Under the pieces are notes generated by a model. It had not been told where the DNA came from, made no database searches, and was given only the letters and a program-made list of their open reading frames with translations. Positions 1 to 42,934 of a stretch of 42,934 nucleotides of DNA are shown here, in pieces. A program made the translations under genes and the position numbers. This DNA is from Thermus hydrothermalis (GTDB lineage: Bacteria; Deinococcota; Deinococci; Deinococcales; Thermaceae): positions 1-42,934 of the forward strand of contig NZ_JAKTNT010000021.1 in NCBI RefSeq assembly GCF_022760925.1, read 5' to 3'. Numbering within the stretch: the stretch's first letter is position 1; each line of letters opens with the position of its first letter.

Positions 1-2
1 AG

Positions 3-53
3 CATAGCGGCCACTATTTTTTCAGATCCAGGGGATAGGTAGCAACTTGGGTT
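3..53. repeat. Left arm of 51-bp terminal inverted repeat
   Basis: These 51 bases are the exact reverse complement of the last 51 bases of the window (42884-42934). The match stops at position 54, where the hsdR frame continues. Stops lie in the hsdR frame at 5-7 and 41-43, so the repeat is not part of hsdR. The simplest reading is the outward end of an insertion sequence that cut hsdR here and the gene at the right end there. An assembly graph that breaks at a shared repeat would give the same picture. Confidence 0.85.
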
Positions 54-1480
54 TTTTTACTGACCCTGGCCAGTATCCGGGTCCCATCTACCGCTACACG
101 ATCCGCCAGGCTGAGACCAATCCCGAGGTGCCGGAGTGGGAGCGACTTGCCCAGTGTATTCACTTCAAGTTCCACACCAATGTTGATCTGGAAGGTGTGC
201 ACGACATGGGCTTTGACTTTGAGCCCGAGCAGTTGGGTCGTGCCGTGGATGTGCCCCAACGCAACCGACTAATTGCCGAGAAATACTTTGAAGACATCCT
301 CGGCACCCGGCAGCCCGTGAAAACGATCGTCTTTGCAGCATCTATTGCCCACGCGAAGAACCTGCGCTACGCCCTCATCGAAGAGTACAACCGCCGCAAC
401 AACCTACCGCCCAACGATGCCGCCGCGGAAAAGTTCATTGTGGCGGTGCACAACCAAATGCCGGGGGCGAGAGAGCTGATCGAGGAGTTCCAGAAAATCA
501 CAACCCCCGAGGAACGCAAAGCCATCATCGACCAGGCGCACAAAGACCCCAACATGGCGCCCCGGCCCATCGTTCTTGTGGGAGTTGGCATGCTGGACAC
601 CGGCATAGACGCCCCGGATGTGGAAGTCCTCCTCATGGCACGGCCTACGAAATCTAAGGTGCTCTATGTCCAGATGAAGGGACGGGGCACCCGAAAGTGC
701 CGGGATACGGGCAAGGAGTTTTACAAGCTCGTGGATTTCGTGGATATCACGCGTTTGGAGCCTGTGGTGACCAACGACACCCCGGGCGTCGTGGATGAGC
801 CGGTCGAGCAAGAAGAAGAGACCCTCGTCCAGCGCGAGCGCGCGGAAACTATCCAAGAGCAGCCTTCTGAAGAAAAGCCGCGCACGGAGCAGCAGATGGT
901 CATTGCGGATGTGCCGGTCCGTTTGGTTTTCTCCGAGACCATCTCGCCAGCTGTTTTGGAAGAGCTGCGGCGCCAGGTCGAGGCCCAGCTTAAGGGAGGC
1001 ATGGAGCGGGAAGGCATGAAGCACCGTTTCGCGCAGACACTCCTCTGTTGGCGCTACTTCAAAGGGGCTGCGCCGCCAGACCACTCGTTTCTTGCCACCA
1101 TGGGCTTTGACCTATCCACCCTCCGGGATCTTTATGGCGAACCTGAGGCGACCCTCGAAGACTTCATTGCTGTTGCCATGGGTGAAGCAGACTTCGATAC
1201 CCTCCGGCGTCGCCGGGAATTCGAGAAATGGGCGCTGGGAAAGAACCTGAATGCCGCCCAGCGGGAGATGGTGCTCATGGTCATGGACTTCAAACGGGCA
1301 AATCCCGCGATTACTCCGGAGCAGATCCTAAGAAGCCACCTGTTCGATCAGGTCGGCGGACTGCCCCGCATCAAGGCGCTCTTTGGCGGCCTGGCCAAGT
1401 TGCTCGCGCTGGCCGATGAAGCCATGAGTTTAGAAACCGGATCACCCTTAGAGGAGGATAACCATGGCAACGACGCCTGA
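47..1480 (+). CDS. hsdR: Type I restriction enzyme R subunit, C-terminal part (5'-truncated)
   Basis: This is the translocase/restriction subunit of a type I restriction-modification complex, which uses ATP to pull DNA and cuts unmodified DNA. Only about 475 residues of a protein usually near 800-1100 are present. Visible parts are the second RecA-like helicase lobe, with KTIVFAAS (about residue 92), GIDAPDVEVLL and the arginine-finger motif QMKGRGTR (about 210-217), then a charged linker and the helical C-terminal domain that contacts HsdM. The nuclease domain and Walker A and B motifs are missing, because the frame is entered from the terminal repeat after a stop at 41-43. The TTG at 47 is only the first possible start, not a natural one. 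The end overlaps hsdM by 17 nt, and the hsdM ribosome site lies inside this gene. As it stands it should not cut DNA. Confidence 0.9.
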   Translation: MGFFTDPGQYPGPIYRYTIRQAETNPEVPEWERLAQCIHFKFHTNVDLEGVHDMGFDFEPEQLGRAVDVPQRNRLIAEKYFEDILGTRQPVKTIVFAASIAHAKNLRYALIEEYNRRNNLPPNDAAAEKFIVAVHNQMPGARELIEEFQKITTPEERKAIIDQAHKDPNMAPRPIVLVGVGMLDTGIDAPDVEVLLMARPTKSKVLYVQMKGRGTRKCRDTGKEFYKLVDFVDITRLEPVVTNDTPGVVDEPVEQEEETLVQRERAETIQEQPSEEKPRTEQQMVIADVPVRLVFSETISPAVLEELRRQVEAQLKGGMEREGMKHRFAQTLLCWRYFKGAAPPDHSFLATMGFDLSTLRDLYGEPEATLEDFIAVAMGEADFDTLRRRREFEKWALGKNLNAAQREMVLMVMDFKRANPAITPEQILRSHLFDQVGGLPRIKALFGGLAKLLALADEAMSLETGSPLEEDNHGNDA

Positions 1481-3113
1481 TTTTAACCAGTTTGGCGAAG
1501 AGCTTTGGGAGATCGCCAACGTCTTTCGGGACGATGCGCTCCATGCCACGGAGCGGTTAGAGACCTTTAGCCTCTTTCTCTTTCTCAAGCTCTGGGACGA
1601 GATGGCCCTGGAACAAGAGGAAGCCCTTGGTAGGCCGCTCAAGGACGAAGAGCTGGCTATCCCAAACAAGTATCGCTTCCACAAGTGGGCAGGCGATCCC
1701 GACGGCTACGCCAAACAGAACGGCTACGAGGATAGCGTGGACTTCTGTCGGCGTATGTTCGATGACCTTGCCACCCGAAAAGTTGTAGACCAGTACGGCA
1801 AGGATATTACCTTCGATGTTCGCCGCCTCTTTGGGGGGACTGTGTTCCGGTTGCGCTACACCACCACTATCCGGGCACTCGTGTACAAGCTCAACGAGTT
1901 GAACTTGCGCGAAATCATGATGCGCGGAGTTGGCGAGTCCGGTGAACGGTTCGATATTTTCGGCCGCGCCTATGAGTACCTCCTTCAGCAATTCGGGCAA
2001 AACAAAGAGTTTGCCGAGTACTTCACCCCGCGCCACATCGTGGATCGCATGGTGCAAATCATTGACCCGGAGATTGGCGAAACCATTTACGACCCGGCCT
2101 GCGGCACCGGCGGCTTCATCGTCCGGGCCTTCGAGTGGGTCAAAGGGAAAATTAACCGCAAGAACATTTCCGCAACCGAAAAGGAGCGGCTCCTACGCAG
2201 TTTGAAGGAAAAGCACCTCATCGGCGTGGAGCATGTGCCGCTGGTCTTCAAGCTTGCCCTCATGAACATGATCCTGCACAAAGACGGCTCGAGCCAGCTT
2301 CAAAACGACGACAGCCTTTCCAACAAGGCGCAAGACATTCACAAAAACAAGTACGATGTGATCCTCGCCAATCCGCCCTTTGGTCCCACCAAACAGGAGC
2401 GGCTGGCACAGTTCGAGTATCACATCAAGCTCTACGAAGCGCTCTTCCTCCAGCACATGATGAACGCCTTGCGGCCTGGCGGGCGGGCGGCGGTCGTGCT
2501 CAAGGAAGGGCTTCTTTTCGACTCCAAGAAGATGCTGCGTAGCATCTGCCGCAAGCTGGTGGAGCAGTTCGAGGTCCTAGCCGTCATCAGCCTCCCGAAC
2601 GGGGTCTTCAACCCCTACAGCGGTGCTAAGACCAGCATCGTAGTCTTCCGCAAGCCCCTTGGCAGGGACGATGTGCACACCTCTAAGGTCTGGTTCTATC
2701 GGGTGGACAGCGACGGCCGCGACCTGGGGGCGACCCGCAGACCGCTGCCGGACTTTGCCACCGACGGTGACCTCGATCACATGGTTTCGCTTTTTCCCTA
2801 CACCTGGCGGCACGAAAAAGACGGCGGTGTGCGGGCGATCCTCAAAGCCGATGACCTCAAGCAGTTTGAAAGCGAAAAATCCTGGTGGGCGACCATAGAC
2901 CAGATTCGCGCCACCGACTACAACCTTACTGCTGGCCGCTACTGCCCGCACCAGGCGGAAGCCGTCGAGCACGAAAAGCCGGAAGTGCTCATCAATCGCT
3001 TGTTGGAATTGGAGGAGGAGATCACCGAAGACCTGCGCCAGCTTTTGGCGATGGTGTCCAGCACTAACCTTGAAGGAGTCTCACAAGCAAACCTAAACGG
3101 AGGTGCACTATGA
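1464..3113 (+). CDS. hsdM: Type I restriction-modification DNA methyltransferase (M subunit)
   Basis: N6-adenine methyltransferase subunit. With HsdS it methylates the target adenine using S-adenosylmethionine, and with HsdR it forms the restriction complex. The 549 residues fit the family. An N-terminal helical HsdM_N domain (about 1-150) precedes the Rossmann methyltransferase. The SAM-binding motif I, DPACGTGG, is near residue 210, and the catalytic NPPF is near residue 303. The ATG at 1464 follows GAGGAGG (1451-1457). The stop overlaps the start of the next gene as ATGA. All key residues are present, so modification could still work although HsdR is cut. Confidence 0.95.
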   Translation: MATTPDFNQFGEELWEIANVFRDDALHATERLETFSLFLFLKLWDEMALEQEEALGRPLKDEELAIPNKYRFHKWAGDPDGYAKQNGYEDSVDFCRRMFDDLATRKVVDQYGKDITFDVRRLFGGTVFRLRYTTTIRALVYKLNELNLREIMMRGVGESGERFDIFGRAYEYLLQQFGQNKEFAEYFTPRHIVDRMVQIIDPEIGETIYDPACGTGGFIVRAFEWVKGKINRKNISATEKERLLRSLKEKHLIGVEHVPLVFKLALMNMILHKDGSSQLQNDDSLSNKAQDIHKNKYDVILANPPFGPTKQERLAQFEYHIKLYEALFLQHMMNALRPGGRAAVVLKEGLLFDSKKMLRSICRKLVEQFEVLAVISLPNGVFNPYSGAKTSIVVFRKPLGRDDVHTSKVWFYRVDSDGRDLGATRRPLPDFATDGDLDHMVSLFPYTWRHEKDGGVRAILKADDLKQFESEKSWWATIDQIRATDYNLTAGRYCPHQAEAVEHEKPEVLINRLLELEEEITEDLRQLLAMVSSTNLEGVSQANLNGGAL

Positions 3114-3424
3114 GCATCACAATCGTCCGATGGACATTCGAAGGCCCTTACCCGTTAGGCGAAACCTGGCGGCTGCAAGACCGCTCGGGCGTGTATGTGA
3201 TTTTAGATCTACATCCGGACGGATACTATTGCTTAGATGTGGGCGAATCTGCTCAGGTCAAGACCCGAGTGGAAACGCACGACCGCACGGATTGTTGGCG
3301 GCGCCACCGCGGGGGCGCGCTGTATGTGGCAGTCTTGTATACGCCGAATCTGCAGCAACCCGGGCGCTCCGCGATCGAGCAGGAAATCCGACGCCAATAC
3401 AATCCACCCTGCGGTGAACGATGA
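3110..3424 (+). CDS. Small GIY-YIG-like protein inside the hsd operon
   Basis: A 104-residue protein with the layout of a stand-alone GIY-YIG fold. It has GVYV (27-30) in place of GIY, YCLDVGES (40-47) in place of YIG plus the next strand, a basic stretch KTRVETHDR with a candidate helix arginine, and a late glutamate (about E90) before NPPCG. The fold usually gives a metal-dependent DNA nuclease, but the second motif is unusual, so activity is uncertain. Its start overlaps the hsdM stop by 4 nt, and its stop overlaps the next small ORF by 4 nt, so it is translated with the type I genes. It may be an accessory or replacement nuclease, or a regulator. The family call is from motif reading only. 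Confidence 0.6.
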   Translation: MSITIVRWTFEGPYPLGETWRLQDRSGVYVILDLHPDGYYCLDVGESAQVKTRVETHDRTDCWRRHRGGALYVAVLYTPNLQQPGRSAIEQEIRRQYNPPCGER

Positions 3425-3555
3425 CAGTCTGCAGCGCACCACACGGTACCAAGCTCCTCTGTGAGGGCGGTGAAGCCAGATTGCTCAAGCCGGTAGAAAC
3501 ACAGCAATTCCTCGACAAGGCCAACAACGTTCTCGGATGGGAGAGTCAGCGATGA
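3421..3555 (+). CDS. 44-residue ORF coupled between the GIY-YIG gene and hsdS
   Basis: An ATG at 3421 overlaps the stop of the upstream gene (ATGA), and its TGA at 3553-3555 overlaps the hsdS ATG at 3552 (ATGA again). The frame thus fills the gap exactly with two 4-nt overlaps, which is unlikely by chance. The product has 44 residues, starts MTVCSAPHGT, ends NNVLGWESQR, and contains a mixed-charge centre. No family is recognised. It could be a small partner of the type I complex, or simply keep ribosomes moving from the upstream genes to hsdS. Confidence 0.55.
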   Translation: MTVCSAPHGTKLLCEGGEARLLKPVETQQFLDKANNVLGWESQR

Positions 3556-5219
3556 GCACAAGAAGAATGGTGACCGCAATCAATGGATGGATTCGCGAGC
3601 CAATCTCTAAGGTGGCTGAAGTCAACCCTGTTACTGCGCTCCCTGGTCCAGAGCTCGATGATCTGGCCGTACCGTTTTATAACATGGCAGCAATTGATGA
3701 GTACAGTGGCAAGCTTCGAGACGCCGCTATCGTACATCTGAGAGACTGCCGCACGGGCAAGACAAAATTCCAGAATGGTGATGTTCTCTTTGCGAAGATA
3801 ACGCCCTGCGTACAGAATCGCAAATCTGCCCTAGTAAATGGCCTTCCTGGAAACTTTGCATGCGGTTCATCGGAGTTTTATGTTTTACGGCCTGGCAAGC
3901 GTGTCAGGCCAGAGTACCTGTTTTACTTCATCCGGCAAGATCGAGTGATCCACGCCGCCGTGGAAAGCTTTACCGGTACGTCTGGACGCCAAAGGGTTCC
4001 AAGAACTTTTTGGGATCGTCTCGAAGTCCCCCTCCCCCCGCTCCCCGTCCAGGAGCGGATCGTGGAGATCCTGCAGAAGGCCGACGAGATTCGGCGCAAG
4101 CGCAAAGAGGCGCTGGAACTGGCGGACAAGATACTGACAGCGCTGTTTCTGGAGATGTTCGGCGACCCAGCAACGAATCCGAAGGGGTGGCAAACCGTTC
4201 AGTTTGGGGATTGTCTGCTCGATGTCACACGAGAATGCAACAAGGTGCAGCAACACGAATACAGGAACAATACATCCGGAGCATGTCCAGTTATTGACCA
4301 AGGAGAGGACTTTATTGGTGGCTATATTGATGACAGAAAACTGCTCTATCAAGGAACCCTACCCGTCATCTTGTTTGGCGATCATACACGCCGATTCAAG
4401 TTTGTAGATTTTCCATTTGTACTGGGCGCTGATGGAACAAAGGTTCTTTGCGCTAAAGCAGGATATGAGCCTGAATACATCTATTGGCATCTTCGATTAG
4501 CCCGGTTGCCTGATCGTGGATATGAACGACATTTCAAATTCGTCCGTGAACTGCGCTTTATGGCTGCACCCCTAACTGCTCAAAAATACTTTGCGCGTAT
4601 TGTGCAACAATATACCGAGCAACGAGTTCGGTTAAGCGATGGTTCGGCAGATGCCGAAGCAACTTTTCGATCACTCCTCTCCCGCGCTTTCACCGGCGAG
4701 CTGACTGCCAAATGGGAGGTGGCCAATGCGGAGTGGATCGCCAAGCAGCAGGTGCTTTATGAGCGGCTCCCCAGGCTGGTGACCCTGGCGCTCGTTGCTG
4801 AGGAGGCCAGGAGCGCGCGCCGCTCAGCTGAGGTGCTGGTGACCGCACTGATGAAGTACCTTTTCCTCCTCCAGATGGAAGGCTCCAGCACTCGCAGACG
4901 TTTTTACCATTTCGTCCCCTACGACTATGGCCCCTTCGCCAAGGAGCTCTACACCGACCTCCAAAAACTGCAAGACGAGGGGCTGGTACGTGTGGAAAGC
5001 AATCCCGAGGAAGAGAAGACCAAGATAACCTTGACTGATCCGGCAAGGATTGACGAGGAGCTTGCCGAGCTCCCCGACGACCTGAAGCAAGACGTTGCGA
5101 CCATTGTGAAAACCTACGGCGACCTCGACCACAACAATCTTCTCAAAATTGTTTACGAGAAGTATCCCGCTTACGCCCGCAAAAGCCGACTGCGTCGCAA
5201 GCAGGGCGAAGGGCAATGA
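3552..5219 (+). CDS. hsdS: Type I restriction-modification specificity subunit with extra C-terminal domain
   Basis: This subunit chooses the DNA site for methylation and cutting. It has two target-recognition domains (about residues 12-180 and 215-370), each followed by a conserved helix. The first ends in LPPLPVQERIVEIL with EIRRKRKEAL, and the second in RSLLSRAFTGELTA. HsdS usually stops soon after this. Here about 150 further residues follow, with KYLFLLQMEG, YDYGPFAKELY and KIVYEKYPAYA. These look like a SocA/Panacea-type (DUF4065) domain, which is an inference. ATG 3552 is preferred because GGGAGAG lies 7 nt before it and it overlaps the upstream stop; an in-frame ATG at 3537 adds five residues. 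The second recognition domain (about 4190-4600) is visibly AT-rich compared with its neighbours. Confidence 0.88.
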   Translation: MSTRRMVTAINGWIREPISKVAEVNPVTALPGPELDDLAVPFYNMAAIDEYSGKLRDAAIVHLRDCRTGKTKFQNGDVLFAKITPCVQNRKSALVNGLPGNFACGSSEFYVLRPGKRVRPEYLFYFIRQDRVIHAAVESFTGTSGRQRVPRTFWDRLEVPLPPLPVQERIVEILQKADEIRRKRKEALELADKILTALFLEMFGDPATNPKGWQTVQFGDCLLDVTRECNKVQQHEYRNNTSGACPVIDQGEDFIGGYIDDRKLLYQGTLPVILFGDHTRRFKFVDFPFVLGADGTKVLCAKAGYEPEYIYWHLRLARLPDRGYERHFKFVRELRFMAAPLTAQKYFARIVQQYTEQRVRLSDGSADAEATFRSLLSRAFTGELTAKWEVANAEWIAKQQVLYERLPRLVTLALVAEEARSARRSAEVLVTALMKYLFLLQMEGSSTRRRFYHFVPYDYGPFAKELYTDLQKLQDEGLVRVESNPEEEKTKITLTDPARIDEELAELPDDLKQDVATIVKTYGDLDHNNLLKIVYEKYPAYARKSRLRRKQGEGQ

Positions 5220-5418
5220 AATCCACTCTCGAGAACTTCTGGACCAGGCAATAGCAGCCATGATTGCCGCTTATTGATGTGGACAACAGCCCGAATCCCG
5301 CTACCGCACCAAATGCTTTGCCATCCTCGCACTCAATGCAGAGGAACTCCTCTCCTGCTCAAAGCCAAGTGGCTGGCGATGCATCGCAACCGTCTGAGTA
5401 GCCGCGATGTGGGTCGTG
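5220..5418. other. Short stretch after hsdS without a recognisable gene
   Basis: The sequence between the hsdS stop and the decayed IS has no convincing reading frame or strong hairpin. It probably contains the outer end of the transposon remnant that follows. Confidence 0.4.
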
Positions 5419-6420
5419 TCAGGAGTTATGTTTAAGGGTCTGGCAAGATTCGGCAATACGGTAGGACGTAAGAGGGGCATACCGGTCCCGAAGCATCCTC
5501 TCCAACACCTCCCGCGCCTCGCCAAAACCCTTAAGCCTACGCTCCGCCCCCCTCCCCTCTTGACGCTGCCCCTCCAAGCACAAGAGCCCGAACACCGCTT
5601 CCGGCCGGGGAAAGTTGTGGCACCGCACTTTCGTACCTCACCTCACCTCGCGAATAAACCGCTCCATCAGATTCGTGCTCCGCAAATACGGCTAGAGCAC
5701 CGCCAGATAGTCGTAAAAGCGCAATAGCGACCCAGAATTCTCCCACCAGGCCGCTACCAAACCAGGGTACTTGGACCCTCACTGCTCCTTGAACTTCTCC
5801 AACGCCGCCAGTGCCTCCCTCCGGCCCCCCGCCATGTAAACCCCCGTCAGGTCCTGCACCAAGGAAGCACGGTCCTGCCACCGCACCTGCCCTAGGCTCT
5901 CCCTCACCGGGTGCGCCACGCACCGCTGCCACCCCGCCTGGGGGTACACCCGCGGGATGGCCTCCTCAAGATGTTTGTTCATCGGGCAAAGTAACTATCC
6001 CCGGTAAGCCATTGGTGACGAAGAGCAAAACCCGCCACAGGCCCCTCTCCCCCAGCTCCCGCAAGTCCCCTCCCAGAGGGAAACGCTCTCTGTGGGCAAA
6101 AGCCAGAAGCCCTGGAGCTGCCGCTCCCTTGAAGGGGTGACTCCCAGGGCTATGTACACCGCCTCCTGCTCCACCCGAAGCCCCTCCCTCAGGACCTTTG
6201 AGAAGAGGCCATCCAGACAAAGGGAGGCCGTCTCCTTCGGTAAGAGCCTCCCACGGAAGGCTTCCGCCTTCACCAACACCCCGTCTGTGATGGCGCTGAT
6301 GATCTCAGGGACACCCTTTCCCTCCCGATCCTTTTCAGGATTCTCATGAAGGAGGAGCGGGTGCCCAGGGTACTCGACAAATGGGGTATGGGGCGGCAGT
6401 TTCTGGCCAAAACGCCCTAG
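5419..6420 (-). pseudogene. Decayed IS256-family (Mutator-type) transposase
   Basis: Fragments of one DDE transposase lie in order on the minus strand but in different frames. First comes ITDGVLVKAEAFRGRLLP and LCLDGLFSKVLREGLRVE (near 6250-6350), then LGV with GFWLLPTESVSLWE and LLFVTNGLPG (near 6000-6150). Next are YPQAGWQRCVAHPVRESL (near 5890-5940) and the C-terminal FPRPEAVFGLLCLE and QTLKHNS just before a TGA at 5421-5419. The family normally has the LDGL, GFW..TE, TDG and WQRC.VH motifs in this order in one frame, so at least two frameshifts broke this copy. Confidence 0.75.
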
Positions 6421-6694
6421 TGTGCCTGGACATGTTGGTCCCACCATGGATCGTTCCGGAAACGAGGGGTGCCTGAGGGTGGTTGGGGGTAAGTCCCCCA
6501 CTTATGTTTGAAACCAGGGGGCGTGCCCCGCAAAACCCTAACCACATCGCAGTAGTGGTCCGTTCTGGGTAAGCCACCGGCGCCTAAAAAATAGGTAGCT
6601 CCTAGGGCTACCCTCTGCTCCCCTCTACGCCCAAAACTGGGCGGGTGGCAATGCGCCCTCAAGCCGTCCTAGACTTTTCCCAAGGAGGCATCTT
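6421..6694. other. Gap between IS remnant and metallo-beta-lactamase fragment
   Basis: No gene is seen. Around 6580-6600 the text TAAAAAATAGGTAGCTCC shares ATAGGTAGC with the terminal repeat of the window, so this may be the end of another, related mobile element. AAGGAGG at 6682-6688 is the ribosome site of the next frame. Confidence 0.35.
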
Positions 6695-6871
6695 ATGAAA
6701 CGCTTTGACCTAGACCCGCTCCGCCTCACCCTCTTCGGCGGATGGGGGGAGATCGGGGGCAACCAGATCCTGTTGGAGGCGGCGGATGGGGCGGTCCTTC
6801 TGGACTTCGGCAAGCCCTTCGCCCGCTGGGGGCGGTTCTTCACCGGGTTCCTCCCCGAAGGCGGCTCCTGA
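6695..6871 (+). pseudogene. N-terminal fragment of a metallo-beta-lactamase-fold hydrolase
   Basis: A 58-residue frame starts at ATG 6695, 6 nt after AAGGAGG, and stops with TGA at 6869. It contains LTLFGGWGEIGGNQILLE and VLLDFGKPF, the opening of metallo-beta-lactamase enzymes of the RNase J-like kind, which continue for 400 or more residues with HxHxDH metal ligands. All of those ligands are absent here, and no continuing frame is visible downstream. The start signals are intact, so a short peptide might still be made. Confidence 0.65.
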
Positions 6872-7209
6872 GGTTTGGCTCGGCTCTCCAAGAAAGGATC
6901 AAACTTTCCAGGGGTCTACCACCCGCTTGGGCACACCCCGAACGTGGGCGGTGTTGCGGGTAACTGGGATGAGGCCGTGGCAGCCGGCATGGCGTCTAGG
7001 GGGAAAATGGACCTCCCCTCCCGTAGACCCTGGCCGGTGAGCTCCTCTAGCCTCTATCATCTCTGCGTCCAAGGGAAGAATGTGCTCGGCGGACTTGTGC
7101 ATTAGGGTTTTCCGAGGGAGGACGATGCGGAACACCCTCAGGATCCGGGCCGGTTTACCGCGGACCTCCCCAATTGCCTTCTTCCAAAGGTGTGGACCCT
7201 GGATCAACC
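6872..7209. other. 338-nt stretch without a recognised gene
   Basis: A minus-strand open frame of 102 codons (7207-6899) reads RILRVFRIVLPRKTLMHK and similar text. It has no ribosome site, no recognised family and a composition like a decayed gene. It may be the tail of a lost gene downstream of addA. No terminator was seen after addA. Confidence 0.3.
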
Positions 7210-10200
7210 TTAAGGCTTGGGGAGCTGCCGTAAAGCCTGGATGAGCCAGGCGGTAGCCTCCCTTACCTCCTCGAGGGAAACCTCTTCCACTTTACCCTGG
7301 CGTAGGTCGGCCACAAAAGCCCTTTGCTTGCCCAAGGCGAGGGCATACAGGCCCACCTGGAGGCGATAGGCCTCGAGGTCCAGAGCCAGGTCCGTCTTGT
7401 AATCCAAAACCCAATCAGGACCCACCCGGTCGGCCCTACCCTCGAGGGCCACCGTTTCCCCCTCCTCCAGCTCCAAGTAATAGACCACGGGCACTTCCTT
7501 CTCCCCCCTGCGATAGGGGGCGAAGGCCTCGTGGATGAGGAAGGTGTGCGCCAAGGAGAGGGCCTCCTCCCACTCTTCCTCTTCGGCCTCAGGGTAATGG
7601 CTTTCCAAAAACGCCCGCCCACCCTCATTCAGCGCATCTTCCTGGTCAAACTTCTCCAGCAGGGCGTGCACCATGGTGCCCACCAGAGGCCCGCCTGCCC
7701 CTTCTTCATCGTCTGCCTCCAAGAGTGGGGGAAGGTCCCCTTCCGGGGGTCCTCCCCAAAGCCGCCTTCGGGCTGCCTCCAGGTCCTTGGCCGCCAGGGC
7801 GAGGAGGGAGATGGGGAGGGATTCCAAGGGAAGGCGGGAAAGGGGCTCGAGACAAAAATTTCCTTCCGTCCCCGGGGCTTTGGCCTCCGGCTCCTGTTTC
7901 CCCAGGGGAGCTGCCGTTTCCTTGGACTCCTCCAAGGGCCTGGCCCCAGCCCTTTCCAGGGCTTCCTTAAGCTCCGCATTGGCCTCTCCTCCCAAGAGGC
8001 AGTAAAGCCGCTCCGCTGCCCGGGTGGCGGCTACGTAGAGGAGGCGGCGGCGCTCCGCCTCTTCCTCTTGTTCCAAGCACGCCTTGGCCAAATGGAAGAG
8101 GCTTCCGGGGTTGCCATCCCTGTCCAAGACGGGAGGAAAAAGGGCGAGCCCCGGGCGGAAGAAGGCCCGCGTCTTCCAGGGAGCGTTTCCCTTCCAGTTT
8201 CCCACTTCCAAAAGGAACACCACGGGCCACTCCAGCCCCTTGGCGGAGTGGGCGGTGATGAGGGTGACGGCGTTGCCCGCCTCCATGGGGGGACGGGGCA
8301 CCTGCACTCCTTCTCGGCGCAAGAGTCGGAGCTTGCGCACCACCAGGAAAGGGTCCTCGTCCCCCCGCTCCAGTTGGCGCACCAGCGCCAACACGCCTTC
8401 CCAGTCCTTCACCCGCCGGGGTCCCCGGGGCAGGGCCGAGAGTACCCCCGTGTAACCCGTGGCCATGTCCAGCCTCTGGAGAAGGTGGCTCGGGGGCTCC
8501 CAAGACTTGCGCTTGCGGAGGTCCTCCAGGACCACCTTTACCCCTTGGGGGATCACCTCCCAGAGGCTTTTTCCCCTCTTTTCGGCGAGCTGGCGAAGCT
8601 CGGGGTCCGAGAGAGCGAAAAAGGGGGCGCGCAGAAGGCCCACCAGGGCCTCCTCGTCCTCGGGGTCCGCCAGGAAGCGGAGGGCGAGGAAGGCGTCCTC
8701 AAACTCCCGCGTTTCCAAGAGGTTTCCCCCCTTTGCTTCCACGGCTGGGATCCCTGCCTCATGGAGCGCCTCCGCGGCCTTGGCGAGGAGGTTCCATTTG
8801 GGAGCGATCACCGCCACGTCCCCATACCTAAGGCCCCTCTCCCCGTTTCCATCCCGCACGCGAAAGCCTTGGGCGACGAGCCTTTGCACCTCGCGGGCGA
8901 TGAGCCGGAAGGCTTCCTCCCCTGGGGTGGCGTAAAGCACCGCAGGGCCGGGATTCAAGGGGTCCCTTACCGCCTGGACGGGCAGGTAGGTTTCGGCGAG
9001 AAGTTCGCCGAAAAAGGCGTTGTGGAACTGGGCCAGCTCCCGATGGTACCGATAGGACTCCGGGAGGATCCGCACACGCTCGCCCATCTCTTCGAGAAGC
9101 CCCTGGAACACCTTGGGATCGGCCCGACGGAAGCCATAGATGGACTGGTTGGGGTCTCCGGCTACGGTCCAGGCGTCTAGGTTGGGGAAGAGCTTTCGGA
9201 GAAGCTCTTCCTGAACAGGGTTGGTATCCTGAAACTCGTCCACCAAGAGGTGGTGGAAGCGCTCCTGGTAGTAATGCCGTACTGCCTCGTGCTCAAGGGC
9301 GCGCAGGGCGTGGACCTCGAGGTCCGCATACCCCAGGCGGCGGGCCTTGCGGTTCCGCTCCTCCACCTTCGCCCAGACGGTGTCAAAGAGCCTCAAGAGG
9401 AGGGACCAGGCGTTCGGCGGGAGCTTGGCAGGCGTTTCCGAATCCGAAGAAGAGAAGGTGTCCTTCCCCCTTTTAACAAGCGTCTTTAGCTCGTTTAACG
9501 CCTTTTGCAGGGAAGGGGACTGGGGTTGCCCCTTTCCAGTCTGCGGTCGCATGTCTTCTACCAGGGAGGCGAGTTCCCTCCAGGCTGAAGGGCCTTCCTT
9601 CAAGATTTCCCTCACCCTTTCTAGGGCCTCCTGGAGTGATGCCAAGCCGTCTGCGCTTTCTGGGGTTGCCATTTCCTTTTCCAGTTGGATCAGGGCGTAC
9701 TCCACCCTCCTGGCGAAGGAGGACCAGGCTTGGGCAGCGAGCCTCTCTCGCAAGCTCACGGGGTCCTCCTCCAGGAGCTTCCGGGCTGCGAGGGGATCTT
9801 GCAGGGCACGCTCTAGGGTGTCCAGGAGCCCTTCGTAGCCCACCGCTTCCACTAGGGGGGCGTAGCCTTCATCCTCCAGGGCCTCCTGGAGGGTCACCTC
9901 CACCCACGCTGCCCGGAGGAGGGTGGCCTCGAGGTCGTCCAGAACCTGGAAGTCCGCAGGCACTTCCGCTTCTTCCGGGAACTCCCGGCTGATGCGGGCG
10001 GCTAGGCTGTGGATGGTGCCGATGGGAGCGGCTTCCAATTCGGCCACGAGGTGATCCGGATGGGGCAGCTGCCCCAAGCGCTCCCTGAGGCGGTTGCGGA
10101 ACTCCAGGGCGGCCCGATCGGTAAAGGTCACTGCGACGATCTCAATGGGCCTAAGCCCAGTATTCAAGAGCTCCAGGTACCGCTCCACAAGCTGGTGGGT

Positions 10201-10260
10201 TTTGCCCGTGCCCGCTCCCGCCCGGTAGGCCAGCCCTCGCACCTTGGACGCCGTGTTCAT
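7210..10260 (-). CDS. addA: AddA-type UvrD/Rep helicase fused to a RecB-family nuclease
   Basis: This is the motor and nuclease subunit of an AddAB-like double-strand-break resection complex, which also degrades foreign linear DNA. In 1016 residues it has the superfamily 1 Walker A GAGTGKT (15-21), Walker B VDEFQDTNP (near 340), ITAHSAKGLEWPVVFL and LLYVAATRA in the second lobe. The C-terminal PD-(D/E)XK nuclease has MVHALLEKF (near 862) and GRADRV...VLDYKTDL (near 940-957). All key residues seem present. The ATG at 10260 overlaps the addB stop by 4 nt, so the two are translationally coupled. Confidence 0.92.
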   Translation of the reverse strand: MNTASKVRGLAYRAGAGTGKTHQLVERYLELLNTGLRPIEIVAVTFTDRAALEFRNRLRERLGQLPHPDHLVAELEAAPIGTIHSLAARISREFPEEAEVPADFQVLDDLEATLLRAAWVEVTLQEALEDEGYAPLVEAVGYEGLLDTLERALQDPLAARKLLEEDPVSLRERLAAQAWSSFARRVEYALIQLEKEMATPESADGLASLQEALERVREILKEGPSAWRELASLVEDMRPQTGKGQPQSPSLQKALNELKTLVKRGKDTFSSSDSETPAKLPPNAWSLLLRLFDTVWAKVEERNRKARRLGYADLEVHALRALEHEAVRHYYQERFHHLLVDEFQDTNPVQEELLRKLFPNLDAWTVAGDPNQSIYGFRRADPKVFQGLLEEMGERVRILPESYRYHRELAQFHNAFFGELLAETYLPVQAVRDPLNPGPAVLYATPGEEAFRLIAREVQRLVAQGFRVRDGNGERGLRYGDVAVIAPKWNLLAKAAEALHEAGIPAVEAKGGNLLETREFEDAFLALRFLADPEDEEALVGLLRAPFFALSDPELRQLAEKRGKSLWEVIPQGVKVVLEDLRKRKSWEPPSHLLQRLDMATGYTGVLSALPRGPRRVKDWEGVLALVRQLERGDEDPFLVVRKLRLLRREGVQVPRPPMEAGNAVTLITAHSAKGLEWPVVFLLEVGNWKGNAPWKTRAFFRPGLALFPPVLDRDGNPGSLFHLAKACLEQEEEAERRRLLYVAATRAAERLYCLLGGEANAELKEALERAGARPLEESKETAAPLGKQEPEAKAPGTEGNFCLEPLSRLPLESLPISLLALAAKDLEAARRRLWGGPPEGDLPPLLEADDEEGAGGPLVGTMVHALLEKFDQEDALNEGGRAFLESHYPEAEEEEWEEALSLAHTFLIHEAFAPYRRGEKEVPVVYYLELEEGETVALEGRADRVGPDWVLDYKTDLALDLEAYRLQVGLYALALGKQRAFVADLRQGKVEEVSLEEVREATAWLIQALRQLPKP

Positions 10261-12824
10261 GCCCTAACCTCCTTTCGGCAAACCGATTTAGCCCAGCACC
10301 CCCGGCAGACCTGCGTCATCTCCCCGGGGGCAGCGGGGAAGGTGCCCTTCTCCAGGAGGGTTCCCGCCCGTGCGAGTAGGTCGCTTAAGACCTCTTCCCT
10401 GTTTGGGGGATAACCCTTGCCTGTTCTTGGAGAATGGATTAGTTTCCCATCCAGCAGGCCATAGTAAATCCCCTGCCCCCGTCCCTCGTTCACCAACCTG
10501 AGGTAGAGGGGGATCTGCAAGTCCATGCGAAGGCCATTCCCCAGGGGCACTTCCTTCACGCCATGGCTCGTCCGTTTGTAGTCCACCAGAAAGGTGGAGC
10601 CACTCCGGTTGTCCCAGCGGTCAATGCGGCCCGTTATCACAATGTCCTTCAATTCGGGAGTAGACCCCTTTACTTCTCTTTCCACCGCTTGCACCTCAGC
10701 ATCGTCTTTGAGGAAATTGGGCTTCTGCAGGGCCAAGGCTAAGGCCAGTAAGAGGTGGGATCTGCGGTGGGGCCAGTCCCGGCACCGGAGAAAGTGGGCC
10801 TCGCTGCGCCATTGGGTTTCCACTTCCGCAAAGGCCTTCTCGAGCCCGCCTTCTTGTAAGGCCCAGGAGCGGATTTCAGCGCCTCGGGTTTTCCCTGCGG
10901 CCTTGGCTTGCCAAAAGAGCGTTGCCAGGACTGCATGAAGGAACTCACCCTCCTTTCCCAACTCCCCGTCCTCGGCCTCTTCGGCCCCTTGAGGACGGAG
11001 GACGTAGCGCAGGAAGAAGCGGAAGGGGCAGAGGAGGAGTTCCTCCAAGGCGTTGACGGAAAGCTTGGGAGGATGGAAGGGCGCTCCCGCCTGGCCGTTG
11101 TAGGGCGTAGCCTTACTCCCTTGCCGTTCCCTTTCTGCGGCCAAGGCTCGTTTCATTTGCTCCGCGAGCGGGTCCCCTTCCCAGCGGCCCAGGCGCCTCG
11201 CCTCCACACGGCTACCGAGGAGGCGCTCCTTTGGGGGCTCGGGTTCCAGGCCAAGTCGGGCTAGGTAGGGACTGGGAGGCACAGGGTCTTGGCCCACCAC
11301 CTCGGGGTAGGCCAGGACCACCTGGCCCCCCTCCTCCACGCTCCCCAGAAGGGCGGCAAACACCAAGGCCTCTCGGGTAGCCTCCTCCCAGGGCTCCTCC
11401 AAGGAGAGGCCAAGATCGCGAAGGCGTTGGCGTTCGGGGAAGCCCAGAAGGGGGTCTTCCGTGACCGGGGCGGGGGCGAGGCCTTCGGCCATGCCTAGGA
11501 CGAAGAGGTAGCGGTAGCTTCCCCCGTAACGGGCGAGCGGGGTGTTGAGCTCGAGGCCCCGATACCCCGGCTGGGTCGGTACGGTGAGGTGAAAGAGGAG
11601 CTCGGATAGCCCCGAGAAAAATCCCTCCTTTTCCTCTTCCGTTAGCTCGGGAAGCCCCCTGAGGACCGCCTCCAAGGCAGCTCGCTCCCGGGGCCAACTA
11701 CGGAGGCGTCCTCTTAGGGGGCTTAGGAAGCCTCTGAGTGCCTGGACCAACTCCCTCCCCTTCGCCATGCGGGATATTTCGCAAAGGGCTTCGGGAAGCC
11801 CGAGGCCTTTCCACGCCACCTCCCCTTGGGGTCTAAGGGTGCGGGCCTGCCGCAGGTCCAGGCTTCTTTCCAGGGGAAAAAGGGGGTGGAAGAGGAGGCG
11901 GAGGGTGGCCTCGTAAGGGAAGCCGGAAAGGGCTTGGGAGAGGAGGGCGAGGAGGCTTCCTACCCGTGTTTCCCCCACGGGGATGCGGTAGAGGAGGCGG
12001 AGGGGGATTCCCTGCTCCAAGACCACCACTGCCGCTAGGGGGCCGTAGAGGCGGTCGTCCCGGACCACTAGGGCGATCCGCTCTGCTGGGACTCCTTGCG
12101 CCAGGAGGTTCTTGATCCGGGCCAGGATGTAGCGCACCTCCTGCTCCCTATCGGGGAAGCGGAGGGCTTGGACCTGGACCCCTGGAGGAACCTCCCGCTT
12201 CGCCTCTAGGAAAGCTTGGGCCAAGGGGGAAAGGGGGGCCTCCACCACCTCGAGGCCCCCCTTCTCCAACAGCTCCTTCGCCTGTTGGTTGGCCTCGCCC
12301 ATGGGGCCTGAGGGTAGGGGGAGGGTTACCGTGCTCCCCGGGGCCGCTACCCTCTGGAGGAAGAACCGCTCCCCAGCCCCGAGGTAGGGGTAGCCCTCCA
12401 CCCGAAGGAACTGCTTGGCCTTGCCCACCACCTGCCCTGCCCGCACCAGGAGGGAGGCCGGGTCTACAAAGCCCTTTTTCTCCAGGAGCTCCAGGTACGC
12501 CAAGGCCACACGCACCACCCGCTCGGCCCGCTTATCCGGACCGCTTTCCCCTAGCTTCCTCAGGGCTTGCTCTAGGACTTCCCTGTCCCCAGCCCGAAGG
12601 AGGGCCCGCAGGGCGGGAGAGATGGCGGCCGCAAACCCCTCGGGGTCGGAAGGCCCCACGGTTTCCCGCACCGCCTGCACCAGGAGACGACGGGCGCGAA
12701 AGGGCGAGGCCACCTCTACCCCCTGGGCCAAGAGCAGGCTTCGGGCGAGGTCCTCCAGACTGAGGCGGCGGACTTTTAGCCTCCGGGCCACCGCCCGGTT
12801 GGGCGTGATGAGGAGGGGGCGCAT
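10257..12824 (-). CDS. addB: AddB-like nuclease subunit with Fe-S type cysteines
   Basis: Partner of AddA: an inactive-helicase scaffold plus a PD-(D/E)XK nuclease. The 855 residues begin MRPLLITPNRAVARRL, where a Walker A motif would be expected, but none is present. The C-terminal nuclease shows GRIDRWD and FLVDYKRT (near 728-745). Four cysteines fit the Fe-S clasp of AddB nucleases: one in LLLCPFRFFL (near 597) and three in VCRGCWAKSVC near the C-terminus. ATG 12824 is chosen because AGGAGGGG lies just before it; the longer reading to 12986 gives a low-complexity tail overlapping the upstream gene. Confidence 0.87.
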   Translation of the reverse strand: MRPLLITPNRAVARRLKVRRLSLEDLARSLLLAQGVEVASPFRARRLLVQAVRETVGPSDPEGFAAAISPALRALLRAGDREVLEQALRKLGESGPDKRAERVVRVALAYLELLEKKGFVDPASLLVRAGQVVGKAKQFLRVEGYPYLGAGERFFLQRVAAPGSTVTLPLPSGPMGEANQQAKELLEKGGLEVVEAPLSPLAQAFLEAKREVPPGVQVQALRFPDREQEVRYILARIKNLLAQGVPAERIALVVRDDRLYGPLAAVVVLEQGIPLRLLYRIPVGETRVGSLLALLSQALSGFPYEATLRLLFHPLFPLERSLDLRQARTLRPQGEVAWKGLGLPEALCEISRMAKGRELVQALRGFLSPLRGRLRSWPRERAALEAVLRGLPELTEEEKEGFFSGLSELLFHLTVPTQPGYRGLELNTPLARYGGSYRYLFVLGMAEGLAPAPVTEDPLLGFPERQRLRDLGLSLEEPWEEATREALVFAALLGSVEEGGQVVLAYPEVVGQDPVPPSPYLARLGLEPEPPKERLLGSRVEARRLGRWEGDPLAEQMKRALAAERERQGSKATPYNGQAGAPFHPPKLSVNALEELLLCPFRFFLRYVLRPQGAEEAEDGELGKEGEFLHAVLATLFWQAKAAGKTRGAEIRSWALQEGGLEKAFAEVETQWRSEAHFLRCRDWPHRRSHLLLALALALQKPNFLKDDAEVQAVEREVKGSTPELKDIVITGRIDRWDNRSGSTFLVDYKRTSHGVKEVPLGNGLRMDLQIPLYLRLVNEGRGQGIYYGLLDGKLIHSPRTGKGYPPNREEVLSDLLARAGTLLEKGTFPAAPGEMTQVCRGCWAKSVCRKEVRA

Positions 12825-12834
12825 TCCTCCCCTC

Positions 12835-13032
12835 CTAAAGGGGTCTAGACCCCTTAATGCGGCCCCGGGCGTCGTAGTGGTAGACCCGCTGTCCCCGACG
12901 GACCATGACCGTGTCCGCTGTCCAGCCCAGGACCTCGTCCTGGCTTGAGATGCTGATGTGGCCGATGATCCGTCCCCGCTCGTCAAACACGTCCAAGATG
13001 TTTCCCCGCCTGCGCACGGATGCGATTTTCAT
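12835..13032 (-). CDS. Conserved-looking 65-residue protein before addB
   Basis: The small protein has mostly beta-type sequence, with NILDVFDERGRIIGHISIS and QRVYHYDARGR. ATG 13032 has GGGAGAGG 6 nt upstream, and its stop lies 10 nt before the addB start, so it is part of the addBA operon. No family is recognised. The repeated D..GRI.G pattern suggests a small beta-barrel or hairpin pair. Confidence 0.65.
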   Translation of the reverse strand: MKIASVRRRGNILDVFDERGRIIGHISISSQDEVLGWTADTVMVRRGQRVYHYDARGRIKGSRPL

Positions 13033-13034
13033 AG

Positions 13035-13589
13035 CTACCTCTCCCTTTCTTGACTCAATTCTAGTGTAACGGTGCGAAAGACGTCAGCGCCAAAGACAAA
13101 CCGCCCCTTCCCAAAATCCCCTCCGAGGATGAGAATGTCGTAGGAGCCATCTTCTACCTGGAGGCGGCGAAAACGCCGCAGGTCCCGGCTCACCAGGAGC
13201 TCATTTCGGCCGGATACGAAGACATACGTGCCGTCTCCGTAGGCGACCCCGAACAGGTCCCACTCCGGGTTAAGGTGGAGGGTTTCCCACTTCAGGCCAT
13301 CCCTGGAGCGCATGAGTACCCCGGCGTTGCCCACGGCCAGGAAGCCCACCTCCGTGTAGATCACGGCATACATGCGGGCCGGGGCGCGCACCTCCCGCCA
13401 CGCCTCCCCATCCGGGGACACCAGGAGGCGGTAGGGGGTCACCGCCACGAAGACTCCCTGGCCGAAGGCTACGTCTTCCACGCTTCCTCCAGCCTCGTCC
13501 ACCGTGTGCACCCGGACTTCTACCTCAGGCGCGTGAGCGCAGGCGGCAAGGAGGAGGCCCACCAGGGCCCAACCCCTAGTCCACCGCAC
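13035..13589 (-). CDS. Lipoprotein with propeller-like repeats
   Basis: A 184-residue envelope protein. The signal peptide has the lipobox LLAAC with the lipid-bearing cysteine at residue 17. After it come about three repeats of the type VAFGQGVFVAV...LLVSPDGEAWREV, VIYTEVGFLAVGNAGVLMRSRDGLKWE and VAYGDGTYVFVSGRNELLVSRD. They match the repeats of the 583-residue protein at 34663-36414 in this window. Three blades are too few for a closed propeller, so it may oligomerise or be a fragment. The GTG at 13589 overlaps the upstream gene by 14 nt. It sits between an HExxH protein and the addBA genes. Confidence 0.72.
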   Translation of the reverse strand: MRWTRGWALVGLLLAACAHAPEVEVRVHTVDEAGGSVEDVAFGQGVFVAVTPYRLLVSPDGEAWREVRAPARMYAVIYTEVGFLAVGNAGVLMRSRDGLKWETLHLNPEWDLFGVAYGDGTYVFVSGRNELLVSRDLRRFRRLQVEDGSYDILILGGDFGKGRFVFGADVFRTVTLELSQERER

Positions 13590-14556
13590 GAAGGAGGAGC
13601 TCCTCGGCGAAGCCCGCATAGGTGCGCACCACATCTGGGTCCCTGAACCACTTCTGGCGCTTCGCCTCCCGCCAGAGGCGGAAGTTGTACGCGCCCGCTT
13701 CCCCTTGCATCGGGAGAGGGAGGCCTGGGAGAAGGGGTGGTAAACCGCGGTCCAGAAAGCCGTAGCCCCGCTCCCAGAGTTTGTACCAAAGGTGCCGCCA
13801 CAAGTGCCGCGTATACCAGTCCCACTTTGCCAGGGTCTTCCTGTCCCCTAGGAATACGAAGCCCTCCTCCACCGCCAGGTACCCCTGGTATTCCGCGGGC
13901 TCTCCCTGGATCAGGCGTTGCACCCACCGGGCTTCCTGCCCCTGGAACCGGCGGTAGGCCACCCAGTTGGCCAGGCTTTCCTCAACAATGCGGCCCCATA
14001 GCTCCCCGTAGGGGGTCGGTCCCGTGTCCATGAGGGCGTGGCCCAGCTCGTGGTAGTAGACCTTGTCCAGGACCAGGTTGGGGTTCACCCCTTCCCGCCC
14101 CGCCCAGGAGAGGATGCGTTCCGGGCAGAGGAAGATGGCGGGGCCGTTATGGCGGCGGAGGACTTCTTCTTCCGGGTCCCCTTCCGCCAACCGGAGGAGC
14201 TCTTGCTTTTGCGCCCCATCCAGTTGGGCCACGTAGAGGCCCACCGCCACCACTTCCTGGTAACTGTCCCACGGCGCTACGTCTAGGCCCTGTAGGGGTT
14301 CGCCCTCGTCCTCCTCCCTCCGCCTGCGCCTCTCCTCTGCCCAGCGGCGGACCGCTTCGGGGTGGAGAAAGCGCATGCGCTCAGGGGGGTTGAGGTAGTC
14401 CATCTGGCGGCGGTTGACCAGAAAGACCGGGATTTGGACCGCTTTCCTTCCCATGGGCCCGTCCATACGCCGCCAGAGGGTTTCCCTGGAGAAGTCCATC
14501 TTCCCCGCTTCCCTGGAGCCGAGGTTCGCCCGTGCGATTGGTAGAGGCTTTGCCAT
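13576..14556 (-). CDS. Protein with HExxH motif, possible zinc metallopeptidase
   Basis: A 326-residue protein with YYHELGHALMDT (HELGH near residue 172) and, about 25 residues later, IVEESLANWVAY. This is the HExxH plus downstream glutamate arrangement of gluzincin-type metallopeptidases. The N-terminal region is rich in Arg and Glu (EERRRRREEDEGE), and no signal peptide is visible, so a cytoplasmic place is likely. ATG 14556 is preceded by GAGGTG at 7 nt. It is the first gene of a minus-strand row running into the lipoprotein, the 65-residue protein, addB and addA. Its substrate cannot be told. Confidence 0.65.
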   Translation of the reverse strand: MAKPLPIARANLGSREAGKMDFSRETLWRRMDGPMGRKAVQIPVFLVNRRQMDYLNPPERMRFLHPEAVRRWAEERRRRREEDEGEPLQGLDVAPWDSYQEVVAVGLYVAQLDGAQKQELLRLAEGDPEEEVLRRHNGPAIFLCPERILSWAGREGVNPNLVLDKVYYHELGHALMDTGPTPYGELWGRIVEESLANWVAYRRFQGQEARWVQRLIQGEPAEYQGYLAVEEGFVFLGDRKTLAKWDWYTRHLWRHLWYKLWERGYGFLDRGLPPLLPGLPLPMQGEAGAYNFRLWREAKRQKWFRDPDVVRTYAGFAEELLLRAVD

Positions 14557-14704
14557 ACCGCATCACCTCAATGGTCAAGGTAGTGGTGGCAAGGAAACGG
14601 CGCTTTTTTATCGCGAAGGGCAAGGCAAGGAAATCCCTCTGCGACGCCCCTTTCTTCCATCCCGCCTTCGCATTTGCGAACCGTGCTAAGGTGTTCCTTA
14701 GAGC
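14557..14704. promoter_or_regulatory. Divergent control region
   Basis: This 148-nt gap separates two divergent gene groups (minus to 7210 and plus to 16740), so it must hold promoters for both. TTCGCATTTGCGAA (14667-14680) is a perfect 6-bp inverted repeat with a 2-nt centre, a candidate operator. TAAGGT at 14687-14692 is a weak -10 candidate for the plus genes. Confidence 0.4.
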
Positions 14705-15739
14705 ATGGAAAGCCGCGGGAGAAAGCCCAACCACCTGGTCTATGAAACCCTGACCCACCTTATGCGCGAAGGGAGCCTTCCCGGCCTCGGCCCCGGGGCC
14801 AGGGCGGCCCTCATCCTCCTCTTCCTCGCTCTGGAGGCCACCTGGAAGATGGGCCTAGAGGGCAAGCGCCCGAAGGCCCCCGACCTCGCCAAGGCGGCCC
14901 GGGCCTTGCGGGACGGGAGGAGCCGGTTCGGGAAGGCCCTGCGGCAGGCGCTTGAGGAAAACCTAGAGCTCCTCCTCCCCTGGGCGCCCGAGGAGGTCCG
15001 GGACGAGCCCCCGCCCAAACGGGCCGAGGCCCTGCGCCGCCACCTGGTGAGGAGCGCCACGGGCTACCGGCCCCGGGACCTCTGGCGGGAGCTCCTCCGG
15101 GCGGTGGAGAGGGGATGGCCGGGTACTCTTGGGGCCTTTTCTTGGGTATGCGGGGACTCCCCCTGCCTTCCCCAAAATCCCGAGCTTGCCCTGGCCCTTA
15201 TCCCCCTTCCCGCCATGGGGGAGGCGTTTTTCGCTACGGTGGAGAAGGGCAACTCCCTTGGGAGCCGGTCCCTCCTGGAACGGGCCACCAGCGCCCTTTT
15301 CGTCTTTGGCTTCCTGGGCTATGGGGAGGCCTTTCCCTACGAGGGGCACATCTGCGGGTTCTTCCGGCCCGCAAAGCCCCTCCACGCCCTCTGCAAGGAC
15401 GGCCAAGCCTTTCTCTTTGCGGACCGTTGGGGGACCCTCCTGGAGGCCGAAAGGAAGCGCAACCTGAGCCAAGTGCGCCTGCGGGCGTACCTTGGTCCTG
15501 AAGAAGAAGTCCTCCTCCCCTCCCCAAACCTTCGGAGCCTTCTTGAGGGCTGGTACGCCTTCGCCCAATCCCTCCTGAACGCCTACCTGGCGCACGGCGG
15601 GCCCCTCTACCCGTCTAAGGACTCTTCCTCGGGATACGACTGGGACCTGGTGAAGGAGTACCATGAGGCCATCCTCCGTGGGCTGCGGGAAGGGCGGTGC
15701 CCCTTCCTGTTTGCCCCGGGGGCGGGGGTGGGGACGTGA
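14705..15739 (+). CDS. Protein of unknown function, first of a two-gene unit
   Basis: A 344-residue protein starting MESRGRKPNHLVYETLTHL. The first 100 residues are helical and basic, and the rest is mixed. Notable pieces are FSWVCGDSPCLPQNPELALALIP, SLLERATSALFVFGFLGYGE, EGHICGFFRPAKPLHALC and SSSGYDWDLVKEYHEAIL. The four cysteines in two clusters could bind a metal or form disulfides. No family, nuclease, helicase or transmembrane signature is recognised. The stop overlaps the next gene as GTGA, so the two are co-translated. It lies divergent from the addBA row. Confidence 0.75.
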   Translation: MESRGRKPNHLVYETLTHLMREGSLPGLGPGARAALILLFLALEATWKMGLEGKRPKAPDLAKAARALRDGRSRFGKALRQALEENLELLLPWAPEEVRDEPPPKRAEALRRHLVRSATGYRPRDLWRELLRAVERGWPGTLGAFSWVCGDSPCLPQNPELALALIPLPAMGEAFFATVEKGNSLGSRSLLERATSALFVFGFLGYGEAFPYEGHICGFFRPAKPLHALCKDGQAFLFADRWGTLLEAERKRNLSQVRLRAYLGPEEEVLLPSPNLRSLLEGWYAFAQSLLNAYLAHGGPLYPSKDSSSGYDWDLVKEYHEAILRGLREGRCPFLFAPGAGVGT

Positions 15740-16740
15740 GGCCCTTCCGCGAGCTCTTGAGGGAGGCTTTGGAGGCCCTGGCCTCCGGGGAACCCTCCCT
15801 GGGGGAAGCGTTCCGCAAGGAGGCCTTGGCCCAGGCCCGGCTCGGGCCCTCGGGGGAGGACCCCGTGGCCCGGGCCCTGGCCTTGGGGCGGCGGGCCCTC
15901 GTGGCCTTGGCCGAAGGGGACAGGAAGGGAGCCCACCGCCACCTTCAGAAGGCCGTGGAAAGCTATCCCGGCCTGGGCGGGGGGCTTGCCCTGGAGCTCC
16001 TGGTGCGGCTTGGGGAAGAGGAGGGCTTGGAGGTGGAACCCTACCGCGCCCTCAGGGAGAGGGAACACCGCGCTTGGGAAGAGGCACCCTGGGGCCTGCG
16101 TCTGCTAAAGGCGCTCAGCGAGGTGCCCGCCCCCTTCTGGCGGCCCTTCCTGGAGGACGGGGCAGGGGAGAGGCCCCGGGGGGCGGAAAGGAGGCCTCCT
16201 TCCCCCCGCCGGAGGCGGGAGCCCATCCGCCCCACCCTCCGCCTGCCGCTCCGCCACCGCCCGGAGGGGGGGGAAGGGCGGGAAGGGGCGGTGCGCTCCC
16301 TCCAGATGCTGCGGCAGATGGACTTCCTCCCCTCTACCCCTCCCCGCCCAGGTACCTGGCGCTCTGAGGGAGACACCCTGCACCTGGACGAGGGGGGCCG
16401 CCTGACCGTGCGCCTGGACCGGCTCCGGGCCTGGGGTGGGCTCCTCGCCCTCGTGGGGAGCCGGGGGAGGGTCCTCGTGCCCCTCCCCTGGGAGGAGGCT
16501 GGGCCCCGCTACCGCCTCCACATCCCCCTGCCGGGAAGGCCGGGGGAGGACCTGGAGGCCTGGGTCTGGACCTGGGAGCACCTGACGCCCGAAACCCTGG
16601 AGGCCCTCCTCGAGGACCGGAAGACCTTCTACTCCCGGGAGCTCCTCGCCGCGTGGCTCCTTGAGGCTTTCATGAGGGGCCAGGCCGACCCCGGGGAGTG
16701 GGTGAGGGTCCTATACCTCTTAGGAAACGGTGAGCCGTAG
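15736..16740 (+). CDS. Protein of unknown function, second of a two-gene unit
   Basis: A 334-residue protein starting at GTG 15736, which overlaps the previous stop by 4 nt; the frame is open further up, but the coupling decides the start. Residues 1-130 are helical, with a TPR-like stretch (GRRALVALAEGDRKGAHRHL). A basic, proline-rich linker (RRPPSPRRRREPIRP) follows, then a beta-rich domain with DTLHLDEGGRLTVRLDRL and GSRGRVLVPLPW. The C-terminus is helical (ETLEALLEDRKTFYSRELLA). No known family is recognised. A scaffold role beside its partner is only a guess. Confidence 0.75.
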   Translation: MRPFRELLREALEALASGEPSLGEAFRKEALAQARLGPSGEDPVARALALGRRALVALAEGDRKGAHRHLQKAVESYPGLGGGLALELLVRLGEEEGLEVEPYRALREREHRAWEEAPWGLRLLKALSEVPAPFWRPFLEDGAGERPRGAERRPPSPRRRREPIRPTLRLPLRHRPEGGEGREGAVRSLQMLRQMDFLPSTPPRPGTWRSEGDTLHLDEGGRLTVRLDRLRAWGGLLALVGSRGRVLVPLPWEEAGPRYRLHIPLPGRPGEDLEAWVWTWEHLTPETLEALLEDRKTFYSRELLAAWLLEAFMRGQADPGEWVRVLYLLGNGEP

Positions 16741-17262
16741 GCCTAGGTCCCGTACCCACGCCGATGGAAGAGGGCGCAAGAGAAACCTCCTCCCCAATGC
16801 GTTCCTAGCCGCCGACGCGGGGTGAAGGAAAGATGGGGATGCGTTCCTTCTGCCGCTTCCCGCAAGCGGGCCTACTGGCCTAGGTAGGCCTCCACCGGGC
16901 GGCGCGACGACCAAGCCGGGACTGCGTGGACATCGGCGGGGATAGGCCCGGGTAGGTCGCCGCTACGGCTTTAGGAGAGCGGGCCTCAAGAGCGCCCCCT
17001 GGTCTCCAAACGCGGAGGGCGCTGGGCGCACTTCCTCTCTGCTTGTGGCGCGCCCTCCTGGAACACCGGACGCAAGCGGAACCCAAGGAGGAGCCCTACG
17101 GGGAAGGGGGGTCGTGAAGTCGAAGGCTGGCTTCCTAGGTTTCACCTGAAACCGAAGGCTCGGGGTCCACGTCTTTCTCATCGAAAGCCACCAAGGCTGG
17201 TGGATTTCCCCCACCCCATACCCTTGCAGTTCAACTTTCCGGTTTATCCTTGGGATTACGCA
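16741..17262. other. 522-nt stretch without a gene
   Basis: Open frames on both strands here are short and of low complexity. No repeat array, tRNA or strong terminator was seen. The end (17220-17262) is AT-richer and leads into the promoter of the next gene. Confidence 0.4.
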
Positions 17263-17268
17263 TAATAT
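17263..17268 (+). promoter_or_regulatory. -10 element of a leaderless antitoxin gene
   Basis: TAATAT lies 6 nt before the ATG at 17275, with no ribosome site. This is the geometry of leaderless transcripts known from Thermus and Deinococcus. The same 6-nt spacing is seen at 30508-30520. No clear -35 box is visible. Confidence 0.45.
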
Positions 17269-17274
17269 GGCCGT

Positions 17275-17510
17275 ATGTGCACCACCCTGGATCTCCCCGA
17301 CCCGCTTTACCGGCATCTCAAGCTCCGGGCCGCTAAGGAGGGCAAGACCTCAAGGAGCTGGTGGTGCGCCTCTTGGAGGAGGCCTTGAGCCGTCAGGCCC
17401 CCAAGGGTTCCCGTCCTCTTCCCCTGGTAGAGGCCAAGGGTCGCCACATCTCCGCCGTGCGGGAAGCCGATCTCTGGGAGCTTTTAGAGGGTGGATCTTC
17501 CCGACCTTAA
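17275..17510 (+). pseudogene. VapB-like antitoxin with a frameshift
   Basis: The frame begins MCTTLDLPDPLYRHLKLRAA KEGKT, the ribbon-helix-helix start of small antitoxins. At about 17348 it must move by one base to continue as LKELVVRLLEEALSR, ending ...LLEGGSSRP with TAA at 17508. One base seems lost in the run ACCTCAAGG. The end overlaps the start of the PIN toxin, the usual antitoxin-toxin layout. Confidence 0.7.
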
Positions 17511-17610
17511 CGTCTGGTTTGCTCTCCTGGTGCCGGAGCATCCCTTTCACCCTCGAGCCCGGTCCTACTGGGAGGAAGCGGATACCGTGGGGCTGGTTCG
17601 CGTGACCGGC
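17491..17610 (+). pseudogene. VapC-like PIN toxin, cut after about 40 residues
   Basis: GTG 17491 begins VDLPDLNVWFALL and PFHPRARSYWEEA, with the first PIN aspartate in DLN. Homologous toxins are about 130-150 residues long, with further acidic residues. Here the toxin text ends near GLVRVTG (17610), and unrelated sequence follows in another frame. The RNase active site is incomplete, so the toxin should be dead. Confidence 0.72.
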
Positions 17611-17621
17611 GGCCGCAAAAC

Positions 17622-17732
17622 CTCACCCCCCTGGGAGAGAGCAGGTACCTGGTCTACAGCGTGGGGTACGTAGAGGGCGGCATCAAAGGCGTTGCCCCCT
17701 ACGCCCGGGTTACCCTCTTCGCCTTGCGCTGA
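17622..17732 (+). pseudogene. C-terminal fragment of an unknown protein fused behind the cut toxin
   Basis: Read in the frame CTC ACC CCC, the sequence gives LGESRYLVYSVGYVEGG and APYARVTLFALR before TGA at 17730. The text looks like a real beta-rich C-terminus and has no link to a PIN domain. A deletion or insertion apparently joined two genes near 17610-17622. Confidence 0.45.
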
Positions 17733-17738
17733 GGCCCA

Positions 17739-17776
17739 AGCGAAAGGAGGGGAGCTCTAAGCTCCCCTCCTTCGCT
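17739..17776. terminator. Hairpin between convergent genes
   Basis: GCGAAAGGAGGGGAGCT pairs with AGCTCCCCTCCTTCGC with one bulged base. It lies 9 nt after the prepilin stop on the minus strand and 7 nt after a gene end on the plus strand. It can serve both directions; there is no long T run. Confidence 0.65.
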
Positions 17777-17784
17777 CACCCCGC

Positions 17785-18234
17785 TCAGTAGAGGGTGAAG
17801 TCGCAGCTCGTGGGGGCGGCGCCGGTAACCGGGCTGTTCGTCCTGGCCCGAACGCCCTTGGAGGTGGCCTGGTACCAGTACTGCCCCGCCGTGGTCCCGG
17901 CGATAACGCAGTACTCGCGGTTGTAGTCCACGCCCGTGGTGATGAAGTTCACCGTGACCGGCGGGTTGGTGGGCGGGTTGTCGATGGGAGGAACGAGGCT
18001 CCGCAAGGCGTTCAGGCTGTTGGCATACTGCCGGTTGAAGCCGTAGTACATCTCCTGGTACTTCTGGATCTCCCGCAGGTACCCCTGCACTATCGTGTCG
18101 TTGCTGGAGCGGCGGTTAGCCTCCATCCGGGGCAAGAGCGCCACGATGAGAACCAGGAGAATGCCCACCACCGCCACCAGCTCGATGAGGGTGAAGCCCG
18201 CCGTGGACTGCAAGCCTTTCGCCTTCTTCCGCAT
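17785..18234 (-). CDS. Type IV prepilin-like protein
   Basis: The 149-residue protein has a class III signal: MRKKAKGLQSTAG, then FTLIEL, cut by prepilin peptidase after G13, with the conserved glutamate E18. A hydrophobic helix (VAVVGILLVLIVALLP) follows. The C-terminal domain has two cysteines (REYCVIAG and TSCDFTLY) that probably form the pilin D-loop disulfide. ATG 18234 follows AAGGAGG, which overlaps the upstream stop. The product would be exported and built into a pilus or pseudopilus. No assembly genes are nearby, so it probably uses machinery encoded elsewhere. Confidence 0.85.
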   Translation of the reverse strand: MRKKAKGLQSTAGFTLIELVAVVGILLVLIVALLPRMEANRRSSNDTIVQGYLREIQKYQEMYYGFNRQYANSLNALRSLVPPIDNPPTNPPVTVNFITTGVDYNREYCVIAGTTAGQYWYQATSKGVRARTNSPVTGAAPTSCDFTLY

Positions 18235-18246
18235 CTTCCATCCTCC

Positions 18247-18384
18247 TTACCGCTCTTGGCCTCCTCCCGAAGTTTCCTTCAGCGCTTCCAGGGCTTCCCG
18301 GATGCCCTCGAGGGCGCGCACGGCGCGGTATAGGAAGTAGAAGGAAAGGCCCATGACTGCCAGGCTGAGGAGGGCGGAGAGAAC
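18247..18384 (-). pseudogene. Truncated small membrane protein before the prepilin
   Basis: The open frame after TAG 18387-18385 reads VLSALLSLAVMGLSFYFLYR, then ALEGIREALEALKE, ending GGGQER. This is one transmembrane helix plus an amphipathic helix. A short form could start at ATG 18354 (35 residues). The stop at 18247 overlaps the prepilin ribosome site, so the two form one operon. The upstream part seems lost at the junction near 18385. Confidence 0.45.
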
Positions 18385-18692
18385 CTAAAGGCGTCCACCA
18401 GGTCCTAGAAGCGGCGGAACGCCTGGACCGCCAAGAGCAAGAAATCGCCGCGCTGAGGGACCAGCTCCACATCTTCTCCGACTTTGTCCACGAGGTAATC
18501 ATCCAGCATCTCCTGAAGGACGCCACCCTAGGCTACGTGCGGGCCACGGGCAACCTGAGGGACATTCCCCTGCTTTCGGAAGAGGCCATCGCCATCCTGG
18601 ACATGCTCGCCAGCAAGGCCCCCCCAACCACCACCCCGGACCCCAAAAAGTACGACCGGTGGTGGCACCGGTTGCTCAAGCGGAAAAAGTAG
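18385..18692 (+). pseudogene. 5'-truncated coiled-coil protein
   Basis: A plus-strand frame with no start codon reads VLEAAERLDRQEQEIAALRD, then FVHEVIIQHLLKDATLGYVR and DPKKYDRWWHRLLKRKK to TAG 18692. The N-terminus is a heptad-type coiled coil and the tail is basic. The frame starts at the same junction (about 18385) where the opposite-strand gene is also cut. No family is recognised. Confidence 0.45.
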
Positions 18693-18735
18693 GCCTTCAA
18701 GGGGTTGGGGCGGGCGTGCGGATTGCGGAGTGCGC

Positions 18736-18780
18736 TCTTGCCCCCACGAACCCATCTAGCTAGCTTTCGTGGGGGCAAGA
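18736..18780. repeat. Hairpin repeat, copy A
   Basis: Perfect 15-bp arms TCTTGCCCCCACGAA and TTCGTGGGGGCAAGA surround a 15-nt loop. The same arms recur at 20579 (one arm), 21259-21313 and 36613-36659. Each copy lies downstream of a plus-strand gene or gene remnant. Confidence 0.8.
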
Positions 18781-18832
18781 TGCCGCCCCACACCACCCAC
18801 GCCTCCCCCCCATCTCACGAAAGGAGGTCGCC

Positions 18833-19339
18833 ATGAAATACATCCTCTACGGCGTGAACCCGAACACCAAAGACTTCAACCCCATCACCCATCTGGTCCT
18901 TCTGACGGAGGAAGAAGCGAGAGCCCTAACCGCAGCTGTGGAGGAGTACGACGACTTCGAAAAGCGCTTTCGCGGGCGCTTTATAGACGCCCGGAAGCTT
19001 CTCCTTGCCGTCAGGAGCATCGTCCAGGCAACCCTCAAAGCCGCCCAGAACGAACCCATCGGCCGCTTCCTCCTGACCCACCCCAACACCTACGTGGACT
19101 TGGGCGAAGGCGCCCACATCGCCTAAATAGGCCGGGTAGGGGACGCGTACCTCCGGGCCTATGTCCGGGACGAAGAAGGCAACGAGGACCGGGAGTACGG
19201 GGTAGAAGTGGTGGAAGACCTCGAGGACCCCCACGGGATCGTCCTCTACCACAGGCGGGCCCAAGACCTGGAGGGAGCCAAAGCCCTCGCCCTCGCCAAA
19301 GCTCAAGCGCTCCACGAAGCCCTCTCCCTGGAAGAGTAA
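18833..19339 (+). pseudogene. Unknown 168-residue protein interrupted by one TAA
   Basis: ATG 18833 follows AAAGGAGG. The frame reads MKYILYGVNPNTKDFNPITH through HPNTYVDLGEGAHIA to TAA at 19124-19126. It then goes on in the same frame, without another stop, as IGRVGDAYLRAYVRDEEGNE to ALSLEE and TAA 19337-19339. One base change (TAC or TAT to TAA) explains the break. The protein is acidic and of no known family; a 97-residue short form could still be made. Confidence 0.6.
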
Positions 19340-19493
19340 CCCCCTCCCACCCAAAAACCACCCCCAAACCGTACCAAATGGCCCGACATCCCCCCTAACC
19401 CCCCTCCGGCTCTCATGAAAGCCCAAAACCAAAGGCAAATCCCTAGGCTCTAGAGAGAGGGGGGAAAGGAAGACTCTACAGGGCGGGACAAGG

Positions 19494-19515
19494 AAAACGG
19501 GGCCCCACGGCCCCG
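19494..19515 (-). terminator. Intrinsic terminator after the ParB-like gene
   Basis: On the minus strand CGGGGCC and GGCCCCG form a 7-bp stem with a 4-base loop, followed by TTTT. It lies about 20 nt after the stop at 19536. Confidence 0.7.
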
Positions 19516-19535
19516 CCCAGGAAGCTCAACTCTCC

Positions 19536-19918
19536 CTAGTCCCTGGCTCCCTCCTCCGCCCCGCCCTCGGAATTCCCCTCGGCTACCTCACCCGCCACGC
19601 TACCCCGCTCCTTCGCCGCCCATACCTTCCCCAAAACCAAGACGGGCCGGAGCCAAGAGGGCGGCTTCTTGCGGTGCTTCTCCCTAATGCGCTGGACATC
19701 GATATAGTCGTGCCGTCCTCCACGGGGCGGACCAGAATGGGGTGAATGAGCCCATGCTCGCGCATGGAGGCCACCAAGTCCTGGATCTGCTCGGCGTCCT
19801 CCTCAAGGCGCGGCTGGATGGAGCTGGGGCGGATGGCCTCGAGGGGAAGCTCCACAACATCTCCCGTACCGTAGATCTCCCCGCCACCCACCTCTTTCGT
19901 GCGCTCTCCTTCGCTCAT
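19536..19918 (-). pseudogene. ParB/Spo0J-like N-terminal domain with a frameshift
   Basis: From ATG 19918 the protein shows VVELPLEAIRPSSIQPRLEE and LVASMREHGLIHPILVRPVE, the start of the ParB CTPase/nuclease-like domain. Near 19720 the frame shifts by one base and continues HDYIDVQRIREKHRKKPPSW and ends GGAEEGARD at TAG 19538. The usual GERRxRA box and helix-turn-helix are absent, so it is shorter than a plasmid ParB even if repaired. It may once have served plasmid partition or regulation. Confidence 0.6.
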
Positions 19919-20067
19919 GACCGCAGTATAAGAAAAGAGGGGGAACAGAGGCAAGGCAAACCTATGGAGCAAATAGAGGGCGGAAAAGCGAGCGGGAAGG
20001 GGGAGGGAGGGGGGCTGGGAAATACATACTCAGTTCGTACCATGAGTCCAAAAAATGGGGGGGTAAA

Positions 20068-20226
20068 ATGGCAAAGAAGCTCGTCCCGAAGAGGCTTTCC
20101 TTGTGGGATCAGGGTGATCTGACCCGGCTCAAGACCCGCTCGGGGGCCGGAGCGCACAGGGACAGGAGGCGGGGAGCCCGGCGTAAGGGGGCTCTGAAGA
20201 GGGCCTTGGCCCAAGAGGCCGAATAG
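20068..20226 (+). CDS. Small basic protein (52 residues)
   Basis: ATG 20068 begins MAKKLVPKRLSLWDQGDLTR, and the tail is rich in Arg (RDRRRGARRKGALKRALA). The stop is TAG 20224. The basic character suggests nucleic-acid binding. The next gene starts 17 nt later. No family is recognised. Confidence 0.45.
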   Translation: MAKKLVPKRLSLWDQGDLTRLKTRSGAGAHRDRRRGARRKGALKRALAQEAE

Positions 20227-20243
20227 GGAAAGGAAGCTATCCC

Positions 20244-20465
20244 ATGGTGTGGCCACTGGTGGAGGAAGCCATCACCCGGCTTGTGGAGTACCGCCTGAGG
20301 GACAAGGCCCGGCTACGGGCCTGCGTGGGGGTGAACGCCTACGACGTGGTAGAAGCGGACCTGACGCCGCCACGGGAGGCGGACCCGGAGGTGTGGTTCC
20401 GGGAGCGCCTGGCGGCCCAGGCGGACCACCCTTACCCCGCCTGGGTGGAGGTGCGGGGAAGGTAG
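20244..20465 (+). CDS. Small acidic protein (73 residues)
   Basis: ATG 20244 follows GGGAAAGGAAG. The protein reads MVWPLVEEAITRLVEYRLRD, then VNAYDVVEADLTPP and a tail HPYPAWVEVRGR. It stays open for 73 codons and is well spaced behind the basic 52-residue gene. No family is recognised. Confidence 0.5.
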   Translation: MVWPLVEEAITRLVEYRLRDKARLRACVGVNAYDVVEADLTPPREADPEVWFRERLAAQADHPYPAWVEVRGR

Positions 20466-20769
20466 AAAGGGAACGGAGGGCCCCATCCTCCTGGCGGTGG
20501 CGCATGACCGGGTGCTTCCCTTCTAGGTAGGTATCGGAAGATTTGGGGTCCTGCACCTACGGTTCCCTTCTGGCTTCATTCGTGGGGGCAAGACTGCCCC
20601 AAAGGTCCCAATGGGAAGCCGACTCCGCTTGCGTTCTCTTCCGGGTGCGGGAAGGGTGAGAGGGGGGCGGGGACGGTGCGGCGGGTCCTCAGGCCCCATT
20701 CGCCTATTGAGGATATCCTTATACCCGGTGGTCCAGGCCATCCTCCTCAGGGCGGGAAAGGGGCCATCA
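20466..20769. other. Gap holding one arm of the hairpin repeat
   Basis: There is no gene. TTCGTGGGGGCAAGA at 20579-20593 equals the right arm of the hairpin family, but no left arm is found upstream, so this copy is broken. Confidence 0.6.
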
Positions 20770-21253
20770 AGCTGGACTGCTAAAAGCGAAAAAGGGGAAT
20801 CCTCGATGCCATTCAGGAGAAAGGGGAGAAGCGCCTAACTCCACCGCTTCCTCACTCATGGGGGCCAAAGAGGCCTTAGAACGCTTCCCCCTAGCGGGAT
20901 GGGCAGGGGTATGGGGCGCCAAGGGGATCCTGGCCAAAGTATCCTGGATGGGCTCCGACGTGTCCGTGTACACCTTCACCTTCCCGGTCAGAAACCCTGT
21001 GGACCCCTTGACCCTACACTTCCCGGAAAACACTCTCGAGGCCCGCCGAGAAAACTCCCTCCGCAGGAACCTGCTCTGGAAGCGGTGGGCTTCTCCGACC
21101 GAACAAGCTGTGAAGCACCTATGAGAAATGAGGGTCCTTCACAAACTGGCCAAGGCCCTCCACTTGCCCGAACTGCCGGAGGCCCTCGAGGCGGGGGACC
21201 AAAGCGTAGTGGAGGAAGCGGTGGCGAGGGTGGTGGTGATGGGACTGGCGTAG
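20770..21253 (+). pseudogene. Decayed copy 1 of the gene at 32847-33668
   Basis: Pieces match the copy at 32847-33668 in order: AKEALERFPLAGW, PENTLEARRENSLRRNLLWK RWAS, and, after a large internal loss at 21120, KLAKALHLPELPEALEAGD to TAG 21251. Several frame changes occur. At the position of the amber codon in the other copy this one has TGG (in VSWMGSD), which shows what the ancestral codon was. Confidence 0.7.
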
Positions 21254-21258
21254 CGGCG

Positions 21259-21313
21259 GGGTGTCTTGCCCCCACGACCCTTCCTTCACCCCAATCGTGG
21301 GGGCAAGACACCC
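21259..21313. repeat. Hairpin repeat, copy C
   Basis: Arms around GTGTCTTGCCCCCACGA and its exact complement make a 19-bp perfect stem with a 17-nt loop. It lies 6 nt after the stop of the decayed gene copy before it. Confidence 0.85.
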
Positions 21314-21419
21314 TCCCCCAAACCCCACTGCACCGGGATCCCTAACACCTCAGCCGAGCCTTTTACTCACCGCTTGGGTCCGCGGCACGGACGGCTACAT
21401 TGGAGTGGCCCCGGGTGTG

Positions 21420-21535
21420 GGTCAGGGAAAGCCCTGCCCAAACTTCCGCCCCTTCAGGTCCCGGAAGTTCTCCTCTATCCATCCCTCCGTCGTGCCCCAG
21501 GGGGACTCGGTCAAAGCCCCGGTTCAGGGACATAG
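21420..21535 (-). pseudogene. Transposase fragment (IEExFRDLKGR motif)
   Basis: The minus strand reads GWIEENFRDLKGRKFG and then a stop. The same motif, IEEAFRDLKGRGFG, occurs in the longer fragment at 22850-23185, and the DNA around it is similar. This fits the C-terminal glutamate helix of an IS4-like DDE transposase. The rest of the element up to 21800 is too decayed to read. Confidence 0.5.
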
Positions 21536-21805
21536 CCCAGGGCCTGGACCTTGCGGCCCAGGCGGTGGAGGAAGGCTTCCTCCATCCGGTTCTGGATGGA
21601 GAAGGGCGCTGGTGTGCACGGGATTTTCTGAGGGGCCGGAAGACCGTGTGGACCTAGGTTGTGGGAGCCTGAAGGAGGAGGTTTGGGGTTCGCGTACCTG
21701 ACCGACCTCCCGTCCTTGCTTCCCCTTGCCAAGCCCCTACAGAACAAGAGGTCAGCTCCGCCCCAGCTTGACTCCGTTGTCTAATACTTCTACGCTCAAA
21801 GTGTC

Positions 21806-22042
21806 ATGGAGCGGAGGGTGCGTGTCAAAGCGAAGTCCAAGGGCCGGAAGCTTTTGCTGGCGCCCTTGGGGGTTTTGCGTGGTCGGCGCACCCTCCACAT
21901 CCCTGTTCCTCTTGAACCCACGGACAAGGCGGAGGCGCGCCGGCGGGCCGAGGAACTGGAAGCCTTCCTCCAGGACCTCTTAGCCCGCAAAGGCCTTTCC
22001 CGGGGCGAGTTAGAAGCGGCCTGGGAAGAGGCGGGCCGCTGA
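21806..22042 (+). CDS. Probable antitoxin partner of a PIN toxin
   Basis: A 78-residue basic-acidic protein starts MERRVRVKAKSKGRKLLLAP at ATG 21806 and has EPTDKAEARRRAEELEAFLQ and ARKGLSRGELEAAWEEAGR. The first half is basic (DNA or fold part), and the second half is helical and acidic, as in antitoxins. The PIN gene starts 24 nt later. No exact family is recognised. Confidence 0.55.
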   Translation: MERRVRVKAKSKGRKLLLAPLGVLRGRRTLHIPVPLEPTDKAEARRRAEELEAFLQDLLARKGLSRGELEAAWEEAGR

Positions 22043-22066
22043 GCGTCTTCCAAGAGGAGGGGCTTC

Positions 22067-22530
22067 TTGCCGGAGACGCCGCAAGAGCTTGTCCATGCGC
22101 CCCTTATCCTCGTGCTGGACGCCAGCGCTGCGGTGGGGGAGGTGTTGCGCAAACGGGGCGAGGCTCTCCTGACCCACAAGGACCTGGCCCTCTTCGTGGC
22201 CGAGGGGAGATCCGCCACGAGCTCGCCAAGCGTATCAGGCGCCTGGCCGAGCGAAAGGGACTGGCGGAAGGCGAGGCCGAAGCACTCCAGGAAAGGGCGC
22301 TCCGCCTTCTGAAAGCTTCCATCCGAACGGTGCCGCGCAAGGCCTACGCCCCTATGGAGAAAGAGGCCCGGCTTCGGGTTCCACGGGATCCCCAAGACTG
22401 GCCCGTGGCGGCCCTAGCCCTCTCGCTCCGTGCCGCCATATGGTCTACGGACGGGGACTTCTGCGGGAGCGACATCCCCCTTTGGCACACCGAGGTTCTG
22501 GCGGCGTGGCTCGGGGTTGACCCCCGATAA
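22067..22530 (+). pseudogene. PIN-domain toxin with one frameshift
   Basis: TTG 22067 follows GGAGGGG. The protein reads LVLDASAAVGEVLRKRGEAL (first PIN aspartate) up to LFVAEG. Near 22204, in GAGGGGAG, the frame must shift by one base to continue as EIRHELAKRIRRLAERKGLA (second acidic site). It goes on with RDPQDWPVAALALSLRAAIW and TDGDFCG (final aspartates) and ends at TAA 22528. All acidic residues are there if the shift is repaired. An error in the G run is possible. Confidence 0.68.
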
Positions 22531-22563
22531 AAACGATGCGGACCGGGGAAACCCCGTCCGGTT

Positions 22564-22792
22564 TGGTGGAAGTGGGGGGAGTTGAACCCCCGTCCGAAGG
22601 TACCTACGGCGGGCGTCTACACGCGTAGTCCGCGTTTTGGGTGTCCTCCTGGCTTGGCCCACGGACGGGCGGCCAGGAGCAAGCCCCGTTGCGCTTCGCC
22701 GAAAGCTACGGAGCTTGGCCATCAGCTAGCCGATCTTGTGTCCCCGCGCTAGGTCCCACCGGCAGGGCGCCTAGGCAAGGTCGCGGTCATTA
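22564..22792 (-). ncRNA. ssrA: tmRNA, 3' part only
   Basis: Reading the minus strand from 22792, TAATGACCGCGACC is the end of the tag frame plus the next helix. Then come GGGGACACAA, GGCTAGC, the segment TCCTGGCCGCCCGTCCG with GGGCCAAGCCAGGAGGACAC, and ACGCGGACTACGCG. The T-arm/acceptor part is CGGACGGGGGTTCAACTCCC to the encoded CCA at 22564. From memory this closely follows the 3' half of Thermus thermophilus tmRNA. The tRNA-like 5' arm, first pseudoknot and an ANTNYALAA-type tag are absent upstream of 22792; IS sequence lies there instead. The piece cannot work as tmRNA. It may mark an integration site in ssrA or a copy cut by an IS. Confidence 0.88.
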
Positions 22793-22849
22793 CTTTGTGG
22801 CGCGGAGGGTGAGGCTAGCGCCCGGCCGTGGGGATGGGGAGCTGAGCTC

Positions 22850-23185
22850 TCATCCCTTTCCCCACCCCTGTACCCGTTGCCGGGAAAGACCCCCAAGCAC
22901 CCCCACCGCCACGCCCTGCAGGGAAGGAGGACCCTCCGCCAGAAGGTGGCGGGCCAAGCGGAAAAGGCTCTGCCCCTCAGGATGCGCCACCACCCCCTGC
23001 CCCGCAAAGTGGCCCCCAAAAGGACCAAAACAGCCATCCCCAGGAACAAAAGCCAAAGCCATCCCCTAAGGCTCCCCTCCCTCCTCAGCCCGTGCCGGTC
23101 CAACCCAAACCCCCGCCCCTTCAGGTCCCGAAAAGCCTCCTCTATCCCCATCCGCAGGCGGTGTATGCCCGTGCGTTCGGGGGGG
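22850..23185 (-). pseudogene. C-terminal fragment of an IS4-like transposase
   Basis: The minus strand reads IHRLRMGIEEAFRDLKGRGF, then GSLRGWLWLLFLGMAVLVLL. After a frame change it reads SLFRLARHLLAEGPPSLQGV and ends VQGWGKG at a stop at 22850. The glutamate of the DDE triad would be in IEEAFRDLK. The N-terminal two thirds are missing. At 23185 it abuts a propeller-gene fragment on the other strand, and at about 22793 it abuts the tmRNA piece. Confidence 0.6.
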
Positions 23186-23187
23186 AC

Positions 23188-23266
23188 GAACGACCTCAAC
23201 AGCGTCACCTACAGCGCGGGCCGCTTCGTGGTGAGGTGGGAGGGTATCCTCGCCACCTCTCCCTAG
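23188..23266 (+). pseudogene. Last repeat of a propeller protein, decayed copy
   Basis: The plus strand reads DLNSVTYSAGRFVVRWEGIL and ends ATSP at TAG 23264. It equals the last repeat of the 34663-36414 protein, and the next 70 nt (AGCCG...TACGCC.CCGACA.CCAAGAACG.CCTGA) also match the DNA after that gene. It is therefore a cut duplicate including the 3' flank. Confidence 0.65.
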
Positions 23267-24003
23267 CCGTAGCCGGGCCTACCCGTACGCCGCCGACAGC
23301 CAAGAACGCCCTGAGCCGCCCCCTTCTGTCCGAGGGGGGCGGGTCTTCTCCACGCGGTCCTTGGCCTGCTTGATCCGTTGCCCGAGTTCAGGGGAGGCCA
23401 GGTGGTCAACGACGGGTTCCCACCTAGGAGAAAAACGCCTATTACGAGCTTTGCCGGGAAAGCCCCCTCTTTTGATGGGAGGAAGGCCGGGCGTCTTAGA
23501 AAGGTCCTGGCCTGGACCCTAAACAGGCCGTAGAACGGGATCGGCCCAAAGGGAAGCCTCTGGAGAGGGAGGCTGTTGCGCGGATACTGGGGAGCCGCCC
23601 ATGCCCGCGTAGGTTTCCCCCTGTAAAAGGGGAAGCCCACCAAGGCAAGATCCTGCGGTCCATCCCCTCCCCCTGCGAAATCGCCGCCCTGGGAACGCGA
23701 GCCCACCGCTACGGGCAACCGGTGGGAGATGCTCCTGCCTCGCTTTACACCCCTGGCAGGAGCCTGCCAGGTTTTGTGTTTAGGGGCCTCGCGTGGAGTG
23801 GCGGCGCTCTTCGGCGCCCACGGCGCATGGCAAGCTTTTGCCACTTTCCGACCTCCCCTCGAGGCCACCCCCTTGTAGCCCCCTCTAGCCCCTACCTCAA
23901 TTGGAGCAGCTTGGATTCCTCATAGGTTCGTTACAAACTGAGGAATTCAAGGCAGGAAGAAGCGTTAGGCTCGAGGCGCAATAGGGGAGAAGGCCATGGC
24001 CCA
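23267..24003. other. 737-nt stretch of decayed sequence
   Basis: No intact gene is found. The first 70 nt match the 3' flank of the propeller gene at 36414. On the minus strand near 23423-23310 a piece reads VVDHLASPELGQRIKQAKDR VEKTR, which looks like the end of a lost protein. Longer minus frames near 23700 have no recognised family. No clear terminator for the Wadjet operon was seen. Confidence 0.5.
23752..23781 (+). terminator. Terminator-like palindrome
   Basis: CCTGGCAGG and CCTGCCAGG are perfectly complementary with AG between them, followed by TTTTGTGTTT. It looks like an intrinsic terminator for plus-strand transcription, but no live plus-strand gene lies before it. Confidence 0.45.
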
Positions 24004-24840
24004 TCAGGCCAGGTAGCGCTCCTGCGGCACCGCCACCGCCATCTCGGCCATCTCTTCCCAGAGAGAGGCGAAGGGCTCCCGGGCGAAGCGCCCCACGTCC
24101 ACCCGCTCCACCTGGCTCCTGTACCGCTCCCGCATCTCGGGCTTGGCCATGGCTTCCCGGTAGAGGGCGAGGCGGGCAGGGCCTTCGGGCACCACCAGGC
24201 CCCAGCGGGGAAGTTCCGCCACCAGCCCCTCCGCCATGGCCAGGCCGGCGGGGTCCAGGTCAAAGGCGAGGAGGACCTCCCCCGCATAGCCCCTTAGGGC
24301 CTCCCCCCAAGGCAGGGGGCGGGTCCGGGCGCCGTCGCCCCGGTAGAGGAGGATGTAGTCCGCCGGGTGTTCCCGCCGCTCCCTTTCCCCCAAAACCTCG
24401 AGGCCCTCCCCCCGGTAACGGAGGAAGGCCTCGAGGTTCTCCACCAACACCAGGGGAAGCCCCTCCGCCCGGGAAAGGAGGACCTCTAAGGGGAAGACGG
24501 CGTAGGCCCCTTCGGGAAAGTCCGGGGCGAGGCCCAAAGCCCTCCGCCCCTCGCCCACCCCCCGCACCGCCACCTCCACCCCGGAGGGCCGGGCGGAGCG
24601 CTTGTCGTTGCCCAAGCGCTCGTACGCCTCCCTTTTGGAAGGGGGCGGGCTCTCGCTCGCATAAGCCTCCAAAAGGGGAAGCGCTTGGGCGGTGAGCTCC
24701 CACCACCCCTCCCGGTAGCGGGCACCCCCTTCCCCCACCAGGCGGGGGAGGAGGTGGGCCAAGGCCTTGGCCTCCTCCCCGCTAAGGACGCACCGCCCTT
24801 TCTCCCGCAACCTCTTCTGGATAGCCCGCAACCTCCTCAC
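24004..24840 (-). CDS. jetD: Wadjet JetD, Toprim-type nuclease subunit
   Basis: This is the DNA-cutting subunit of the Wadjet anti-plasmid system, with a topoisomerase VI-like Toprim fold. The Toprim glutamate lies in LVLVENLEAF (near residue 127), and the DxD pair in AFDLDPAG (near 190-192). With the GTG at 24840 the protein has 278 residues, shorter than the roughly 380-400 I know for JetD, so part of the N-terminal (DUF3322-like) arm is missing or short. That GTG has GGGAGG 6 nt before it and overlaps jetA by 59 nt; a longer open frame exists up to 25185, but its text is low-complexity shadow sequence. It is the last gene of the operon. Confidence 0.85.
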   Translation of the reverse strand: MRRLRAIQKRLREKGRCVLSGEEAKALAHLLPRLVGEGGARYREGWWELTAQALPLLEAYASESPPPSKREAYERLGNDKRSARPSGVEVAVRGVGEGRRALGLAPDFPEGAYAVFPLEVLLSRAEGLPLVLVENLEAFLRYRGEGLEVLGERERREHPADYILLYRGDGARTRPLPWGEALRGYAGEVLLAFDLDPAGLAMAEGLVAELPRWGLVVPEGPARLALYREAMAKPEMRERYRSQVERVDVGRFAREPFASLWEEMAEMAVAVPQERYLA

Positions 24841-26071
24841 GGAAGACCTCCCGGATCCAAAGGGTCCAGCCGTCGCTCCAGAGGTCAAAGCGAAGCCCGG
24901 GGAGCTCCTCCCGCCTCTCGTACAGGTGGAGGGCGAGGAGCGTGTGCGTGGTTTCCCCCAGGCCCCGCTCGGAGGCGAACCCGGACAGGGTGGCGTGGGG
25001 AGAGGCCAAGAACGCCTCTTCCAGCTCTCGGAGGGTTTCGGAGGCCTCTTCCCCTTCGGCGAAGACCTCCTCCGGTTCCAGGACCTCGAGGGGAGCTGGC
25101 TCCTCCGGTACCTCCCCCCACTCCCCCCGCAAGGCCCCCCATTCCTCGTCCGCCGGGAGGAGGAGGTGGGGGCGCTCAGGGGCAAAGAGGAGGGGGAGTT
25201 CCCCTTCCAGGCCTTCCTGGGCCAGGCGTTCCAGGCGCTCCCAGATCTCCCGCCGCGCCTGCATCCGGCGCACGAGCCCCTCGCCCAGGCGCTGGAAGAA
25301 CCGGATCGCCTCGTCTATGCTCCTCGCCGCCCTCGCCTTCACGCTCGTTCTGAGCCTGAAGAGCGCCCTTTCCGCCCGCTCCATCTCCGCCCGCACCGCC
25401 CCCTCCGCCTCCAGGGGAAGCCCCTCGAGGAGAAGGGGCAAACGCGCTTGCAACCGAGCGCTCTTGGCCGCCAGGCTGTCCTCTTCCCCGTCCAGGCGCT
25501 CTAGCGCCCTCAGGATAAGCCCCGCCTTCTCCTGCACCTCCCCCAGCCTGGCCCAGGCTTCCGCCAGGGTGATCTTCCCGTCGGCCAGCTTGGTTTCCAC
25601 GTCAAGGCGCACGAGCTGGCGCAGGCTCTCGGGGGTTCGGACCAGAAACTCGGCCAGCTCCTCCAGGGTTTGGTGGTGGCGTTGCAAGTAGGCCAGGGCG
25701 TTGTTGAGGAGGCCCTTGGTCAAGGCGTCCTCGAACCAGGAGAGGCTCTCCTCGGCCCGGGCGAAGGCCTCCAGGGCTTCCTGGGCCCGCTCCCCCGCCT
25801 GAACAAAGGTCTGGAGGATGCCCCCCGAAACCGCGTGGAAAAAGTTCGCCAGGGCGCTCGTGGGCCGGAACTCCCCCTCGTCCCCGCCCATGAGGAAACC
25901 GTAGGCCTCGAGCTCCTTGAGGAGGTCCTCCCCGGGAGGGGGAGGCGGCGCTTCCCGCTTCCCCTCCCGGTGGAGGAGGAGGCCAAAGAGAAACTCCTGC
26001 ACCTCGGGCTTGGCCAGGAGGCGGATGGCCCTCTCAAAACGCCTGCGCGCGAGGCGGATGGCTTCCCCTAT
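24782..26071 (-). CDS. jetA: Wadjet JetA, kleisin-like (MukF-type) subunit
   Basis: This subunit links the heads of the SMC protein JetC. With the proposed start it has 429 residues: an N-terminal helical/winged part (EAIRLARRRFERAIRLLAKP), long helices in the middle (LVRLDVETKLADGKITLAEA, VRAEMERAERALFRLRTSVK) and a C-terminal domain ending YPEEVAGERAVRP. There is no ATG, GTG, TTG or CTG in frame between 26206 and the clearly coding part. The ATA at 26071, sharing bases with the jetB TAG (ATAG) and 7 nt after GAGGAGG, is the best start. A GTG at 26002 is the first ordinary alternative and would remove 23 residues. Confidence 0.85.
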   Translation of the reverse strand: MGEAIRLARRRFERAIRLLAKPEVQEFLFGLLLHREGKREAPPPPPGEDLLKELEAYGFLMGGDEGEFRPTSALANFFHAVSGGILQTFVQAGERAQEALEAFARAEESLSWFEDALTKGLLNNALAYLQRHHQTLEELAEFLVRTPESLRQLVRLDVETKLADGKITLAEAWARLGEVQEKAGLILRALERLDGEEDSLAAKSARLQARLPLLLEGLPLEAEGAVRAEMERAERALFRLRTSVKARAARSIDEAIRFFQRLGEGLVRRMQARREIWERLERLAQEGLEGELPLLFAPERPHLLLPADEEWGALRGEWGEVPEEPAPLEVLEPEEVFAEGEEASETLRELEEAFLASPHATLSGFASERGLGETTHTLLALHLYERREELPGLRFDLWSDGWTLWIREVFREEVAGYPEEVAGERAVRP

Positions 26072-26667
26072 GGTCCCACCTCCTCTCTCCCCGCCCGCCC
26101 CGCAAGCTCCTCGTAGACCAAGGCCAGGCTGGAGAAGGCGTAAGCCTCCCCCTCCACCCGGTAAAGGAGGCCTCCCTTCACGAGCCCCTCCAGAAGCCCG
26201 TCCCACGCCTGGAGAAGATCCTCGTCCCCTTCGCCCTTAAGGTACCCCTCCGCCCGCAGGAAGGTTTCGTACCGGGAGCGGTCCCCGCTGAGGAGGAGGA
26301 GGTGGCGCACCCCATCGGAGCGGGGGTGGAAGCGGAAGCCAGGCGCCACCTCCAGGCCCGCCCCCAGGAGGAGGTGCTTGAGAAAGAGGTACTCCTTGAG
26401 GCGCCCTTCCGCCCGCTCCCGGAGGCGCCCCCGCTGGTCCCCTCCCATAAACCGCCAGTAGGCGGGCGTGGGAACGAGAAAGAAGACCATGGGCTCCTCA
26501 GGAGGAAGGGCCCGGAGGAGGAGGCCCTCCGCCTCCAGGTGCGCCTCCACCTCCGCCCGATGCCGCTTCAGGAGGGCGAAGTCTCCCCTTTCCTCCCGGT
26601 CCCCGTCTTGGCGCACGAACCCATTGCGCCTTAGCCGGAAAAGAGCTTCCGCCCACTCCGCGCTCAC
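26068..26667 (-). CDS. jetB: Wadjet JetB, MukE-like subunit
   Basis: A 199-residue winged-helix protein of the MukE/DUF4194 kind that binds the kleisin JetA. It shows EALFRLRRNGFVRQDGDREE, VFFLVPTPAYWRFM, EYLFLKHLLLGAGLEV and a C-terminal wing GLLEGLVKGGLLYRVEGEAY. GTG 26667 overlaps the jetC stop (GTGA), and its own stop overlaps the proposed jetA start. Its size fits the family. Confidence 0.85.
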   Translation of the reverse strand: MSAEWAEALFRLRRNGFVRQDGDREERGDFALLKRHRAEVEAHLEAEGLLLRALPPEEPMVFFLVPTPAYWRFMGGDQRGRLRERAEGRLKEYLFLKHLLLGAGLEVAPGFRFHPRSDGVRHLLLLSGDRSRYETFLRAEGYLKGEGDEDLLQAWDGLLEGLVKGGLLYRVEGEAYAFSSLALVYEELAGRAGREEVGP

Positions 26668-29600
26668 CCTTCCCTCCTTCCCACCACGCCCTCCATGGGG
26701 CCATCCCCTTGGGGCTTCACCGCCATGCCCCGCACCTCCACCACCTTAAAGACCGCCCGCCTGGCCACCTCCACCAGGGTTTCCTTGCTGGGCGTCGCCC
26801 CCAGGAGGACGAGCCCCAGGGCTTCTACCCCTTGGAAGAGGGCGGCGGCGTTCTCCCCGTCCAGGCGCCCTAGCTCGTCCACCAAAAGGGGAAGGCGCAC
26901 CCCGGAGCCCCCATCCAGGAGGCTCACCAAGGAGGCCGCCAGGGCGTGGGCCATGGCCGCCCCCTGGCCCGTGGACACCTTCCCCCTGAGCTCGCCGAGG
27001 GTGGAGAGGGCTACCCGCCTCCCTCCCCGCTCCAGGACAAAGCGCAGGCGGAAGCTATCGGCGAGGAGCTTCTCCAGGGGGATCTCGGCGTACCGCCTGC
27101 CCACCCGCTCCAGGGAATGGAGGCTCGCCTCGAGGTCGCCTGCGGGGAAGAGGGGTTGAAGGTTCGGACGCTGAAAGTGCTCCACCACGGCTATCACATC
27201 CTCCCTAAGGCGCCCGAGCGCCTCTTCCAGCTCCCTTTCCTCCCGCTCCACGTTCCCCTCCAGGCGCACCTCCGCCCAGCGGACGGTGGGGAAGGCGAAG
27301 GTCTTAAGCCGATCCTCCACCATCCGCACCAGTTGGGCCAAGCGGAGCCTAGCGCTCCTCGCCTGGGTGAGCTTGGCCTCCAGGGCGTGGACCTGGGCGC
27401 TTAGGCTGCGGGAGAGGGCCAGCCCCCTGTGCTCGTAGTGCGTCTCGAAGTCTTCGGGGAGGAGGTCCTTCCCCCGATCCAGGCGCCGGAAGGGGACCCC
27501 TAGATGCTGGCGCATCCGAATGACCCGCTCTTCCAGCTTCTCCACCTCATCCGAGAGGCGCCGCAAGCGCTCGGGTTCTGGGGGGTCTGGGGGGAGCTCG
27601 GGGAACGGGGCCTCCCACTCGGGGGCCGAGCTGGGAAACTGGTCGCTGAGCCGCTTCCGCAAGTCATCCACAGCGGGGGTATCGTTGAGGGCCCTTTTGA
27701 GCGCCTCCCAACGGGCCCGCTTCGCCGAAGCCTCTTGGCGCACCCTATCCCTTTCCTCCCTCAGGGCTTTCTCCTCCCTTTCGTACGCCGCTTTCAGCGC
27801 CTTTTCCCTCTCCTTCAGGGTATGGATCTCCCCCTCCACCTGGGCGAGCTCCGCCTCTAGGGCGGGGAGCCTCCGGGCTTCCTCTTCCGCCCGGCGCAAC
27901 GCCTGCCAGGCTTCAAGGGCCTTCCCCAGGGTTTGCGCCTCCCGCTCTAGGGCTCGGCGGCGCTCCTCCAGGGGAAGGAGTTCGGTTGGGGGAGGCTCGT
28001 CCTCCACGGGGAGGCGGAGCTTCCGCTCCTCTTCCGCAAGCACCTTCAGGGCCTCGGCGAAGGGCTTGCGGGCCTCCTCCTGGGCTTTTTCCAAGCGCCC
28101 TTTCCACTCCCTTTCCATCGCCTTCCGGCGCGACGCCAAGGAGGCTAGCCCTTCCTCCACCTGGGCGAGGCCTTTCCTGAGGCGGGCGAGGGCTTCTTTC
28201 CGCTCGGCGAGGAAGCGCTCCCGGCGCTCCTTCAGCCACCCCTCGAGGCGCAGGAGGCTTTCCCGAAGCTCCTCCTCCCGCCTTTCCCGGGCTCGGACAT
28301 CCTCCTCTAGCGCCCGTACCCAGTCCTCGGACCGGCGGACCTCCTCTTCCTTGCCCTTTAGGGCCTCCTCCGCCTGGTGGAGCTTCACCTCCAGGTCCGC
28401 CAAGGGGTCGGGGGGGACAGGGAGGTGCGATACCCGCAAGGCCACCTCGCCCACCCCCACCCGGTCCGGGGGGAGGGAAGGCGGGGAGAAGAGAACGGGC
28501 TCGAGGTCGTTCCGCTCCAATAGGGAAGGGGAGAGGACCCTTCCCACCCCTTGGCGCCAGGAGGGCACGTTCTTGTCCAGGAAGCCGAGGAGCGAGCCTT
28601 CCTGGCGTAAGCGCCCCAAGGCCTCCCGGAGCTTGAGGACCTCCTCCCGCTTTTCCTCAAGGCCCCGCCTCTCCCGCTCCAACTCCCGTTTCGCCCCCTC
28701 CAGCTCGTTCCGCTTTTTGAGGAGCGCCTCCCGGAAACTCCCGAGCGCTTCCTTGAGGCGGGCGATCTCCTCTTTGGCCCGGCGCCACTCGTCGTCTTGG
28801 GGCTCGTTCTGGGCCTCGAGGCGGGCCAGGCTTTCCCGAAGCTTCAGCCTCTCTTCCTCAAGCTCCTTTCGCTCCGCCTCGAGGCGCGCTTCCTCCTCCT
28901 TCCAGGCCGTTTCCAGGCGGGTCCGGGCCTCCTCCACCGCCCGCTCCATCTCTTCCCGGAGCGCTTCCTTCCGCCGGCCGACCTCCTGAAGCCGTTCGGC
29001 CCTTTCCCTCTCCCGCTCCGCCCGCCTCCTTTGCCTCTCCGCCTCCCACGCCGCCCCCTTTTGGGCTATCTCCCCCTCCAGAAGGCGAAGCTCCCGCCGC
29101 ACCTCTTCTAGGCGCAAGGGCAGATGGGCGCCGTCCAGGTGGGACCAGGGGGCCATGGCCGCTTGGGCCCGGCGAAGGGCTTCCTGGAGGGCGCGGATCT
29201 GCCCGGAAAGCTCCCCCTTCCTCATGGACAGCTCCTCCAGTTCCCCTTGGAGGGCCTCGAGGTCCTTTTCCCGCCTCTCTAGGAGCTCTTGCAACCTATC
29301 TTCGCACTCCTTCGCCTCCGCCTCTAGTCCCCTCACCTCCTCCTCGAGGCGGGGCAGGGCTTCCTCCGCCAAGAGGCGGGTAGCGCCATAGAGCTTGAAC
29401 TTCGCCACCAGGTCCCCACGGGCCCTCCTATATTCCTCCACCTCGGGCATGGTCTTGGCCATCTCGCCCAGTTCCTCCAGCTCCTCCCGGATCTCCCGCA
29501 GGCGCTCCTGGAAGTTGGCCGTGGGGTAGGCCTCCCCCTCCGAAGGGGGCAGGGCCAGGTCCACGAGAAACTGGCGGACCCACTCTTCCTTCAGGGCTTC

Positions 29601-30206
29601 CCCAAGGGATAGCCCGAGAAACCACCCGAGGGAAACCTTCCCCCCGGAGGGGAAGGCGTGGCCCCGCAGGGGGGAGCGGGAGCGCTCGGCGAAAAGCCGA
29701 GCGTAAGCCTCCGGGCTGCGGACCTCCACCACGCTTTCCCCCACCAACCCCATGGCCGCCAGGCGCTCGTGCAGCTCGTTGGGCGTGAGGAAGCGGCGCC
29801 CCTCCCTCAGGATGTCGGGCTCCACGTGCCCGGGGAGGACCAGGTAGCGGTATTGGTTGCCGTGGGCGTAGGCGATGACGGTGGTGGGCCCTTCCCGTCC
29901 CAAGAAGTGCCCCCCCAGGTACCCGCTTAAACGCCTGTGGGCCCCATCCCCGGAAGGGGGCGCCAGGTAGAGCTCCCGGAAGCTCCCCCCGCCTCCCACC
30001 AGGCGGTCGGGGTCGGGATGCCCGAAGAGAAAGGCCACGAGGCGCAGGAGGCTCGTCTTGCCCACGCCGTTGCTTCCCACCAAAACGGTGGGGCTTTCCA
30101 GGGACAAGGACGAGAGGACGGCGCTCCCGGGCCTGTCGGGGTGGGGGAGGACCCAGAAGAGTTTTCGCAAGCCGTAAAAGGCTTTAGATTCCGTCATCCA
30201 TTTCAC
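26664..30206 (-). CDS. jetC: Wadjet JetC, SMC/MukB-like ATPase
   Basis: This is the DNA-loop-extruding motor of the anti-plasmid system. The 1180-residue protein has Walker A GSNGVGKT near residue 44-51, a very long Glu/Arg/Leu coiled coil (about 220-950) with a central non-coiled hinge part (near 540-600, LGFLDKNVPSWRQGVGRVLS), a signature-type STGQGAAMAHALAAS near 1075 and Walker B LPLLVDELGRLD near 1105. GTG 30206 is preferred because GGGGAG lies 6 nt upstream; an ATG three codons later (30197) is possible, and the frame is open to 30275. It is the first gene of the operon, unlike the A-B-C-D order of described Wadjet loci. Confidence 0.9.
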   Translation of the reverse strand: MKWMTESKAFYGLRKLFWVLPHPDRPGSAVLSSLSLESPTVLVGSNGVGKTSLLRLVAFLFGHPDPDRLVGGGGSFRELYLAPPSGDGAHRRLSGYLGGHFLGREGPTTVIAYAHGNQYRYLVLPGHVEPDILREGRRFLTPNELHERLAAMGLVGESVVEVRSPEAYARLFAERSRSPLRGHAFPSGGKVSLGWFLGLSLGEALKEEWVRQFLVDLALPPSEGEAYPTANFQERLREIREELEELGEMAKTMPEVEEYRRARGDLVAKFKLYGATRLLAEEALPRLEEEVRGLEAEAKECEDRLQELLERREKDLEALQGELEELSMRKGELSGQIRALQEALRRAQAAMAPWSHLDGAHLPLRLEEVRRELRLLEGEIAQKGAAWEAERQRRRAERERERAERLQEVGRRKEALREEMERAVEEARTRLETAWKEEEARLEAERKELEEERLKLRESLARLEAQNEPQDDEWRRAKEEIARLKEALGSFREALLKKRNELEGAKRELERERRGLEEKREEVLKLREALGRLRQEGSLLGFLDKNVPSWRQGVGRVLSPSLLERNDLEPVLFSPPSLPPDRVGVGEVALRVSHLPVPPDPLADLEVKLHQAEEALKGKEEEVRRSEDWVRALEEDVRARERREEELRESLLRLEGWLKERRERFLAERKEALARLRKGLAQVEEGLASLASRRKAMEREWKGRLEKAQEEARKPFAEALKVLAEEERKLRLPVEDEPPPTELLPLEERRRALEREAQTLGKALEAWQALRRAEEEARRLPALEAELAQVEGEIHTLKEREKALKAAYEREEKALREERDRVRQEASAKRARWEALKRALNDTPAVDDLRKRLSDQFPSSAPEWEAPFPELPPDPPEPERLRRLSDEVEKLEERVIRMRQHLGVPFRRLDRGKDLLPEDFETHYEHRGLALSRSLSAQVHALEAKLTQARSARLRLAQLVRMVEDRLKTFAFPTVRWAEVRLEGNVEREERELEEALGRLREDVIAVVEHFQRPNLQPLFPAGDLEASLHSLERVGRRYAEIPLEKLLADSFRLRFVLERGGRRVALSTLGELRGKVSTGQGAAMAHALAASLVSLLDGGSGVRLPLLVDELGRLDGENAAALFQGVEALGLVLLGATPSKETLVEVARRAVFKVVEVRGMAVKPQGDGPMEGVVGRREG

Positions 30207-30507
30207 TTTACTCTCCCCTAATGAGAAGCGCTCCCTAGGCCGGGTGGTGGGCGAAGCGGGCCTCGAGGCCCCCACCCAAGGGGCGAAGCCTTCAAGCGCC
30301 AGCCCGCTTTGGGGTAAGAGGGAAACGGGGATAGGGGAGATAGCGGGGCTATGGGGGCTTTTAACGCCGATGGTTTTCCAAAGAAGAAGGGTAAAGGCGC
30401 TAGGTTTCCCGGGGGATGCTTCTTCGCGAAAGCTCCCTTCTGTGAAGGGAAAACCCTACCTCCTTTAGGGGTAGGAGAAGGTCACCCACGGGAGGCAAAC
30501 GAGGCAC
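30207..30507. promoter_or_regulatory. Divergent control region of Wadjet and the DUF6883-like pair
   Basis: This 301-nt gap lies between the two outward-reading groups. It has two small hairpins in tandem: CCCTTC TGT GAAGGG near 30437-30451, followed by AAAACC, and CCTACC...GGTAGG near 30457-30478. TTCGCGAA at about 30423-30430 is a perfect palindrome, similar to TTCGCGAA copies near 37186-37201. Promoters for both sides must lie here, but only the plus-strand -10 is clear. Confidence 0.45.
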
Positions 30508-30513
30508 TATACT
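30508..30513 (+). promoter_or_regulatory. -10 element of a leaderless gene
   Basis: TATACT lies 6 nt before the GTG at 30520, and there is no ribosome site in the 6-nt gap. This fits leaderless transcription starting at the start codon. Confidence 0.6.
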
Positions 30514-30519
30514 GGCCCC

Positions 30520-30867
30520 GTGCGCTTCCAGGTACCCCGGGCCAAGCTCACAGAGTACCTGCTCAACCCCAAGCACCCGGCGGGAGGGAGCAAGGCCCGC
30601 TTCTTCGTGGGCTTGGGCTTTGCCCCTGAGCGCCCCGAGGTCCTGGAGGCGGCCCTTCTGGGCCATGCCCGGGAAGCGGAGGAGGTGGAGCGCCGGCCCG
30701 GGTTCCAGGGTCAAGGCGTGCTGGTGGTCCTGAGGGGACCCCTACTGGGCCCCGGAGGGGAGGCGTGCGTACAGAGCGTCTGGTACCTTGAGGAGGAAGG
30801 GGAAGCGGCTCGTTTGGTAACGGCGTACCCTTGGAAGGGGAAGGGATGCGGGAGCACGACTTGGTAG
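30520..30867 (+). CDS. DUF6883-like protein
   Basis: A 115-residue protein from GTG 30520: VRFQVPRAKLTEYLLNPKHP, then GGSKARFFVGLGF, a central VLVVLRGPLL and ACVQSVWYLEEEGEAARLVT. The pattern Y-LL-P-H-GG-KA-FF--GF and a late V-S/T-VW fits the small DUF6883 family as I remember it. These often stand next to DUF4926 proteins, as here, with a 22-nt overlap. The function is unknown. The leaderless promoter and pairing resemble a toxin-antitoxin or immunity pair, but that is a guess. Confidence 0.62.
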   Translation: MRFQVPRAKLTEYLLNPKHPAGGSKARFFVGLGFAPERPEVLEAALLGHAREAEEVERRPGFQGQGVLVVLRGPLLGPGGEACVQSVWYLEEEGEAARLVTAYPWKGKGCGSTTW

Positions 30868-31061
30868 TTCTTAAGCGGGACAAGGAGGCGTGGGGCCTGA
30901 AGGCGGGGGATGTGGGCACCGTGGTCCTGGTGTATCCCCACGGGGGCTACCTGGTGGAGTTCGTGGACCACGAGGGTAACACCCTGGCCCTCCTGGACCT
31001 ATCCGAGGAGGAGGTGGCGCCCCTCACGGGGCCCGCCCTTCTTCGGGCCAAAAGCGCCTGA
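30846..31061 (+). CDS. DUF4926-like small protein
   Basis: A 71-residue beta-rich protein starts MREHDLVVLKRDKEAWGLKA at ATG 30846, after GGAAGGGGAAGG. GDVGTVVLVYPHGGYLVEFV and GNTLALLDLSEEEVAPL follow the DUF4926 layout (small SH3-like barrel). It overlaps the end of the DUF6883-like gene and is therefore its coupled partner. Confidence 0.65.
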   Translation: MREHDLVVLKRDKEAWGLKAGDVGTVVLVYPHGGYLVEFVDHEGNTLALLDLSEEEVAPLTGPALLRAKSA

Positions 31062-31357
31062 GCCCTCGCCCGCCGCCCGGCTCCCTTGGCTGGGGGGGTT
31101 GCTTCGTGGAAGCCCGGAAGCCCGAAACTTACCGCCCCTCACAACCGGAGCTCCACCATATGGAGCACGAGCTTCTGCCCACCACCTCGTGCCCCAGGGG
31201 GGCCCCCTCTAGCCGTATCACCTGAGCGAGCCGGAGCATCCCGCTTTCCCAGGACATGGGCCGGTGGAAAGGGCCCCGGAAGAGGGGCTTGCCGAGGAGG
31301 GGTAGCCGCCTTTCTGCTTAAGATTTCCATCGCATCCCGGCTTTCCTAGCTACATGT
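31062..31357. other. Gap without a gene
   Basis: Nothing recognisable lies between the DUF4926-like gene and the helicase remnant: only short frames and no strong hairpin. Confidence 0.4.
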
Positions 31358-31971
31358 TTAGATTTCGCGATCGTTCTTGGAGCTAAGAAGAGATGCCTCG
31401 AGGTCCTTCCGCCTTTCGTACCAGAACCGCCTGGAGTGCGTGGGGTCGTAGGTCTGCTCCTCAACCCGCCCCACCTCCCGGCCGGGAAAAAGGGCCAGGT
31501 CCAGGGCCTCGAGGCCTTGAAGCAGGTCCTTCAACCCAACCGTATTTTTCCAGTGGCGAAGCTGCTTCACCGACGGGAACGTACCCCACAGCTTTAGGTT
31601 TAATTTCCATGCGGCGAGCTACTTCACGGTAGAAACCCTCACGGGTCTGGCCCCCATGCGCGGAGGACACGCAGTTTTGGGTTGTCAGGGCTATAGCCGA
31701 CTCGTCCCCCGCTGAAACGCCTCAGCCATTGGTCGAGGCCACGTTGGATGAGCTCGTAAAGGCTTTGCGTAAAGAACACCACCGCAATGTCCCAGTCGGG
31801 GTGTCTGAGATGCATCAGGACTGCCTTTTGGCAAATCAGCACTGTCTTGCCCGAACCCGCGATCCCCCGGATACGTTCCGGTGGAATCTGCTTGGCTATG
31901 CTCTCTTGCTGGAAGTCAAGCCAGGGTAGCTGTTCGCGCGCCTGCTGCACTACTAGAGCTCGCTGCCGCAC
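31358..31971 (-). pseudogene. Remnant of a UvrD/DUF2075-like helicase
   Basis: The N-terminal part reads LDFQQESIAKQIPPERIRGI, then AGSGKT (Walker A) and HPDWDIAVVFFTQSLYELI. Near 31650 the frame shifts to give REGFYREVARRMEIKPKAVG. Near 31570 it shifts again to GLKDLLQGLEALDLALFPGR and TYDPTHSRRFWYERRKDLEA, ending at TAA 31358. The helicase motifs after Walker A are absent, so most of the motor is gone. Proteins of this type occur in defence loci. Confidence 0.6.
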
Positions 31972-32429
31972 GGGAAGAGGCGGTCCGCCACCTCCCCGTG
32001 GACATCGCCTTCCTCTGCGGCCTCTACGATCCCGTCCCCATAGAGGACGCAGAGCACCCCGCCCTCCTCCCCTCCGACTTCCTCCTGCAAAAGGGGGACG
32101 AGGCCAGCTACGCCCGCATCCGGGAGAGGCTCATCCCCTTCCTGGGCCTCTACGAGCGCCGGGTGGCCTACCTGGCCCCGCCCGCCTACCGGGAGGCGGT
32201 GAAGGGGCTCCCTGTCCCCCGGGGGTTCTTGGCCGGGCGGGTGAGGGCCTCCAACCTCTCCATCCTCCTGGATACCGCGGTTTTCATCGCCACCGCCTTC
32301 GCCGGCACGGGAGCGCCCCTTCTCCCCCTCATAGGGAGCCAAGCCGCGGTGAAATTCCCCACGAGCCTGTTCCTCATCCCGCTCCTCTACCACATCCGAG
32401 CTTCCCTCAAAGAAGCTCAAGCGGGCTGA
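31960..32429 (+). pseudogene. 5'-truncated protein of unknown function
   Basis: Real coding text seems to begin near 31970 with REEAVRHLPVDIAFLCGLYD and runs through PSDFLLQKGDEASYARIRER, FLGLYERRVAYLAPPAYREA, and LLDTAVFIATAFAGTGAPLL to TGA 32427. No start codon with a ribosome site fits; the upstream sequence is the opposite-strand helicase. The C-terminal third is hydrophobic. No family is recognised. Confidence 0.5.
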
Positions 32430-32503
32430 GGCTCAAGCTCCTCTTCCCGGCGAGGGGGAGCTTCCCAAGCGCGGGAAAAGCGCTATCCTCTTCTTAGGGA
32501 CTG

Positions 32504-32525
32504 GGCCCGGGGCATACCCCGGGCC
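32504..32525. terminator. GC-rich hairpin
   Basis: GGCCCGGGG and CCCCGGGCC form a 9-bp perfect stem with loop CATA. It lies 75 nt after the preceding plus-strand gene end. There is no T run, so termination is only probable. Confidence 0.45.
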
Positions 32526-32565
32526 TAGTACGCTCAGGCCGCACCGCCAACCACGGGAAGAAAGG

Positions 32566-32828
32566 ATGATGATAGAACCGGCGGCCAAACGGGCCATGGA
32601 AGCGGGGGCGGAGGTTTCCGTTTTCCTCTACCTCAACCCCAGATCGTCGCCCGCCTCCCAGACCGCTTCCGCCTGGTAATCCTCCCGCTAGACGATCCTG
32701 ACGCCATGGCCTGGTCCCTTGACCGGGGTCTGGGCGAGGAGCCCGCCGTTTACGCCCTCACGCGAGAAGGGAAGGTGGTGGCCCTCCTGACCCCCAAGGG
32801 CCCCATCGCCGTGAAAAACCACCCTTAG
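32566..32828 (+). pseudogene. Small unknown protein with one frameshift
   Basis: The frame starts MMIEPAAKRAMEAGAEVSVF at ATG 32566, 3 nt after GG in AAAGG. After LYLNP (near 32640) it must shift one base to give QIVARLPDRFRLVILPLDDP, AWSLDRGLGEEPAVYALTRE and GPIAVKNHP with TAG at 32826. The repaired product would have about 87 residues. No family is recognised. The next gene starts 18 nt later. Confidence 0.5.
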
Positions 32829-32846
32829 GGCGGGGAAGGGGCTGCC

Positions 32847-33668
32847 ATGCTGAACTGGCAAGAGCGGAAAAGGGAAATCCTCAATGCCATCCAGAGGGAA
32901 GGGAAGAAGAACCTCCTCCCCGATGAGCTCCTCCACTTCCTCCTCGAGGGGGCCAAGAGGGCCCTGGAGCGCTTTCCCCTGGCGGGGTGGGTGGAGGTGC
33001 ATGGGCGAGTGAGCGCGCATGACGCCAATGGGACCCTCGCCAGGGCCTCCTAGATAGGCCCCTACGTATCCGTGGGCGTCCCGGCTGTGCTGGTCGGGGG
33101 TACCCTAGACCCCAGCGCCCTCCGCTTCCGCCTCCCGGAAAACACCCACGAGGCCCGCCGAGAAAACCCCCTCCGCAGGGACCTCTTTTGGGAGCGGTGG
33201 GCTTCTCGGAGCAAGCGGGGGACGCGCCACCTTTTTGGCCTGAGCGGGGAGATCTGGTCGGGCCTCCTGAGGTCCGCGATTTTCGCCAACGGCCTCGTCT
33301 TCCGGTGGGAGCCCGGGGAAAAGCTCTGGCGGGGCTACCGCTACCACGAGTTGCCGCCCTACTCCCTCCAGGGCAATCCCGTGCCCTTCTACCTGGCCAT
33401 CCCCGAGTGGACCTTCACCAAAGGCTTCCCGCCGAAGGTCCTGGCGCCGGGCGACCCGGTGGCGGTGCAGGCGGCCGCGGTTTCTCCCCAAGAGAAACGC
33501 CTGCTCACCGCGCTCCACGATAGGGTGCCTTGGCCTAGAGAGATGAAGATCCTTCACAAACTGGCCAAAGCCCTCCGCTTGCCCGAACTGCCGGAGGCCC
33601 TCGAGGCGGGGGACCCAGACGCCTTGGAGGAGGCCAGGGCCAGGGCTTTGGTCCTCCACCTGGGGTGA
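32847..33668 (+). pseudogene. Unknown 273-residue protein broken by one amber codon (fullest of three copies)
   Basis: ATG 32847 begins MLNWQERKREILNAIQREGK, then ALERFPLAGWVEVHGRV and TLARAS, followed by TAG at 33051-33053. The same frame goes on without another stop as IGPYVSVGVPAVLVGG, RFRLPENTHEARRENPLRRD LFWERWAS, FYLAIPEWTFTKGFPPKVLA and KLAKALRLPELPEALEAGDP to TGA 33666. The decayed copy at 20770-21253 has TGG where this one has TAG. A start at GTG 33072 could give a 198-residue piece. The protein looks cytoplasmic; no family is recognised. A third copy, only the tail, is at 36521-36608. Confidence 0.65.
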
Positions 33669-33681
33669 GGGCCCCTCGGGT

Positions 33682-34568
33682 TTGGGCCCCAGGAGAACTT
33701 TGGAGGAGGTGGAGCTCCTCCTCGGCTTGGAAGAAGGCTACAGCGCCGCCCTTTCCCTCTCCGCCCTCTGGCGGGAGGCCCAGGACCTCCTCTCCCTCAT
33801 GGGGGGAAAGCGGCGCCTGGAGGTGCGGTACCTGCCCGGAAGCCACAGCAAGCTCTACCTCCTGGAAGGCCCCGCGGGGGTGCGCACGGTTTTCGGGAGC
33901 CTGAACCTTTCCCTGAACGCCTGGACGGGGGAACAGGCCGAGATCGCTGCCTTCTCGGACCCGAGGTCCCTCCACGCCACCTCACCGAGGAGAACCGCCT
34001 GGCCCAGGTGGTGAAAGGGGTAGGGGACGACCCTGGAGTGCGCCGGGCCCTCGTCCTCACCGCCAACCTGGAGCACTTCAGAAGCGAGGAGCAGATCCTG
34101 CGCCGGTCCTGGTTCGTCCCCTTCGAGCACCTCCCCCAAGGGGTAGCCTCCACCGACCTCGAGGACCTCCTCAAGACCGTCCGCCCCGACTTGCTCCTCC
34201 TCTTCCTGAAGGAGGCTTTCCCTACCCCCGAAGCGATGGCTGCCCTTCTCCACGCCAAAGACCCCCTCGCCCCCGAGGAGCCTAACGGGGACTACCGGGC
34301 CCACCTCCTCGCCCGCTGGCGCAACCTCTACCACACGCAGCGGGAGCTGTTCCGGGAGATCCAGGCCCCCGACATCGCCACCGGCAGAGTCATCCCCTGC
34401 TTCGTGGTGGACAAGGAACGGGCGGGCTTTCTCGTGCCCCTCCAGTCCTTCGACAACGGCTTCAGCGGGAACGGCCAGGCCTTCCTCCTGAAAAAGGAAG
34501 CCTTCCTTCAGGCCATCGGGGAGGCGAAGCCCTGGTGGCGAAGGAGGATCGCGTGGTGGAAGGGGTGA
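33682..34568 (+). pseudogene. Phospholipase D-like (PLD) nuclease with a frameshift
   Basis: The first frame has EVRYLPGSHSKLYLLEG and VRTVFGSLNLSLNAWTGEQA EIAAF, the HxK...S.N pattern of one PLD catalytic motif, typical of NucT-like and defence nucleases. Near 33962 it must shift by one base to continue as HLTEENRLAQVVKGVGDD, ANLEHFRSEEQILRRSWFVP and FVVDKERAGFLVPLQSFDNG to TGA 34566. Only one HxK motif is seen, and the front half of the domain is short, so the N-terminus may also be lost. TTG 33682 or 33700 are weak starts. Confidence 0.55.
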
Positions 34569-34662
34569 ACGAAGCGATGGCGGGCCCGTACTTGGAGGGA
34601 CTAGAGGAAATAACGGGGGGAAGTGGTGTCAGGTGCTAGTCTAATGAACAAGAGGTGAAGAC

Positions 34663-36414
34663 ATGGGACCAATGTGGCGCTCGGTTGCACATAGGTTGGT
34701 GGTCTTTTTGGCTGGAAGTTTAGCCCTTACGGTACAAGCCCAGGGCGGTGGAGGCGTGGGGGATACCCCCCTGCCGGGTGCGGGACAGGTATGGCGGACG
34801 GTATCCACCCGGCTTCACGCCGTCGCCTACGGCGGGGGCCGTTTCGTGGCGGTCGGGTGGGGTGGTACCGCCCTCATCTCCACAGATGGCGTGAACTGGG
34901 TATCCACGCCCTTGGGAACGGCGGCTCTTCTCATGGGCGTTACCTACGGCAACGGTCATTTCGTGGCGGTGGGGTTAGGCGGTACAATCCTTACTTCCAG
35001 GGACGGAACGAACTGGTCTCCCGCGAGGTTGGGGCTGATAAGGGCAAAGGGCTTCAACGGCGTTGCCTACGGTAGAAATGGGTTTGTGGCGGTGGGGTTT
35101 GACGGTGCCATCTTCTTCTCCCCGAACGGGATGGACTGGTTCTCCGTGCGTTCGCAGACGACCAACAGCCTCAACTCCGTTACCTACGGCGACGGTCGTT
35201 TCGTAGCGGTGGGGGAAAATGGCACTATCCTCGTTTCCCCAAACGGAACAAGCTGGCTTCCCGTGAAATCGGGGACAACGAGCCATCTCAACGCTATTGC
35301 CTACGGTGACGGCCGTTTTGTGGCGGTAGGACCCAGGGACACCATCCTCACCTCCACAAACGGGACGGACTGGACCCCCGCACGTTTGGAAACGCCAAGC
35401 TACTTCACTAACGTCACCTACGGCGGGGGTTGGTTCGTCGCGGTAGGGATTCTCGGCACCATCTTTGTTTCCCCGGATGGGGTGAACTGGACCCGTGTGC
35501 GGTTTGGGATGGGGAATTCCCTTTTTGGCCTCACCTATGGCGGGGGCCGCTTCGTGGCGGTAGGAGCAGGTACCAGCATCCTCGTTTCTCCGGACGGAGC
35601 GAGCTGGGTTTCCGTTGGGGTGGCAACAACAGACTTCCTCGAAAGCGTCGCCTACGGCGAAGGTCGCTTCGTGGCGGTTGGGTTTGGTGGTGCCAGCATC
35701 CTGGTTTCCCCGGACGGAGAAAACTGGGCCTCTGTGGGTACATGGGCAAACGGCCTTCGGGGTGTCACCTACGGCGGGGGCCGCTTCGTGGCGGTAGGAA
35801 AGGACGGCGCCATCCTCGTTTCCTCAGATGGAACAAACTGGATTTCTGTGAGTTCGGGGACGGCGCACCACCTCAACGCTGTTGCCTACGGCGGTAGTCG
35901 CTTCGTAGCGGTCGGGGAAGGTGGCACCATCCTCATCTCCCCGGACGGGATGAACTGGGCTCCCGCCCGTTCAGAAACAGAAAAGGACCTCAATGGGGTT
36001 GCCTACGGCGAAAACCGCTTCGTAGCGGTAGGAAATGATGGTGTCATCCTCGTTTCCCCTGACGGAACCGGCTGGCTCCCTGCGAGCTCGGGAACGGCAA
36101 ACCGCCTCAACGCCGTAACCTATGGCGGTAGTCGCTTCGTGGCGGTCGGGGATAAGGGCACCGTCCTCACTTCCACAAATGGGGTGAGCTGGACCCACGC
36201 ACGTTCAGAAACGACGAGGAACCTCAATGGTGTCACCTACACCGGGGAGCACTTCGTGGCAGTAGGCCAAATCGGTACCATCCTCGTTTCCCCAGGCGGA
36301 GCGAGTTGGTTTCCTGTGAATTCAGGAGTGCTAAGCCCCCTCAAAGCCGCCGCCTACGGTGGAGGCCGGTTCGTGGTGGTGGGGGAAGATGGCACCATCC
36401 TCGTTTCTCCCTAG
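34663..36414 (+). CDS. Secreted protein with 14 propeller-type repeats
   Basis: A 583-residue exported protein. The signal peptide is MGPMWRSVAHRLVVFLAGSL ALTVQA. After it come 14 repeats of about 39 residues of the form LNxVxYGxGRFVAVGxxGTI LxSxDGxxW. The last one ends after ILVSP and lacks the final W strand, while the N-terminus before repeat 1 has QVWRTVS, which could supply it (a velcro closure). Fourteen repeats suggest two seven-bladed propellers; this is inference. ATG 34663 follows GAGGTG at 5 nt. Two other places in the window carry related sequence (13035-13589 and 23188-23266). Confidence 0.85.
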   Translation: MGPMWRSVAHRLVVFLAGSLALTVQAQGGGGVGDTPLPGAGQVWRTVSTRLHAVAYGGGRFVAVGWGGTALISTDGVNWVSTPLGTAALLMGVTYGNGHFVAVGLGGTILTSRDGTNWSPARLGLIRAKGFNGVAYGRNGFVAVGFDGAIFFSPNGMDWFSVRSQTTNSLNSVTYGDGRFVAVGENGTILVSPNGTSWLPVKSGTTSHLNAIAYGDGRFVAVGPRDTILTSTNGTDWTPARLETPSYFTNVTYGGGWFVAVGILGTIFVSPDGVNWTRVRFGMGNSLFGLTYGGGRFVAVGAGTSILVSPDGASWVSVGVATTDFLESVAYGEGRFVAVGFGGASILVSPDGENWASVGTWANGLRGVTYGGGRFVAVGKDGAILVSSDGTNWISVSSGTAHHLNAVAYGGSRFVAVGEGGTILISPDGMNWAPARSETEKDLNGVAYGENRFVAVGNDGVILVSPDGTGWLPASSGTANRLNAVTYGGSRFVAVGDKGTVLTSTNGVSWTHARSETTRNLNGVTYTGEHFVAVGQIGTILVSPGGASWFPVNSGVLSPLKAAAYGGGRFVVVGEDGTILVSP

Positions 36415-36520
36415 CCGGACCCCCTGTACGCCACCGACAACCAAGAACGACCTGACCCGCTCCCTTAAGCAGAAGGAAGCGGACAGAGGGAATAGCCCTC
36501 GAGGACCAAGGAGGGTCTTC

Positions 36521-36608
36521 AGCCCTCGAGGTGGGGGACCCGAAGGCGGTGGAAGAAGTGAAAGCCAGGGCGCTGATAATGAGGCTGAGGCGATGCGGGA
36601 GGCGGTGA
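36521..36608 (+). pseudogene. Tail of a third copy of the gene at 32847
   Basis: The frame reads ALEVGDPKAVEEVKARALIM RLRRCGRR to TGA 36606, matching EALEAGDPDALEEARARALVL of the fuller copy. The rest of the copy is missing. The hairpin repeat follows 4 nt later, as in copy 1. Confidence 0.6.
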
Positions 36609-36612
36609 GAGT

Positions 36613-36659
36613 GTCTTGCCTCCACGGTACTGATAAGAAAACGGTCGTGGGGGCAAGAC
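36613..36659. repeat. Hairpin repeat, copy D
   Basis: GTCTTGCCTCCACG and CGTGGGGGCAAGAC pair except for one T-G position, with a longer loop. It belongs to the same family as 18736-18780 and 21259-21313. Confidence 0.8.
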
Positions 36660-36876
36660 GCCCCGCCCCAAGCCCCAAAGCCTATTGGTTTAGTTTTCGC
36701 TTCCAGCGCCCTTCGGAAAATGCGAGGAGTCCAGGAGCGGGCGCTCGCCCGCCTAAAGGCGCACCCCCCAGCGGGTGGACGGGTGGCAGGAGATGGCGTG
36801 AGAAGGAAATGGGCGTCACGCAAAAACGACATTGGCTGACGGGATGCTCCGGTACCGTGGGCAGAAGGAGGTGCGC

Positions 36877-37032
36877 ATGACGGTGAAAAGGGAAAGGCTC
36901 CTCGAGGCGGCCCGGGATGCGGTAGCGGACTGATGGGTGGACGCATGAGACAGGCTCGTGGAGGTACAGGAGGCGCTGGACTACTTGGCGGACGAGGAGC
37001 TGGAAACCCTGCTAGGGGCCCTTAGAGAGTGA
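36877..37032 (+). pseudogene. Small gene with two in-frame TGA codons
   Basis: ATG 36877 follows AGAAGGAGG. The frame reads MTVKRERLLEAARDAVAD, TGA, WVDA, TGA, then DRLVEVQEALDYLADEELET LLGALRE and TGA 37030. Both inner TGAs could come from CGA or TGG by one change. The 51-residue product would be a helical acidic protein. No family is recognised. Confidence 0.5.
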
Positions 37033-37479
37033 GGATATAGATAGCGCGGGGAAACTGGTACGGGCAGCGTGCGAAAGGGCCGGGGTAAGCCTCTACTGAC
37101 GTACGGGCGCATGGGGGCGGTAAGGCGTAGGAGCCACCGCCCCCGCCTCAGGGGCCCGGAGCCCCCTCCGCAAACGCAAAGGCCTTCTTCGCGAAAGAGA
37201 GCTTTCGCGAAAATAAGGTATACCAAGCCCTGTTTGGAAAGCTGCAGGGTTTATTTCGCACGTTAACGCCCCCGTATGAAGAAAGGTGAGGCCTTGCCCC
37301 CCACCTAGCCTCGAGGCTCCCAACCTTGAGCGCTCGCCAGCGGCTAGTCCCCAGCCTTCAAGGGCTTAGCACGGATTCCTCCTTGGTCGTGGAAACCCCT
37401 GGTCAGGGAGAGCTCCCAAGAAAGAAGAATGGGCCCATGCTGCCCCAGATAGCCTCGTCCTTCTCCTCAGATTATTGGT
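37033..37479. other. 447-nt stretch without a gene
   Basis: No convincing frame is seen. TTCGCGAAAGAGAGCTTTCGCGAA at 37186-37209 is a strong inverted repeat (TTCGCGAAAG against CTTTCGCGAA with 4 bases between), followed by AATAAGGTATACC. It may be an operator or part of a lost promoter. Confidence 0.5.
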
Positions 37480-37485
37480 TAGAAT
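37480..37485 (+). promoter_or_regulatory. -10 element before the CAP lipoprotein gene
   Basis: TAGAAT lies 9 nt before ATG 37495, so the transcript would have a leader of only a few bases. No ribosome site fits in between. No clear -35 box is seen. Confidence 0.45.
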
Positions 37486-37494
37486 GTTGGGCAA

Positions 37495-38868
37495 ATGCGT
37501 AGGAGAAACCTCGCCCTCTTAGTCCTTCTTCTCACCCTCTCCGCCTGCGGTACCCTCAACCTGCCGGGCCTCGAGCCCAACCCGGTCTCCCTCCCCACCT
37601 CCTCCGAGCCCGTGGCCTACGTCAACCCCGGGAGCACCTACACCCTGACCCTCTCCCTGACGGAAACCAAAAAGTCCGTGGAAGTGCGGGTAGCCCTCGC
37701 TGACCCCTGCGCCAAGGGCACCACCAGTTGCCCCGGCTGGGACGCTAGCCGCTACCCCGGCGTGACCCACCCCACGGAGCCCGTGCGCCTGGACGGCACC
37801 CGGTCCCAGGCCACCCTCACCTTCGCCGTGGCCCCGGACGCCCTGCCCCAGGGGCCCTTCAAGTACGAGGTGGTGGTGCGGGACGAGGGGGGCAAGGAGT
37901 GGACCCTTCCCTTCTACCTGAAGATCCGGGACACCGAGGGCCGGTCCGCCCTCAAGGCCCTCAACGACTGGCGGACCCGGGCGGGGCTCCCCCCCGTCCA
38001 GGAGGACCCCGAGTGGAGCTGGCGGGGGTGGCTGCACAGCCGATACATGGTGCAAAGCTACCCGGACCGACGGCCACACGACGAGGACCTGTCCCAACCT
38101 TTCAGTACCCCTGAGGGAAAGGAAGCGGGGAAAAGGGGCAACGAATGGCTCCGGTTCTACCGCCTGAATGGGCAACCCGTGTTCCCCCCTGAGGAGCAAA
38201 CGGTCAATCGGTGGATCGCCGCGCCCTTCCACCGCTTCAACCTCATCTACCCCTGGCCCCTCACCGTGGGATCGGGTACTTACTGGGATGTCGGACCCTT
38301 GCCTGGCTATGGGGGCAGCTACGGGCGAAGCGGGAGCACCCTCCCGAACCTCTCCCTCTGGACGAGCGACAAGCCCACCCGGGAGGTTCTCTTCCCCAGC
38401 CCGGGAATGGTGGTTCCCCTGGACCGGTACATAGGAAGTGAGAACCCCAACCCCATCTACCCCTGCTCCAACCCCAGCGCTTCTCCCGAGCGCCCCTTCC
38501 TGACCCAGGAGGGCCTCACCTGGGACGACGGAAACGGAGTAGTGGTGACCCCCATCGGCTTCCCCATCACCGTGATGACCTTCGCCAAGATGGACACGAA
38601 GGTCCTGGAAGCCCGCCTCACCCGCACCTCCGACGGGGCCCTGAACCCCGTCTGCGCCTACGGGAGCCGGCAGTACTGGGAAAACCGCGAGTCCAGGCGG
38701 GAACAGGCAGTTAATGACTTAAAGGCCCACGGAGCCCTGGTCGTCATTCCCCACAAGCCCCTGACCCCGGGGGCGGAGTACGAGGTCTACGTGAGGGGGC
38801 AGATCGGGAGCGCCACCTGGGAGAAGACCTGGCGCTTCCGGGTGGACACCAACCTAGTCCCCCTTTGA
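37495..38868 (+). CDS. CAP (SCP/PR-1)-domain lipoprotein
   Basis: A 457-residue envelope protein. The lipobox LTLSAC puts the lipidated cysteine at residue 18. A beta-sandwich-like part (about 40-140) has an allergen/CAP domain behind it: ALKALNDWRTRAGLPPVQED, WRGWLHSRYMVQ, HDED and NRWIAAPFHRFNLIYP (about 145-265), matching the family's H and HxxNL-type positions. The C-terminal part (LKAHGALVVIPHKPLTPGAE YEVYV) looks like another beta domain. The exact role of bacterial CAP proteins is mostly unknown. Its end overlaps the end of the opposite gene by 15 nt. Confidence 0.8.
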   Translation: MRRRNLALLVLLLTLSACGTLNLPGLEPNPVSLPTSSEPVAYVNPGSTYTLTLSLTETKKSVEVRVALADPCAKGTTSCPGWDASRYPGVTHPTEPVRLDGTRSQATLTFAVAPDALPQGPFKYEVVVRDEGGKEWTLPFYLKIRDTEGRSALKALNDWRTRAGLPPVQEDPEWSWRGWLHSRYMVQSYPDRRPHDEDLSQPFSTPEGKEAGKRGNEWLRFYRLNGQPVFPPEEQTVNRWIAAPFHRFNLIYPWPLTVGSGTYWDVGPLPGYGGSYGRSGSTLPNLSLWTSDKPTREVLFPSPGMVVPLDRYIGSENPNPIYPCSNPSASPERPFLTQEGLTWDDGNGVVVTPIGFPITVMTFAKMDTKVLEARLTRTSDGALNPVCAYGSRQYWENRESRREQAVNDLKAHGALVVIPHKPLTPGAEYEVYVRGQIGSATWEKTWRFRVDTNLVPL

Positions 38869-39579
38869 AGAAGCCTTGAGGTACTGAACGCAGTAGGCTG
38901 CCCCCAGGGGGGAAAGGAGGGTGCAAGCCTCCAGGGCCTCCTGGGGATTCTCCCTATAGTGGGCCCGAAGGGCCGAGGCGATGCCGGAGGCGCAGAGGTC
39001 CGCTTCGTAAGGCGAGCAAAACTCCCAAGCGGCGGGGACGATCCTCTTCCCAAAGCGCTCCACCGCCTCCATGGCCGCCCCCGCGCGGCAATGGGCCAGG
39101 TATTCCCCCCTCCCCTCGGCGCAGACGCGGGCGGCGCTTTGGTTTTCCCCCTTCTCAAAGCCGCCCCTCGTGAAGGCGGCCCGGCCAACGTAGCGCGCGC
39201 AGGCCAGGGGGTCTGGAAGCTGGCCGCAAACGGTGAGGGGACGGGAAACCCCTTCCTCCAACAGCCGCAACCCCATGACTTCAGAGCACGCGCGGGCTGC
39301 TGGGCCTTGCAATCCGCGGCAAGGGGCCGTGGCATCCCCCACCAGAGGCCCCCGCAAATGGGCCCGGTAGTAGCCCCTAAGGCAAAGGAGCGCCTCGTCC
39401 CCCCTACAGACCGCCTGCGCCACGAAGGGCGGGAACACTCCCAGAGCCCGCCCCAGCTTCCAGGCGGGGAGGCCCGGCCCCGGGTGTCGGTAGGAGGCGA
39501 GGATGAAGCCGCCAAAGACAACGCCCGCCGCTAGGAGGAGGATGGAAAAAACCGCCAGGACCCTTTTGGCTACATGCAT
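38854..39579 (-). CDS. Membrane-anchored protein with 12 cysteines
   Basis: A 241-residue protein with one N-terminal membrane helix (VLAVFSILLLAAGVVFGGFI), the rest probably outside. The outer part has 12 cysteines in six pairs, spaced about 5-8 residues within each pair (AVCRGDEALLC, PCRGLQGPAARAC, TVCGQLPDPLAC, RVCAEGRGEYLAHC, EFCSPYEADLC, EACTLLSPLGAAYC). This suggests a row of helical hairpins each closed by a disulfide. ATG 39579 overlaps the HTTM gene stop, so both are made together. The neighbour's CxxC domain could help with the disulfides. No family is recognised. Confidence 0.75.
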   Translation of the reverse strand: MHVAKRVLAVFSILLLAAGVVFGGFILASYRHPGPGLPAWKLGRALGVFPPFVAQAVCRGDEALLCLRGYYRAHLRGPLVGDATAPCRGLQGPAARACSEVMGLRLLEEGVSRPLTVCGQLPDPLACARYVGRAAFTRGGFEKGENQSAARVCAEGRGEYLAHCRAGAAMEAVERFGKRIVPAAWEFCSPYEADLCASGIASALRAHYRENPQEALEACTLLSPLGAAYCVQYLKASSKGD

Positions 39580-41324
39580 AGGTAGTGCTCCATCAATAGA
39601 CGCCTAGCCCGCCCTTCGCCCGGGTTCGCATAGGCGCGGTACAGGGTCACGGACACCAAGAGGTCAAACCCCTTGTGCGTCCGGTTCCACGCCGAGCAAA
39701 GGTAACGGGCCATTCCTTTGCGCCGGAGGGCGTTGGCCTCTCCCTTTCCCCACGCCCCCCACCAGACCTTGCGCCAATGCTCCTTGCCGGAGCGCTCAAT
39801 GGAGTACCGCGGTACCGCCTCGCTGTAGGTGGGGTCGCCCGAGATAAGCCACCGCCACGGGTCCACCACGGCCCCGGAGAGGGTTACCCCTTGGACCAGG
39901 GGCCATTCGTGCCGCCCGGGGCCCACAGGGGCGAAGTGCCCCCAGGCCACGGCCAGGCCCACGCTGTCCAAGCCCGAGGCGAGCCACTCCGGGGCCTTGT
40001 TGTAGTTGTCCGGGCCGTTGAGGGCGTACGCCCCATAGGCCAAGCTCACCGCCAAAGCGAGAAAAAGCGTGAGGCGGGTGAAGGGTCTGAAGGCGGGGGC
40101 GGGAAGCCAGCGGCGCGTCGCCTCAGGGGAGGGCCTGCGGTCCGCCACCCAACGGTAGCCGAAACGCAGGAGGCGGGGAACGCCGGGTAAGCGGTAGAGG
40201 AAGGCGAGGGAGCGGAAGGGCGAGGCGAAGAGGAGGCCGAGAAAGCCCTCCCCCTCCAGGTACCGCCTTCCCTCCACCTCCACCACCCAACTCCGCCGCG
40301 CCTCCAGGAGCTCCCGGACCTCTCCTTCCGCCGGCCTCAGCTCCGCCTCGGCCATGAAGGCCCTCACCAGCGCCTGCGCCACCCGGCGGCAGAAACCGCA
40401 CCCCCCGTCGTAGTGGACCACGGCTTGAGGGAGCCCGCGGCGCAGCCGGGCGCTGAGCCAGATCCCCACCTCGGGGGGCAAGAGGAGAAGGAGGGCCGCG
40501 GCCATGACCCAGGGGAAGTTCCCCACGTCCAGGAAGAGCCAGGTGAAGAAGTGAAACCCCAGGAAGCCCAGGATGGCGAGGAGCCTGAGGGGCCAAAGAG
40601 GCGCTATCAGGAGGAAAGCCCCCCCTGCCTGGAGGAGGAAGGTGAGCCGGGAGAGCAGGGTGGCCCACTCGGGGTAGCGCCGGACGAACTCCACCCCCAG
40701 GGGTTTGCCGTGGGTGGACTCCACCGCCGCCCAGAGCCCCTTCCCTTGGAGCCAGTAGGCGTCCACGTCCTTGGCCAGGGAGTTGGTGAAGTAGGCGGCG
40801 AAGAGGAGAACGAGGAAAGGGAGGACGGTGGGGGCGAAGACCCGGTCCGGCGCCGGATCCCGCAGGAGGAAGCGGGCGAGCCCGTAACCCGCCTCCAGGG
40901 GAAGGAGGGCTCCCAGGAGGAGGAAGACGGGGATGAGGCTGTGGCCCGTGTTCCAGACCCAGGGGTTGCGTTGCTGGAGGGCGATGAGGAGAAGGGCGAG
41001 GAGGAATGCCGTCGTCCTAGGGCGGTACCCCAGGAGAAGGAGGAAGGCGAGGAGCCCGATGGCGAGAAAGAGGAGGCGGTTCCAGACCTCCCCGCCCAGG
41101 AAGAAGGGGAGAAAAACGTCCGCAACCTCTAGGACTTCGTGCCGGCGAAAAAGCCCCCCTTCGGAGAAAAACGCCTCGTACCAGCGGGCGAGGGTGAACC
41201 AGTCTGCGAGGAGGGTTCCCCCAAGGAGGACGCGGAAGACGGTGAGGCCTAGGGGCGAAAGCGAGAGGCCCTGGAGAAGAGCCCGCCACCCGCTATCTAC
41301 CCCTAAGCCTCCGCGGAGGGTCAT
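39570..41324 (-). CDS. HTTM membrane protein fused to a DUF393 thiol-disulfide domain
   Basis: A 584-residue membrane protein. Residues about 15-275 hold several membrane helices of the HTTM type (distantly related to vitamin K-dependent gamma-carboxylase), with NPWVWNTGHSLIPVFLLLGA and AAYFTNSLAKDVDAYW. Around residue 300 the DUF393/DCC1-like domain starts with VVHYDGGCGFCRRVAQ, carrying a CGFC redox motif. A further membrane helix (LTLFLALAVSLAYGAYAL, about 415-435) and an outer tail follow. ATG 41324 overlaps the Sel1 gene stop by 4 nt. HTTM and DUF393 are known to occur together; the reaction is unknown. Confidence 0.82.
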   Translation of the reverse strand: MTLRGGLGVDSGWRALLQGLSLSPLGLTVFRVLLGGTLLADWFTLARWYEAFFSEGGLFRRHEVLEVADVFLPFFLGGEVWNRLLFLAIGLLAFLLLLGYRPRTTAFLLALLLIALQQRNPWVWNTGHSLIPVFLLLGALLPLEAGYGLARFLLRDPAPDRVFAPTVLPFLVLLFAAYFTNSLAKDVDAYWLQGKGLWAAVESTHGKPLGVEFVRRYPEWATLLSRLTFLLQAGGAFLLIAPLWPLRLLAILGFLGFHFFTWLFLDVGNFPWVMAAALLLLLPPEVGIWLSARLRRGLPQAVVHYDGGCGFCRRVAQALVRAFMAEAELRPAEGEVRELLEARRSWVVEVEGRRYLEGEGFLGLLFASPFRSLAFLYRLPGVPRLLRFGYRWVADRRPSPEATRRWLPAPAFRPFTRLTLFLALAVSLAYGAYALNGPDNYNKAPEWLASGLDSVGLAVAWGHFAPVGPGRHEWPLVQGVTLSGAVVDPWRWLISGDPTYSEAVPRYSIERSGKEHWRKVWWGAWGKGEANALRRKGMARYLCSAWNRTHKGFDLLVSVTLYRAYANPGEGRARRLLMEHYLCM

Positions 41325-42322
41325 GGCAGGTTCTTCAGGAGCTCCTTCGCCCGGTTAACCTCCTCAGGAGTCAGGCGCTTCTGCCAGTCGGAAAGGAGGC
41401 TTTGGGCAGGGGGGTGCTTCCAAGCGGCGGCTAAGGCGAGGTAGGCGAGGCCGAGGGCGCGCTCCCCGGGCGCCACGCCCTCCAGGATGCAAAGGCCGTA
41501 GATGGTGGCTACACCTGCCTGTAACTTGGCTTGGTCCTTCGCCAGGCGGCACGCCTCAGGGCGGTTCTGAACGAGACCCCCTTGGCCGAAGTAGAGGGCG
41601 GTGGCCCAGACCGCGGTGGCGGCGGGTTCGAATCCCACCAGGGGCCGGGCGAGCTCGAGAGCGCGCTTTTGGTCGGGTGGACCCCCGATCCCGAAGAAGA
41701 AGTCGTAGGCGAGGAAGCCTCGGGCGAGGAAGTACCCCCGGGCAGCTGCCCGCTCCCAGTACTCCCGAGCCTTCTTGGGGTCCCTGGAAAGACCGGGGAG
41801 GTCCGAGGAGGCGAGGTACCGGGCGGCCACGTTGAGGGCAACAGGGTCACCCGTGGCCGCGGCTTCCTGGATGAGCTTGACGCCCTCGTTTATGTCCTGC
41901 TTCAGTCCAGCACCACCCCCTATGAGGAACATGGCGTACAGCGCCTTACCCCCGGGGTAGCCGCGCTCCATGCTTTCCCGTGCGTACCGAAAGCCTTTTT
42001 GATCGTCCTGCGCCACGCCAATTCCGTTGGCGTACAAAATAGCGAGCCCCCAGCTACCCCAGCCGCTTCCCTTGGCCTGGGCCCACTCGAAGTACCTCCG
42101 GGCCCTCTCCAGGTCCCTGGGGTAGGCAACCCCGTTGAGGTAGAGGACGCCCAAAGCCGCCCCTGCCTCGGGATCGCCCGCCTGGTAGGCCTCCACGAGG
42201 CGGGCGTAGGCCTCTTGGTTGCCGCTCTCCACCGCGGCCACGAGGTCCCAGCCCTCCTGAGGGGAAAGGGCCAGGGCAGAAGCTCCAACCGCCAGAAGCA
42301 ACAGAAAAGCGATCCTTCTCAC
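41321..42322 (-). CDS. Exported Sel1-repeat protein
   Basis: A 333-residue protein with a signal peptide (VRRIAFLLLLAVGASALA) and about seven Sel1-type helical repeats, for example AGAALGVLYLNGVAYPRDLE RARRYFEWAQAKG and GWGSWGLAILYANGIGVAQD. Such repeats usually hold other proteins together. GTG 42322 is chosen for the signal peptide and a GGGGTGAT before it; the frame is open to 42358. TACAAT at 42346-42341 is a fair -10 box. It is the first gene of the overlapping three-gene unit reading to 38854. Confidence 0.8.
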   Translation of the reverse strand: MRRIAFLLLLAVGASALALSPQEGWDLVAAVESGNQEAYARLVEAYQAGDPEAGAALGVLYLNGVAYPRDLERARRYFEWAQAKGSGWGSWGLAILYANGIGVAQDDQKGFRYARESMERGYPGGKALYAMFLIGGGAGLKQDINEGVKLIQEAAATGDPVALNVAARYLASSDLPGLSRDPKKAREYWERAAARGYFLARGFLAYDFFFGIGGPPDQKRALELARPLVGFEPAATAVWATALYFGQGGLVQNRPEACRLAKDQAKLQAGVATIYGLCILEGVAPGERALGLAYLALAAAWKHPPAQSLLSDWQKRLTPEEVNRAKELLKNLP

Positions 42323-42370
42323 GCTATCACCCCAACGAGCATTGTACCGGCAGACCATGAGAGGGCCTCG

Positions 42371-42898
42371 TCAGAAGAAGCCCTTAGTCCCAACACTCTC
42401 GGGCAAGCGGTAAAGCATCTCTGGGAGCTTTTCTATTTGGCCCTTCCACCGTGTCAACGCTCCCGGGCCTATAGGTCCTGAGATACCTCCCGGTCCACTA
42501 ACTCCCATGTCAATATTGACCTGAGAGCCTGGGGTGTAAGAGGTAGACGAGGTAGAGGAGGTAGGGGAGGTCAAGGTAGAGGAGGTAGACGAACTAGACG
42601 AAGTAGAGGAGGTAGGCTCAGGAGGGTTAGAAGGCGTGCACGTGCTTTGCGTCAAAGCGCGGTCGTACATCTCGTCCCGCGTGGCGCTCGTGAACCGCCC
42701 CGTTCCCCTCGAGGACACCCCCACCACGCTCGGCGTCCAGTACCTGACTGTGCGCCAATACTCCGTGAAAACCCGAGTTCCGATGTAGCCGGGCGGGCAA
42801 TCCTCAGGCTCGCTAACCGTCCAGGTCCGCAGGATGGAATCCCCAGGAGCGGTATACGCCCCCGGCCTTACCTGGCTACAGTTAACCCAAGTTGCTAC
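42371..42898 (-). CDS. Ser/Thr-rich secreted or pilin-like protein, 5'-truncated
   Basis: The open frame begins right after a TAG (42901-42899) inside the terminal repeat and reads TWVNCSQVRPGAYTAPGD, SEPEDCPPGYIGTRVFTEYW and TRDEMYDRALTQSTC. A tract of nearly only Ser and Thr (about 42520-42612) and a tail DMGVSGPGGISGPIGPG to RLPESVGTKGFF follow. The three cysteines and the beta-type text look like the outer part of a minor pilin or surface protein, but the N-terminus is lost at the repeat. It ends 48 nt before the Sel1 gene, so it may have headed that operon. Confidence 0.55.
   Translation of the reverse strand, partial: VATWVNCSQVRPGAYTAPGDSILRTWTVSEPEDCPPGYIGTRVFTEYWRTVRYWTPSVVGVSSRGTGRFTSATRDEMYDRALTQSTCTPSNPPEPTSSTSSSSSTSSTLTSPTSSTSSTSYTPGSQVNIDMGVSGPGGISGPIGPGALTRWKGQIEKLPEMLYRLPESVGTKGFF
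42520..42612. repeat. Short tandem repeat coding a Ser/Thr tract
   Basis: Variants of GAGGTAGA(C/G)GAGGTAG are repeated here. On the minus strand they encode runs of TCC/TCT/ACC (Ser and Thr), a flexible linker that may vary in length between strains. Confidence 0.65.
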
Positions 42899-42934
42899 CT
42901 ATCCCCTGGATCTGAAAAAATAGTGGCCGCTATG
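42884..42934. repeat. Right arm of 51-bp terminal inverted repeat
   Basis: Exact reverse complement of positions 3-53. The outward-facing end seen from the inside is AACCCAAGTTGCTACCTATC. Both genes that meet the repeat (hsdR and the Ser/Thr-rich gene) are cut at it. Confidence 0.85.

What the first reader, a model, noticed from the sequence alone, without database searches (positions are those of the whole stretch)
24004..30206. Wadjet operon in C-B-A-D order with all genes overlapping and a short JetD
The sequence shows an SMC-type ATPase, a MukE-like, a MukF-like and a Toprim protein in one minus-strand operon. Described Wadjet loci are named for the order A-B-C-D; here the SMC gene comes first. 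JetD has the Toprim E and DxD residues but only about 278 residues. This may be a separate thermophile subtype.
Basis: partly seen in the sequence, partly recalled or inferred. Interest (0 to 1): 0.7.

Follow-up and report, generated by a model that had tools for sequence, protein, structure and literature searches.

The report
Compact, rearranged plasmid-defence operon in Thermus
Three Thermus genomes carry a four-gene operon that appears to encode a small, strongly diverged relative of Wadjet, a bacterial machine that reels in small circular plasmids and cuts them; its genes are in an unusual order and the defence-system profiles searched here do not recognise it.

Summary
On the minus strand at 30197-24004 lies an operon jetC-jetB-jetA-jetD in which every neighbouring pair overlaps (4, 4 and 59 nt); JetD is 278 aa. 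The same order and a 278-280 aa JetD recur in two other Thermus genomes (3 of 27 genus members searched, 3 of 111 Deinococcota), at 60-75% protein identity and under purifying selection. JetB: the AlphaFold model (pLDDT 85) finds Wadjet JetB/MukE as its top 19 of 350,542 PDB chains. JetD: a modest model (pLDDT 65) still finds MksG and JetD first. JetC has Walker A/B motifs and a MukB-like C-terminal head. JetA as kleisin rests mainly on context. No profile places A, B or D in Wadjet types I-III; JetC matches type II/III profiles only weakly, mostly in coiled coil. No type III sequence could be fetched, so a diverged type III is not excluded. JetD's shortness is entirely N-terminal (about 110-155 residues missing before the Toprim), and JetB lacks the tail that contacts JetD in type I. 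Best reading: a compact, diverged Wadjet-type plasmid nuclease. 'Thermophile subtype' is unproven; JetD belongs to Pfam DUF7281, whose spread was not measured.

The parts
26664..30197 (-). jetC: SMC-type ATPase, 1177 aa; Walker A GSNGVGKT (residue 41), VSTGQ (about 1074), Walker B LLVDELGRLD (1104), short hinge about residues 533-600 between two coiled-coil arms
   Evidence: Pfam DUF3584 119 bits; hhalign to type II JetC prob 97; C-terminal head similar to MukB, 0 of 300 shuffles
26068..26667 (-). jetB: KITE (tandem winged-helix) subunit, 199 aa, no N-terminal tail
   Evidence: AlphaFold pLDDT 85; Foldseek top 19 all JetB/MukE; VIA Z 11.0 to E. coli JetB; relative L005 matches Pfam MksE E=6e-4
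24782..26071 (-). jetA: presumed kleisin (MukF-like), 429 aa, ATA start overlapping the jetB stop
   Evidence: Position between jetB and jetD, conserved in three genomes; no profile or PDB sequence hit; weak pairwise similarity of the L005 copy to type II JetA. Assignment is inference
24004..24840 (-). jetD: Toprim nuclease, 278 aa; predicted small winged helix about 20-62, Toprim about 86-232, E134, D194, D196
   Evidence: Pfam DUF7281 37.9 bits, cut-off 27; AlphaFold to Foldseek hits 8b7f MksG E=6e-4 and 7til JetD; VIA top rows JetD, MksG, Topo VI-A; motifs

Best explanation
The operon encodes a compact, highly diverged Wadjet-type (SMC-JET) plasmid-restriction complex. JetC dimers, with JetA (presumed kleisin) and JetB (KITE), would form an ATP-driven loop-extruding motor. 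When the motor has reeled in a whole small circular DNA and stalls, a JetD dimer cuts the bent DNA with its Toprim active site (E134, D194, D196). Shown here: gene set, order and conservation; a KITE fold for JetB; a Toprim/Topo VI-A-like fold for JetD at moderate model quality; SMC ATPase motifs in JetC; and absence of the hallmark families of types I and II. Inferred: complex assembly, extrusion, plasmid cutting and the kleisin role of JetA. The N-terminal region of JetD is cut to about one winged helix, and JetB lacks the N-terminal tail that contacts JetD in type I. How the nuclease is held off and switched on must therefore differ at least in part from type I.
For: Conserved four-gene operon in three Thermus genomes. 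JetB fold: Foldseek top 19 hits all JetB/MukE, E 6.6e-5 for E. coli JetB; VIA Z 11.0, 172 residues, 4.8 A; L005 JetB to Pfam MksE E=6.3e-4, aligned 9-181. JetD fold: top three of 350,542 chains are MksG and JetD; VIA rows 1-4 are JetD, MksG and Topo VI-A. A type II JetD matches JetD_C at 275-412 and, weakly (E=0.09), DUF7281 over the same residues, 277-413, which links DUF7281 to the JetD C-terminal domain. JetC: Walker A/B; C-terminal head vs MukB z 6.6-8.4, 0 of 300 shuffles; hhalign to type II JetC prob 97, E 1.9e-10. The mechanism of known Wadjet is from PMC10586767 and PMC13040014. A type I restriction-modification system lies in the same window.
Against: No sequence-level homology of window JetA, JetB or JetD to any type I or II protein. 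The JetD model is only pLDDT 65 and its C-terminal 36 residues, with the QE274 candidate metal ligand, are under 50. JetA is not shown to be a kleisin. DUF3584 is a known magnet for coiled coils (PMC3695513), so that hit alone means little. No activity data.
Confidence: 0.82

Rival explanations
1. It is a very diverged member of Wadjet type III rather than a lineage of its own; the gene order and short JetD are variation inside type III. (This rival concerns classification and is compatible with the mechanism proposed above.)
For: JetC of L005 and L004 match PADLOC JetC3 (E 1.9e-10 and 3.4e-9). PADLOC labels JetC3 simply 'DUF3584 domain', and window JetC matches DUF3584 at 119 bits. PMC12647877 notes that some type III JetC have short arms and that type III hinges lack a channel.
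Against: The JetC3 matches lie in coiled coil and off register (222-526 vs 789-1086). Window JetC has no JetC3 match at E<=0.01. JetA, JetB and JetD of all three genomes match no type III profile. JetA3 is 536 positions against 429 aa here and is absent from 111 Deinococcota.
Confidence: 0.35
2. A MukBEF/MksBEF-like chromosome-organising condensin that has kept or gained a Toprim protein and serves chromosome maintenance or repair rather than plasmid defence.
For: JetB fold and the JetC C-terminal head are MukE- and MukB-like. SMC complexes of this class do both jobs; P. aeruginosa MksBEF acts on chromosomes (PMC10586767).
Against: Patchy: 3 of 27 Thermus genomes, absent from the same-species genome G033. 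The nuclease gene overlaps jetA by 59 nt in all three. Housekeeping condensins lack such a subunit.
Confidence: 0.08
3. A Lamassu/OLD-like phage-defence SMC system with a Toprim effector, not a Wadjet.
For: Best PADLOC hit of window JetC is LmuB, E 4.4e-9.
Against: That hit is in coiled coil (473-834). There is a KITE subunit, no LmuA/LmuC-type partner was matched, and JetD resembles JetD/MksG before any OLD protein.
Confidence: 0.04

Closest known systems
Wadjet type I (JetABCD / MksFEBG / EptABCD)
   Same: SMC + KITE + Toprim nuclease in one operon; JetB fold closest to type I JetB and MukE; JetD fold closest to MksG and JetD; JetB about KITE size
   Different: Order C-B-A-D instead of A-B-C-D; no JetA1/JetD1 profile hit and JetB1 only at E=0.014 in one relative; JetD about 120 residues shorter at the N-terminus; JetB without the N-terminal tail
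Wadjet type II (TIGR02677/02678/02680/02679)
   Same: Same four roles; JetC related by profile-profile
   Different: None of the TIGR families match the window proteins, while they do match Meiothermus-family locus L021; JetB 199 vs 368-405 aa, JetC 1177 vs 1312-1391 aa, JetD 278 vs 377-426 aa
Wadjet type III (PADLOC JetA3-JetC3)
   Same: JetC3 is described as DUF3584, as is this JetC; weak coiled-coil matches
MukBEF / MksBEF
   Same: MukE fold of JetB, MukB-like C-terminal head of JetC
   Different: Has a fourth, nuclease gene; patchy distribution
Pfam DUF7281 (PF23947)
   Same: JetD of all three genomes scores above the curated cut-off
   Different: The family has no described function and no paper in the held library mentions it

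Membership tests
Wadjet (JetABCD) in general | SMC-family ATPase subunit with N- and C-terminal ATPase motifs and coiled coils (JetC) | tested here: met
   Walker A, Walker B, hinge and long arms conserved in three genomes; head similarity to type II JetC and MukB
Wadjet (JetABCD) in general | KITE / MukE-like subunit (JetB) | tested here: met
   MksE profile in relative L005
Wadjet (JetABCD) in general | Kleisin subunit (JetA) | tested here: inconclusive
Wadjet (JetABCD) in general | Toprim nuclease of Topo VI-A type (JetD) | tested here: met
   Fold match to MksG and JetD as top hits, E and DxD motifs; model quality modest
Wadjet (JetABCD) in general | ATP-dependent restriction of small circular DNA | not testable with these tools
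   Needs an experiment
Wadjet type I | PADLOC JetA1-D1 profiles; JetD_C and N-terminal JetD domains | tested here: not met
   No match for window A, B or D; JetB1 only E=0.014 in L005
Wadjet type I | Gene order A-B-C-D | tested here: not met
   Order is C-B-A-D in three genomes; type I order mksFEBG from PMC10123090
Wadjet type II | TIGR02677, TIGR02678, TIGR02680, TIGR02679 / PADLOC JetA2-D2 | tested here: not met
   None for A, B, D; JetC2 only E=0.003, while comparator locus L021 matches all four
Wadjet type III | PADLOC type III profiles | tested here: inconclusive
   A, B, D no match; JetC3 matches only in coiled coil off register; no type III sequence could be fetched for direct comparison
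MukBEF | Three-gene condensin without nuclease | tested here: not met
   Conserved, overlapping jetD in all three loci
Lamassu | LmuB with LmuA effector and LmuC, no KITE/kleisin | tested here: not met
   No LmuA/LmuC match; KITE subunit present

The most novel reading that the evidence does not exclude
A fourth, previously unrecognised Wadjet lineage: a minimal SMC-JET machine with order C-B-A-D whose nuclease (DUF7281) has lost the N-terminal arm and whose KITE subunit has lost the nuclease-tethering tail, so that nuclease gating works differently from types I-III.
Probability: 0.5. Interest if true: 0.6.

Novelty: new variant of a known kind. Interest (0 to 1): 0.42.

Why it matters
The PADLOC profiles used here recognise at most one of the four subunits, so Wadjet-type systems of this lineage would be missed in surveys. 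A compact, presumably heat-stable SMC-JET complex with a nuclease reduced to a winged helix plus a Toprim would be a handy system for asking which parts of JetD and JetB are needed to couple finished loop extrusion to DNA cutting. It may also bear on the transformability of Thermus strains used as laboratory hosts.

Tried and rejected
JetC and JetD pattern scans of viral contigs and the single genome-contig scan gave only Thermus sp. 2.9. tblastn of JetD and JetC in plasmids and of JetD in phages found nothing. PDB sequence searches with JetD, JetA and JetB profiles gave no relevant hit, and JetC only a tektin coiled coil. hhalign of JetA, JetB and JetD against type II and MukEF found nothing, and pairwise alignment of the JetD Toprim region to type I/II JetD is at chance, so the JetD assignment rests on fold, motifs and context. 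The LmuB, JetC2/JetC3 and DUF3584 hits of JetC were discounted as mostly coiled coil (PMC3695513, lists DUF3584 among families that overlap many others). JetA matches to Cas12c in L005 were discounted as helical-composition noise. Searching other phyla was not possible: 'of' needs a G handle and the E. coli record is not held. Doron 2018 and Deep 2022 are not held, so the type III gene order could not be checked. The whole genome was not available as a file.

Full report
Observation. The four minus-strand genes are present as described: jetC 30197-26664, jetB 26667-26068, jetA 26071-24782, jetD 24840-24004. Neighbours overlap by 4, 4 and 59 nt. The jetB/jetA overlap requires an ATA start for jetA (ATAG, sharing bases with the jetB TAG); the homologous codon is GTG in both relatives. 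The window lies in a Thermus genome (G000, 2.36 Mb); the genus is taken from the related record 'Thermus sp. 2.9' found at 60% identity and the kinship table.

Conservation. JetD, JetA, JetB and JetC profiles each find strong matches in three of 111 Deinococcota genomes, all in the same genus: the window's own, G043 and G046 (the same contig coordinates as Thermus sp. 2.9). JetB also gave one weak match elsewhere, E=0.0025 (not followed up). The same-species genome G033 lacks the operon. In all three the order is C-B-A-D, JetD is 278-280 aa and the jetA/jetD overlap is 59 nt. dN/dS is 0.27-0.50. In Thermus sp. 2.9 a 1.7-kb insert with a 519-aa ORF splits jetB from jetA.

What the proteins are. 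JetB: the AlphaFold model has pLDDT 85. Its first 19 Foldseek hits are all JetB or MukE and the top VIA rows are Wadjet JetB, Z 11.0 and 10.8. The G043 JetB also matches Pfam MksE at E=6e-4, below the curated cut-off but over the whole domain. JetD: pLDDT 65. The three best Foldseek hits are C. glutamicum MksG and P. aeruginosa JetD; VIA ranks JetD, MksG, then Topo VI-A. Z 7.4 alone would be middling, but the ranking by function is consistent and the model range is the Toprim (84-232). JetC: Walker A and Walker B are conserved. The C-terminal head resembles MukB (0 of 300 shuffles reach the score) more than type II JetC, and the N-terminal head resembles type II. JetA: kleisin by position and by elimination only.

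What 'short JetD' means. From, the Toprim glutamate is at residue 134 here, against 272 in a type I JetD (L031) and 246 and 289 in type II JetDs (L021, L036). From the first Asp of DxD to the C-terminus there are 84 residues here, against 87, 84 and 89. So the Toprim half has normal size and the loss, about 110-155 residues, is all N-terminal. What remains there is predicted as a small winged helix. Spacing between E and DxD is 60 here against 43-48. JetB residue 1 aligns to residue 44 of E. coli JetB and 48 of PA14 JetB, so the N-terminal tail that carries the IFDR motif contacting JetD in type I (PMC10586767) is missing. That both the JetD arm and the JetB tail are missing suggests, by inference, a different coupling of nuclease and motor.

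Where it belongs. PADLOC profiles of types I-III do not match window JetA, JetB or JetD; JetC reaches E=0.003 for JetC2. The relatives add JetB1 at E=0.014 and coiled-coil, off-register matches of JetC to JetC3. NCBIfam TIGR02677-02680 are absent but present in a comparator from the same family, L021, so the test works in this phylum. JetD is Pfam DUF7281. A type II JetD from an Alicyclobacillus plasmid matches JetD_C and, weakly, DUF7281 over the same residues, which links the two families. Gene order is A-B-C-D in type I (PMC10123090) and in the type II loci L020 and L036, and split in L021. Type III order and sequences could not be obtained, so a diverged type III stays the main rival.

How it most likely works. 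By analogy with characterised Wadjet (PMC10586767; PMC13040014), JetABC extrudes DNA loops, a small circle is fully extruded, the stalled motor bends the DNA, and the JetD Toprim dimer cuts it. The parts for this are present here; the action itself is inferred. The window also carries a type I restriction-modification system (hsdR end, hsdM, hsdS at 47-5219), which fits a defence neighbourhood.

Verdict. A real, conserved, compact and strongly diverged Wadjet-type operon: a new variant of a known kind. The 'thermophile subtype' label is not established.

Noticed in passing
window 22564-22904 (-): A second, degenerate tmRNA copy (Rfam 63 bits, 3' half good, odd tag DGQAP) sits 1.1 kb from the operon; the intact ssrA is elsewhere (G000:C15:29674-30020, 168.7 bits). 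G043 also has a degenerate second copy. It may be an attachment-site remnant of an ssrA-targeting island.
   Followed up: partly
window 26071-26068: jetA appears to start with ATA in the sequence ATAG, sharing bases with the jetB stop; two relatives use GTG at this place. Rare start codon or sequencing error.
   Followed up: partly
L004:5065-6792 (Thermus sp. 2.9): A 1.7-kb insert between jetB and jetA with a 519-aa ORF that looks transposon-related (TnpB-like by eye) but matches no Pfam or PHROG family.
   Followed up: partly
window 21021-21237 and 33133-33652: Direct repeats, 83-88% identical, flank the operon region 12.1-12.4 kb apart: a broken partial copy of the gene at 33072-33668.
   Followed up: no
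window 34663-36414: 583-aa ORF built on a 117-bp repeat, matching beta-propeller families DUF6242 and HVO_0234-like.
   Followed up: no
window 7210-12986: Two adjacent genes, a UvrD helicase with PD-(D/E)XK domain and a second PD-(D/E)XK protein, resembling AddA/AddB.
   Followed up: no
L021 (G021:C76, same family as the window): A type II Wadjet with jetA-jetB transcribed away from jetC-jetD; its families match TIGR02677-02680.
   Followed up: partly
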